A stretch of 42,299 nucleotides of DNA. It comes from Pelagimonas phthalicica (GTDB taxonomy: Bacteria; Pseudomonadota; Alphaproteobacteria; Rhodobacterales; Rhodobacteraceae). Position numbers and translations under genes: made by a program. The stretch covers positions 1 through 42,299 of the forward strand of contig NZ_SOAP01000008.1 of NCBI RefSeq assembly GCF_004364805.1. Direction: 5' to 3'. Shown piece by piece: positions 1-42,299 of this stretch (positions are counted from its first letter, which is position 1; every line of letters starts with the position of its first letter). A model generated the notes under the pieces. The model did no database searches. It was not told the DNA's origin and worked only from the letters and a program-made list of their open reading frames with translations.

Positions 1-96
1 CGAAAAGCATAGGCGCGATGGCAGTGGAATCTCATAATTAAGGGCAAAAAATATCCCCGAACGCGTCGTGTCTCAGATTTAAGGGCAACGCGACAC
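1..96 (-). mobile_element. End of a mobile element that extends beyond the left window edge
   Basis: Read on the minus strand from position 96 inward, the sequence starts GTGTCGCGT, then T, then GCCCTTAA, and ends TGAGA at 71. The same 26-bp arrangement occurs on the plus strand at 42204-42229 with only three differences. A second copy of the inner motif (TGCCCTTAA followed by TTATGAGA) lies at 30-46. Beyond about 30 bp the two window ends differ, so they look like the left and right ends of one element type rather than the same end twice. Position 97 onward is an IS3-type transposase reading frame that starts abruptly mid-protein, so this element apparently inserted into it. The element's own transposase lies outside the window and its family cannot be named. 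Confidence 0.65.
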
Positions 97-1031
97 TGGG
101 TATTCCCCGCACCACATTCTACCGCTGGTATGATCGGTATCTGCAGCGCGGTGAGGCTGGTCTGCATGATCAGTCTCCCAAACCAAAGCATGTCTGGAAC
201 CGAGTGCCCACCGAAGTGAAGCGCAAGGTTGTGAAACTCGCTCTGAAAGAAACGGAGCTATCGCCGCGTGAGCTGGCTGTCACGTTCTCAGACCGAGAAC
301 GGTACCCTCGACCATTGTCCTCGGACCAATGGCGGACAAAGGTCTCGATGTCGGAATCTACAGTGTATCGCACGCTCAAGGCGCACGACCTGATCACCAG
401 CCCTGCTTTCATCGTGCTGAAAGCCGCGAATGAATTTGAGCATAAGACAACGGCCATAAACCAGCTTTGGCAAACCGATTTTACCTATCTGAAGGTTCTG
501 GGTTGGGGCTGGTTTTATCTCAGCACAGTTCTGGACGATTACAGTCGCTACATCATCTCATGGAAACTCTGCACGAACATGCGGGCTGAGGATGTGACAG
601 AAACCCTTGATCTGGCCTTGCAGGCATCTGGTTGTGATCAGGTTCACGTCGTTCACAAGCCACGTTTGCTCAGCGATAACGGCTCAAGTTACGTCTCGGG
701 CGACCTGGCCGAGTGGTTGCAGGACAAGGGCATGAAGCACTCTCGCGGTGCGCCATATCATCCGCAAACCCAAGGCAAGATCGAGCGATGGCATCAGACA
801 TTGAAGAACCGCATCCTGCTGGAAAACTACTTCCTGCCCGGTGATCTTGAAGCTCAGATCGAAGCCTTCGTCGATCACTACAATCACCAACGCTATCACG
901 AGAGCCTGAACAACGTCACACCCGCCGATGTCTACTTCGGACGTGACAAAGCCATTCTAAAACGACGAGAAAGGATTAAACAGAAGACCTTCGAAGCGCG
1001 ACGCTTGCATCACAGAAAACGCGCCGCATAA
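97..1031 (+). pseudogene. IS3-family transposase (OrfB-type integrase), 5'-truncated
   Basis: The frame reads in directly from the element boundary at 96/97 as LGIPRTTFYRWYDRYL, the end of a helix-turn-helix N-terminal region, and continues into an rve-type integrase domain. DDE-type landmarks are visible: WQTDFTYL (first D), LSDNGSSY (second D) and QGKIERWHQTLKN (E). The C-terminus RRLHHRKRAA looks natural. The only start codon track in this fragment is an internal GTG at 204, which is not a believable true start. The real start has been lost to the element on the left. Around nucleotides 300-350 a stretch (roughly YPRPLSSDQWRTK) does not fit the flow between RERY and SESTVYR, suggesting local scrambling or insertion. 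The likely right end of the IS is the CTCTCTGATGACGGACAC sequence at 1055-1072. Confidence 0.75.
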
Positions 1032-1786
1032 TCACAACAACCAGATGAGCCAAACTCTCTGATGACGGACACTCTATTGTAGTGACGTCACGTTTTCTGG
1101 GGACCATCACTGGAGTGAAACCTTCACGTTGATGGTCGGCTGCGGGTAGGGTGCGCTGCTTGTGAAGTATGATCAGCGTGACTTGTCGCAAGATCCTTCA
1201 AAGAAACATTGTCGAGTATTGCATCAGCCAATATGCGCTCGCGCTTTCATTTTTCGGTCTCCAATCCGCGCAGCTTTTTGGTTTCTGACACCTTCAATCC
1301 GCAAAACTCTGCTTTGTATTATAAGAGATTGGGATCGCCGATACTCTGGCCATGGCACGAACCTTGCATGTTTGAAATCACTTCAAATACTTTGATTATT
1401 CGGATGAGCTATTCGTTGAAAGTCTGCGCGGCATCGTCCATACGTTAATTGGATGAATTACAAAAACCTCAATGGCCGGATTTTGTGGGGTTTAGTCACA
1501 GCCAACGCTAAGAATTCTCGCACAAGTCAAATAGACGAAATTTTACTTAATTTAAGCGATCTTTAGCTTTAATATTTTGACGACGGACACCTAAATTTGG
1601 GGGCGGATCACAATACAATGGCAGGAAGTTCATTCTAAAATGTGCTCAGTTGAGCAGCATAATTTGAAATGGTTGAATAAGTTTTGAACGTTGATCGAAA
1701 AATAGGAGATCTTCACTCCAAGACTAATTGCTGCAACGTAGCATTGCTGGCATGATATGAGCGAGTTTGGTCCTTTGTGTCTATAC

Positions 1787-1875
1787 TAGGAGGCCAAATA
1801 TAGCTCTGTGCCGTATTTCCTCCCGCGGTATAGATGAAAAGGCACCATCACTGTCATGAGATGGTGCCTTTTGCA
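1787..1875 (+). ncRNA. Candidate small RNA ending in a strong terminator
   Basis: A possible -10 element TATACT (1781-1786) is followed by AGGAGG at about 1788-1793, a potential partner for CCTCC at about 1819-1823, giving a first hairpin. The transcript would then end in the 13-bp perfect terminator stem at 1837-1872. There is no open frame between them. No matching -35 element with normal spacing was found, so the promoter is weakly supported. Alternative: the hairpin is simply the terminator of a decayed gene. Confidence 0.3.
1837..1875 (+). terminator. Rho-independent terminator (13-bp perfect stem)
   Basis: AAAAGGCACCATC (1837-1849) pairs perfectly with GATGGTGCCTTTT (1860-1872) around a 10-nt loop. 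With A-tract and T-tract at either side it can work in both directions. It stands alone in a gene-free region, which is why a small RNA is proposed upstream. Confidence 0.75.
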
Positions 1876-2362
1876 ATTTTCTTTGTTTCCTACTAGGCAA
1901 TCAATCAATAGGTTCTCGGCACTGGTTAGCAGTAGCTTCATGTTCTATATGGTCTTTTGCTGACACAATACTATCTCTCTTCGTCAATCAAAATCTGAGG
2001 TTCATGAGGACTGAAGGAAACCTGCTCATTGAGTAGTTCATACTTAATCCGCCGTTAAATTATTTAGCAATATCAAGACTATAGGTGTTTTCTAAGCGTT
2101 TGTTCTTCAGCGCACCGTGTACCAAAATTGGTCTGCCGATGCGTTGATCATGTCCAGTGAGTTCGGCTTACTTCATACTATAATAGTCTTGCAATCGAGG
2201 CTGCATTCAATAGGAAAGTTTTTTGACGAAAAGTCGTAACAAAATCCGTCCGGCAATGAAGGGAGTTTAAGATTGGGCATCGATAAGGCATTCAAACTAC
2301 CGCTCTATGCAGGGTCAAACGTTTCGCCTGATCAGCCCCACCTGAGAGGTCCAATTTGAATG

Positions 2363-3215
2363 TTAGTGCATGACTGGCCTTGGGTCCATCTGGATGATGG
2401 TTTCCGGGGCCGGAGGGCGGTAGCCCAGAGCACTGTGAGGTCGTTTTGTGTTGTAGTGTTTTCTCCATGCTTCAATCACGATTTGCGCCTCACGCAGGCT
2501 GTAGAAGATCTCGCCATTCAAGAACTCATCGCGGAACCGGGCGTTAAAGCTTTCGCAATAACCGTTCTCCCAGGGGCTGCCCTGGTTCAATGTAAGCTGT
2601 CTTTGCGCCGACGGCTTTGATCCAGTTCTGCACGGCTAGAGCAATGAACTCCTGACCATTGTCAGACCGAATGAACGAGGGCACACCGCGCAGGATGAAC
2701 AGATCGCTCAGGGCATCGATGACGTTGCCTGAGTTCAGCTTGCGATCCACGCGGATGGCCAAACACTCCCGGCTATATTCGTCGATGATGTTGAGCGTGC
2801 GGAACGCCTTTCCGTCATCAGTAAGGCAATGCACGAAGTCGTAGGACCAGACATGATTGCGATGCTCCGGCCGCAGCCGAACGCACGATCCGTCATTCAG
2901 CCAGAGCCGCCCCTTCTTTGGTTGTTTCATTGGCACTTTCAGCCCCTCTCGTCTCCACAGCCTTTCGACGCGCTTGTCGTTCACATGCCAGCCCGCATCT
3001 CTCAGCAGCGCTGCGATCCGACGATAGCCGTATCGACCATATTGCCGGGTCAGTTCGATCATATCAGCCACCAACAGCTCTTCATCAGCACGACCGACAG
3101 GCACCTTCCGTTGCGTGGATCGGTGTTGTTTCAAAACGCGGCAAGCCCGACGTTCCGAGACGTTCAGCTCAGCTCGAACACGATCAATGCAGGCACGGCG
3201 ACGAGCGGGGCTTAG
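2363..3215 (-). pseudogene. IS3-family transposase OrfB, broken by a one-base insertion
   Basis: The protein reads LSPARRRACIDRVRAELNVS, then a YGRYGYRRIAALLR segment, WLNDGSCVRLRPEHRNHVWS, DEYSRECLAIRVDRK and RSDNGQEF, typical of the IS407 branch of IS3. Near 2580-2590 the frame shifts: the minus strand reads GAACCAGGG-C-AGCCCCTGG, where removal of one C restores EPGSPWENGYCESFNARF in the downstream frame. That second part carries the final catalytic E region (YCESFNARFRDEF) and the C-terminus. As written the enzyme would end prematurely (PLGERLLRKL) and be inactive. In an intact element OrfB would be made as an OrfAB fusion by programmed frameshifting with the upstream orfA. Confidence 0.8.
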
Positions 3216-3490
3216 AAGTTTCCCTTTGCTGCCTCCGCCAAGATCAATTTGTCCAGCGTCAGATCAGAAACGGCCTTGCGCAAACGCTCGTTCTCTTTTT
3301 GCAGACGCTTCAGTTCCTTCAATTGGTCCGTGCCCATTCCACCGTACTTCTTCTTCCAGCGGTAGTAGGTCTGTTCAGTCACGCCAATCTGCCGGATCGC
3401 ATCCAGACGCGGCATGCCTTGCCCTGTCAGAACTTCAACTTGCCGTAACTTCGTTACAATTTCCTCGGGCTTCGGTCGCTTGTTGGCCAT
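3212..3490 (-). CDS. IS3-family transposase OrfA
   Basis: A 92-residue protein with the IS3 OrfA layout: an N-terminal helix-turn-helix (RPKPEEIVTKLRQVEVL through VTEQTYYRWKKKYGG) and a C-terminal leucine-zipper-like segment (LKRLQKENERLRKAV). It starts with ATG at 3490 preceded by GGAGGAAACAC on the coding strand. It binds the IS ends and, fused to OrfB, would form the transposase. It is intact, unlike its partner orfB. It shares long stretches of identity with the orfA at 38585-38890. Confidence 0.8.
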   Translation of the reverse strand: MANKRPKPEEIVTKLRQVEVLTGQGMPRLDAIRQIGVTEQTYYRWKKKYGGMGTDQLKELKRLQKENERLRKAVSDLTLDKLILAEAAKGNF

Positions 3491-3540
3491 GTGTTTCCTC
3501 CGTTTTTCCTAAACATAGCGGAGGACCACTTCAGTGGGGG

Positions 3541-3970
3541 AAGACCAGGAAGTTATCGGGAACAACGCCGGTTCTTGAACATGCTACGCTTCATTTCCAA
3601 CGATCTGTGCGCATCACTTGTCGTCTTTGGTGTTAATGAGGCTGCTGAGGCGGTTCGCGGTGAGGGGCAACTTGCGCGAAGGATGGACGAACATTTTCTG
3701 CCACTCTGGGATGACGATGTTGAGTTTTCCCGGTTGGTCCAGACTCTGATCGCTGCCATGCAATTGGAGCGCGGATCTGGTCTGAGTGTTCAGTCTCCAC
3801 GTATCATTCTTGGTATTACAGGTGGCGTCACATCGCTTGTGTTCACAATGATCAAAGCGCTCTCCATCGACGCCATCGAGACAGGAAAGGAACGGATCAC
3901 GGACGAGGCCGTCCAATCCTGGCAACCGGTCTGGGCCAAGCACAGCTGGACCGTTCGGAACCAACCATAA
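3541..3970 (+). pseudogene. tniB: tniB fragment (transposition ATPase), 5' end missing
   Basis: The frame enters from the IS end as YREQRRFLNMLRFISNDLCAS and runs through LVVFGVNEAAEAVR, LARRMDEHFLPLW and ITGGVTSLVFTMIKALSIDAIETG. This is the C-terminal half of the TniB AAA-type ATPase of Tn5053/Tn402-like transposons, including the arginine-rich sensor-like stretch. The Walker A and B parts are absent, so it cannot be active. TniB normally acts with the DDE transposase TniA and with TniQ, and a tniQ remnant follows 11 bp downstream in the expected order. tniA is not present in the window. Confidence 0.7.
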
Positions 3971-3981
3971 CCGGCATATTA

Positions 3982-4790
3982 GTGACCTGCAAACCTCTGC
4001 CAAGGTGTCCGGCACCTTTTCAGGACGAACTGCTGTGCAGCTGAATCGCCCGCCTAGCAGAGGCCAAATATTGTTTGGTCTCAGAGCTCTGCCGATATCT
4101 GGGCTTTGCGCAAGAACGTCCTCCGGAAACGCAATCAGATTTAGCTGGCGTAGACATCGGCGGGTTCTGTGCAACGATACGTCTCCCTCCCGAGGAGCTC
4201 GACAGCATGTTGATCTAGAGACAGGCTGATTTCCCGATCGAGTGCATTTCGTGGTCGGATTTTCAGAGATGCCCGGCATGTGCACACAGTCAGCCTGGGA
4301 TATCGCTTCGCCATTGGCGCTTCGCATGGTCATTGCGATGCGAAATCTGCGGGTCCGAACTGTCGCCAGTGGGCCGCGATCCAGCGGCACATGTGAACCA
4401 TCCCAACCGGCTTGGCGCCCGCGCCCAAGAAGGTGCGAAGCGGTTGATGCTAGCCAATCAACACGGGGACCGCCATGCTAGTCGACGGATGGATCTGACG
4501 CTGCAAGTCGCTGCTGTGCTCGCGCCGGAACTCCGTCACGGTGCGCGCTTTTCCCAGAACCGAATAGATCGCTTCAAAGCCCTCGCTGCCATCAATCTCG
4601 GAATGACCCAACCTTTGATCGCAACCGCGTTGTTGGAGAAGAACGATCCCGCCTTCGCAACCAGACTTAGTGGGGCCTTCTCGCATAAACGGAAGATGGT
4701 AGATCGGACGGGCAGCCTTGCCAGCGAATTGCCGATTCTCGACAGTGGTTATGGCGAGATTCACAAAGACCGGTCAAAGAGGCAGCCTCC
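3982..4790 (+). pseudogene. tniQ: tniQ remnant with two in-frame stop codons
   Basis: From a GTG at 3982 the frame reads CKPLPRCPAPFQDELLCS, then TGA (4042-4044), then IARLAEAKYCLVSELCRYLG, continuing to a TAG at 4216-4218. It then runs in the same frame through ISWSDFQRCPAC and LRCEICGSELSPVGRDP. The start (L-P-x-P-x-x-x-E-L-x-S-W/I pattern) and the paired Cys-x2-Cys zinc-ribbon motifs are characteristic of TniQ. TGA replaces what is usually Trp in this motif. No frameshift is needed up to at least 4700; after about 4790 similarity fades. The frame stays open into the downstream HAD phosphatase, creating an artificial-looking long reading frame from ATG 4333 to 5919. Confidence 0.65.
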
Positions 4791-5259
4791 AAACATCGCC
4801 GGTTCACCTCCGCCGGAATATCTCGCAGCGCGAAGACAAGCGATCATAAGATTTGATGTGACCGCGGATCGCGGTGAACTATTAAGGCACGCCGAAAGAA
4901 TCCTTCAATCTGCAACCTGTGGATTTTCAGCAATTAAGGGTTCAAAGCTCGTCCATATCTGCAGCAGTATATCAGCTTCCCAATATTATGGGAACAGTGA
5001 AAATTGGTTTGAAGACAAACTGTTGCCGAACTCATCTACTGCCTGTAACCGGTTAAATATATGTGACCTATGGAATTTCTTCCTGATGCGGGTTACCTTG
5101 CGTGACAAGCGTGCCGGGGTCATCTATTTGTGGTTCCGTATAGGCGATAGGCTAAAACTTTGTGGATGGGTGACGCCGGACGCAATTCAGTTACTTGGCG
5201 TAAAGTCTTCCAAGTCTTTTCGGAGGACTAAAACCAAACAAAGAGGACGGGAACTAGAT

Positions 5260-5919
5260 TTGCCAATTTCGCGACGCACTCCGAAACTCGTAATTTTTGA
5301 CTGTGACGGTGTGCTCGTGGACTCCGAGCCCATCTTCAATCGCGTCTTGCACGCATATTTGCTCTCGAGTGGCGCGCGCTTGTCACTCGACAAATGCCAC
5401 AGTCTGTTCGTCGGCAAGTGCAGACATGATGTCGAACGTTATGTGAGTGATAGGGGATTGCGCCTTACTGAGAAATGGCCACAGGACTTCTACGTTAGCG
5501 TTCTCGACGCCCTCAGGACAGAGGTCGCGCCAATTCCGGGCGCCCGTGAGGCGGTGGCGATGATTTCGTCGGCTGGCATTCCGCTCTGCGTAGCCTCCAA
5601 TGGGCTTCTGGCAAAGATGCATGTCACTCTGGAGCGGTCGGGTCTGCTTCCTTGGTTCGAAGGAAAGATGTATTCGGCTTATGATGTCGGCGCTAGTAAA
5701 CCCGCGCCCGATGTGTTTTTGCATGCGGCTGAAATGAATCGCGTTGCGCCCGAGCACTGCGTGGTAGTCGAAGACAGCGCAAGCGGATTCGAAGCGGCGT
5801 CCAACGCTGCGATGACCTGTTTTGCCTACGACCCGAACGCGACTTTGAAACCAGAGAATCTCTTCGGGGCACGCCGATTAACTGATATGGCTGACCTACC
5901 GAAACTGTTGGGACTTTGA
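5260..5919 (+). CDS. HAD-superfamily phosphatase (subfamily IA, phosphoglycolate/beta-phosphoglucomutase-like)
   Basis: The protein opens with the HAD motif I FDCDGVLVDSEP (nucleophile and acid/base aspartates), followed by a helical cap, motif II around CVASNG, the motif III lysine in SKPAPDVFLHAA and motif IV VVVEDSASGFEAASNA. It most likely hydrolyses a small phosphate ester in the cytoplasm; the substrate cannot be told. I prefer a TTG start at 5260 (MPISRRTPKLVIF..., about 219 residues, the usual family length) with AGAGGACGG upstream, though its spacing is long. An upstream ATG at 4333 would give 528 residues, but its first 300 are tniQ debris and unrelated sequence. It has no functional partner among its neighbours. 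Confidence 0.75.
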   Translation: MPISRRTPKLVIFDCDGVLVDSEPIFNRVLHAYLLSSGARLSLDKCHSLFVGKCRHDVERYVSDRGLRLTEKWPQDFYVSVLDALRTEVAPIPGAREAVAMISSAGIPLCVASNGLLAKMHVTLERSGLLPWFEGKMYSAYDVGASKPAPDVFLHAAEMNRVAPEHCVVVEDSASGFEAASNAAMTCFAYDPNATLKPENLFGARRLTDMADLPKLLGL

Positions 5920-6042
5920 GAGCGGCTGATACTTGGTCGGCAACCAGCTTCGCATTGACCGGACGGCGTTTACCGGACTGCCCAATCTCCTTCAGAACAA
6001 ACAAAACGTGTCGCATGCGCAGGAACAGGCCCGTCAGGTGTT

Positions 6043-7107
6043 TTACTTTTTCGGTTCTGCTTCACCAATTCTTGTTATTGATCGACTGAGTGAACAGCAC
6101 GCATCCAACGCTCTCGCGGTTGCCATCAGCATTTGAGGAAGGACCATCCACTCCAAAGCCCAGGCTGTGCCAGACCGTTCCTGTTCATGTATCAAAGCAT
6201 GATGCATAGCCGAGACCTGCACCGCATTGAATCGTGCCAACGTCACCAAGAGCTCGGCGGAAATCGGATTGTTCTTGTGTGGCATTGCGGACGAAGTTCC
6301 ACCACCTGAAATCGCGATAGCACCGACGCCTTGCTGCGCCATAAGGGCGATGTCCTGCCCAATCTTGCCGAGAGTGCCAGAAATCATTGAAAGCAGAGAG
6401 GCATATTCCACAATCCCGTCACGCATCGTGTGCCAGGCCTTGTAAGTCGGAGCCAGATCGAGCTGGCAGGCGACATCGGCAACAATTTCATCCGCCTTGT
6501 TTCGAAGGGCCTGGCGGTCGCCGGAGGCCCCGCCAATCTGTACCCGCTCGATACGGGGGCGAATTTGATCCAGCCGCACCCGATGCTCGGCCAAAGGCAA
6601 TCTCCAGGGTAGAACCCGATCACGTACGGTGATTAGCGTGGCGGCCTGCATTCTTGTGCGCCCCATTAACGGTTCATCCCCGAACCGCTCTTCTAGCCCC
6701 TTGAGTAATTTCTCCAATTCAATCAATCTGTTGGTGATGAGCAATGAAGCCTCTCGCAGAACCAGGACTGTCGTGGTGTCGACCACATCTTGAGAAGTAG
6801 CGCCCATGTGGACGGCTTCTCCAGGTGCGATAGCCTTCAGCTGTTTGACCAGACTCGGCACCGGCAGACCATCCTGCGCAGTACCCTTGGTAAGATCGGT
6901 TAGATCGGGATTGGCAACTTCGATGGCTTGTGCAGCTGTCTCGGCCAGGGTTGCGTCAATCAGTCCTGCCCGCCCACATGCCCGCGACCATGCTGCCTCG
7001 AAGGCGAGCATGTGCTGAAGCTGCCGTTCCGGGGCGAGGATCGCTGCCATTGCGTCATCGCCGAACAGACCGGATAGCCACGGACTCTCAAACACTGAAG
7101 CGCTCAT
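6043..7107 (-). CDS. pcaB: 3-carboxy-cis,cis-muconate cycloisomerase
   Basis: This enzyme converts 3-carboxy-cis,cis-muconate to 4-carboxymuconolactone, the second step of protocatechuate ortho-cleavage. It belongs to the fumarase/aspartase superfamily: the signature GGTSSAMPHKNNPISAELL is present near the middle, with MGATSQDVVDTT upstream. Start ATG at 7107 (MSASVFESPWLS) is preceded by AAGGAG; an in-frame ATG at 7149 would add 14 residues without a ribosome site. At about 354 residues it matches the shorter alphaproteobacterial PcaB. It is the last gene of pcaDCHGB, 71 bp after pcaG. Confidence 0.93.
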   Translation of the reverse strand: MSASVFESPWLSGLFGDDAMAAILAPERQLQHMLAFEAAWSRACGRAGLIDATLAETAAQAIEVANPDLTDLTKGTAQDGLPVPSLVKQLKAIAPGEAVHMGATSQDVVDTTTVLVLREASLLITNRLIELEKLLKGLEERFGDEPLMGRTRMQAATLITVRDRVLPWRLPLAEHRVRLDQIRPRIERVQIGGASGDRQALRNKADEIVADVACQLDLAPTYKAWHTMRDGIVEYASLLSMISGTLGKIGQDIALMAQQGVGAIAISGGGTSSAMPHKNNPISAELLVTLARFNAVQVSAMHHALIHEQERSGTAWALEWMVLPQMLMATARALDACCSLSRSITRIGEAEPKK

Positions 7108-7178
7108 ATCGAGCTCCTTATGGTGCGTCGAAAGGGGCGGGATGACCAACCTATTCGATACCTCATTTCCCGATCTGG

Positions 7179-7784
7179 TCAGATGTCGAGGAAGACCGTT
7201 TCGCCCTCGCCCTGCAGGCGTATGTCGAAGCGGTATTTGCCGTTACCGGTTTTCTTGGCTATCAAGGTATTCACCCGTGGACGCTGTTCGACTCGGTTCA
7301 GCAACGGGTCATTGGCGTTGTCCTCGTCTTCGAAATAGATCCGAGTATTGAGACCAATGTTGATCCCTCGTGCGACGACCCAAAGGGAAATATGAGGCGC
7401 GCTCTCGACTCCACCGCGCCCCTGGTAAGAGCCAGGTTTGACTGTGCGCAAGGTAAACTCGCCGCTTTCCGCGTCGGCCGCAAAGCGGCAATGGCCTGTA
7501 AAGGCCGGATCGGCGCTTTTATCGCCCGGAAACACGCCCCCAGCATCGCATTGCCAGCTCTCGATCAACGCATCTCGCATCGCCCAGCCGGTGCCGTCAA
7601 ATACGGAGCCAACGATCTCAACGATCTCACCCTTGGCCTTGCTTTCATCCAGAAAAGGCGTGGTGCCAATCTCTTCGTCATAGTATCCTGCGTTTCCCGC
7701 ATAGGTAGGCATCAGGCCGATATGGACATAAGGACCCGCCGTTTGCGAGGCGCTTTCGATCAGTGTTTCAAGTTTCTGAACCAT
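7179..7784 (-). CDS. pcaG: Protocatechuate 3,4-dioxygenase alpha subunit
   Basis: About 201 residues, the usual PcaG length. It has the intradiol dioxygenase fold: TAGPYVHIGLMP near the N-terminus, a VFDGTGWAMRDALIESWQCDAGG core like that of PcaH, and PHISLWVVARGINIGLNTRIYF. As in known alpha subunits it lacks the full set of iron ligands; the catalytic iron is held by PcaH. ATG at 7784 follows the pcaH stop by one base and has GGAGGGC upstream, inside the end of pcaH. This implies translational coupling and fixed stoichiometry. Confidence 0.93.
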   Translation of the reverse strand: MVQKLETLIESASQTAGPYVHIGLMPTYAGNAGYYDEEIGTTPFLDESKAKGEIVEIVGSVFDGTGWAMRDALIESWQCDAGGVFPGDKSADPAFTGHCRFAADAESGEFTLRTVKPGSYQGRGGVESAPHISLWVVARGINIGLNTRIYFEDEDNANDPLLNRVEQRPRVNTLIAKKTGNGKYRFDIRLQGEGETVFLDI

Positions 7785-7785
7785 T

Positions 7786-8514
7786 TCACATGCCCTCCAG
7801 CTTGTTTTCAAACATGGTCTGACGGCGACCCCGCAAAACAATGTCAAATTTATAGGCGAGAAAATCGAGTGGGCGCGATTTCGAGAAATCGAGCGGCGCG
7901 ACCAGCCGGTCGAGCTGGCTGCGATCCTTGATGGTCGCGGCGATCGGGCAGTGATTGATGAGCGGATCGCCCTCGAAATACATCTGCGAGATTAACCTTT
8001 GGCCGAAGCTGTGGCCAAATATCGAAAAGTGGATGTGCATCGGACGCCAGTCATTGGCACGGTTAGGCCAGGGGTAAGCCCCTGGACGAATGGTCAAGAA
8101 TTCGTAGTATCCGTTTTCATCCGTGATGGTCCGACCGCAGCCGCCGAAATTTGGGTCGAGCGGTGCGAAATAGGTGTCTTTCTTGTGCCGGTAGCGCCCA
8201 CCCGCATTAGCCTGCCAGATCTCTATTAGCGCGTTCGGTATCGGGCGGTTCATCTCGTCCAGCAAGCGGCCATGCACCAGGATGCGTTCGCCCACGGCGG
8301 GAGCAGCACCCTTTGTCCAGTTCAAGATCAGGTTGTTGTCGAGCGCGCCGAGCTTAGTGTGGCCAAATCTCGGACCAGTCTCTTCCGAGGGGGTGCTCTC
8401 CATCGAAAGCAACGGCAGGAAGGGCGAGCGCGCGACGCTCGTTTTGTAGCCAGGATCATAGGGCTCGGGGTGGATCGCGCGGTTGCGCGGAATCAGTGGT
8501 CCATGGTCAGTCAT
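7786..8514 (-). CDS. pcaH: Protocatechuate 3,4-dioxygenase beta subunit (iron-binding)
   Basis: Ring-cleaving intradiol dioxygenase subunit, 242 residues; with PcaG it opens protocatechuate to 3-carboxy-cis,cis-muconate. All four non-haem Fe(III) ligands are visible and even keep the numbering known from Pseudomonas PcaH: Tyr108 (GRYRH), Tyr147 (PGAYPWPN), His160 and His162 (MHIHFS). The N-terminal RSPFLPLL segment and EIWQANAGG are also typical. The ATG at 8514 overlaps the pcaC stop codon by one base. The product is predicted to be soluble and active on the present evidence. Confidence 0.95.
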   Translation of the reverse strand: MTDHGPLIPRNRAIHPEPYDPGYKTSVARSPFLPLLSMESTPSEETGPRFGHTKLGALDNNLILNWTKGAAPAVGERILVHGRLLDEMNRPIPNALIEIWQANAGGRYRHKKDTYFAPLDPNFGGCGRTITDENGYYEFLTIRPGAYPWPNRANDWRPMHIHFSIFGHSFGQRLISQMYFEGDPLINHCPIAATIKDRSQLDRLVAPLDFSKSRPLDFLAYKFDIVLRGRRQTMFENKLEGM

Positions 8515-8894
8515 TAGATACTTTCCTCCATTTCCGCATAAGTCTGCTTGGCCAGCTTTAGCGCGTGGTTGGCTTTCGGCACGCCAGCATAGATCGCGAC
8601 GTGTTGCAGCGCCTCGGCGACATCCGCTTTCGAGGCACCTGTATTGGCGGTAGCCCGGATATGCATTGGAATTTCCTCGAAATTTCCTGTCGCGGCCAGC
8701 AGTGCGAGGGTCAACATCGAGCGTTCGCGTCGGGTGATCCGCTCCGACGCCCAAACAGTTCCCCATGCGCTTTCCGTGATCAACGATTGAAACGGCAAGT
8801 CGAATTCGGTCTTGCCTGCCTCTGCCCGGTCCACATGGGCGTCTCCCAGCACCTCGCGGCGCACTTGCATGCCTTTGTCGAACGTCTCTGTCAT
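8514..8894 (-). CDS. pcaC: 4-carboxymuconolactone decarboxylase
   Basis: A 126-residue protein of the CMD/AhpD-like fold. It decarboxylates 4-carboxymuconolactone to beta-ketoadipate enol-lactone. Diagnostic segments are the N-terminal MQVRREVLGDAHVDRA, the ITRRERSMLTLALLAA helix and EIPMHIRATANTGASKADVAEALQH (written here as two halves of a contiguous motif region), followed by AIYAGVPKANHAL. ATG at 8894 overlaps the pcaD stop by four bases (ATGA), and its own stop overlaps the pcaH start, so the operon is tightly coupled. It is a stand-alone PcaC, not the PcaL fusion. Confidence 0.94.
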   Translation of the reverse strand: MTETFDKGMQVRREVLGDAHVDRAEAGKTEFDLPFQSLITESAWGTVWASERITRRERSMLTLALLAATGNFEEIPMHIRATANTGASKADVAEALQHVAIYAGVPKANHALKLAKQTYAEMEESI

Positions 8895-9673
8895 GGGATG
8901 ATCCTTTCCACGAAATTTATCAGGGTGTGGGCAAATACCTTTGGCTGCTCTACCGCAGGCAGATGGCCGGAGCGGTCGAACATGACAAAATCGGAGCGGG
9001 GCAGGGCGGCGGCGAGCTTTTCGACCACGTCCGGCGGCGTCGCCTGATCGTGATAGCCGCCGATCACCAGCGCGGGCTGGGTGATTTCGCGAAGGCGGTC
9101 GGTGATGTCGGTGCCGGCGATCGCCGCGCAAGTGGCTATATAGCCTTCCGTATCTGTCCGGGTGAGCAGCGCCCGCCACAGATCGGTTTCAAGAGTCGCA
9201 AGCATATCGGGGCCGAACCACCGCTGTAGGATGCCGTCTGCCATTGCCGCCATGCCATTAGCGCGTACACCCTCGATCCGACTCAGCCAGCTATCCGCAT
9301 TTCCCAGCATTGGGGCGGTATTCGAAAGCACCAAGCCGATCACCCTATCCGGCGCCATGAGCGCGATGTGCTGCGCGATCAGGCCGCCGATGGAGCAACC
9401 GACGATCACCGCCTGAGCGAGACCGATATGGTCCATCGCGGCCAGCACGTCCTCGGCCAGCTCTGGAATGCCATATCCCTGCGGCGCGGTACTGCTCAGC
9501 CCGTGACCGCGCTTGTCCATGCGCAAGTTCGACCAGCCCGCGGGTAGAAGCGCGACGACATCGTCCCACATCCGCAGGTCTGTGCCGAGCGAATTGATGA
9601 AGACAAGCGCGACACCTTCGCCGTCAGTGGCGCGCAGATGCGTGGTGCCCCAATCGCGTTTCAATGCCTGCAT
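8891..9673 (-). CDS. pcaD: 3-oxoadipate enol-lactonase
   Basis: An alpha/beta hydrolase of 260 residues that opens beta-ketoadipate enol-lactone to beta-ketoadipate. The nucleophile elbow is GCSIGGLIAQ, the oxyanion region INSLGTDLRMWD, and the catalytic His lies in RSGHLPAVEQP. The ATG at 9673 (MQALKRDWG) is preceded by AGGAGG; frame extensions upstream run into the promoter region shared with pcaQ. First gene of the pcaDCHGB operon, so its promoter controls all five genes. Confidence 0.93.
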   Translation of the reverse strand: MQALKRDWGTTHLRATDGEGVALVFINSLGTDLRMWDDVVALLPAGWSNLRMDKRGHGLSSTAPQGYGIPELAEDVLAAMDHIGLAQAVIVGCSIGGLIAQHIALMAPDRVIGLVLSNTAPMLGNADSWLSRIEGVRANGMAAMADGILQRWFGPDMLATLETDLWRALLTRTDTEGYIATCAAIAGTDITDRLREITQPALVIGGYHDQATPPDVVEKLAAALPRSDFVMFDRSGHLPAVEQPKVFAHTLINFVERIIP

Positions 9674-9748
9674 GGTATCCTCCTGCCGATAATTTGGCAT
9701 AACTTTTCCCTTTACAAAAATATGATCTTGGCTAAAAACTATAACCAA
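9674..9748. promoter_or_regulatory. Divergent pcaD / pcaQ promoter region with possible PcaQ sites
   Basis: The 75-bp gap between the divergent starts must hold both promoters. Visible candidates for LysR binding are an interrupted dyad ATAATTTGGCATAAC (9689-9703, containing a T-N11-A spacing) and ATAACC at 9741-9746, just ahead of the pcaQ ATG. ATAACC is one half of the ATAACC-N4-GGTTAA motif reported for PcaQ in Sinorhizobium, but the second half is poorly kept here. Assignment is tentative. Confidence 0.4.
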
Positions 9749-10666
9749 ATGAATATACCTAATGGTCTGAAACTGCGCCATCTCGAAGCTTTCCTGACCG
9801 TTGCTGAAGCCGGAACAATCTCTGCTGCGGCGCGGCAACGGAACGTGTCGCAGCCGGCACTGTCAAAAACGATCTCGGAACTGGAGGGGCTGCTTGGCGC
9901 GCATCTCTTCGAGCGTACAGGGCGGCGGGCCGTCTTAACCCCGGCAGGAGAGAATTTTCGTGCTCATGCCCGCGCCGCGCTGCAAAGCCTCGAGGCAGGG
10001 GTGCGCGACCTGTCGGGGCAGGTGGCGGCGGGGCTGGTGAAGGTTGGGTTGCTGCCGACCGTGGCCGGTGGGTTCTTCCCCTCGGTCGCTCTTGCATTCT
10101 CGCAGGCGCGCCCGGATGCGCGGATCGGTATAATCACTGGGCCGAACCACTACCTGCTCGAACGACTGCGCGGCGGCAAGATTGACCTTATGGTCGGGCG
10201 CATGCCACGGGCAGCCGACATGGCAGGCCTGTCTTTCGAGTATCTCTATGACGAGCCGATCTTGCTGGTGGCGCGCGCCGGACATCCAGCGCTGGATCTG
10301 CCGGTGACCGACGCTCTGCTACGCTATCCCCTCATCCTGCCCAACCCTGGCGCGATCATCCGTCAGAGCGTGGATCAATACCTTGCCGCGATGGGGTTAT
10401 CCGATCTCACACCGGTGTTCGAGACGGTGGCCCTGCCGGCGGCGCAAACGCTTCTCGAAGGTTCTGAGATGCTCTGGTTCATCTCGCGCGGCGTCGTGGC
10501 GCGGGAAATTGCGCGCGGCAGCCTTGCTGCGCTCGATCTAAAGTCGGATTACATGGCCGGGGCGGTAGGTCTGACACGCAAGTTCACGTTCGACGAAGAC
10601 AGCCATGCCGATCTGCTGGCGCGGCTTCTACACCGGCGGGTTGAAGAGGATTGCGCCCGTCGTTGA
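9749..10666 (+). CDS. pcaQ: LysR-family regulator of the pca operon (PcaQ-like)
   Basis: N-terminal LysR helix-turn-helix (LKLRHLEAFLTVAEAGTISAAARQ and SQPALSKTISELEGLLGAHLFERTGRR, given as segments) followed by a substrate-binding effector domain with the LysR-type VGLLPTVAGGFFPSVA and LMVGRMP strands. About 305 residues. PcaQ activates pcaDCHGB in response to pathway intermediates such as beta-carboxymuconate in rhizobia and roseobacters. Its divergent position next to pcaD is the basis for naming it. Start taken at ATG 9749; an in-frame ATG at 9722 would add nine residues. Confidence 0.82.
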   Translation: MNIPNGLKLRHLEAFLTVAEAGTISAAARQRNVSQPALSKTISELEGLLGAHLFERTGRRAVLTPAGENFRAHARAALQSLEAGVRDLSGQVAAGLVKVGLLPTVAGGFFPSVALAFSQARPDARIGIITGPNHYLLERLRGGKIDLMVGRMPRAADMAGLSFEYLYDEPILLVARAGHPALDLPVTDALLRYPLILPNPGAIIRQSVDQYLAAMGLSDLTPVFETVALPAAQTLLEGSEMLWFISRGVVAREIARGSLAALDLKSDYMAGAVGLTRKFTFDEDSHADLLARLLHRRVEEDCARR

Positions 10667-10671
10667 GCCAG

Positions 10672-11871
10672 TCAGACGGCTTCTAGCGCAATAGCAATAC
10701 CCTGTCCTACACCGATACACATGGTGGATAGCGATTTCTCACCAGGCTTGAGGTCAAGCATCGCGGTGCCAGTAATCCGCGCACCCGACATGCCCAGCGG
10801 ATGACCCAACGCGATTGCCCCGCCATTGGGGTTCACACGCACGTCATCATCAGCAATCCCAAGATTACGCAACGTGGCGAGGCCCTGCGAGGCGAAAGCT
10901 TCGTTAAGCTCAATCACTGCGAACTCCTCTTGGCGCAGGCCAAGACGCGCCAGAAGCTTTCTCGAGGCCGGAACCGGGCCGAAGCCCATGATGCGCGGCG
11001 CCACGCCGGCGGTCGCCCCGCCGAGCACTCTGGCGATCGGCTTAAGCCCATGCTTTTCGGCAGCTTCTTTCGTCGAAAGGATCAAAGCGGCAGACCCGTC
11101 ATTCACGCCAGAGGCGTTGCCCGCTGTCACAGTGCCATCGGCTTTCACGAAGGGCCGAAGCTTTTTCAGGCCTTCGTATGTAGTCGTGGAACGCGGATGC
11201 TCGTCGGTGTCGATGACCAGAGGATCACCTTTGCGCTGCGGGATCGTAACCGGCACGATCTCCTGGGCCAAACGGCCATTGACTTGGGCTTTGGCCGCTT
11301 TCTGCTGCGAGCGCAAGGCGAAGGCATCCTGATCGGGGCGCGAGATGCCAAAATCTTCGGCCACATTCTCTGCCGTCTCGGGCATGCTGTCGACGCCATA
11401 TTGTTCCTTCATCAGCTTGTTAACGAAACGCCAGCCGATAGTGGTGTCGTGGACCTCATTGGCCCGCGAGAAGGCGGAGGTGGCCTTGGGCATCACGAAT
11501 GGCGCGCGCGACATGCTCTCTACCCCTCCGGCGACAAGCAGCTCGGCCTCGCCGGATTTGATCGCCCGAGCTGCAGTGATGACCGCATCCATACCCGAGC
11601 CGCAAAGTCGGTTCATCGTCGTACCCGGCACCGTCTCGGGATAGCCTGCGAGAAGCAGCGCCATGCGGGCGACGTTGCGGTTGTCTTCGCCAGCCTGATT
11701 GGCGCAGCCGAAGATCACCTCGTCGATCGCGGCAAGGTCGAGGCCCGGATTGCGCGCGGCAATGGCCCGAAGCGGAATCGCGGCAAGGTCGTCAGCGCGG
11801 ACGGAGGAAAGCGCACCGCCAAAGCGGCCGATTGGTGTGCGGATGTAGTCGCATATGTATACGTCAGTCAT
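10672..11871 (-). CDS. pcaF: Beta-ketoadipyl-CoA thiolase
   Basis: Cleaves 3-oxoadipyl-CoA with CoA to succinyl-CoA and acetyl-CoA, the last step of the pathway. 399 residues, typical thiolase length. Catalytic residues are visible: Cys90 in NRLCGSGMDAV, the His in NPNGGAIALGHPLGMSGAR and the second Cys in MCIGVGQG. Thiolase-specific GWRFVNKLM and SRAPFVMPK segments occur in the middle, as in PcaF. The ATG at 11871 overlaps the pcaJ stop by four bases. It ends 5 bp from the end of pcaQ, so the two genes converge with no obvious terminator hairpin between them. Confidence 0.92.
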   Translation of the reverse strand: MTDVYICDYIRTPIGRFGGALSSVRADDLAAIPLRAIAARNPGLDLAAIDEVIFGCANQAGEDNRNVARMALLLAGYPETVPGTTMNRLCGSGMDAVITAARAIKSGEAELLVAGGVESMSRAPFVMPKATSAFSRANEVHDTTIGWRFVNKLMKEQYGVDSMPETAENVAEDFGISRPDQDAFALRSQQKAAKAQVNGRLAQEIVPVTIPQRKGDPLVIDTDEHPRSTTTYEGLKKLRPFVKADGTVTAGNASGVNDGSAALILSTKEAAEKHGLKPIARVLGGATAGVAPRIMGFGPVPASRKLLARLGLRQEEFAVIELNEAFASQGLATLRNLGIADDDVRVNPNGGAIALGHPLGMSGARITGTAMLDLKPGEKSLSTMCIGVGQGIAIALEAV

Positions 11872-12563
11872 GAGATTCCCTCGGGAACATTGAGTTCGGC
11901 AACTTCGCCAACAATGTGCAACGTCGCGCCAGTCACCGCCTGCAAGGCGTCCAAAGTGATGCCCGGCAGTTTTTCACGAAGCACGAATTTGCTATCTTCG
12001 ATGTCAATCACGGCCAGAGAGGTGTAGACGCGGGTCACGCACCCGACGCCTGTCAGCGGGAAAGTACAGGCCTCGACCAGTTTCGGGCCGCCATCCTTGG
12101 TTACATGGTCAGTTACAACCGCCACACGCTTGGCCCCATGCACAAGGTCCATTGCTCCACCCACGGCCGGCACGCCTTTGGTGCCTACGCGCCAGTTCGC
12201 CAGATCGCCGTTCTGGGCGACCTGATACGCGCCAAGAACGGCCAGATCGAGGTGGCCACCGCGCACCATCGAAAAGCTGTCGGCATGATGGAAAAAGGAT
12301 GCACCGGGCTTCAATGTAATCGCCTTTTTGCCCGCATTAATAAGATCCCAGTCTTCCTGTCCCTCCGCAGGGGCTTTTCCGAATCCCAGCACGCCGTTCT
12401 CGGTATGATAGGTTACATCGCGGCCATCGGGCTGGAACTTGGCGATCATCTCGGGAAATCCGATACCGAGGTTCACATAGGAACCATCTTCGATATCCTG
12501 AGCGGCACGCCACGCGATCTGCGCGTTCGTCAGTTTGTCTTCCATTAAATTGAAACCGGACAT
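11868..12563 (-). CDS. pcaJ: 3-oxoadipate CoA-transferase beta subunit
   Basis: 231 residues. With PcaI it moves CoA from succinyl-CoA to beta-ketoadipate. The CoA-transferase family II motif is present as NLGIGFPEMIAKF followed by TENGVLGFG, where the Glu of TENG (Glu55) is the expected covalent catalytic residue. GVKRVAVVTDHV-type and GVGCVTRVYTSLAVID segments follow. ATG at 12563 shares one base with the pcaI stop. A second in-frame ATG (residue 7) is possible, but the coupling favours the first. Confidence 0.93.
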   Translation of the reverse strand: MSGFNLMEDKLTNAQIAWRAAQDIEDGSYVNLGIGFPEMIAKFQPDGRDVTYHTENGVLGFGKAPAEGQEDWDLINAGKKAITLKPGASFFHHADSFSMVRGGHLDLAVLGAYQVAQNGDLANWRVGTKGVPAVGGAMDLVHGAKRVAVVTDHVTKDGGPKLVEACTFPLTGVGCVTRVYTSLAVIDIEDSKFVLREKLPGITLDALQAVTGATLHIVGEVAELNVPEGIS

Positions 12564-13282
12564 CAGTAGACCACCCCCCTACGCACGAGTACTTCTTCTT
12601 GTTGAGGCGCGGGAACCTCGACAATCTTGTCGACGAAGATTCCGGGGGTAACTACCGCCTCAGGATCGATGGAGCCAGGTGCGCGGAGGTTGGAGACCTG
12701 CGCAATCGTGCGATCGGCAGCCATCGCCATCAACGGATTGAAGTTCCGGCCAGCCAAACGATAGGTAAGGTTGCCGGTCTCGTCACCATCATGGCCTTTG
12801 ATCAGGGCGAAGTCGGCCTTCAACCACAACTCTTGCACGTACATCTTGCCGTCGAACGTCTCTGTCGGCTTGCCTTCGGCAAGCTCGGTACCAAAAGAAG
12901 TTGGCGTATAAAAAGCGGGAATGCCTGCTCCGCGCGCGCGAATGCGTTCGGCCAATGTACCCTGCGGGATCAACTCGAGCTCGATTTCGCTTGCCAGGTA
13001 TTTTTCGTTGAATGCCTCGGCGTTGGAGCTGCGCGGGAAAGAGCAGATCATCTTCCTGACCATCCCCGCTTTGATCATCGCGGCGATTCCGATCGCGCCG
13101 TTTCCCGCGTTATTGTTTATCACGGTAAGATTCTTGGGGCTGCCGGTGGCACGAAAGCGGTCGATTAAAGCGTGGATCAGTTCGATCGGGGCTCCGGAGC
13201 CTCCAAAGCCACCGATCATAACCTGTACGCCATCGGGGATATCCGCAACCGCGTCAGCGAGGCTGGGCGATGTTTTGTTCAT
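12563..13282 (-). CDS. pcaI: 3-oxoadipate CoA-transferase alpha subunit
   Basis: 239 residues, family I CoA-transferase domain with the CoA-binding MIGGFGGSGAPIELIHAL glycine loop, NNNAGNGAIGIAAMIK and the GAGIPAFYTPTSFGTELAEG segment. Start ATG 13282 (MNKTSPSLADAV) has AAGGAGG upstream. First gene of a pcaIJF operon; the divergent IclR gene starts 105 bp away and is its probable regulator. Confidence 0.93.
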   Translation of the reverse strand: MNKTSPSLADAVADIPDGVQVMIGGFGGSGAPIELIHALIDRFRATGSPKNLTVINNNAGNGAIGIAAMIKAGMVRKMICSFPRSSNAEAFNEKYLASEIELELIPQGTLAERIRARGAGIPAFYTPTSFGTELAEGKPTETFDGKMYVQELWLKADFALIKGHDGDETGNLTYRLAGRNFNPLMAMAADRTIAQVSNLRAPGSIDPEAVVTPGIFVDKIVEVPAPQQEEVLVRRGVVY

Positions 13283-13396
13283 CAGGATCCTCCTTACATT
13301 CACTTCGAAATATCCCTAGATTACCGCCGTAGCGAGTAAAATGTTCATATATTGATCTTTTTTCAACATGTGTATATCAACGTTCGCATGTTGAAC
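13283..13396. promoter_or_regulatory. Divergent pcaI / IclR promoter with inverted repeat
   Basis: TTCAACATG (13362-13370) and CATGTTGAA (13386-13394) form a 9-bp perfect inverted repeat, and GTTCGCATGTTGAAC (13382-13396) is itself partly symmetric, resembling the GTTCGAT-type repeats bound by PcaR/PcaU-like IclR proteins. The right arm covers the proposed IclR start codon, which would suit autorepression. AT-rich sequence around 13340-13365 could provide -10 elements in either direction. No precise promoter is assigned. Confidence 0.45.
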
Positions 13397-14146
13397 AATC
13401 CCACCGACTACATCGCCTCGCTCGCCAAGGGGCTGAAAGTGATCGAAGCCTTCGGACCCACATCCCCGCGTCTTTCGATATCCGAAGCTGCCGTCGCCAG
13501 TGGCTTGGATCGCGCTGCTACGCGACGCGTACTGTTGACGCTCCACCGCGAAGGTTACGCCGACTATGACGGTAAGTTTTTTACTCTTACCCCGCGCATC
13601 CTACGGCTCGGAGTGGCCGCACTTGCTTCCCTACCGCTCTCGCAGATTGTCCAACCTTGGCTTGACCAACTCTCCGAGCAAATTGGTCAAAGCTGTTCCG
13701 TGGCACTGCTCGATGAGACCGAGATCGTGTATATCGCGCGCGCGGCGCAGAAACGTGTGATGTCCATCGGGCTCATGCCTGGGTCACGACTCCCCGCCCA
13801 TTGCACCTCGATGGGAAGGGTTCTGTTGGCTGCGCTGCCTCGCGAAGAGGCTGACCTGCTTGTCAGACGCTCGGACCTTACCCCGCGGACCAAGTTCTCA
13901 ATACTCGACCCAGTTCAGACCTTGTGCCGGATCGATGCTGCGAGAGAGGACGGATATGCGTTTGTGGACCAGGAAGTGGAAACGGGTTTACGGTCAATCG
14001 CTGTTCCGCTGAATGATCGCAAGGGTTTGACCGTCGCTGCTCTCAATATCGGTTTGTCGTCTGCCGGCTGGACACCGAAGCAGACGATTGAAACATACTT
14101 GCCGCACTTGCTTGGCGTCCAATCGGCCCTCGGGCGGGTTCTCTGA
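13388..14146 (+). CDS. IclR-family regulator (PcaR/PobR type)
   Basis: About 252 residues. The N-terminal winged helix (YIASLAKGLKVIEAFG, LSISEAAVASGLDRAATRRVLLTL) starts in the way PcaR, PcaU and PobR do. The IclR effector domain follows, with RVMSIGLMPGSRLPAHCTSMG and GYAFVDQEVETGLRSIAVPL. These regulators answer to beta-ketoadipate or protocatechuate. Given the divergent pcaIJF operon, control of pcaIJF is the natural inference. I chose ATG 13388 (MLNNPTDY) over an in-frame TTG at 13352; neither has a good ribosome site. Confidence 0.82.
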   Translation: MLNNPTDYIASLAKGLKVIEAFGPTSPRLSISEAAVASGLDRAATRRVLLTLHREGYADYDGKFFTLTPRILRLGVAALASLPLSQIVQPWLDQLSEQIGQSCSVALLDETEIVYIARAAQKRVMSIGLMPGSRLPAHCTSMGRVLLAALPREEADLLVRRSDLTPRTKFSILDPVQTLCRIDAAREDGYAFVDQEVETGLRSIAVPLNDRKGLTVAALNIGLSSAGWTPKQTIETYLPHLLGVQSALGRVL

Positions 14147-14175
14147 TTGACATTATTTAGAAGTCTAAGTTATTA
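14147..14175 (+). promoter_or_regulatory. Promoter with SlyA/MarR-type box before the aldehyde dehydrogenase operon
   Basis: TTGACA (14147-14152) sits 17 bp before TTATTA (14170-14175). The spacer contains TTAG-AAGT-CTAA (14157-14168), the same TTAG-N4-CTAA dyad found in the promoters at 24910 and 27634. SlyA of Salmonella is known to bind TTAGCAAGCTAA, so a MarR/SlyA-family repressor is the likely binder. The box lies 4 bp closer to the -35 element than in the other two promoters. Confidence 0.6.
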
Positions 14176-14202
14176 GGGCCTCAAGCCGGGAGAATACCTT
14201 AG

Positions 14203-15681
14203 ATGGAAAATCTGAAACTAGACGCGAAGCTCTCTCTTCAAGAACCAGCCCATCTCTACTACGGCGGCGCATGGGTGCCGCCACTAGAGGGAAAGTACGA
14301 AGACACTTTCAACCCAGGAACCGGCGAGCGGATCGGGTCGGTTGCGACGGCAAGTCGCGCCGATGTCGATGCGGCGGTTGCGGCAGCGAAAGAAGGGTTC
14401 GAGGTATGGCGGGATGTTGTGCCGCTGGAACGCGCACGTATCCTGAAGGAAATCGCAAATCTCTTGCGAAAGCATGGCGATGAACTGGCGATGATGGACG
14501 CTGCAAACTGTGGCAACCCCTATACTGAAATGCGCGGCGACGCCGCGATTGCGGCAGCGCAGATGGAGTTTTTCGCCGGTCTTGTGACCGAAATGAAGGG
14601 CGATACGATCCCTATGGGACCAGAGCGCATCAACATGACCCTACGCCAGCCGATGGGCGTGGTTGCACGGATTCTTGCCTTTAATCACCCGTTCATGTTC
14701 TGCGGCGGAAAGATGGCAGCGCCTCTGGCCGCAGGCAATGCCGTCATCATCAAGCCGCCGGTTCAGGCTCCGTTGTCTTCGCTGCGGCTGGCGGAGCTCA
14801 TCGATGGCCTGCTGCCTAAAGGCACGTTCAATGTTCTGCCGGGCGGCGTCGAGGCAGGAGCTGGGCTGGCCGAACATCCCGACGTCGCCAAGGTCACACT
14901 CATCGGCTCCGTACCCGCGGGCCGGGCGGTGATGCGCAGCGCGAGCGACACCGTCAAACCAGTGCTGCTCGAACTCGGCGGCAAGAACGCGCTGATCGCC
15001 TATCCGGACAGCGATCCGAAGATGATCGCCGATGCGATCGTCGGCGGCATGAATTTCGGCTGGTGCGGGCAATCTTGCGGATCGACGAGCCGCGCTTTCT
15101 TGCATGTAGACATCCACGATGCGGTCATCTCGCATCTCAAAGCGGCTGTCGAACGGTACAAGCCAGGCATTCCGACAGAGCCGGAGACCACGATGGGGGC
15201 GATCGTCAGCCGGACACAGTTCGATCGGATCATGGACTTCATCGAATCCGCCATGAGCGAAGGCGCGCGTGCCGTAACCGGCGGCCATGCGGTGACCGAA
15301 GGTGCGCTGGCACAGGGAAGCTTCATCGCGCCGACGATTTTTGCGGATGTAACGCCGCAGATGCGTATCGCCCGTGAAGAGATTTTCGGGCCAGTTCTTG
15401 CGGTTCGCAAATGGTCGGACGAAGATTCCATGCTGAACGAGGTCAATGCACTTGAGCTTGGGCTGACCTGCGCAATTTGGACTCGGGACTTGGTGACGGC
15501 TCATCGTACGGCTGCACGCGTCGAGGCCGGGTTTGTTTGGGTTAACGAAGTTGGCCGGCATTTCCTTGGTGCCCCGTTCGGCGGGGTCAAACAATCGGGT
15601 ATCGGGCGCGAAGAAGGTATTGGCGAGCTGATTTCCTTCACCCATGAAAAGAATGTGCATATCAATCTGTCGGGTCAGTGA
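14203..15681 (+). CDS. NAD(P)-dependent aldehyde dehydrogenase
   Basis: 492 residues, complete ALDH superfamily enzyme. Catalytic residues are visible: Glu257 in LLELGGKNALI and Cys292 in FGWCGQSCGST; the cofactor-binding GSVPAGRAVM loop and the C-terminal REEIFGPVLAV and FGGVKQSGIGREEG motifs are intact. It most resembles broad-range betaine/aromatic/hydroxy-aldehyde dehydrogenases; the substrate is not clear. First gene of a probable four-gene operon with nadC, the ThDP enzyme and the D-2-hydroxyacid dehydrogenase. Its promoter shares an operator type with the Rieske oxygenase genes. Confidence 0.88.
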   Translation: MENLKLDAKLSLQEPAHLYYGGAWVPPLEGKYEDTFNPGTGERIGSVATASRADVDAAVAAAKEGFEVWRDVVPLERARILKEIANLLRKHGDELAMMDAANCGNPYTEMRGDAAIAAAQMEFFAGLVTEMKGDTIPMGPERINMTLRQPMGVVARILAFNHPFMFCGGKMAAPLAAGNAVIIKPPVQAPLSSLRLAELIDGLLPKGTFNVLPGGVEAGAGLAEHPDVAKVTLIGSVPAGRAVMRSASDTVKPVLLELGGKNALIAYPDSDPKMIADAIVGGMNFGWCGQSCGSTSRAFLHVDIHDAVISHLKAAVERYKPGIPTEPETTMGAIVSRTQFDRIMDFIESAMSEGARAVTGGHAVTEGALAQGSFIAPTIFADVTPQMRIAREEIFGPVLAVRKWSDEDSMLNEVNALELGLTCAIWTRDLVTAHRTAARVEAGFVWVNEVGRHFLGAPFGGVKQSGIGREEGIGELISFTHEKNVHINLSGQ

Positions 15682-15807
15682 CCCGGTGCGTAGGTAATGT
15701 GCGAACGGGGTCTGGGATCCAAAAGCTTTTTCTTTATTGATTGCTTTGGCCGGGATGAGACCATCCCTTCCTGCCCCTTCTGCAAACCGACAAGGATCTG
15801 AAAAATA

Positions 15808-16659
15808 ATGAGCAATGTTGCGAACGTCCCCGATATCATCCTCGAACCTATGGTTCGGAACGCCATTGTGGAGGACCTGGGTGCAGCAGGCGACGTGACA
15901 ACCCGTTCCGTTCTGCCTGAAGGCACGCGCTACAAGGCGCAAATGCGTGCACGGCAGGACGCGGTTGTTTCTGGGATGCAGGTGGCCTCTCTGGCGTTTC
16001 GGCTGATTGATCCCGATCTTATTGTCGAGACTGTTGTCGCGGATGGTACGGCCTGCAAAACGGGCGATACCTTGATGCGTATAGAGGGATCGGCGGCGTC
16101 GATCCTTGCCGCAGAGCGTGTTGCCCTGAACTTTGCCGGGCGGTTGTCCGGGACGGCAACTTTGACAGCGTCCTATGTGCAGGAACTTGCGGGTACCAAG
16201 ACACGTATCACCTGTACGCGCAAAACCACACCGGGGCTGAAGCTTGTCGAGAAACTCGCGATTTTGCATGGCGGCGGCCACAATCACCGGTTTTCCCTGT
16301 CCGATGCAATCCTGATCAAGGACAACCATATCGCAGCGGCTGGTGGCATCAAACAGGTGCTGGAAGCCGTTCAGCGAAATGTGGGTCACATGGTCGTGGT
16401 TGAGATCGAGATCGACGGTTTGCATCAGTTGGACGAGGTGCTTCAGACCGGGGGCGCAGATGTCATCATGTTTGACAATATGTCGACCGAAGACATGGCC
16501 GAAGCCGTAAAGCGCATTGACGGGCGGGCGAAGACAGAAGCCAGCGGGAATGTGACCCTTGGCCGTTTGCGCGAAATCGCATCGGTAAATGTGGATTATA
16601 TTTCCTCCGGTGCTTTGACCCATTCGGCGGGAACCGTCGATTTCGGTTTGGATTTCTGA
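15808..16659 (+). CDS. nadC: Nicotinate-nucleotide diphosphorylase (quinolinate phosphoribosyltransferase) paralogue
   Basis: 283 residues, normal NadC length. It has the N-terminal lid (EDLGAAGDVTTRSVLPEG), ERVALNFAGRLSGTATLT, the substrate-binding CTRKTTPGLKLVEKLAI, GGGHNHRFSLSDAILIKDNH and the C-terminal VDYISSGALTHS. Known NadC makes nicotinate mononucleotide from quinolinate and PRPP. nadC normally sits with nadA and nadB, which are absent here. In this catabolic operon it may be an acquired paralogue with a changed substrate; quinolinate is a phthalate analogue, which is suggestive only. ModD proteins of molybdate clusters share the fold, but no mod genes are near. It starts 126 bp after the aldehyde dehydrogenase. 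Confidence 0.82.
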   Translation: MSNVANVPDIILEPMVRNAIVEDLGAAGDVTTRSVLPEGTRYKAQMRARQDAVVSGMQVASLAFRLIDPDLIVETVVADGTACKTGDTLMRIEGSAASILAAERVALNFAGRLSGTATLTASYVQELAGTKTRITCTRKTTPGLKLVEKLAILHGGGHNHRFSLSDAILIKDNHIAAAGGIKQVLEAVQRNVGHMVVVEIEIDGLHQLDEVLQTGGADVIMFDNMSTEDMAEAVKRIDGRAKTEASGNVTLGRLREIASVNVDYISSGALTHSAGTVDFGLDF

Positions 16660-16789
16660 TCCTCTGAACCACTCCAGACTGTCAGTGCTGAACAATTCCC
16701 GTCCTTTCGGCGGACAACGAAATCTTATTTGGTGCGCCTTTCCAAATGGGGTTGCCGCACCAACACATCGTAAAGAGAGGTCTGAAGAT

Positions 16790-18559
16790 ATGAGTGAAGG
16801 AATTCCATTGCCGGTTGAGCGCCCAGTATCGTCGGATAGTTTGGGAGTTTGGGGTAGCGATGTATTTGCGGATATGTTGCGAGGTTTGGGGGTGAAGTAT
16901 GTTGCGCTGAACCCTGGGTCGAGCTTTCGAGGTTTGCACGACAGCCTTGTGAACCACCTTGGTAATGAAGATCCGCAGATGCTGTTGTGTCTGCACGAAG
17001 AGCATGCGGTTGCGATTGCGCATGGCTATGCGAAAGTGACGGGGGAGCCATTGGCGGTGATCCTGCACAGCAATGTGGGTCTGATGCACGGGACGATGGC
17101 GATCTTCAACGCATGGTGTGATCGGGTTCCTGTGCTGATCTATGGTGCGACGGGGCCGGTTGATGCGGCGCTGCGGCGTCCTTGGATTGACTGGCTGCAT
17201 ACCTGCCGTGACCAGGCGTCGATGATCCGGAATTATGTGAAATGGGACGATCAGCCTGGCTCGATGGAGGCGGCGCTGGAATCGATGTTGCGGGCGGATG
17301 TGATTGCGCGGAGCGAGCCGAAAGGGCCGACCTATGTGAACTTTGATGTGTCGATCCAGGAAAAGCAGCACGCGCAGGCCCCGGCGCTGCCGGATTTTGC
17401 GCGTTACCAGCCGCCTTTGCCTGCGGCTCCTTCGGCCGAAGGCGTGGCACGTGCGGCGGACCTGCTGAAGAACGCCAAGGCGCCTGTGGTGCTGGCGGGG
17501 CGGGTGTCGCGCGATCCGGCGGATTGGGCGCGGCGTGTGGCCTTTGTCGAGGGGCTGGGGGCGAAGGTTCTGACGGATATCCGGATCGGGGCGTCTTTCC
17601 CGACGGATCACCCGCAGCATCGGGGTAAACCAGCCTTCTTCATCGACGACGCGGCGGGCGCGGTGCTGCGCGAGGCCGATGTGATCCTGAGCCTGGACTG
17701 GCTGGATGTCGCGGGTACGCTGAAACTGGCGGGCGAAGTGACGGCGCAGGTGATCCAGGCGTCGCTGGATTATCAGCTGCACAATGGCTGGGGGATGGAG
17801 CATCAGGCGCTGCCTGCGCTGGATCTGCACCTGGCCTGTGGCCCGGATGTTGCGATGCATGCGATTGCCGATGCCCTGGGTGTAGGGGCGGGCGAGATGC
17901 CCGGTGATTTGCCGGTCAAACCCGCGCTGAACGCCCCCGATGCAGATGTTGAGCTTGATATCATGACGCTGGCCGGGGCGCTTGGCGAAGGTTTGGAAGG
18001 TGTCTGTGCCAGCTTTGTGCGTTTGCCGTTGGGTTGGGCGGGCGAGGCGTGGCACTTCCGTCATCCGCTGGACTTCCTGGGTTCGGATGGCGGCGCGGGG
18101 ATCGGCTCGGGTCCTGGGATGCTGATCGGGGCGGCGCTGGCGCTGAAAGACAGCGACCGGCTGCCTGTTGCGGTTCTTGGGGACGGCGACTTCATGATGG
18201 CGGCCTCGGCATTTTGGACGGCGGCGCATTATGGCACTCCGTTCCTGGCGGTGGTGTCGAACAATCGCTCGTTCTACAATGACGAGGTGCACCAGGAACG
18301 CGTGGCCGTGGCCCGCAACCGCCCGGTCGAGAACAAGTGGATCGGCCAGCGTATCGGTGATCCGGATATCGACATTGCCGGAGTTGCGCGGGCGCAGGGC
18401 TGCGAAGGGATCGGCCCGGTCTTTACCGCGGGCGAGCTGGTCGAGGCGATCAAACAGGGCGTCGAGATGGTGCGCGCGGGCAAGAGCGTAGTGATCGATG
18501 CACGTGTCCAGCCGGGGTATAACCCCAACATGGTCGCTGGCCTGACGCGGAGCGACTGA
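16790..18559 (+). CDS. Thiamine-diphosphate-dependent enzyme (acetolactate synthase / benzoylformate decarboxylase superfamily)
   Basis: 589 residues with the three-domain layout of the family: N-terminal pyrimidine-binding domain with the catalytic Glu (about residue 70, CLHEEHAVAIAHGYAK), a central Rossmann-like domain (APVVLAGRVSRDP), and a C-terminal pyrophosphate-binding domain with the GDGD motif at 464-467 and the paired Asn 491-492 that close the ThDP motif. Probable reaction: decarboxylation or carboligation of a 2-oxoacid. ATG 16790 has AAGAGAGG upstream; an upstream in-frame ATG at 16685 adds 35 unlikely residues. Codon use is more G+C-rich than in the pca genes, hinting at a different origin. 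It is translationally coupled to the next gene by TGATG. Confidence 0.82.
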   Translation: MSEGIPLPVERPVSSDSLGVWGSDVFADMLRGLGVKYVALNPGSSFRGLHDSLVNHLGNEDPQMLLCLHEEHAVAIAHGYAKVTGEPLAVILHSNVGLMHGTMAIFNAWCDRVPVLIYGATGPVDAALRRPWIDWLHTCRDQASMIRNYVKWDDQPGSMEAALESMLRADVIARSEPKGPTYVNFDVSIQEKQHAQAPALPDFARYQPPLPAAPSAEGVARAADLLKNAKAPVVLAGRVSRDPADWARRVAFVEGLGAKVLTDIRIGASFPTDHPQHRGKPAFFIDDAAGAVLREADVILSLDWLDVAGTLKLAGEVTAQVIQASLDYQLHNGWGMEHQALPALDLHLACGPDVAMHAIADALGVGAGEMPGDLPVKPALNAPDADVELDIMTLAGALGEGLEGVCASFVRLPLGWAGEAWHFRHPLDFLGSDGGAGIGSGPGMLIGAALALKDSDRLPVAVLGDGDFMMAASAFWTAAHYGTPFLAVVSNNRSFYNDEVHQERVAVARNRPVENKWIGQRIGDPDIDIAGVARAQGCEGIGPVFTAGELVEAIKQGVEMVRAGKSVVIDARVQPGYNPNMVAGLTRSD

Positions 18560-19593
18560 TGATGACCCCGAAGATCTATATTGCGCAGGATCCTGTGCTG
18601 GAAGAGGTGTTGGACACCGCAACGGATCGGCTGCGGGCCGAAGGCTGGGAGGTCGTTCGCGGCCCCCAGATCACCCCGGGTGTTCCGCTGCGGCTGACGG
18701 GAGAGCAACGGCAGGCGCTGCTGTCGGACGTTGATATCATCGTGGCCAGCTCGCGGTCGCGGCTGAGCGAGGCGGATCTGGATGCCTCGCCACGGCTGCG
18801 GGCGCTGGTCTTTCCGACGATCGGGGTGGATGCGGTCGATCTGGAGGCCTGTGCCGCGCGTGGTCTGATCGTGGCCAATGGTGCAACGCCCGAGAACTTT
18901 CTGGCGATGTCAGAGGCGACAGTGATGCTGATGCTGGTGCTGCTGTACCGGCTGCATGAATCCGAACGCCTGCTACGCGAAAATGCGGGCCGGCCGCAGC
19001 AGATGTATGCGCGGATGGTGCGGGGCCGGACGATCGGCCTGATCGGGTCTGGCCGGATCGGGGCCGGGGTGATCGAGCGACTGCTGGCGTTCGAGCCGGC
19101 ACAGATCCTGGTGCACGATCCGTTCCTGACACCGGATACCGCGCCTACGGGCGTACGGTTGGTGGAGCGCGACGCGCTGCTGACCACGTGTGATGTGGTG
19201 AGCCTGCATGTGCCGTTGAACGCGCAGACACGGGGCATGATTGGCGAGGCTGAACTGCGCATGATGAAGCCGGATGCGGTTCTGATCAACACCTCGCGCG
19301 GGGGTCTCATTGACGAGGATGCGCTGGTGCGGGTGATGACCGCAGGGCACCTGGCTGGTGCGGGGCTGGACGTGACGGAAACCGAACCGCTGCCCGCCGA
19401 CCACCCGCTGCGCGGCCTCGACCGGGTGATCCTCACCCCGCATATCCTGGGCCACACCATTGATCTCTACACGGTCATGCCCGACGTCCTCGTCGAAAAC
19501 GCAACACGCATCATGAAAGGTGATCTGCCGACATATGTCAGGAACCCCGATGTGGTGGAACGCTGGCGACAAAAGTTGAACGATCTGAACTGA
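18559..19593 (+). CDS. D-isomer-specific 2-hydroxyacid dehydrogenase
   Basis: 344 residues. NAD-binding GSGRIG at 163-168 and the catalytic triad Arg247 (NTSRGGL), Glu276 (TETEPLP) and His295 (TPHILGHT) are all present, as in phosphoglycerate dehydrogenase-like enzymes. It would interconvert a D-2-hydroxyacid and a 2-oxoacid, and the 2-oxoacid could be the substrate of the ThDP enzyme whose stop codon it overlaps by one base. There is no C-terminal ACT domain, so it is not a full-length SerA. Like its partner it is very GC-rich. A second in-frame ATG follows immediately (MMTPK). Confidence 0.88.
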   Translation: MMTPKIYIAQDPVLEEVLDTATDRLRAEGWEVVRGPQITPGVPLRLTGEQRQALLSDVDIIVASSRSRLSEADLDASPRLRALVFPTIGVDAVDLEACAARGLIVANGATPENFLAMSEATVMLMLVLLYRLHESERLLRENAGRPQQMYARMVRGRTIGLIGSGRIGAGVIERLLAFEPAQILVHDPFLTPDTAPTGVRLVERDALLTTCDVVSLHVPLNAQTRGMIGEAELRMMKPDAVLINTSRGGLIDEDALVRVMTAGHLAGAGLDVTETEPLPADHPLRGLDRVILTPHILGHTIDLYTVMPDVLVENATRIMKGDLPTYVRNPDVVERWRQKLNDLN

Positions 19594-20014
19594 CCAGCCC
19601 CTCCGCGCGAACGGTGTGCACAGCTGAACTGCAGAGCCTATGTTCCTTGCACCTATTGAATGGCCGTGAACCGCGCCGGGTTTGCCGGAGGCGTTACACA
19701 ACGGTTGCCCGGCGCTGTGCGGCACAGTGGTGCAAGGCAGGTGTCGGCGCATGATGGTCGCGTTCTGGAAAGCAACCGGCGCACAATCCCGACACAGGGG
19801 CAAAACCACCCCGGAAGAAAGTCCATACTCGGGCCCAACGATAGGCACCCCGTCTTCCATGTCTTGACTTTGCACCAAGGCTCGGCACCTATGTTGCGCG
19901 CGCCACGCTAGGGTTGTGCCGCCGCCAAAGGCGTGCGGCAGAACTCTGGAGTTCCTAGCTATCAAGTCCGGGCGGGCGCGCTGTTTGGATAAAAACCATG
20001 TGTGGAGACAGGCC
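19594..20014. other. Intergenic region without recognisable gene
   Basis: 421 bp between the dehydrogenase and the MarR gene. Short open frames occur on both strands, but none has a convincing ribosome site or family similarity. No clear terminator hairpin with a T-run was seen after the dehydrogenase. The MarR promoter should lie near the right end but no good -35/-10 pair was identified. Confidence 0.5.
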
Positions 20015-20542
20015 GTGAGCGATGCGATGAAAGAAAAGCAAACAAGCCATGTGCCTGTCCGCCCCGACGAGCGCTTGGCCCGACTGGTGCGATTGGCGGC
20101 CCGCGGTTTCAACCGGGCTCTTCAACTTCGCCTGCAAACGGAAAATGTTACGTTCGGTCAGTGGATTTTCCTGCGCATCCTCTGGCAGGAAGACGGGTTG
20201 TCGCAACGCGAACTGAGCGACCGGGCGCATCTCACCGAACCCACCGCCCACACCGCGCTCATCAAAATGGAAGAATTGGGTTTCATAGAGCGACGCAACG
20301 TCGAGGGCAACAAACGGCGCCAGCACGCGTTTCTGACGCGGAAGGGCTTGGAGCTGCGCGACGTTCTCGAACCTCTGGCGCTCGAAGTGAACGATGCAGC
20401 GATGGCGGGACTGTCCAAGAAAGCTCAGGAAGACTTGCGACACGCACTTGCCGTGATGATCCGGAACCTCGAAAATGACGAACAGGATGCGGCCGCCAGA
20501 GGGGTCCGTGTTCCCCCGACCAAGGGCAACACAGAAAACTGA
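20015..20542 (+). CDS. MarR-family transcriptional regulator
   Basis: About 175 residues with a central winged helix-turn-helix: LSQRELSDRAHLTEPTAHTAL as recognition region and RRNVEGNKRRQHAFLTRKG as wing. Helical dimerisation segments flank it. MarR proteins usually repress transport or degradation genes and are released by an aromatic acid ligand. It stands 310 bp upstream of the TRAP receptor gene, whose promoter has a strong dyad, and is one of the candidates for binding the TTAG-N4-CTAA boxes. GTG at 20015 with GGAGACA upstream is preferred; ATG at 20027 is an alternative, and the longer frame from 19916 is unlikely. Confidence 0.82.
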   Translation: MSDAMKEKQTSHVPVRPDERLARLVRLAARGFNRALQLRLQTENVTFGQWIFLRILWQEDGLSQRELSDRAHLTEPTAHTALIKMEELGFIERRNVEGNKRRQHAFLTRKGLELRDVLEPLALEVNDAAMAGLSKKAQEDLRHALAVMIRNLENDEQDAAARGVRVPPTKGNTEN

Positions 20543-20770
20543 ATCGCGAGCCATGCGTGCCGAGGGTCCGGCGCGGGCCATTCAATGGCGGTGGCGGACA
20601 TAGATAGCCTATGGGGGCGGGGGTTTGAGGCCTGCTGCTCCGGGGCTCCACGGGTTGATAGTGCGTCACGACAAAGCACCTACGCCGGACACACGGCTTC
20701 GGCGTGTTCCGCGTCAGGAACTATGACCTGAGTGGCTTTCGCTGAACAATAATCTCGACTTCAATCAGGG

Positions 20771-20830
20771 TTGACGGGTGCGAGTGGATAGACTATTGGC
20801 ATTAAAGATAGATATCTAATATTAGATGTC
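20771..20830 (+). promoter_or_regulatory. TRAP receptor promoter with near-perfect 20-bp operator
   Basis: GATATCTAAT-ATTAGATGTC (20811-20830) is a 20-bp dyad in which nine of ten base pairs match; the inner 14 bp are perfect. A promoter TTGACG (20771) with TATTGG 17 bp later, or TTGGCA (20796) with TAATAT at about 20818, would put the dyad at the start site or over the -10. The half-site TTAGATGTC recurs exactly at 32689-32697 and, inverted, at 39333-39341. Probable MarR operator. Confidence 0.6.
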
Positions 20831-20852
20831 TACTGAAAACAGGGAGGAAGAC

Positions 20853-21842
20853 ATGAAATTTCCAATCAAAGCCGTTGCCGCATCGATCGGCCTTGCGGTT
20901 CTTGCGAGCGCTGCTTCCGCAGAAAGCGTTAATGTGACCCTTTCAGGCGGCAATCCCTCGGGGCTTTGGTCGCTTCTGGGCGCTGGTATTGACCGTGCCG
21001 TCAAGGCGGATGACCCGAGCGGCGTGGTGACCTATCAGGCCACCGGGGGTGGCTTTGCGAACATCGGCCTTCTGGGCCGTGAACGGACCGACCTGGGGAT
21101 GGCACATGATGCCGAGATCAAGCTGGCCCTCGCAGGGGACGAACCGTTTGACGCGCCGATCGAGAACCTTCAAGCCATCGGCTACATGTACAACTGGGCG
21201 CCGATGCACTTCTTCATCAAGAAGTCTCTTGCCGAAGAATATGGCATCGACAGCATTGACGACCTCGCGACGTCCGGCGCGGCGATCCGTGTTGCGAACA
21301 ACAATGCCGGGAACATCGTCGCCAACATCACGACCTTCATGCTCGAAGAGGCGGGCTACGACGAAGCCACGATCGAGTCCAATGGCGGCGTGCTTGTCCG
21401 CGGTGGTTCGTCACAGCAAGCAGATCTGATTGCAGACGGCCGCACCGATATGGTGATCAACGGCATTTTCATCGGACATTCGTCGTTCCGTAAAGTTGAC
21501 GAGGGCAATGACGTCGTGTTGCTCAGCGTTCCCGAAAACATCATCGCTGCGACCAACGAGCGTTTCGGAACCGGCACGTTCACAATTCCAGCCGACAGCT
21601 ACAAGAACCAGACCGAAGATGTCGTCACGCTCGCACTGGGTGCGATGGTAATCACTTCCGATGTACTGCCGGAAGAAACTGGCTACATGCTCGCAAAGAG
21701 CATCGCGTCCAATATCGACGAGATCCGCGGCGTGCATAAGGCGATGCAGGCGCTCACACCGGAACTTCTGACGTCGCAGACCACGCTGCCGTTCCATCCT
21801 GGTGCGGAGCGTGCCTACAAGGAACTGGGTCTGCTCAAGTAA
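20853..21842 (+). CDS. TAXI-family TRAP transporter solute-binding protein
   Basis: 329 residues. An N-terminal signal peptide (MKFPIKAVAASIGLAVLASA, cleavage likely after ASA at residue 23) marks a periplasmic receptor. The mature part has TAXI features: SGGNPSGLWSLLGAGI, GGGFANIGLLGRERTDLGMAH, NNNAGNIVANI and a late LTPELLTSQTTLPFHPGAERAY (split here) ending. It captures a carboxylated solute for the fused permease encoded next. Start ATG 20853 has GGGAGGA just upstream; an in-frame ATG at 20826 lies inside the operator and would spoil the signal peptide. The ligand is likely the aromatic acid processed by the downstream genes, an inference from position. Confidence 0.88.
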   Translation: MKFPIKAVAASIGLAVLASAASAESVNVTLSGGNPSGLWSLLGAGIDRAVKADDPSGVVTYQATGGGFANIGLLGRERTDLGMAHDAEIKLALAGDEPFDAPIENLQAIGYMYNWAPMHFFIKKSLAEEYGIDSIDDLATSGAAIRVANNNAGNIVANITTFMLEEAGYDEATIESNGGVLVRGGSSQQADLIADGRTDMVINGIFIGHSSFRKVDEGNDVVLLSVPENIIAATNERFGTGTFTIPADSYKNQTEDVVTLALGAMVITSDVLPEETGYMLAKSIASNIDEIRGVHKAMQALTPELLTSQTTLPFHPGAERAYKELGLLK

Positions 21843-22008
21843 GGTCGATCCCGCGATCCGGCCGGCGCGCGCTGCAACGACACGCGCCGGCCCACTCATG
21901 GACTGCACAGAGCAATGCCCCGCGGTGGCTACGTGAGATGTCACGTCATGTCATCGCGCGGCCCATACATCGCGGTTCTTTCTCTTCTCTGCCTTATACG
22001 GGGTCTAC

Positions 22009-23913
22009 ATGAATTTTCCTTCGCTTACAGAAACCGGTCGTCGTAGAAATTTAGGCTCGCCGATGAGAACCATCGTCATGGTTCTGGCGGCGGCATTCGC
22101 GGTTTGGGTAATCCACTCGAACCTCTTCATCATCTCCGATCCGCTCATTCAGGGCATTCTGTTCGTATCGGGCATTTTCACGATTCTCTTCCTCGCGATC
22201 GGCGCGACCTCGCGCGCGCCGGACAGCATTCCGATCTATGATTGGGTTCTCTCTGCGCTGAGCCTGGCCACAGGGGTGTATTTCTACGTGACCTCGGGAG
22301 CGATTGCGGACCGGATCAGTCTACTCGACGAATTCACAACCGATCAGTTTTTCTTTGGCTCAGCCTTGTTGTTTCTGACCATCGAAGCGACCCGCCGGAC
22401 CACCGGCCTAGGCCTGACCGGCGTTGTCGCCCTCTTCCTGATTTATAATCTGTTTGGCTCTCTTCTGCCGCCGCCATTCGGGCATCGCGTCAGCGAGTTC
22501 AGCTATCTCTTGGATATTCTGGTTTTCACCACCGATGGACTTTTTGGCGTGCCGCTTCAGGTCGTTGCCAGCTATGTTTTCCTGTTCGTGATGTTTGGAA
22601 CATTCCTGGCCAAGGCCGGGGGAGGGGACTTCTTTTTCAACCTTGCAGCGCTTGTGACCGGCAATGCGCGCGGCGGCCCCGCCAAAATCGCGATCATTTC
22701 GTCGGGCCTGTACGGCACGATGTCCGGGAGCCCAACATCCGATGTTGTTGCAACGGGGTCGATCACGATCCCTGTCATGAAGCGACTCGGCTATCGGGCA
22801 CGGTTCGCGGGGGCGGTGGAAGTCGCGGCGTCGTCTGGCGGAAGCGCGATGCCTCCGATCATGGGGTCAGCAGCCTTCATCATGGCCGAGTATTCCGGCA
22901 TTTCCTACAACGCCATCGTGCTCGCCGCTCTGGTGCCGGCGCTTCTATACTACACGGGTGTCTTCGCTCAGGTTCACTTCCGGTCAGTCAAGCACAACCT
23001 TCGACCCTCTGCAGACGAAATACCTTCAGCAAAGGAAACATTCAGGACCGGATGGGTTTTCCTGCTGCCGATCATCGGCATCATCGTCGCCCTCATTCTG
23101 GGGTATTCCCCGACCTTCACAGCCGGTGTCGGAGTTCTGGTAACCATCCTGTCCGCGATGATGCTGAAAGACACACGGCTGTCACTGTGGCAGTTGGTGG
23201 AAGGGCTGGGGGCGACTACGCTCCAGATTCTGCCAGTCGCCGGCGCTTGTGCCGCGGCCGGTCTTGTGATTGGCGGCTTGTCGATGACCGGCCTTGGAAT
23301 GAAATCCGCGAACGTCATTTTGACTGTCAGCAACATGCAACCACTGCTGACACTCGTTATCGCCGCGGTCGTCACGATTGTTCTCGGTCTCGGGATGCCA
23401 ACGCCCAGTGCGTATATCCTGGCAGCCGTGCTGGTCGGACCGGCGCTGGCAAAGCTCGGTTTCCCGACGTTGCCGAGCCAGATGTTTCTGCTCTACTACG
23501 CGATTCTCTCGGCACTGACGCCACCGATTGCTGTGGCTGCAATCGCGGCCTCAGCGATTGCCGACGAAGACCCCTTCAAGATCGCGTTCTCTGCAGTCCG
23601 GCTAGCCGTCGTCGGCTTCCTGCTGCCCTTCGCCTTCGTGTGGAACCCGGGTATCCTCCTAGAACTTGGCCCCCTGGCAAACACCTTGGCCGTCGTGGGT
23701 GCGTTTGCCGGAGCCCTCGCGGTCGCAGCCTCTCTGGAAGGCTTGGTCAAGACGCAACTCACTGCAATCGAAAGGGGCGTACTTCCCATCGCTGCGATTG
23801 GCGCCGTAAGCCCATATTTGGCGGTATCCGCGATCTGTATTTTGGTGATTGTCGCAATGCTAATCCGGCAGATCGCTTTCACGACAGAAAGCGCCCACGT
23901 CGACAGTGCCTAG
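22009..23913 (+). CDS. TRAP transporter fused permease (DctQM-type, TAXI subfamily)
   Basis: 634 residues, many hydrophobic helices. The first 200 residues correspond to the small (DctQ-like) subunit and the rest to the large (DctM-like) subunit; fusion is normal in TAXI systems. DctM landmarks are GGGDFFFNLAALVTGNARGG, KIAIISSGLYGTMSGSPTSD, GGSAMPPIMGSAAF and LGMPTPSAYIL. It drives Na+- or H+-coupled uptake across the inner membrane using the upstream receptor. A gap of 166 bp separates the two genes. Confidence 0.9.
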   Translation: MNFPSLTETGRRRNLGSPMRTIVMVLAAAFAVWVIHSNLFIISDPLIQGILFVSGIFTILFLAIGATSRAPDSIPIYDWVLSALSLATGVYFYVTSGAIADRISLLDEFTTDQFFFGSALLFLTIEATRRTTGLGLTGVVALFLIYNLFGSLLPPPFGHRVSEFSYLLDILVFTTDGLFGVPLQVVASYVFLFVMFGTFLAKAGGGDFFFNLAALVTGNARGGPAKIAIISSGLYGTMSGSPTSDVVATGSITIPVMKRLGYRARFAGAVEVAASSGGSAMPPIMGSAAFIMAEYSGISYNAIVLAALVPALLYYTGVFAQVHFRSVKHNLRPSADEIPSAKETFRTGWVFLLPIIGIIVALILGYSPTFTAGVGVLVTILSAMMLKDTRLSLWQLVEGLGATTLQILPVAGACAAAGLVIGGLSMTGLGMKSANVILTVSNMQPLLTLVIAAVVTIVLGLGMPTPSAYILAAVLVGPALAKLGFPTLPSQMFLLYYAILSALTPPIAVAAIAASAIADEDPFKIAFSAVRLAVVGFLLPFAFVWNPGILLELGPLANTLAVVGAFAGALAVAASLEGLVKTQLTAIERGVLPIAAIGAVSPYLAVSAICILVIVAMLIRQIAFTTESAHVDSA

Positions 23914-24113
23914 CTGTGGCGCCTCAGCAGGTTGCCCCTATTGAAGTGCAGTCTGGTCATCGAGGGATTCAACCCAGAGGCGGCATTTGGTCTGGGCCAA
24001 TTTTTAAGGTTGGTCCGGGCCGGTCGGCCTATGACACCGAACACAGGCGGCCACTTCCGTAGGTGGGAACTGATCATTTCGCAACCGGCGCAAAGTATGT
24101 CGAGGTTCAGAAA

Positions 24114-24689
24114 ATGAATGAAACACGGGGGCCGGAAGAACTTGGGCCAAAACAGCTTAGTATTGGCGCCGACGCGATCTCCGAGCTGTCGGTTTCAATC
24201 AGAGCGCCCCTTGTACAGGCTGCGGTCGTCGCGAAGGCGATCAACGATTTCGTTCCCGATCACCTAGATTGCTGCCGACCTGACAGGCCAGTGTCGGTGC
24301 AGAACCAGACTAGCTCTGAGGAGTTCACCTTTTTGCTTACCCTGCGTGGGGAAGAAATATCCGAGTCGCTCCGAGACGAAATGGCCGCATTGGCCCGTGA
24401 CCTCGAAGAGAGACTGAGCTTTGCTTTGGTGGCGGAAGGACACCAGGTGTCGGCCAACGATACGGACCCGAAACCGCCAGCCGCGCCGCGCTACTGGAAG
24501 GCCTGGGTCGCCAGCATGTTGGGTGTCTATCCTCTGCTGATCCTTATCTACTACGCGCTGCAACCGCTCACGCAAAACCTTCCAGGGCCGATGTCTCTGT
24601 TTCTTGTTGCGCTGGTGCTCACCGGAGTGAACGGTGTCTACGTTGCGCCGTTTCTGGGCAAAAGCTTGCATCCATGGCTCTCACGGTGA
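24114..24689 (+). CDS. Small membrane protein with a COG3224-like C-terminus (antibiotic-biosynthesis-monooxygenase relatives)
   Basis: About 191 residues from ATG 24114 (an upstream in-frame ATG at 24063 adds 17). The C-terminal third reads RYWKAWVASMLGVYPLLILI, then a second hydrophobic helix (residues about 160-180) and a LHPWL ending. This is the pattern of the two-helix membrane anchor found on antibiotic biosynthesis monooxygenase-type proteins of COG3224. The N-terminal 120 residues look soluble but do not show a clear ABM dimeric barrel motif. It lies 200 bp after the permease, in the same direction. Function unknown; it could be accessory to transport or oxygenation. Confidence 0.5.
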   Translation: MNETRGPEELGPKQLSIGADAISELSVSIRAPLVQAAVVAKAINDFVPDHLDCCRPDRPVSVQNQTSSEEFTFLLTLRGEEISESLRDEMAALARDLEERLSFALVAEGHQVSANDTDPKPPAAPRYWKAWVASMLGVYPLLILIYYALQPLTQNLPGPMSLFLVALVLTGVNGVYVAPFLGKSLHPWLSR

Positions 24690-24909
24690 AGCGAGATGGT
24701 GCGCTTGCCGGGACTCATGCACAGGCTGGCCGCCATGACACCTCAGTGACGGGCCCGGCAAGCCGCTGTCGGGGAGGTTCCGGACCACAATTGCGCGAAA
24801 GTATCTCGGTTTTGCGATCTCGTCAGCTTGATCTAGTTCAGAACCCGCTATTTCGGACAACAAGTTAGGTCGATACCTACAACGCGGGCAAAAAAAGTGG
24901 CAGGCTACG

Positions 24910-24938
24910 TTGACAGATAAAACTTAGAGAGCTAAGAA
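24910..24938 (+). promoter_or_regulatory. Promoter with SlyA/MarR-type box before the Rieske oxygenase
   Basis: TTGACA at 24910-24915, then 7 bp, then CTTAG-AGAG-CTAAG (24923-24936), a dyad with perfect 5-bp arms. The -10 region (TAAGAA, 17 bp from the -35) falls inside the right arm, so a bound repressor would block polymerase. The spacing from TTGACA to the dyad is identical to that at 27634. The 310 bp between the preceding gene and the oxygenase hold no other recognised feature. Confidence 0.65.
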
Positions 24939-25000
24939 TAATTGAGAGGTCGAAAACCACTCATCCACTGAAAGAGTCGGATGCCATTGGAGGAGCCCAG

Positions 25001-26281
25001 ATGCTTACACCCGAAGAGAATGAACTGCTTACACGCGTAACGGGGGATGCCCCGATGGCGCGACTTATGCGTCAGCATTGGACGCCTGTATGCCTGATCG
25101 AAGAGGTTGAAGAGTCGGACGGCAAACCGCTTCGAGTCGAAGTTCTCGGCGAAAGCTATGTCGCGTTCCGGGATACCAAGGGTCGTCTGGGAATGCTGGA
25201 TGAGCTTTGCCCGCACAGAAAGGCCTCTCTGGTCTATGGCCGTAACGAGGAATGTGGGCTGCGCTGCCTCTATCACGGCTGGAAGATGGATGTTGAAGGC
25301 AATGTCGTCGCAATGTCTTCAGAGCCGGAAGGCAGTCCATTGATGGACAAGGTCAAACATCGTTCCTACCCCGTGCGGGAGTGGGGCGGCTTCGTCTGGG
25401 CTTGGCTCGGCGAGAAAGATGATATGCCCGAGTTCCAGCCGCCGGCCTTTGCGCCAACCGAAGACACCCCAGTTTCGATCCTGAAGATTCGCGTGCCCGC
25501 CAACTGGGCGCAGATTCACGAGGGCCAGATCGATAGCGCGCATTCATCATCGCTCCATTCCTCGAATATGGTTCCGGCACGGGTCGAGGGCGCCGCGGCG
25601 GACGACAAATCATGGTACCGCCCGTCGACAGACAAATCTCCGCGTATGCAGACTGAAACCACGAGCTACGGTTTCCATTACGCGGCGATCCGTAAGCCGA
25701 TCAAAAACGCTCAGACGCATAACTATCTCCGGATCACCGAATTTATCGCGCCCTATTATTCGCTGATTCCGCCGAACAACAACTACCGGGTCGCCAGCGT
25801 CATCGTGCCGATCAATGACGATGAGACAGCGTTTCACTTCATAGCCTTCGACGGACCGAACGTTCCCTCCACCAAAGAGTGGCGCAAGTTTGCCCATGCC
25901 GTACCGGGTGAGGACGTGGACCATAAATGGCGCTCTCTCCGGACGTTGGAGAACGACTTCAAGCAGGACCGCGAAAGGATGAAAGAGGGCCACTTTACCG
26001 GCGTGGACGGCATTCCGAACGAAGATATTGTGATGTGGGTTTCGATGGGTAGCCGCGTGCAGCGTCACACGGACATTCTTGGGGCCTCCGACCTAGCGAT
26101 TGTCGAGTTCCGCCGGCTCATGGCCGATGCGGCAAAGAAAGTCGCCGAAGGTGGCCAGGCAATCGGCACCGACTCGAAGATTCCGCAAAGGGTAATCGCC
26201 TCTCACGAGGGCGTGTATCCTAAGGACGTCGATTGGCGAACACTGGTAGACACGTCGAGCAAGACGGAAGCGGCCGAATAA
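25001..26281 (+). CDS. Rieske non-haem iron oxygenase, phthalate 4,5-dioxygenase type
   Basis: 426 residues, alpha-subunit-only (group I) oxygenase. The Rieske centre ligands are Cys70-His72 (CPHRKASL) and Cys89/His92 (CLYHGWK). The mononuclear iron site is the D-x2-H-x4-H motif with Asp178, His181 and His186 (IDSAHSSSLH), where Asp178 is the subunit-bridging acid. The order and spacing match phthalate 4,5-dioxygenase. Predicted reaction: dihydroxylation of a phthalate-like diacid using electrons from the reductase at 27695. No beta subunit is nearby, as expected for this group. AGGAG precedes ATG 25001. A terminator follows, so it is transcribed apart from the genes to its right. Confidence 0.8.
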   Translation: MLTPEENELLTRVTGDAPMARLMRQHWTPVCLIEEVEESDGKPLRVEVLGESYVAFRDTKGRLGMLDELCPHRKASLVYGRNEECGLRCLYHGWKMDVEGNVVAMSSEPEGSPLMDKVKHRSYPVREWGGFVWAWLGEKDDMPEFQPPAFAPTEDTPVSILKIRVPANWAQIHEGQIDSAHSSSLHSSNMVPARVEGAAADDKSWYRPSTDKSPRMQTETTSYGFHYAAIRKPIKNAQTHNYLRITEFIAPYYSLIPPNNNYRVASVIVPINDDETAFHFIAFDGPNVPSTKEWRKFAHAVPGEDVDHKWRSLRTLENDFKQDRERMKEGHFTGVDGIPNEDIVMWVSMGSRVQRHTDILGASDLAIVEFRRLMADAAKKVAEGGQAIGTDSKIPQRVIASHEGVYPKDVDWRTLVDTSSKTEAAE

Positions 26282-26306
26282 CTTGCGCACATGTTTCCTC
26301 CCTGAA

Positions 26307-26346
26307 CCGTCCAAAGCCTCAAGGGGTTTTGGGCGGCTCTTTTTTC
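26307..26346 (+). terminator. Rho-independent terminator after the Rieske oxygenase
   Basis: CCGTCCAAAGCC (26307-26318) pairs with GGTTTTGGGCGG (26325-26336), 12 bp including two G-T pairs, followed by CTCTTTTTT. It should end most transcripts from 24910 before the FMN oxidase gene. Confidence 0.8.
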
Positions 26347-26408
26347 GTGGTGCCGTCGGACTTTCATAGCTTCCCTCGACGGTTTCTGCTCGACGGGCGA
26401 CAGGCGTT

Positions 26409-27554
26409 ATGACGACAGCAATCAATATCGAAGACTTGCGAGCGCAGGCACGGCGTCGCCTGCCACGGGTGGTGTTCGATTATTTGGATGGGGGCGCGGA
26501 ATCGGAGGTGACGCTGCGGCGCAATCGCAGTTCCTTCACGAATATCGTTCTCACGCCGCGAATCCTCAAAGGGGGGAGCGTCGATCTCACCTTGGAGCTG
26601 TTCGGGGAAACATACTCGAAGCCGTTTTTCATAGGGCCGACAGGGCTGAATGGGCTCTACTGGCCCCAGGGAGATCTGCACCTCGCCGCTGCGGCCGAAC
26701 GGGCTGGGGTCGGTTTCACGGTTTCGACCGCCTCGAACACGACGCTGGAAGAGATCGCGCGGAGGAGCAAGGGTCCCCTCTGGTTCCAGCTTTATCCTTG
26801 GGGGAAGGGCGCATTCGCTGATGCGCTGATCGACCGGGCGCAGGCGGCCGGTTACTCGGCTCTGGTACTGACTGTCGATTCACTCGTGGGCGGCAAGCGC
26901 GAACGTGATCTGCGGCACGGCTTCGCCCACGAAATCCGCATTGGCCCCCGGACTGTTCTCGATGGGCTTCTGCATCCTGCTTGGCTGACCTCCGTATGGC
27001 TCGGGCCGCACCGTCCCAGACTTGAGAACCTCTTGGACTTTGTCGGAAACAGCGCGAGCGACAGAGAACTGGCCGAGTTTACCCGATCTCAGCGGAACCC
27101 GGAGTTTTCATGGGAACATGTTCGCCGCATTCGGGAGAAATGGAAAGGCCCGCTGCTGATCAAGGGTATCATGTGCCCAGAAGATGCGATTGACGCGCAA
27201 CGCGCCGGTGTGGATGGAATCGTCGTCTCGAACCATGGTGGCCGTCAGCTTGATGGCGCTCCTGCCACCATCGACGTACTCGCAAATATCATCGCGGCTC
27301 TTGATCGGAAGTTCCCGGTTCTGCTGGACGGCGGCATTCGTCGCGGCAGTGACATCGTGAAAGCGCTCACCCTGGGCGCGAAGGGCGTTCTGCTGGGTCG
27401 CGCGCCGCTCTATGGCTTGGCGGCGCAAGGCGAGGCGGGCGCGTCACGGGCGCTTTCGATCCTTGAAGAGGAGATGACGAGGACCATGACCTTTGTGGGC
27501 GCAAGATCCGTGTCCGCTGTCTCAGGTGTCAACGTCGAAACGCGACGGCCATAA
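26409..27554 (+). CDS. FMN-dependent alpha-hydroxyacid oxidase/dehydrogenase
   Basis: 381 residues, family of L-lactate dehydrogenase, mandelate dehydrogenase and glycolate oxidase. N-terminal NIEDLRAQARRRLPRVVFDYLDGG is characteristic. The catalytic His and Arg lie in VSNHGGRQLDG, the FMN phosphate-binding loop in LLDGGIRRGSDIVKAL and GAKGVLLGRAPLYG. It oxidises an L-2-hydroxyacid to a 2-oxoacid; mandelate-like aromatic acids fit the setting, but the substrate is open. It lies between a terminator and the reductase promoter, with no strong promoter of its own seen, so it may depend on readthrough. ATG 26409 has only GGCG-type upstream sequence, a weak ribosome site. Confidence 0.85.
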   Translation: MTTAINIEDLRAQARRRLPRVVFDYLDGGAESEVTLRRNRSSFTNIVLTPRILKGGSVDLTLELFGETYSKPFFIGPTGLNGLYWPQGDLHLAAAAERAGVGFTVSTASNTTLEEIARRSKGPLWFQLYPWGKGAFADALIDRAQAAGYSALVLTVDSLVGGKRERDLRHGFAHEIRIGPRTVLDGLLHPAWLTSVWLGPHRPRLENLLDFVGNSASDRELAEFTRSQRNPEFSWEHVRRIREKWKGPLLIKGIMCPEDAIDAQRAGVDGIVVSNHGGRQLDGAPATIDVLANIIAALDRKFPVLLDGGIRRGSDIVKALTLGAKGVLLGRAPLYGLAAQGEAGASRALSILEEEMTRTMTFVGARSVSAVSGVNVETRRP

Positions 27555-27633
27555 CAGGTTCCTCCACTAGTAGCACCTGCACGTTCTCGATGGCTCGCCC
27601 AAGGTTGAGGATGACTGCGCAGCACATGGTCTG

Positions 27634-27662
27634 TTGACACACATAACTTAGCTATCTAAACA
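27634..27662 (+). promoter_or_regulatory. Promoter with SlyA/MarR-type box before the reductase operon
   Basis: TTGACA (27634-27639), 7 bp, then CTTAG-CTAT-CTAA (27647-27659); TAAACA begins 17 bp after the -35 as a weak -10. The arrangement superimposes base for base on the promoter at 24910, indicating that the same repressor controls the oxygenase and its reductase although they are separate transcripts. Confidence 0.65.
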
Positions 27663-27694
27663 ATTTCACAATCACGACCAAATGGGAGGACCTC

Positions 27695-28633
27695 ATGGAG
27701 AATATCAAGATGCGCGTCGAGAAACGGCGTGACTTGACCCCGAGCATCGCCGAATTCACCCTGGTGCCGGTTGGGGGCGATGTGCTCCCTAGTTTCGATC
27801 CTGGTGCTCACATCACCTTGGAAACTCCGTCCGGAGCGATGCGTCGCTATTCGCTGATCAACGATGGCAGCGACCCAAAGGAATTTGTTGTCGCGATCAA
27901 AAAAGAACCGAATTCGCGTGGGGGCTCCGCGTCGATGCACGAACAGGCGACCGTCGGGTCCGAGTTGACAGTCGAATTCCCGGAAAACGATTTCCCGCTA
28001 ACCGATGTTCAGAAGTACCTGCTCATCGCCGGCGGTATCGGGATCACGCCGATTCTGTCGATGGCACGGTATCTCGACAAGAAGGGCAAGATGCTCAGAA
28101 TCATCTACGTCAGCCGCAGTCCGGAGGAATCGGCCTATCTGGATGAACTGATGAGAGATTTCGATGGCCGGATCATTGTGCACCATGACGGCGGCGCTCC
28201 GGATGCAGTCTACGATTTCTGGGACGATCTCGTCACGCCCCGTGCCACTCACGTCTTCTGTTGTGGTCCGAAACCGCTGATGGATGAAATCAAGGCCGTT
28301 TCCGGGCACTGGCCGGAGGGGCGAGTTCACTTCGAGGATTTCAAGCCCATCGATGTGGTGCGCCAAGACGATGTCTCTTTCGAAGTGGAGCTGAAAAAAA
28401 GTGGCGAAACCGTCACGGTGCCCGAAGATCGTTCGATCTTGGAGGCATTGCGTGACGCCGGATTCGCAACGTCCAGCTCCTGTGAAAGTGGCACATGCGG
28501 CACCTGCAAGACCCGCCTCCTCGAGGGGAAAGCTGACCATCGCGACATGGTGCTTATGGAAGAGGAAAAAAGCGACCATATAATGATTTGTGTATCCCGC
28601 GCGCTATCGGGGAGGCTGGTTCTTGACCTCTGA
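27695..28633 (+). CDS. Phthalate dioxygenase reductase-type flavo-iron-sulfur protein
   Basis: 312 residues in the PDR order: flavin-binding beta-barrel (RRYSLIND at 50-57), NADH domain (GGIGITP at 113-119, CCGPKPLM near 189) and a C-terminal plant-type 2Fe-2S domain with Cys263, Cys268, Cys271 and Cys299 (CESGTCGTC and ICVSRA). It passes electrons from NADH to a Rieske oxygenase, presumably the one at 25001. The same layout serves vanillate demethylase reductases. GGGAGG lies before ATG 27695. Its end overlaps the next gene by 11 bp. Confidence 0.88.
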   Translation: MENIKMRVEKRRDLTPSIAEFTLVPVGGDVLPSFDPGAHITLETPSGAMRRYSLINDGSDPKEFVVAIKKEPNSRGGSASMHEQATVGSELTVEFPENDFPLTDVQKYLLIAGGIGITPILSMARYLDKKGKMLRIIYVSRSPEESAYLDELMRDFDGRIIVHHDGGAPDAVYDFWDDLVTPRATHVFCCGPKPLMDEIKAVSGHWPEGRVHFEDFKPIDVVRQDDVSFEVELKKSGETVTVPEDRSILEALRDAGFATSSSCESGTCGTCKTRLLEGKADHRDMVLMEEEKSDHIMICVSRALSGRLVLDL

Positions 28634-29810
28634 TCCCGTCCGCCTCGGAGTTGCGGGGTTGGGGCGGGCTTTCATGCTGATGGTCCCCACCTTTGATGCC
28701 GACGCACGCGTCAAGCTCACGGCCGCGGCCGCGCCGAGGGCGGAAAGCCGGGCCGCATTCGAAGAGCAATACGGCGGTGTCGCCTATCCGACTGTCGAGG
28801 ATCTATGCGCCGATCCATCTGTGGAAGCGATCTACATCGCCACCCCGCACCAAATGCATGTAGATCACGTTCTGGCCGCGGCGCGCGCTGGAAAGCACAT
28901 TCTCGTGGAAAAGCCGCTCGCGATCTCGATGGAAGACGCCGAGACCATGGTCGCCGCCGCGAACGAGGCGGGGGTTCACCTGATCGTTGGGCCCAGCCAC
29001 AGTTTCGATCCGCCGGTCGAGCTGGCCGCGCAGTTGATCGCGAGCGGCAAGTTCGGCCAGCTGAGAATGATCCAGGCCCTTAACTACACCGACTTCCTGT
29101 ATCGTCCCCGACGCCCGGAGGAGCTGCGCACCGAAGAAGGAGGAGGGGTGCTGTTCAGCCAGGCCATCCACCAGATCGACGTGGTCCGACGGCTTGCGGG
29201 CGGCATGGGAGAGAAGATTTATGCCATGACGGGGGCATGGGATCCAAAGCGTCCAACAGAAGGCGCCTTTACGGCGCTGATGAACTTTGAGGGTGGATGC
29301 GTCGCCAATCTCACCTATTCGGGCTATGCCCATTTCGATAGCGACATTTGGATGAACGACGTCGGAGAGCTGGGGCAGCGAAAACTCGCCGGCGCCTATG
29401 GCGATGCAAGGCGGGCGCTGATGGCCCTCGATCCCGATGACGAGGCGCGCCTCAAGACGACGCGCACATTCGGCAGCGGTAAGACGGTCGACGCAAAGCA
29501 CAACGAGCATTTTGGCCCAGTCATCGCGCTTTGCGACCGTGCCGACCTAAAGCTGACTCCGGACGGAGTTGAAGTATTTGGTGACACCGAGCGTGGCTTC
29601 ATCGAAGCGACATTCGGGCCCGCGCCACGTAGAACCGTGAACGATGCACTGGTAGCCGCTGTCCGCCAGAACAAGGCCCCCGTCCAGACGGGCGCGTGGG
29701 GTCTGGCAAGCCTGGAGGTTTGCCATGCGATCCTGCAGTCCGCCTCGACCGGCCAACCTGTCGACCTGCGGCAACAATGCAAAACAAATGAGGAGGAACA
29801 AACAGGATGA
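28623..29810 (+). CDS. Gfo/Idh/MocA-family dehydrogenase, probable cis-dihydrodiol (4,5-dihydrodihydroxyphthalate) dehydrogenase
   Basis: About 395 residues. N-terminal Rossmann fold begins at once (VRLGVAGLGRAFMLMV), with the family's EKP motif (HILVEKPLAIS) and the C-terminal SQAIHQIDVVRRL helix. In Pseudomonas the Pht4 enzyme of this family rearomatises the 4,5-cis-dihydrodiol of phthalate. Here it sits between the reductase and the decarboxylase, the expected place. The start is probably TTG at 28623, with GGGGAGG seven to eight bases upstream inside the reductase gene; no ATG fits (the ATG at 28590 lacks a ribosome site and lies far inside the reductase). It overlaps the following gene by four bases. 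Confidence 0.78.
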   Translation: MTSDPVRLGVAGLGRAFMLMVPTFDADARVKLTAAAAPRAESRAAFEEQYGGVAYPTVEDLCADPSVEAIYIATPHQMHVDHVLAAARAGKHILVEKPLAISMEDAETMVAAANEAGVHLIVGPSHSFDPPVELAAQLIASGKFGQLRMIQALNYTDFLYRPRRPEELRTEEGGGVLFSQAIHQIDVVRRLAGGMGEKIYAMTGAWDPKRPTEGAFTALMNFEGGCVANLTYSGYAHFDSDIWMNDVGELGQRKLAGAYGDARRALMALDPDDEARLKTTRTFGSGKTVDAKHNEHFGPVIALCDRADLKLTPDGVEVFGDTERGFIEATFGPAPRRTVNDALVAAVRQNKAPVQTGAWGLASLEVCHAILQSASTGQPVDLRQQCKTNEEEQTG

Positions 29811-30799
29811 GCAATCTCAAACTATCCCTTGCCATGGGAAATTATGACCGAACGCGTGCCATCGTGGATGGAAGAGTGCAGATAGACGGTGTCGATCCCG
29901 TGCCCATGCTCCTGTCCCCAGAGGAAATGTTCTTCCGGGCGTTCCGCCACGAAGCGTTCGATATCAGCGAAATTTCGTTGTCCTCCTATTCGATCTCGGT
30001 CGCCCGCGGAAATCCGCACTATGTCGCGATCCCGGTCTTTCTGAGCCGGGCGTTCCGTCACACTTCTGTCTACATTCGAACCGACAAAGGAATCGAAACG
30101 CCTCAGGATCTGAAGGGCAAGCGCATTGGTATCGCCGAATATCAGCTGTCCGCCAATGTCTGGGTGCGCGGCATTCTCGAAGAGGAATACGGTGTCAAAC
30201 CCTCCGACATCATCTGGGTGCGCGGCGGTATGGATACGCCGGGCCGGCCCGAAAAGATCAAGGTTCAGTTACCCGGCGATATCCGCATGGAAGAGGCGCC
30301 GGTCGGCAGCACGTTGAATGGCATGCTCGAAGCCGGTGAGATCGACGGCTTCGTCGGCCCGCGTTGGCCGCGTTGTTTCGCCGAGCGGCATCCGCACGTA
30401 GGTCGGCTTTTTGCAGACAGCATCGCTACGGCCGAAGCCTATTTCGAAAAGACCCGGATCTTTCCGATCATGCATGTTCTTGGGGTGCGCCGCAGCCTCG
30501 CAGAGGAATACCCGTTCTTACCCGCCGCCCTGCTCAAGGCGTTCACGCAATCGAAGCTGCTAGCAGAAGAGGCCCTGTCGGATACCTCTGCAACGAAAGT
30601 AACGATGCCCTTCGTCGAGGATAATCTCAACCGCGTGCATGCGCTAATGGGTGACGACCCCTGGAGCTATGGCGTCGGCGGCAACGCCCATGTCCTGAAC
30701 AAGTTTTTGGATTACCACGCGAGTCAGGGACTGTCGCCGCGCCGAGTGGAGATCGAAGAACTGTTCCATCCCTCGACCCTAGAAGCCTACAGCCTTTAA
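29807..30799 (+). CDS. pht5: 4,5-dihydroxyphthalate decarboxylase family protein
   Basis: 330 residues, the length of Pht5 of Pseudomonas. The fold resembles periplasmic solute-binding proteins, but there is no signal peptide, consistent with a cytoplasmic decarboxylase. Family features visible: LSLAMGNYDRTRAIVDG at the start, PEEMFFRAFRHEAFDISEIS, IPVFLSRAFRHTSVYIR, GIAEYQLSANVWVRGIL and a DDPWSYGVGGN segment near the end. The reaction would remove CO2 from 4,5-dihydroxyphthalate to give protocatechuate, joining this cluster to the pca genes. ATGA overlap with the upstream dehydrogenase implies coupling. A related but different decarboxylation substrate is possible. Confidence 0.82.
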   Translation: MSNLKLSLAMGNYDRTRAIVDGRVQIDGVDPVPMLLSPEEMFFRAFRHEAFDISEISLSSYSISVARGNPHYVAIPVFLSRAFRHTSVYIRTDKGIETPQDLKGKRIGIAEYQLSANVWVRGILEEEYGVKPSDIIWVRGGMDTPGRPEKIKVQLPGDIRMEEAPVGSTLNGMLEAGEIDGFVGPRWPRCFAERHPHVGRLFADSIATAEAYFEKTRIFPIMHVLGVRRSLAEEYPFLPAALLKAFTQSKLLAEEALSDTSATKVTMPFVEDNLNRVHALMGDDPWSYGVGGNAHVLNKFLDYHASQGLSPRRVEIEELFHPSTLEAYSL

Positions 30800-30812
30800 G
30801 AGGAGCGCCACA

Positions 30813-31256
30813 ATGGAAGAGTACGCACCCGGAGATATCGTCGAGGTCGAAACAACGAAGGGGCTGGCTTACGTACAGCTCACGCATACCCACCCGAGCT
30901 ATCCTCCCGTGGTCAAGTTCCTCCCGGGGTCTTACGAACACCGGCCCGACAATGTGACTGTATTGGCCGAAAAACCCGCACCGATGGCCATGGTCCCCCT
31001 AACGGGGGCATTGAATCGGTTAGGGTTGAAGCACGCGCTTGCCGGACGGTCGGACATTCCGCATTCGGAAAGAAGTTTCCCGATTTTCCGGATGCCGATT
31101 CGCGACAAGCAAGGCAAGATCATCTATTGGTGGTTCTGGGACGGCCAGGGGTTGACCTATTCTACCGAGCTGATGGCGCAGCAGGAGACGCTGCCAATGC
31201 GCGAGGTTATGTCTTCAGACCACTTCCTGGATCAGTTGCTGACCCATGACAAGTAG
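30813..31256 (+). CDS. Protein of unknown function, 147 residues
   Basis: I do not recognise this protein with confidence. It starts 13 bp after the decarboxylase with AAGAGGAG before ATG 30813, clearly part of the operon. The N-terminus (YAPGDIVEVETTKGLAYVQLTHTH) looks like a small beta-barrel, loosely reminiscent of Imm26-type proteins. A conserved-looking acidic, tryptophan-rich stretch IYWWFWDGQGLTYS lies near residues 108-121. There is no signal peptide or membrane helix. Possibly a small accessory subunit or stability factor of the pathway; this is inference from position only. Confidence 0.6.
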   Translation: MEEYAPGDIVEVETTKGLAYVQLTHTHPSYPPVVKFLPGSYEHRPDNVTVLAEKPAPMAMVPLTGALNRLGLKHALAGRSDIPHSERSFPIFRMPIRDKQGKIIYWWFWDGQGLTYSTELMAQQETLPMREVMSSDHFLDQLLTHDK

Positions 31257-31283
31257 CAGGTACAATCCGCGCCGACACGCGCG

Positions 31284-32222
31284 ATGACCACCGCAGGGTT
31301 CGGCGGCCTCTTGGCCGCGTTCGGAGCGTTCTGCTACGCCTTGAGTTCGGTTTCCATTGCCAAGAGTTCGCAATCGGTTCAGGGCCGCGGCAACGACGTT
31401 CTTATCTCTGTGCTGATGACCGCCGTTGTCTCCGGGGCGCTTTGGCTGCTCCTGGGCCCAACGATGCCGGAACTTGGACTCGGTGCGCTCATTGGTGCGG
31501 CTTATTTCGTTGCAGCCGGGGTGCTTGGCAACGTTGTCGGCCGTCTTACGCTGTTCCGCTCGGTAGAGCTTGCCGGAGCCATCGAGACCGGTTTCATCCG
31601 ACGCCTGATACCAGTGTTTGCGGCGCTGTTGGCGTTCTTTCTGCTCGGTGAGGTCATCACGACACCTGTGGTCATCGCCTTCTTCCTGGTTACCAGCGGC
31701 GTGGTAATCATGATGTCACGCGCTTCGGTCAAATCGGCTTCTGACTTGGCGGTCGGAGATCCTGACCCTCGAGAGAAGAACAAGGGCCGGGCGATGGCCG
31801 TAGCGTCCGCCGCCGGGTATGGCGGCTCTTTCGTCTCCCGAAAGCTCGCGATGCAGACTTTGCCGGACCCTCTGGCCGGAGTTTTCATCGGTGCGATGAC
31901 GGGTCTAATGTGGTTTGCGGTCTCCTGGGTGTTCCGGTTCAAATCGCGCAACGCGTTGTCCTGGCGAATTCAGCGGCCGAGCAGGTGGCAACTGCTGGCT
32001 GGCAGTTCGATGACCGTTGGGCAAGTGGCGCTGTTCTTTTCACTTATGTTCACTGATGTGACCGTCGTCGCGATCATGTCTTCGATCGAGATGTTCTTTG
32101 CCGCCTGGCTCGCAGGCCACATCTTCAAAACCGAACGGCGCCCGGGTCCCAGATTCTACCTGTCGTCTGCACTAGCCGCGACCGGTGTGACACTTCTCGC
32201 CCTTGCGCCAAGGTTTGGTTAG
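31284..32222 (+). CDS. EamA/DMT-family membrane transporter
   Basis: 312 residues with about ten predicted membrane helices in two halves, the drug/metabolite transporter plan; a loop near residues 150-170 (SASDLAVGDPDPREKNKGR) separates them. The second half has the EamA-like VALFFSLMFTDVTVVAIMSS. It could export a toxic intermediate or import a pathway substrate. It starts 27 bp after the unknown protein with a poor ribosome site, likely coupled. Its end overlaps the convergent MarR gene by four bases. Confidence 0.8.
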   Translation: MTTAGFGGLLAAFGAFCYALSSVSIAKSSQSVQGRGNDVLISVLMTAVVSGALWLLLGPTMPELGLGALIGAAYFVAAGVLGNVVGRLTLFRSVELAGAIETGFIRRLIPVFAALLAFFLLGEVITTPVVIAFFLVTSGVVIMMSRASVKSASDLAVGDPDPREKNKGRAMAVASAAGYGGSFVSRKLAMQTLPDPLAGVFIGAMTGLMWFAVSWVFRFKSRNALSWRIQRPSRWQLLAGSSMTVGQVALFFSLMFTDVTVVAIMSSIEMFFAAWLAGHIFKTERRPGPRFYLSSALAATGVTLLALAPRFG

Positions 32223-32671
32223 CGGGACTGGCAACACGCGCTTGCGAGATTATCTAGAAGCTTGTCCATCGCAGCGAAAAGGTGACCCAACTCGTCGGGT
32301 TCAAATCCCGTCGAGGCGTGATCTGCCGCGAGACGCGCAGATTTCATTGCGCCATCTATCCTTCGAAGGCCTGAGTCAGTCAGGTCGACATGAACCACGC
32401 GCCGGTCGGACTGGCTGCGGTTACGCGTGATAAGATCTCGCTTTTCGAGCTCGTCCAGTACGCGTGTAGATGACGCCTTTTCGATGCCCAGCAACCCGGA
32501 AAGCTCGGATTGTTTTAGTTTGCCTTCCTCTCTCAGGCACCGGAGATGAATGTACTGCGCCATGCTGAGCCCGGTTTCGCGCAACTGCTCCTGCAGCAGC
32601 TTACCATAAAGATGATGCGCCAGGCGGAGTGACGCCCCAAGACCACGTTTCCTAGAAGGTGATTGCGGCAC
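32219..32671 (-). CDS. MarR-family transcriptional regulator
   Basis: 150 residues, GTG start at 32671. Winged helix centred on LKQSELSGLLGIEKASSTRVL with wing RNRSQSDRRVVHVDLTDSG. N-terminal and C-terminal helices for dimerisation. It is transcribed away from the Rieske ferredoxin gene and shares a 114-bp promoter region with it that contains two dyads. Likely represses itself and the ferredoxin operon, and is a candidate binder of the TTAG-N4-CTAA boxes of the oxygenase and reductase promoters. Confidence 0.85.
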   Translation of the reverse strand: MPQSPSRKRGLGASLRLAHHLYGKLLQEQLRETGLSMAQYIHLRCLREEGKLKQSELSGLLGIEKASSTRVLDELEKRDLITRNRSQSDRRVVHVDLTDSGLRRIDGAMKSARLAADHASTGFEPDELGHLFAAMDKLLDNLASACCQSR

Positions 32672-32683
32672 GATTTGCGCCCC

Positions 32684-32747
32684 CTAATTTAGATGTCTTA
32701 TTTCTTGACAATTCTAAAGCCACTCTTATAGTAAGGCAATCTTACTA
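32684..32747. promoter_or_regulatory. Divergent MarR / Rieske ferredoxin promoter with two candidate operators
   Basis: CTAATTTAGATGTC (32684-32697) repeats the TRAP operator minus one central base. TTGACA (32705-32710) with TATAGT (32727-32732, 16-bp spacer) is a strong promoter toward the ferredoxin. Just after the -10, TAGTAAG-GCAAT-CTTACTA (32729-32747) is a perfect 7-bp-arm dyad covering the likely transcription start. Confidence 0.6.
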
Positions 32748-32785
32748 ACTTGAAGCAAGACTGGGCAACAGACGGAGGAGCTATA

Positions 32786-33151
32786 ATGCCAGAAAGATTG
32801 CTATGTGCGGTGTCGGACTTGAGCGACAAGACGGCAAAGATTTGCGAGGTCGACGGGGTCGAGATCGGGGTCATTCGGCACAAAGGAGACATCGTTGCAT
32901 ATAAGAACGTGTGTCCGCACCAAGGTGGCCCGGTATGCGAAGGCCTAAAGATGCCGCAGGTCTGCGTCGAACTCGACGACCAGCAGCGCGCGCTCCGGCA
33001 GACCTTCAACGAAGACGAATTGCATTTCGTTTGCCCGTGGCATGGCTGGGAATTCAAGATTGCGACGGGCGAAGCCGTCGGCGATCCGAAGTACAAAATG
33101 AAACGTTACAACGTGGTGGAAAAAGGAGGAGAGGTCTATGTCGAAGTTTGA
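32786..33151 (+). CDS. Rieske-type [2Fe-2S] ferredoxin with an enlarged cluster loop
   Basis: 121 residues from ATG 32786 (GGAGGAG upstream). Both Rieske ligand pairs are present: Cys43-x-His45 (NVCPHQGGPVC) and Cys83-x2-His86 (FVCPWHGWEF). Normally 15-17 residues separate the pairs; here 37 residues do. The extra part contains Cys51 and Cys60 and a charged stretch (ELDDQQRALRQTFNEDE). Such a single-domain protein could carry electrons to an oxygenase or be a subunit of an enzyme with the two proteins encoded next. Its end overlaps the next gene by 14 bp. Confidence 0.8.
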   Translation: MPERLLCAVSDLSDKTAKICEVDGVEIGVIRHKGDIVAYKNVCPHQGGPVCEGLKMPQVCVELDDQQRALRQTFNEDELHFVCPWHGWEFKIATGEAVGDPKYKMKRYNVVEKGGEVYVEV

Positions 33152-33437
33152 CCAGATAACCGCTGAAGCTCCTGCTCTGGAGGCATCGGTCGATGCTGTC
33201 CTGAATGCACTTCGCAACCCCGAAAGCAGTGGCCTGCGCGCCGAGCAACTTCAGGCGCTGCTTTCACACGCTGTGACCGCATATGCGAAACTTCGCGAAA
33301 CCAATGACGGCTTGCCCGCATTCCCACGAGACAACGATGTCTCGGCGACAGCTGTCGCCATCGCCGCGACCGGCATTCTCGATGCTGCCGATATGGCGGT
33401 GTTCGAGTTGGGCATGTGGCAGACGCTGAATCCGTAA
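33138..33437 (+). CDS. Protein of unknown function, 99 residues
   Basis: Not recognised. It begins inside the Rieske ferredoxin gene (14-bp overlap; GGAGGAG lies before the ATG) and ends 20 bp before the amidohydrolase, so the three genes are one translational unit. It appears all-helical, with no membrane segment, cysteine or known motif; the C-terminal half (SATAVAIAATGILDAADMAVFELGMW) is a long amphipathic helix. A small binding subunit of the amidohydrolase or ferredoxin is a reasonable guess. Confidence 0.65.
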   Translation: MSKFDQITAEAPALEASVDAVLNALRNPESSGLRAEQLQALLSHAVTAYAKLRETNDGLPAFPRDNDVSATAVAIAATGILDAADMAVFELGMWQTLNP

Positions 33438-33457
33438 CACGAGGGGAGAGAGATAAA

Positions 33458-34696
33458 ATGTCTTTAACGGGCACCACGATGAACTACAGCTCGGATAACG
33501 ATCCGGCAATCCAGGAATTTAACACCAGCAAGCTGCTGAAGAACGCACGTAAGCAAGCGGAAGATCGCAATTACAAAGACTTCTTCATTTGCGATGTGGA
33601 CAGCCACCACTATGAGACTGAGGCCTTGCCGGAAATCCTGCAATACATGGACGACCCGGTGATGCGCCATCTTGGCTTGTCAGCCGGTAACGTTGGCCGC
33701 GCCGGCCTTATTCCGCAGGCGATCGGTTCGCAGGACATGGCTGGGCGCGTGACGCGCTATGCGGGTCGGAACAAGGAAATTGTCCCCGAAGAGCCGCACC
33801 GCGACATCACTTTGGCACGGCGCTGGATGGACGCGATGGGTACGGATATGGCGTGCCTTTTCCCAACCCCAATGCTGTTGTTGGCAACGCACCCCCAAGT
33901 CGAGGTCGAGGTGGCAATGGCCCGCGCCTATAACCGTTGGCTGAGCGAGCGCATTCTTGAAGAAGACAATCGCCTCGTATCCATGGTCTATCTGCCCATG
34001 AACGAGCCGCACGAAGCCGAGAAGATGATTGACGAGTTCGCCGAAAAGAAAGGCGTCGTTGGGTTCCTTTCGACTGGGTATCTCAAGCGGCCAGTGCATG
34101 ACAGCGCAAACATGCGTATTTATGCCAAACTGGAAGAGCATGGAATGCCTCTTGGCTTCCACGCGGCTTATCACTGGGCCGACACCTCGTTGGCACAGCT
34201 GAACAAGTTTATCTCAGTTCACGCGCTTGGTTTCAGCTTCTGTAACATCATCCACATGACCAACTGGGTTATGAACGGCATGCCCGAGCGTTTCCCAAAA
34301 TTGAAAACCATGTGGATCGAAAGTGGTCTGGCTTGGGTTCCCTTCCTGATGCAACGGCTGGACAACGAGTACATGATGCGTACATCCGATGCCCCGCTCT
34401 TGAAGAAAAAACCCAGCGATTACATGCGCGAGATGTTCTACTCTACGCAGCCGATGGAGCTGGTGGACAACCGCGAAGCGTTGGAGGTCACCTTCAAGAT
34501 GATAAACGCAGAATCGCAGTTGCTCTATTCGTCCGACTACCCGCATTGGGATATGGATCTTCCGAGCACGATCTATGATCTTCCGTTCTTGGACGAGAAG
34601 GCCAAGCGGAGCATTCTAGGTGGAAACGCGCAGAAACTGTTCAATCTTGACCCAGTTATGTCCGAGTGGAAACTGGAGGCAAACGCCAAAGGTTGA
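33458..34696 (+). CDS. Amidohydrolase-2 family metal enzyme (decarboxylase/hydrolase type)
   Basis: 412 residues from ATG 33458, preceded by GAGGGGAGAGAG. The N-terminus carries a metal-binding start CDVDSHHYETEALPEI in place of the usual HxH, then PLGFHAAYHW (metal His), MWIESGLAWVPFLMQRLDNEY and LLYSSDYPHWDMD with the late catalytic Asp. This layout is that of amidohydrolase-2 proteins related to ACMSD, gamma-resorcylate and 5-carboxyvanillate decarboxylases and to some hydrolases of the same group. Substrate cannot be decided. Coupling to a Rieske ferredoxin and a 99-residue protein is unusual. A strong terminator follows. Confidence 0.78.
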   Translation: MSLTGTTMNYSSDNDPAIQEFNTSKLLKNARKQAEDRNYKDFFICDVDSHHYETEALPEILQYMDDPVMRHLGLSAGNVGRAGLIPQAIGSQDMAGRVTRYAGRNKEIVPEEPHRDITLARRWMDAMGTDMACLFPTPMLLLATHPQVEVEVAMARAYNRWLSERILEEDNRLVSMVYLPMNEPHEAEKMIDEFAEKKGVVGFLSTGYLKRPVHDSANMRIYAKLEEHGMPLGFHAAYHWADTSLAQLNKFISVHALGFSFCNIIHMTNWVMNGMPERFPKLKTMWIESGLAWVPFLMQRLDNEYMMRTSDAPLLKKKPSDYMREMFYSTQPMELVDNREALEVTFKMINAESQLLYSSDYPHWDMDLPSTIYDLPFLDEKAKRSILGGNAQKLFNLDPVMSEWKLEANAKG

Positions 34697-34749
34697 CGCC
34701 GTTCTCGTCGTCCGTTTCCAACAGGACACGCATATACGGATCGCTGCGA

Positions 34750-34781
34750 GGCTGCCCGGAGAACATCCGGGTGGCCTTTTT
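34750..34781 (+). terminator. Rho-independent terminator after the amidohydrolase
   Basis: GGCTGCCCGGA (34750-34760) pairs with TCCGGGTGGCC (34766-34776) around GAACA, 11 bp with two G-T pairs, followed by TTTTT. It closes the ferredoxin-amidohydrolase transcript 54 bp after the stop codon. Confidence 0.88.
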
Positions 34782-34858
34782 CATGCTCGAGCGGCGCGCA
34801 GTTTGTCTAACGGCGTGAGCGTCCGTTGAACCCGCCCTAACGGTGTCGAGGATGATGT

Positions 34859-35753
34859 GACCCCCGGAATCGCCCTCGATTCTGGTTAGGGTTTTTCGCT
34901 AGATTTCCCAGGCTGGGAGAGGAGCGGAAACGCATGAAGGCATCGAAGTTCACGGACGCGTAGAAGGCGTTCATCATCAAGCAGGCCGAGGACGGGACGC
35001 CCGTCGCGGAGGTCTGCCCGAAAGAGGACGCTGGTCGATGAGATGCTGGCGGATTGGCAGGTGTCGATCCGCCAGGCCTGTGCGGTGATCCGGTTCGGAT
35101 ACCGTCGTGTCCATGTGCTGTTGAAGCGCGAGGGCTAGGAGATCAATGCTAAGTAGACCTATCGCATTTACAAGGAATTGGGCATGCAGCTCAGGAACAA
35201 GACGCCCAAGCGGCGGGTGAAGGCGAAGCTACGAGAGGACTGTACGGAAGCCGTTGGGCCGAACGATGTCTGGGCCATGGACTTCGTGCATGACCGACTG
35301 GCAACGGGGCGGAAGATCAGAGTTCTGACGGTTGTCGACACCTTCTCAGGCTTCGTGCCGGTGCTTGATCCGCGGTTCAGCTATCGAGGCGAGGATGTGG
35401 TCGCTACGCTCGAGCGGGTATGCCGCCGTATCGGCTATTCGGCCACGATCCGGGTCGACCAGGGCAGCGAGTTCATCTCGCGCGACATGGACCTTTGGGC
35501 CTACCAGCGCGGCATCACGCTCGACTTCTCGAGACCAGGCAAACCGACGGACAATCCCTTCATCGAGGCGTTCAATGGGCGATTCCGGGGAGAATGCCTG
35601 AACAGCCATTGGTTCATGAGCCTTGAAGATGCGGCGGAAAAGTTGGAGGCTTGGCATAGAGACTACAACGAGGAACGGCCGCACAGCGCCATCGGGCACA
35701 AAGTCCCGGCGTACCTGATGAAAACAGCGCACGACACCAGCCCGTGTACCTGA
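34859..35753 (+). pseudogene. Decayed IS3-family element (orfA/orfB remnants)
   Basis: orfA begins at ATG 34934 (MKASKFTDA) but has TAG at 34961-34963 where Gln is expected, continues as KAFIIKQAEDGTPVAEVC and then jumps by deletion into orfB. The orfB frame contains TAG at 35136 (for Trp) and TAG at 35154 before the open part at 35178-35753, which carries a good integrase core: NDVWAMDFVHDRL, VVDTFSGFVPVL, RVDQGSEFIS and FIEAFNGRFRGECLNSHW. Three nonsense codons and a deletion make it inactive. The left end is near TGTGACCCCCGGAATCG (34857 on). This element marks the left edge of the MarR-hydrolase block. Confidence 0.8.
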
Positions 35754-36084
35754 TCAAAGGGCGGAAACTCTGACAACCGCCGAGGGCGCGTTGGGTAGCA
35801 CATTACATAGGCGGCCCAGGAAATCTTCTGTCACACGTTTGATGGAGAAAATCTGGTCGTTGTTGTCTATATCTTCCTCCGATCTGCGGTCATTCGAAAT
35901 GGCCTCTGATTTTAGGTGAGCATGCTCTTGCGGTTCCACTCTTCAGCAATTTTCTGCCCACTTGACTGGTCACCGCCGATTGGAATGTCGGCTTTTTTAT
36001 CGCTGACGGGTGAGGTCCTAGGTTTCCAAAGGAAATAGCCGCCCACTGCACATGCAATAAGAAGTGCCCCTTTGACGCTTGGGG
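35754..36084 (-). other. Possible remnants of two small overlapping genes
   Basis: On the minus strand a frame after the MarR stop reads SVKGALLIACAVGGYFLWKP (a membrane-helix-like start) and continues to EEWNRKSMLT before a stop near 35905; it lacks a clear ATG. Overlapping it, a frame from GTG 35939 to 35754 encodes 61 residues (EPQEHAHLKSEA ... FLGRLCNVLPNAPSAVV) and ends where the IS begins. Both have a natural amino-acid composition, but I recognise neither. They may be fragments of a plasmid or membrane gene truncated by the IS. Confidence 0.3.
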
Positions 36085-36636
36085 TTAATCGACGAATTTA
36101 CGGCGCATGCGCCGTGCGCTCGCATCCAGATCGTCGCTCTTGCCAGTCCAACCTGGAACGCCGCCAGCGATCTTCGTCAGTAGCGACATATATTGCCGCC
36201 GCTCCGCCTTTGAAAGGGGCGCCAGCATGGACGCCTCCCTGGCCATGAGTTCGGGAATGAATGCACTATACGCACGCCGTCCCAGATCGGTCAGGTAGAG
36301 CAATTGACGGCGATTATCACCCGGATCGACATCTCGTGTAATCATGCCATTTTTGTTCAGCGCGTTAACTGCACGGCTTACATTGGTCTTGGAATGACCG
36401 GTCAGATCGCACATTTCCTGGGCCGCCACGCCATCGCGAAACGACAAAAAAAGCAGCAAGATCGCCTCGGATCGCTTCAGGCCAAGCTCATTTTCAATAA
36501 CCCTGAATAAGGGCTCTCGATAGAAGTTGAGAATATAGGAGGCTTTGTAGGCGAACGGTATTTCAGTACCGTTCAGGATCACATCGCGGTCCTGTAAACC
36601 CACATCCTTCTCATTTTTGCTTTCATCGGGTTTCAT
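36085..36636 (-). CDS. MarR-family transcriptional regulator
   Basis: 183 residues, ATG at 36636. Winged helix around VAAQEMCDLTGHSKTNVSRAV with wing DVDPGDNRRQLLYLTDLGRR; flanking dimerisation helices. A charged N-terminal extension of about 25 residues is present. It diverges from the alpha/beta hydrolase gene, and the shared upstream region has a direct repeat, so it probably controls the two hydrolase genes. This is the third MarR in the window and not a close copy of the other two. Confidence 0.85.
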   Translation of the reverse strand: MKPDESKNEKDVGLQDRDVILNGTEIPFAYKASYILNFYREPLFRVIENELGLKRSEAILLLFLSFRDGVAAQEMCDLTGHSKTNVSRAVNALNKNGMITRDVDPGDNRRQLLYLTDLGRRAYSAFIPELMAREASMLAPLSKAERRQYMSLLTKIAGGVPGWTGKSDDLDASARRMRRKFVD

Positions 36637-36665
36637 AGTTGCAATTGGGACTAATTATAGTTGCA
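36635..36665. promoter_or_regulatory. Direct-repeat operator candidate between MarR and hydrolase genes
   Basis: ATAGTTGCA occurs at 36635-36643 and again at 36657-36665, 22 bp apart (about two helical turns), the first copy touching the MarR start codon. The region is AT-rich and could hold promoters for both genes. Confidence 0.45.
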
Positions 36666-36729
36666 TATGGAACGAATTCATCCTATCATATATACACTGA
36701 ATAACATCTTAACGCCATGGGAGGTAATC

Positions 36730-37440
36730 ATGAAAATCATATTGGTGCATGGAGGCTGGCAGGGCGGCTGGGCGTGGGACGACGTCGCCGCAGCGCTTGA
36801 AGAGAAGGGCCATGAGACCTTCCACCCCACAATGTTGGGCCACGAAAAGGACGACGACAGGGCCGGGGTGACAATTTCCAAAATTGCCGACGACCTCATT
36901 GCCAGGATCAAGGACCAAGGCTGGACAGAGTTCGCAATAGTCGGACATAGCGGCGGCGGCCCGCTGGCGCAATTGGTGGCTGACGCTATGCCGGATGCAG
37001 TAAAAAACATTACCTTTGTGGACGCCTGGGTCCTGCACGATGGCGAATGCATAAATGATGTACTGCCCGCAGAACTCGTGGGAGGTCTGACCGCGATGGC
37101 CAGCGCATCTCCTGACGACACGGTCCCCATGACCCGGGAGTTGTGGGGCAGAGCTTTCATGCAGGACGCCAATGCGGAAAGCTTGGACCGGCTTGCGCAG
37201 CGGTTGATACCCTGCCCGATGGGATGGCTCGATCAACCGATCCGCCTCAACAGCTTCTGGGCGAAGAAACACCCATCTGCCTACGTCTTCCTCAAAGAAG
37301 ATATGGCCATGCCTGCTGAGGTCTATCGCAACATGGCGTCCCGCCTGGAAAATCCCAAAACCGCCGAAAGTCCCGGCAGCCATCAGGCGATGATGACACG
37401 CCCACGCGAATTGGCCGACGCCATCGACAGCGTCCTCTGA
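36730..37440 (+). CDS. Alpha/beta-fold hydrolase (EstC-like esterase)
   Basis: 236 residues from ATG 36730 with GGGAGGT upstream; an in-frame ATG at 36661 lies in the operator region. N-terminal ILVHGGWQGGWAWDDVAAAL with the oxyanion HGG, nucleophile elbow IVGHSGGGPLAQLV (Ser), and a late His in GSHQAMMTRPREL. This compact layout is found in plant hydroxynitrile lyase/salicylate esterase relatives and bacterial esterases such as EstC. No signal peptide, so cytoplasmic. With the next gene it could cleave aromatic (for example phthalate) esters; that role is inferred from the island content. Confidence 0.8.
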   Translation: MKIILVHGGWQGGWAWDDVAAALEEKGHETFHPTMLGHEKDDDRAGVTISKIADDLIARIKDQGWTEFAIVGHSGGGPLAQLVADAMPDAVKNITFVDAWVLHDGECINDVLPAELVGGLTAMASASPDDTVPMTRELWGRAFMQDANAESLDRLAQRLIPCPMGWLDQPIRLNSFWAKKHPSAYVFLKEDMAMPAEVYRNMASRLENPKTAESPGSHQAMMTRPRELADAIDSVL

Positions 37441-37504
37441 TGCGTCCCAATGCATTGATCCCTGGAGGGTGCAGCTTCAGGTTGCCCCAAGGCAATGGAA
37501 TCCA

Positions 37505-38422
37505 ATGATTGAGGACGCATGCCTGTCCAAAACATCCGGCCCCCTTGGGCTGGATTGCGTTTACGCCGACATCATTGCCCCGGCTGACACCGATTTCGCA
37601 AGAACCCACGTCATGGTACACGGCGGCATGCACACTGGCGCCTGCTGGATGCGGACGCCGGATAACCGGGAAGGTTGGGCTTTACGGCTCGCTCGCACCG
37701 GTGATCGCGTCATATGCGTCGATTGGCCGGGGTGCGGCCGCAGCGGTTATGTCCCGCCCGAAAAGTTGACGGGACAGCTCGTTGCCGACCAGATAGCTGC
37801 GGCGGTAAAAACTCTCAAGGGCGAAATCATCCTCTGGACCCATTCTATGGGCGGCGCCATTGGCTGGCGGATTGCCGAATTGCTGGCCGGCCGGCTCAGC
37901 CGTTTGGTCGCGATCGCGCCTGGCCCGCCTGGCAACATCCAGCCAGTCGCCAAACTGATGTCTCAAGGCCCGGATCGATTGACCATGGAATTTGCCGGCG
38001 TTCCACTCGATGTACATCCGAACGGGCCGGTTGTGCTCAGCCATGAGGCAGCCCGCGCCAAACTCATAGGCTCAAGCACGCAGTTTCCCCGTCAACACAC
38101 TGACAGCTACCTTGCCGGACTGCAGGCAGTCCCTCGACAACTTTTTCTGGAGCGTGTCAATTTCGAAGGTCAGCAATTGCGAATGTTGACCCCAAATGCA
38201 CTGGCCGGGACCCAGGTTCTGATTGTCACCGGCGACAGCGACCCCGATCATCCCCCCGCTACGGACTCCGCTATCGGCGATTTCCTGACGGAACAGGGGA
38301 TGATCAGCCGCTTTGTATACTTACCCGACCATGACATCACCGGAAACGGACACATGATGATGCTCGAACGCAACAGCGATCAGATCCTTGATCTTATCCT
38401 AGTTCTTATCAACGAGTCGTAG
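37505..38422 (+). CDS. Alpha/beta-fold hydrolase
   Basis: About 305 residues. Oxyanion region HVMVHGGMHTGACWM, nucleophile elbow LWTHSMGGAIGWRIAE (Ser), acid in VTGDSDPDHPP and His in GNGHMMMLERN. The fold is that of serine hydrolases and differs clearly from the preceding one. No signal peptide. Start is uncertain: ATG 37505 lacks a good ribosome site, whereas a GTG at 37469 lies too close to a GGAGGG. It starts about 65 bp after the first hydrolase, the same operon. Two hydrolases in a row recall systems that split diesters and monoesters stepwise; not proven. Confidence 0.75.
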   Translation: MIEDACLSKTSGPLGLDCVYADIIAPADTDFARTHVMVHGGMHTGACWMRTPDNREGWALRLARTGDRVICVDWPGCGRSGYVPPEKLTGQLVADQIAAAVKTLKGEIILWTHSMGGAIGWRIAELLAGRLSRLVAIAPGPPGNIQPVAKLMSQGPDRLTMEFAGVPLDVHPNGPVVLSHEAARAKLIGSSTQFPRQHTDSYLAGLQAVPRQLFLERVNFEGQQLRMLTPNALAGTQVLIVTGDSDPDHPPATDSAIGDFLTEQGMISRFVYLPDHDITGNGHMMMLERNSDQILDLILVLINES

Positions 38423-38484
38423 AGAATCAGCCCAACGCAAACACAGGATACGGGCTCTGCTCAGCGCTCGTCCAGTTGAGAAAA

Positions 38485-38515
38485 TGGTGGGTATGACAGG
38501 GATTGAACCTGTGAC
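38485..38515 (-). pseudogene. 3' fragment of a tRNA gene (T-arm, acceptor strand and CCA)
   Basis: On the minus strand: ACAGG-TTCAATC-CCTGT forms a perfect 5-bp T-stem with a 7-nt T-loop, followed by CATACCC, discriminator A and an encoded CCA. The rest of the tRNA (D-arm and anticodon) is missing; the sequence turns into an IS inverted repeat (GGTGGACCACTTTCAGGG) at about 38520. Identity of the tRNA cannot be read. Such 3' ends are typical integration sites (att) left by integrases. Confidence 0.75.
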
Positions 38516-38526
38516 TCTGGAGCAGC

Positions 38527-39285
38527 CCCCTGAAAGTGGTCCACCAACTGGGATAGCTTTGTCCCATAGATTGGAGGATCAGCGATGGCTGCAAAACGAG
38601 AGAAGCCGAAAGATATTGTATCTAAGCTTCGACAGGTTGAAGTGCTGCAGGGACAAGGTGTGACACTTGTCGAGGCGGTGCGTCAGATCGGCGTGACGCA
38701 GCAAACGTTTTATCGATGGCGTAAACTTTATGGCGGGATGCAGCAGTCACAACTTGCTCGGCTGAGAGAGATTGAGAAAGAGAACCAGAGGCTGAGACGG
38801 GCGGTGTCTAATCTGAGCTTGGACGAGCTCATTCCAACCGAGGCAACCAGGGGAAACTTCTTAACCTTCGCGTCGCCGCAAGTGCATTGACCAAGTTCGG
38901 CAGGGACTGGGCGTGTCTGAGCGCCGCGCCTGCCGTACTTTGGCCCAGCACCGATTCACGCAGTGTAAAATTCCGCTGGGCTGTGTTGATGAGACACGTT
39001 TGACAGGCGACATCATCGAGCTGGCCGATTAATATGGGCGCTATGAATATCGGATGGTGACGGGTCCGCTGAACAACGCGGGCTGGCTGGTGAACCACAA
39101 GCGGGTCGAGCGCATCTGGCGACGCGAAGGGCTGAAGGACCCCAAAAAGCAGAATAAAAAGGGACGGCTCTGGCTGAACGACGGGTCGTGTGTGCGCCTG
39201 CGGCCCGAGCGACCCAACCATGTCTGGTCCTACGACTTCGTCCAGGACCGCACCGCTGATGGCCGGGGCTATCGGACGCTTACTA
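38527..39285 (+). mobile_element. Truncated IS3-family element (IS407-like)
   Basis: Left inverted repeat CCCCCTGAAAGTGGTCC at 38526-38542 resembles those of the element at 2335-3540. orfA (38585-38890, ATG with GGAGGATCAGCG upstream) is intact in its helix-turn-helix and zipper parts. The orfB frame follows, with TAA at 39030-39032 in place of a sense codon, continuing YGRYEYRMVTGPLNNAGWLV and WLNDGSCVRLRPE until about RGYRTL near 39285, where similarity stops. The catalytic core is therefore lost. It forms the right edge of the MarR-hydrolase block. Confidence 0.78.
38585..38890 (+). CDS. IS3-family transposase OrfA (remnant element)
   Basis: 101 residues: KPKDIVSKLRQVEVLQGQGV and VTQQTFYRWRKLYGGM form the DNA-binding domain, and LREIEKENQRLRRAVSNL the coiled-coil zipper. 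The final LTFASPQVH looks like run-on after the usual orfA end. It is closely similar to orfA at 3212-3490 but not identical. Without a complete orfB it is probably not mobile by itself. Confidence 0.75.
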   Translation: MAAKREKPKDIVSKLRQVEVLQGQGVTLVEAVRQIGVTQQTFYRWRKLYGGMQQSQLARLREIEKENQRLRRAVSNLSLDELIPTEATRGNFLTFASPQVH

Positions 39286-39332
39286 GCGGCGATCGCGACC
39301 CGGCTATCTCTTGAAGTGCGGCAAAAAACATA

Positions 39333-39354
39333 GACATCTAAGTAATCAGATGAT
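39333..39354. promoter_or_regulatory. Candidate operator before the universal stress gene
   Basis: GACATCTAA (39333-39341) is the exact inverse of the half-site TTAGATGTC of the TRAP and ferredoxin promoters. CATCT (39335-39339) pairs with AGATG (39348-39352) as a dyad. It lies about 50 bp after the IS remnant and 35 bp before the gene. Confidence 0.4.
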
Positions 39355-39387
39355 AGCGTGCCTTAGCGTTCGATCAGTGAGGCGAAG

Positions 39388-40212
39388 ATGAGCATCAAGA
39401 ATATCCTTATTACGCATTCCGGGAGTGCTGGATTCCCGAGTGGCGTAGGTCATGCGACAAAAATTGCGGCCAAGCACGATGCATGGCTGACGGCGGTATA
39501 TGGCAGCACTTCTTCCTACTTCGAACATGTTCTCGGCCTGACCGAAGACCTTCTCGGCAAGCTCGGAAATGTGCGGAATGAGAAAATCGAAGCTGCTCGA
39601 GCCTTTTTTGAGGAGCAAGCTTCTTCGGCTGGAGTGGCCGAACGGTCGCGTTTTGTTATGCCAAGCGAGATCGGAAAGTTAAGTTTGCCCGAAATCGCAC
39701 GTAATTTTGATTTTGTGGTGACAGGCTACCACTCGAACCTTCCTACCGATGAATTTCGTGCTGTGAACCCCGATCTCATGGCACTACAAAGCGGCCGCCC
39801 AGTCCTTGTTGTACCCAATGGATACTCCACCGACAAACTTGGTTCACATGCTCTCGTCGCCTGGGATGGAAAGCGCTCGGCAGCCCGAGCGCTCAACGAC
39901 GCTATGACGATCTTGGAGGAGAGACCGCGCAAGGTCACGATCTTGAGCGTTGGCGCGAGCCTGCCGAAAATGCCCGAAGGAACAGACATTGTCACCCACC
40001 TCCGACGCCATGGTGTTGACGTGGAACAGGTCGAGCGCCCCAAAGGCAAGAACGGCATAGCCGACGTTATTCAACGGACCGCTGCCGAGTTGGGGGCAAA
40101 GTTGATCGTGATGGGGGCTTTCGAACACAGCAAGTTTTCGCAAGACCTGTTCGGGGGCGTTACCCACGAAGTCATCAGGAGCAGCCAAGTGCCGGTGTTC
40201 ATGTCCCACTGA
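39388..40212 (+). CDS. Universal stress protein (tandem UspA-type)
   Basis: 274 residues, two UspA-like halves: the first degenerate (ILITHSGSAGFPSGV), the second with ALVAWDGKRSAARALNDA and the ATP-binding type ending LIVMGAFEHSKFSQDLFGGVTHEVI (shown here in part) then SSQVPVFMSH. Such proteins support survival under stress and bind nucleotides; they often accompany aromatic catabolism loci. AGTGAGGCGAAG precedes ATG 39388. A neighbour's operator-like site suggests control together with the catabolic genes. Confidence 0.85.
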   Translation: MSIKNILITHSGSAGFPSGVGHATKIAAKHDAWLTAVYGSTSSYFEHVLGLTEDLLGKLGNVRNEKIEAARAFFEEQASSAGVAERSRFVMPSEIGKLSLPEIARNFDFVVTGYHSNLPTDEFRAVNPDLMALQSGRPVLVVPNGYSTDKLGSHALVAWDGKRSAARALNDAMTILEERPRKVTILSVGASLPKMPEGTDIVTHLRRHGVDVEQVERPKGKNGIADVIQRTAAELGAKLIVMGAFEHSKFSQDLFGGVTHEVIRSSQVPVFMSH

Positions 40213-40262
40213 CCGCATCGTCGTGCCCTTCGGAGGGTGTCCTTTGCATGGCTCGCAGTGTC

Positions 40263-40278
40263 GCCCCCCGCGCGGGGC
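40263..40278. terminator. GC hairpin between convergent genes
   Basis: GCCCC (40263-40267) and GGGGC (40274-40278) can form a short stem between the stress protein and the convergent LysR gene. No T-run follows in either direction, so termination would be weak. Confidence 0.3.
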
Positions 40279-40291
40279 CTTCTGTACATGA

Positions 40292-41281
40292 TCATGCAGG
40301 CTCGGCGAAGGATTGGCGGATTCGATCCATGAGCTGAATTTGCGGCGCGGAGAACACCGTCTTCTTGTCGTAGACTAGGAACAGTGGCATCGCAATTTCC
40401 AGCTCTGGTGTATCCACAAGGCGAAGCCCCGACGCCTCTGGGTCCCTCGGCAATGCGCTCTTGAAGACGAAACCGGCCCCGACATCGGCGCGGATCGCAT
40501 TTAGGATCGGCTCGGGATGCCCGAAGGCCAGTACGCTGTTGGTTCTCACAACCCCAGCGGCGCGCAGCACCTCGTCGATGAGTTCTCGCGCCATTTGCCC
40601 CTTCGGCGGGGTGATCAGCGGCAATGTCCCTAGCTCATCGATATAAGCGACATCGCCGACCAATCGGCTCTCTATCGCGGCCACCAGATAAAGCGGCTCG
40701 CGCCAGAGCAATTCGATCTCCAACCGTGAGGTGTCGCGATTGTGATCAACCAAAGTGATCCCGAAGTCGCAATCCCCAAGCAGTACTGATTCCGTGGCAA
40801 GGTAGGGGCTGGCCATCGACACCGAAATCCTGGCTGATGGGAATTCCTTTTTGAACGCAATTATAGTTTCAGACAATTTGTAAGTGCCGGCCACCATCGA
40901 CGAGGCGATCCGCGTTCGGCCAACCAGACCTTTCTTGATGTCTGCAAGGTCAAGAAACATATCTGAGCTGCGCTGAATAGTTTCCTTCGCCCAGGCAAGA
41001 GTGCGACGCCCGGCTTGTGTTAGTTCGATGTTGCGCCCAGCCTTGCGCACCAACTTGACACCAAGGCTCTTCTCAAGACTGCGCAGGTGGGCGGTAACTG
41101 CGGGTTGCGCGATATTCAGATACTCCGCCGCGCGGGTTACACTGTTGAATTTGGCGATCGTGCAAAAGACGTGCAGCTTGTGCAGCGTGAGGTTGCGCGA
41201 CCGAAGCAAGTCTTTCGACAGCGTGTCGTTCGGTTCTTCTGGCCGATCTTTGGGCAATTCCTGTTCTCCTGTGTCAGGCAT
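40292..41281 (-). CDS. LysR-family transcriptional regulator
   Basis: About 329 residues. The LysR helix-turn-helix is at residues 30-90 (LHKLHVFCTIAKFNSVTRAAEY, IAQPAVTAHLRSLEKSLGVKL), preceded by a charged extension; the effector domain follows with RIASSMVAGTYKL and LGDCDFGITLVDHN. It diverges from the truncated 3-hydroxyacyl-CoA dehydrogenase, and a perfect T-N11-A palindrome lies between them. ATG at 41281 was chosen; a TTG at 41317 is possible. Neither shows a clear ribosome site. Effector unknown. Confidence 0.82.
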   Translation of the reverse strand: MPDTGEQELPKDRPEEPNDTLSKDLLRSRNLTLHKLHVFCTIAKFNSVTRAAEYLNIAQPAVTAHLRSLEKSLGVKLVRKAGRNIELTQAGRRTLAWAKETIQRSSDMFLDLADIKKGLVGRTRIASSMVAGTYKLSETIIAFKKEFPSARISVSMASPYLATESVLLGDCDFGITLVDHNRDTSRLEIELLWREPLYLVAAIESRLVGDVAYIDELGTLPLITPPKGQMARELIDEVLRAAGVVRTNSVLAFGHPEPILNAIRADVGAGFVFKSALPRDPEASGLRLVDTPELEIAMPLFLVYDKKTVFSAPQIQLMDRIRQSFAEPA

Positions 41282-41340
41282 CCGGTTTGATGGCTCGGAA
41301 GCATACCAAAACCACAATAAATCAGTCGGGCAAGTTCAGG

Positions 41341-41357
41341 AATCAACTCAGTTGATT
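41341..41357. promoter_or_regulatory. Perfect 17-bp palindrome with LysR T-N11-A pattern
   Basis: AATCAACT-C-AGTTGATT is fully symmetric; TCAACTCAGTTGA inside it has exactly the T-N11-A spacing of LysR recognition sites. It lies 60 bp upstream of the LysR start and 202 bp upstream of the dehydrogenase start. The rest of the 277-bp gap shows no further clear feature. Confidence 0.65.
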
Positions 41358-41558
41358 GAGCGCCCGGCATTAAATCATAACCATAGCCATATATATTGTC
41401 GACGTTTGCGTATTGGACGCGAGGCCGCTCGGCATCGCACAATCGGAACATTCCTGATCCTCGCGCGGCTATCGCAGCGGCTCGGGTGAAACAGTCGGCT
41501 ATAAGCCTGTCGTCCAGAAGAGGCGAAGGTTCATACCATTTCAAGGGAGGAGGAAAGT

Positions 41559-42221
41559 TTGAAGGAATTTGCGTTCGGTACGGAGCCGCCCGGGTCCGGT
41601 AGGATTTGCGTCGTCGGGGCCGGATTCATGGGATGCGTCATCGCGACACTCTATGCGCATCACGGCTATGATGCGGTGATCTGCGACAGCAATCAGACCA
41701 TGCTTGACACTTATGTGGAGCGGGCCCGCCCGATCGCGGCAGGACTGGTCGAGAATTCGGATGCATCGGAGGCCATGCTAGCCGGAGTGACACTTGAGCC
41801 GGATCTTGCAAGCGCAGTCGAAGGGGCCTTCCTCGTGCATGAAGCAGTGCAGGAATCCCTGGAAGTCAAACAGGCCCTGTTCGCGGAACTCGACAGAATC
41901 TGTCCAGAAAACATGGTGCTGGCAACCAACACCTCGTCCTTCCTGATCTCCGACATCGCCGCGCAAATGACGCGCAAAGAGCGGATGATGGGCATTCACT
42001 ATGTTACTCCGGGTCATATCGTTCCGGTAATCGAGTTGATCCACGCGGCCGATACACCGGCGGAGTTGGTGGCATGGAGCCGCAAGCTGGTGCAGAACAT
42101 CGAACATGTTGGTGTCGCGATCCTCGAACGTCCAGGCTTTCTTGTGAACCGGATCCAGTTCGCCATGCTGACCGAGATCTATCGTCTGATGGACGAAGGC
42201 CTGGTGTCGCGTAGCCCTTAA
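41559..42221 (+). pseudogene. 3-hydroxyacyl-CoA dehydrogenase, truncated by the right-hand element
   Basis: TTG start at 41559 with an excellent AGGGAGGAGG. The NAD-binding domain is complete (RICVVGAGFMGCVIATLYAHHG, then VHEAVQESLEVKQALFAEL, ATNTSSFLISDIA and the GIHYVTPGHIVPVIELI region with the catalytic His). The C-terminal domain begins (RPGFLVNRIQFAMLTEIYRLMDEG) but stops at residue 220, where LVSRSP comes from the element's terminal repeat (from 42204). Related enzymes are about 300 residues or longer, so the dimerisation domain is lost. Original role was probably oxidation of a 3-hydroxyacyl-CoA or similar side-chain compound. Confidence 0.82.
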
Positions 42222-42299
42222 TTGTGAGATGAGAAATCCAACGAAATCAACGGCCTTGCTTTGCCCTTAAATATGATATTTTGCCTTTAAATCCGATAT
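42204..42299 (+). mobile_element. End of a mobile element that continues beyond the right window edge
   Basis: GTGTCGCGT (42204-42212), then A, then GCCCTTAA and TTGTGAGA (to 42229) match the minus-strand end at 71-96 in 23 of 26 positions. Further TGCCCTTAAAT- or TGCCTTTAAAT-type repeats begin at 42262 and 42282, so this end has three copies of the inner motif against two on the left. The element interrupts the 3-hydroxyacyl-CoA dehydrogenase gene. Tandem repeats of this kind may be recombinase binding sites. Confidence 0.65.

Follow-up and report, generated by a model that had tools for sequence, protein, structure and literature searches.

Genes and features of the phthalate cluster

The window, by which we mean the whole 42,299-nucleotide stretch of Pelagimonas phthalicica DNA analysed here, carries pht2, pht3, pht4 and pht5 together, along with two MarR-type genes and several short palindromic boxes (Table 1). 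Gene identities, assigned by homology, mark it as a cluster of the o-phthalate 4,5-dioxygenase (pht) pathway; phthalate is a building block of plasticizers. A mandelate or vanillyl-mandelate pathway was considered and dropped once pht4, pht5 and the pht3 match pointed to phthalate. Against the PDB, the pht3 product scored 580 bits with a chain of 7fjl and 205 bits with 7fhr, which is named a putative phthalate 4,5-dioxygenase.

Table 1. Coordinates of genes, boxes and other sites in the window
Feature	Position	Strand	Remarks
ALDH-nadC-ThDP-2HADH operon promoter/putative operator	14147..14168	+	TTGACA 14147-14152, N4 gap, exact box TTAGAAGTCTAA 14157-14168
Aldehyde dehydrogenase (ALDH), probable 2-carboxybenzaldehyde (2-formylbenzoate) dehydrogenase	14203..15681	+	Pfam Aldedh; 77% to annotated phdK in L067
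nadC, second genome copy, putative OphE-like role	15808..16659	+	nadC equivalog 307 bits, cut-off 198
ThDP enzyme, benzoylformate-decarboxylase-like	16685..18559	+	56% to homologue annotated mdlC in L067
D-2-hydroxyacid dehydrogenase (2HADH)	18559..19593	+	
MarR-family regulator (MarR 20015), most likely box binder	20015..20542	+	Pfam MarR; co-occurrence with boxes
Tandem boxes ATAGATATCTAA and TTAGATGTCTAC	20808-20819, 20822-20833	+	One mismatch each; centres 14 bp apart, upstream of TAXI-TRAP gene
TAXI-family TRAP solute receptor	20826..21842	+	True start probably ATG 20853
TRAP fused permease (DctM)	22009..23913	+	
pht3 promoter	24910..24935	+	TTGACA 24910-24915, N8 gap, exact box TTAGAGAGCTAA 24924-24935
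pht3/ophA2, phthalate 4,5-dioxygenase oxygenase	25001..26281	+	90% to annotated pht3
FMN-dependent 2-hydroxyacid dehydrogenase (FMN-dh; lactate oxidase/mandelate dehydrogenase family)	26409..27554	+	
pht2-pht4-pht5 promoter	27634..27659	+	TTGACA 27634-27639, N8 gap, exact box TTAGCTATCTAA 27648-27659
pht2/ophA1 reductase	27695..28633	+	
pht4 dihydrodiol dehydrogenase (Gfo/Idh/MocA)	28590..29810	+	
pht5 4,5-dihydroxyphthalate decarboxylase	29807..30799	+	85% to annotated pht5
Second MarR regulator (MarR 32219), accessory	32219..32671	-	Orthologue absent from 10/11 genomes searched whole
One-mismatch box TTAGATGTCTTA	32689-32700		Between MarR 32219 and Rieske ferredoxin gene
Dyad AGTAAG-GCAAT-CTTACT, probably the MarR 32219 operator	32730..32746		Kept in relatives
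Rieske ferredoxin-type protein	32786..33151	+	
One-mismatch box ATAGACATCTAA	39330-39341		Ahead of universal stress protein gene 39388-40212

The sequence-only reading had proposed that the seemingly unrelated ALDH-nadC-ThDP operon is part of the pathway. Its content fits this proposal: a gene resembling that of 2-carboxybenzaldehyde dehydrogenase is present together with a second nadC, behind a box that is kept in relatives. The other nadC of the genome lies at C4 (66% to the 15808 copy). A second nadC beside phthalate genes recalls OphE, which Chang and Zylstra (1999) are said to have described as an additional quinolinate phosphoribosyltransferase in Burkholderia cepacia DBO1, a study that PMC6051330 cites; the window's copy differs in that its operon also encodes ALDH and a ThDP enzyme and is preceded by a MarR-type box.

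Both regulators fall into the MarR family, with 39.8 bits for MarR 20015 against PF01047 (gathering cut-off 24.6) and 59.6 bits against Pfam MarR for MarR 32219. An ORF at 20002-20478, in a different frame from MarR 20015 (20015-20542), gave no family match. The boxes had been called SlyA-type, and their letters bear this out: the eight arm letters are the same as in the SlyA consensus TTAGCAAGCTAA (PMC5797941). The label does not extend to the proteins, however, which score 27.6 bits (MarR 20015) and 45.2 bits (MarR 32219) with the SlyA equivalog model, below its curated cut-off of 120 bits. SlyA of E. coli is described as acting by antagonising H-NS. Certain residues, R19, A21, N98 and others, are characteristic of those MarR 20015 homologues that are linked to pht genes; we note them as leads only.

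TTAG-N4-CTAA boxes in the window, the genome and relatives

Exact TTAG-N4-CTAA boxes occur three times in the window, against a mean of 0.09 and a maximum of 1 in dinucleotide shuffles (0/100 reached 3), in line with the earlier expectation of less than one by chance. Each lies downstream of an exact TTGACA, and the distance between the two is indeed identical in the last two promoters (8 bases in both, 4 in the first). Across the genome (4,886,351 bases; 4.89 Mb), the exact box was found at only 6 places, compared with 63 for the reversed control pattern. Three of the 6 are the window promoters; of the others, one lies inside a long ORF, one where an ORF begins whose product looks sugar-transferase-like by eye and where TTAGGAGG resembles a ribosome site, and one between ORFs within a repeat. 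The motif is thus not equally frequent in coding DNA, and chance is ruled out for the exact boxes by both the window shuffles and the genome count.

The weaker boxes behave differently. At up to one mismatch the window holds 7 boxes, which is not above chance (shuffle mean 4.72; 18/100 reached 7), and the corresponding genome-wide count is uninformative (252 places versus 1593 for the reversed control). As the one-mismatch boxes at 20808, 20822, 32689 and 39330 are not significant by count, support for them rests on relatives. Here the first of the tandem TRAP boxes was kept in 15/15 sequences and the second in 14/15; the 32689 box was present with one mismatch in 12/15 loci and missing in 3/15, and the 39330 box was present with one mismatch in 12/14. 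The claim of boxes at three promoters was right for all three, but it had overlooked these weaker sites, and the regulon probably extends beyond those promoters.

The exact boxes at the pht3, pht2 and ALDH promoters were each found in 13/13 related genomes, the ALDH box with a constant TTGACA-N4 arrangement, although six of the 13 are near-identical in that region. When pht2 and pht3 promoters from 32 non-redundant loci were scanned for gapped palindromes, TTAG-N4-CTAA ranked first, with 27/32 loci; in shuffles it reached at most one locus, and the best of any palindrome reached 6. Furthermore, the exact box is placed ahead of first genes (pht3, 36/42; pht2, 34/41) and hardly ever ahead of internal ones (pht4, 1/41; pht5, 1/43; TRAP permease, 0/28; ThDP, 0/16; FMN-dh, 0/17). 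A short palindrome common to several promoters and kept in relatives is one mark of a MarR-controlled catabolic regulon, and the comparison supports TTAG-N4-CTAA as a shared operator-like box of several promoters.

Two MarR-type genes and the reading of the boxes

The sequence-only reading had one MarR repressor, the product of either 20015 or 32219, coordinating the oxygenase, reductase and ALDH-nadC-ThDP operons. Coordination by one regulator is supported by the comparison among relatives, which also favours MarR 20015, since boxes persist where a MarR 32219 orthologue is lacking. A MarR 20015-type gene (E <= 1e-15) was present in 20/20 of the best listed pht3 plasmid records, and a 32219-type gene (at least 59%) in 10/20. 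Nine of the 10 records without the 32219-type gene were analysed further (the plasmid alone was searched), and all nine carried exact boxes before pht2 and/or pht3. Likewise, when 11 complete genomes were searched, 10 had no MarR 32219 orthologue, and the boxes are kept in those 10.

MarR 32219 had been the first candidate for the box binder because of the box in its own promoter, the one-mismatch copy retained in most loci. Its gene also adjoins the pht2-pht5 operon, and a SlyA is the protein's top match in the PDB. It was rejected because clusters with only a MarR 20015-type gene keep the boxes, and it was further undercut by a different dyad next to the gene: AGTAAG-N5-CTTACT is exact in 13/15 loci and one base off in the other two, whereas 3/15 lack the TTAG box of this intergenic region. 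We therefore regard MarR 32219 as very unlikely to take the place of MarR 20015 as binder of the TTAG boxes and repressor of the operons. The dyad at 32730 is instead the probable operator of MarR 32219. It is the only exact copy in the window, with none at the window's pht promoters, which also speaks against a shared reading, in which both proteins would recognise the TTAG boxes and compete or answer two different inducers. The two MarR genes do occur together in 13/13 genomes of the 32219 group, and the 32689 box lies 29 bp from the dyad, so that both proteins could act there; on balance we consider such sharing very improbable.

The link between MarR 20015 and the box was followed in a survey of 79 loci, with identity cut-offs (37% for MarR, 40% for pht) that were set post hoc after an earlier comparison. 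The exact box was present in 25/26 loci with pht3 and a MarR 20015-type gene, in 3/36 with a MarR 20015-type gene and no pht genes, and in 0/6 with pht-like genes and no MarR 20015-type gene. One locus (L160) has pht3 and a 38% MarR 20015 homologue, yet no box. Four genomes found via pht3 all had a MarR 20015-type gene, and in each of them an exact box precedes pht3 and/or pht2. As none of the sampled pht3 clusters clearly lacks a MarR 20015-type gene, these counts distinguish only in part between a box that goes with the pht genes and one that goes with MarR 20015.

The promoter of MarR 20015 itself has no consistent box in the window's group (3/16 sequences have one with up to one mismatch, at scattered positions); in more distant relatives, a box precedes the MarR 20015-type gene exactly in L078 and with one mismatch in L082 and L064. 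An operator ahead of the regulator's own gene is common in MarR-controlled catabolic regulons, though not universal. This missing box, together with the comparative nature of the link, would suit a regulator encoded elsewhere, with MarR 20015 merely a neighbour. However, in alpha-, beta- and gammaproteobacteria whose neighbourhoods otherwise differ, the pht genes are accompanied by the same box and a MarR 20015-type gene, and we find an outside regulator extremely hard to credit. Taken together, in the bacteria examined the box co-occurs with one MarR-type gene, that of MarR 20015, whose product probably reads it.

A proposed phthalate regulon and its known relatives

We consider it highly likely that the boxes are operators of a single MarR-family repressor, the product of 20015-20542, which would govern an o-phthalate regulon. 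The boxes, their conservation, their co-occurrence with the gene and the homology-based gene identities are observations; binding, repression, the effector, the -10 positions (set by 17-base spacing) and the role of NadC are what we infer. Without inducer, a MarR 20015 dimer would occupy TTAG-N4-CTAA. The 14157 box would take up the spacer that leads from TTGACA to the -10 region, the 24924 and 27648 boxes would overlap the -10 region and block RNA polymerase, and the two tandem boxes downstream of the -10 at the TRAP promoter would form a roadblock. Phthalate or a close relative would bind the repressor and release it from DNA, switching on uptake (TAXI-TRAP) and Pht2/3/4/5, as well as ALDH, which would channel 2-carboxybenzaldehyde into phthalate. 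Extra NadC would sustain NAD synthesis while phthalate inhibits quinolinate phosphoribosyltransferase. MarR 32219 would have been added later, at a lower tier, and would act through a separate operator at 32730. Linking a defined operator to a single regulator gene would open o-phthalate sensing to direct tests, provide a sensor component for monitoring plasticizers and account for the presence of a NAD-biosynthesis gene inside a catabolic operon; with one short motif and one protein, regulons could also be predicted across many genomes.

A wider and more tentative reading, which we think possible but rather doubtful, is a phthalate regulon that is mobile, self-contained and organised in two tiers. 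In this reading MarR 20015 would be an ancient o-phthalate-sensing repressor whose operator has been kept across alpha-, beta- and gammaproteobacteria. It would govern uptake and ring attack as well as the NAD-protecting NadC, the stress protein and a side route in which FMN-dh, 2HADH, the ThDP enzyme and ALDH convert 2-carboxymandelate or phthalonate via 2-carboxybenzaldehyde to phthalate. A roseobacter subset would have gained the second MarR with its own operator, itself under the first.

MarR genes beside phthalate genes are already in print (OphR, phtR and the Thalassospira cluster). According to the available parts of a 2026 review, each known o-phthalate cluster comes with transcription factors of its own, and the one named as characterised in detail is the isophthalate regulator IphR (PMC13040137). 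In the Thalassospira phdK-pht cluster, ALDH (phdK) stands beside pht3, pht2, pht4, pht5, a TRAP transporter and a MarR gene, and growth on 2-carboxybenzaldehyde is reported; the MarR gene is merely listed there, with no operator described in the portions seen (PMC9604089). Compared with that cluster, the window has in addition FMN-dh, 2HADH, the second MarR, ferredoxin and Usp. In the Thalassospira plasmid L068, an exact TTAG box lies in the stretch that separates pht2 from pht3. In Sphingobium yanoikuyae SHJ, phtR is a MarR gene beside phthalate genes, a regulator by annotation, with a nadC (phtD) in the cluster (PMC6051330); by position and length it corresponds to a MarR only 31% like MarR 20015, and the same stretch holds another MarR that is 38% like MarR 20015. 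Among aromatic catabolic systems, DesR of Sphingobium SYK-6 is a MarR repressor whose several operators are placed either over the -35 or past the start site, but its operator sequence (GTTTGTGTNACATAC) and its effectors, vanillate and syringate, differ (PMC6888825).

No MarR-phthalate operator was found among the literature matches listed, a scope that mostly excludes subscription journals, or in the available parts of PMC13040137, PMC6051330, PMC11683335, PMC9604089, PMC6588033, PMC6362003, PMC10134610, PMC12728591, PMC5031561 and PMC12445078. OphR, a MarR-family regulator of phthalate genes, as is proposed for MarR 20015, is known here from a table row: it is given as 'transcriptional regulator, MarR family', tabulated with the hemerythrin-like protein OphH and credited to a 2008 thesis by Han on phthalate gene organisation and regulation (PMC5031561). 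Hemerythrin genes are present in the Polaromonas and Variovorax clusters, and since OphH is listed with OphR, it is quite plausible that MarR 20015 and OphR are related. The name phtR is also used for IclR-type genes (PMC10134610, PMC12728591).

Occurrence and conservation of the TTAG-N4-CTAA box

The window contains three exact TTAG-N4-CTAA boxes, each downstream of an exact TTGACA, and all lie where the sequence-only reading had placed them. In shuffled windows the exact box occurred 0.09 times on average and never three times. The whole genome (4,886,351 bases) has six exact box places versus 63 for the reversed pattern; of the remaining three, one is within a long ORF, one covers a probable ribosome site and one falls in a repeat that separates ORFs. 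One-mismatch boxes in the window are not significant by count and are credited because of their conservation.

Coordinates of features in the window and in fetched loci (L-handles) of other genomes or plasmids
Feature	Position	Remark
Exact box, ALDH-nadC-ThDP-2HADH operon	14157	TTGACA-to-box gap 4 bases
Exact box, pht3	24924	TTGACA-to-box gap 8 bases
Exact box, pht2-pht4-pht5	27648	TTGACA-to-box gap 8 bases
One-mismatch boxes	20808, 20822, 32689, 39330	
Dyad AGTAAG-N5-CTTACT	32730-32746	between MarR 32219 and Rieske ferredoxin gene
ORF of 208 aa	24063-24689	between TRAP permease and pht3
Integrase-core (transposase) ORFs	204-1031, 35178-35753	
One-mismatch box, L067	30208-30219	TTAGCTATCTAT
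One-mismatch box, L072	28222-28233	TTAGCTATCTAT
One-mismatch box, L068	26268-26279	Thalassospira cluster
MarR 20015-type adjoining nadC, L080	7820-9465	Variovorax
MarR 20015-type adjoining nadC, L083	7918-9378	Neptuniibacter
ALDH, ThDP, 2HADH matches, L069	4803-9411	Phaeobacter P88

The first comparison set comprised 13 relatives found through MarR 32219. All 13 carry exact boxes before pht3 and before pht2, and all have an exact box at the ALDH promoter with a constant TTGACA-N4-box arrangement, six of these promoters being near-identical and the others differing. The TAXI-TRAP gene is preceded by tandem boxes, the first in 15/15 and the second in 14/15 sequences. In a wider locus set, some rows of which are near-duplicates, an exact box was found before pht3 in 36/42, pht2 in 34/41 and ALDH in 16/31. 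The other 15 ALDH rows comprise one with a one-mismatch box and 14 with none, of which six are operon-internal by annotation tables and eight match at merely 30-55% identity. Exact boxes before operon-internal genes numbered 1/41 for pht4, 1/43 for pht5 (plus two at one mismatch), 0/28 for the TRAP permease, 0/16 for ThDP, 0/17 for the FMN dehydrogenase and 0/15 for the amidohydrolase. When all 4-base-arm palindromes with spacers of 0 to 10 were scanned in the 32 loci left after reduction from 42, TTAG-N4-CTAA ranked first (27/32 loci); in shuffles it averaged 0.145 and never exceeded 1, and no palindrome did better than 6.

Several fetched loci carry further boxes. L056 and L057 have, besides the tandem pair, an exact TTAGTTGACTAA box embedding TTGAC, 62 bp before TAXI. 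The one-mismatch boxes of L067 and L072 follow TTGACA, and that of L067 precedes a gene annotated o-phthalyl amidase, so the release of phthalyl amides may also fall under the regulon. The box in L068 precedes a methyl-accepting chemotaxis gene.

Association of the boxes with the two MarR genes

A single MarR protein, either 20015 or 32219, had been proposed to govern the three operons. Comparative sequence evidence points to 20015, with which the boxes co-occur, but not to 32219, without which they persist. Both genes were present in 13/13 first-set genomes, a set biased by its discovery through 32219. Among the best 20 listed plasmid records by pht3 match, a MarR 20015-type gene (E <= 1e-15) was found in 20/20 and a 32219-type gene (at least 59% identity) in 10/20; nine of the ten plasmids lacking the latter were fetched, and exact boxes stood before pht2 and/or pht3 in all nine (plasmids only). 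A MarR 32219 orthologue was absent from 10 of 11 genomes searched whole (best match 27-34%, or nothing at E <= 1e-10). A pht3 search was positive in 5/390 genomes of the order, own genome counted, giving four genomes found through pht3 rather than MarR; all four have a MarR 20015-type gene and an exact box before pht3 and/or pht2. In L064 the exact box precedes pht2, and the interval separating pht3 from the divergently oriented MarR gene holds a one-mismatch box.

A MarR 20015 homologue (E <= 1e-15) occurs in 43/385 genomes of the class, own genome counted, and the regions around all 51 other matches were fetched. These were tabulated with 18 plasmid stretches and 10 further ones, six of which were chosen for a record without a MarR 20015 hit, giving 79 loci. 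With identity thresholds of 37% (MarR) and 40% (pht genes), chosen after the boxes and homologues of the loci had been seen, at least one exact box was present in 25/26 loci with pht3 and a MarR 20015-type gene (in 22/26 no more than 350 bp from a gene of the cluster, counting the MarR gene), 2/2 with other pht genes and the MarR, 3/36 with the MarR and no pht genes, and 1/7 with neither (weak MarR homologues). Pht-like genes without a MarR 20015-type gene had no exact box (0/6; none has pht3, and L177 has a 34% homologue). Both loci scored as pht3 without the MarR had an exact box, but L183 has a 36% homologue just below the cut, and L185 has a homologue just beyond the fetched stretch. No exact box was present in 165 kb of control sequence, made up of nine regions from as many of these genomes.

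Residues R19, A21 and N98 are common to 34 pht-linked homologues and mostly absent from 40 unlinked ones in our own grouping, which leaves L084, L160 and L185 in neither group, and they offer a lead to effector or DNA specificity. The L080 and L083 stretches have no pht3; L080 has one-mismatch boxes between nadC and MarR, and L083 an exact box before TAXI.

The AGTAAG-N5-CTTACT dyad, whose sole exact copy in the window lies beside MarR 32219, is exact in 13/15 loci and one base off in 2/15; L018 carries two copies. The MarR 32219-ferredoxin gap also holds a one-mismatch TTAG box in 12/15 loci. On the simplest reading, MarR 32219 would be a second, locally acting regulator that is itself controlled by the first MarR.

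Relation to known regulators and putative mode of repression

The box arms equal those of the SlyA consensus, TTAGCAAGCTAA, in the accessible text of PMC5797941, but neither MarR 20015 nor MarR 32219 reaches the SlyA model cut-off; the proposed SlyA-type label is supported for the letters of the arms but not for the proteins. In the portions available, MarR genes adjoining phthalate genes are already in print (PMC6051330, PMC9604089), and PMC5031561 lists a MarR-family OphR, attributing it to a thesis of 2008 about how phthalate genes are regulated, a work that may already define the MarR 20015-type regulator. An operator for a phthalate-linked MarR was not found in the accessible parts of the literature searched, which covered a minority of subscription journals.

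If a 17-base promoter spacer is assumed, the ALDH box would fill the spacer and the pht3 and pht2 boxes would overlap the -10, each suggesting a steric block, and the TRAP tandem boxes, downstream of the -10, could act as a roadblock. MarR 20015 has no consistent box of its own in the window's group (3/16 sequences, scattered); the MarR genes of L078, L082 and L064, however, are preceded by one. Because only 421 bp separate MarR 20015 from the 2HADH gene before it, transcripts reading through from the boxed ALDH promoter could provide feedback.

Genes of the phthalate cluster

Oxygenase 25001 is 90% identical to annotated pht3 of a Marinibacterium plasmid, and the reductase, dehydrogenase and decarboxylase that follow are 69%, 72% and 85% identical to its ophA1, pht4 and pht5. 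In the PDB, the oxygenase matched a 7fjl chain at 580 bits, whose listed name says no more than Rieske domain protein, and 7fhr at 205 bits, whose name is putative phthalate 4,5-dioxygenase. A PcaR-type IclR gene and genes with protocatechuate 3,4-dioxygenase, cycloisomerase-type lyase, hydrolase, CoA transferase and thiolase domains are found upstream, suggesting that the beta-ketoadipate pathway is present in its protocatechuate branch.

The seemingly unrelated ALDH-nadC-ThDP operon had been tentatively assigned to the pathway, and probably belongs there because its ALDH is phdK-like and its nadC is a second copy, putatively OphE-like in role. ALDH 14203 shares 77% identity with an annotated phdK (2-formylbenzoate dehydrogenase), and nadC 15808 is a true nadC by model cut-off and the second in the genome. 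Burkholderia cepacia DBO1 is said to have a phthalate-induced second nadC copy, OphE (Chang and Zylstra, 1999), and phthalate is a competitive inhibitor of the NadC enzyme. The available text of PMC6051330 cites the OphE work and calls the nadC of a Sphingobium cluster phtD. That of PMC9604089 describes a Thalassospira phdK-pht cluster with a TRAP transporter, a chemotaxis gene and a MarR gene, and growth on 2-carboxybenzaldehyde. A mandelate-type route is suggested by the resemblance of the FMN dehydrogenase, the 2-hydroxyacid dehydrogenase and the ThDP enzyme to its steps; it might start from 2-carboxymandelate or phthalonate.

The 208-aa ORF has no Pfam match and is retained in some relatives. 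The equivalent of the 39330 box lies ~2.2 kb from MarR 32219 in L008-L011 and ~6.3-6.7 kb in the window and L012; therefore, DNA was gained or lost there. In L069, the ALDH, ThDP and 2HADH matches are in several pieces, as if decaying, and the boxes are still there.
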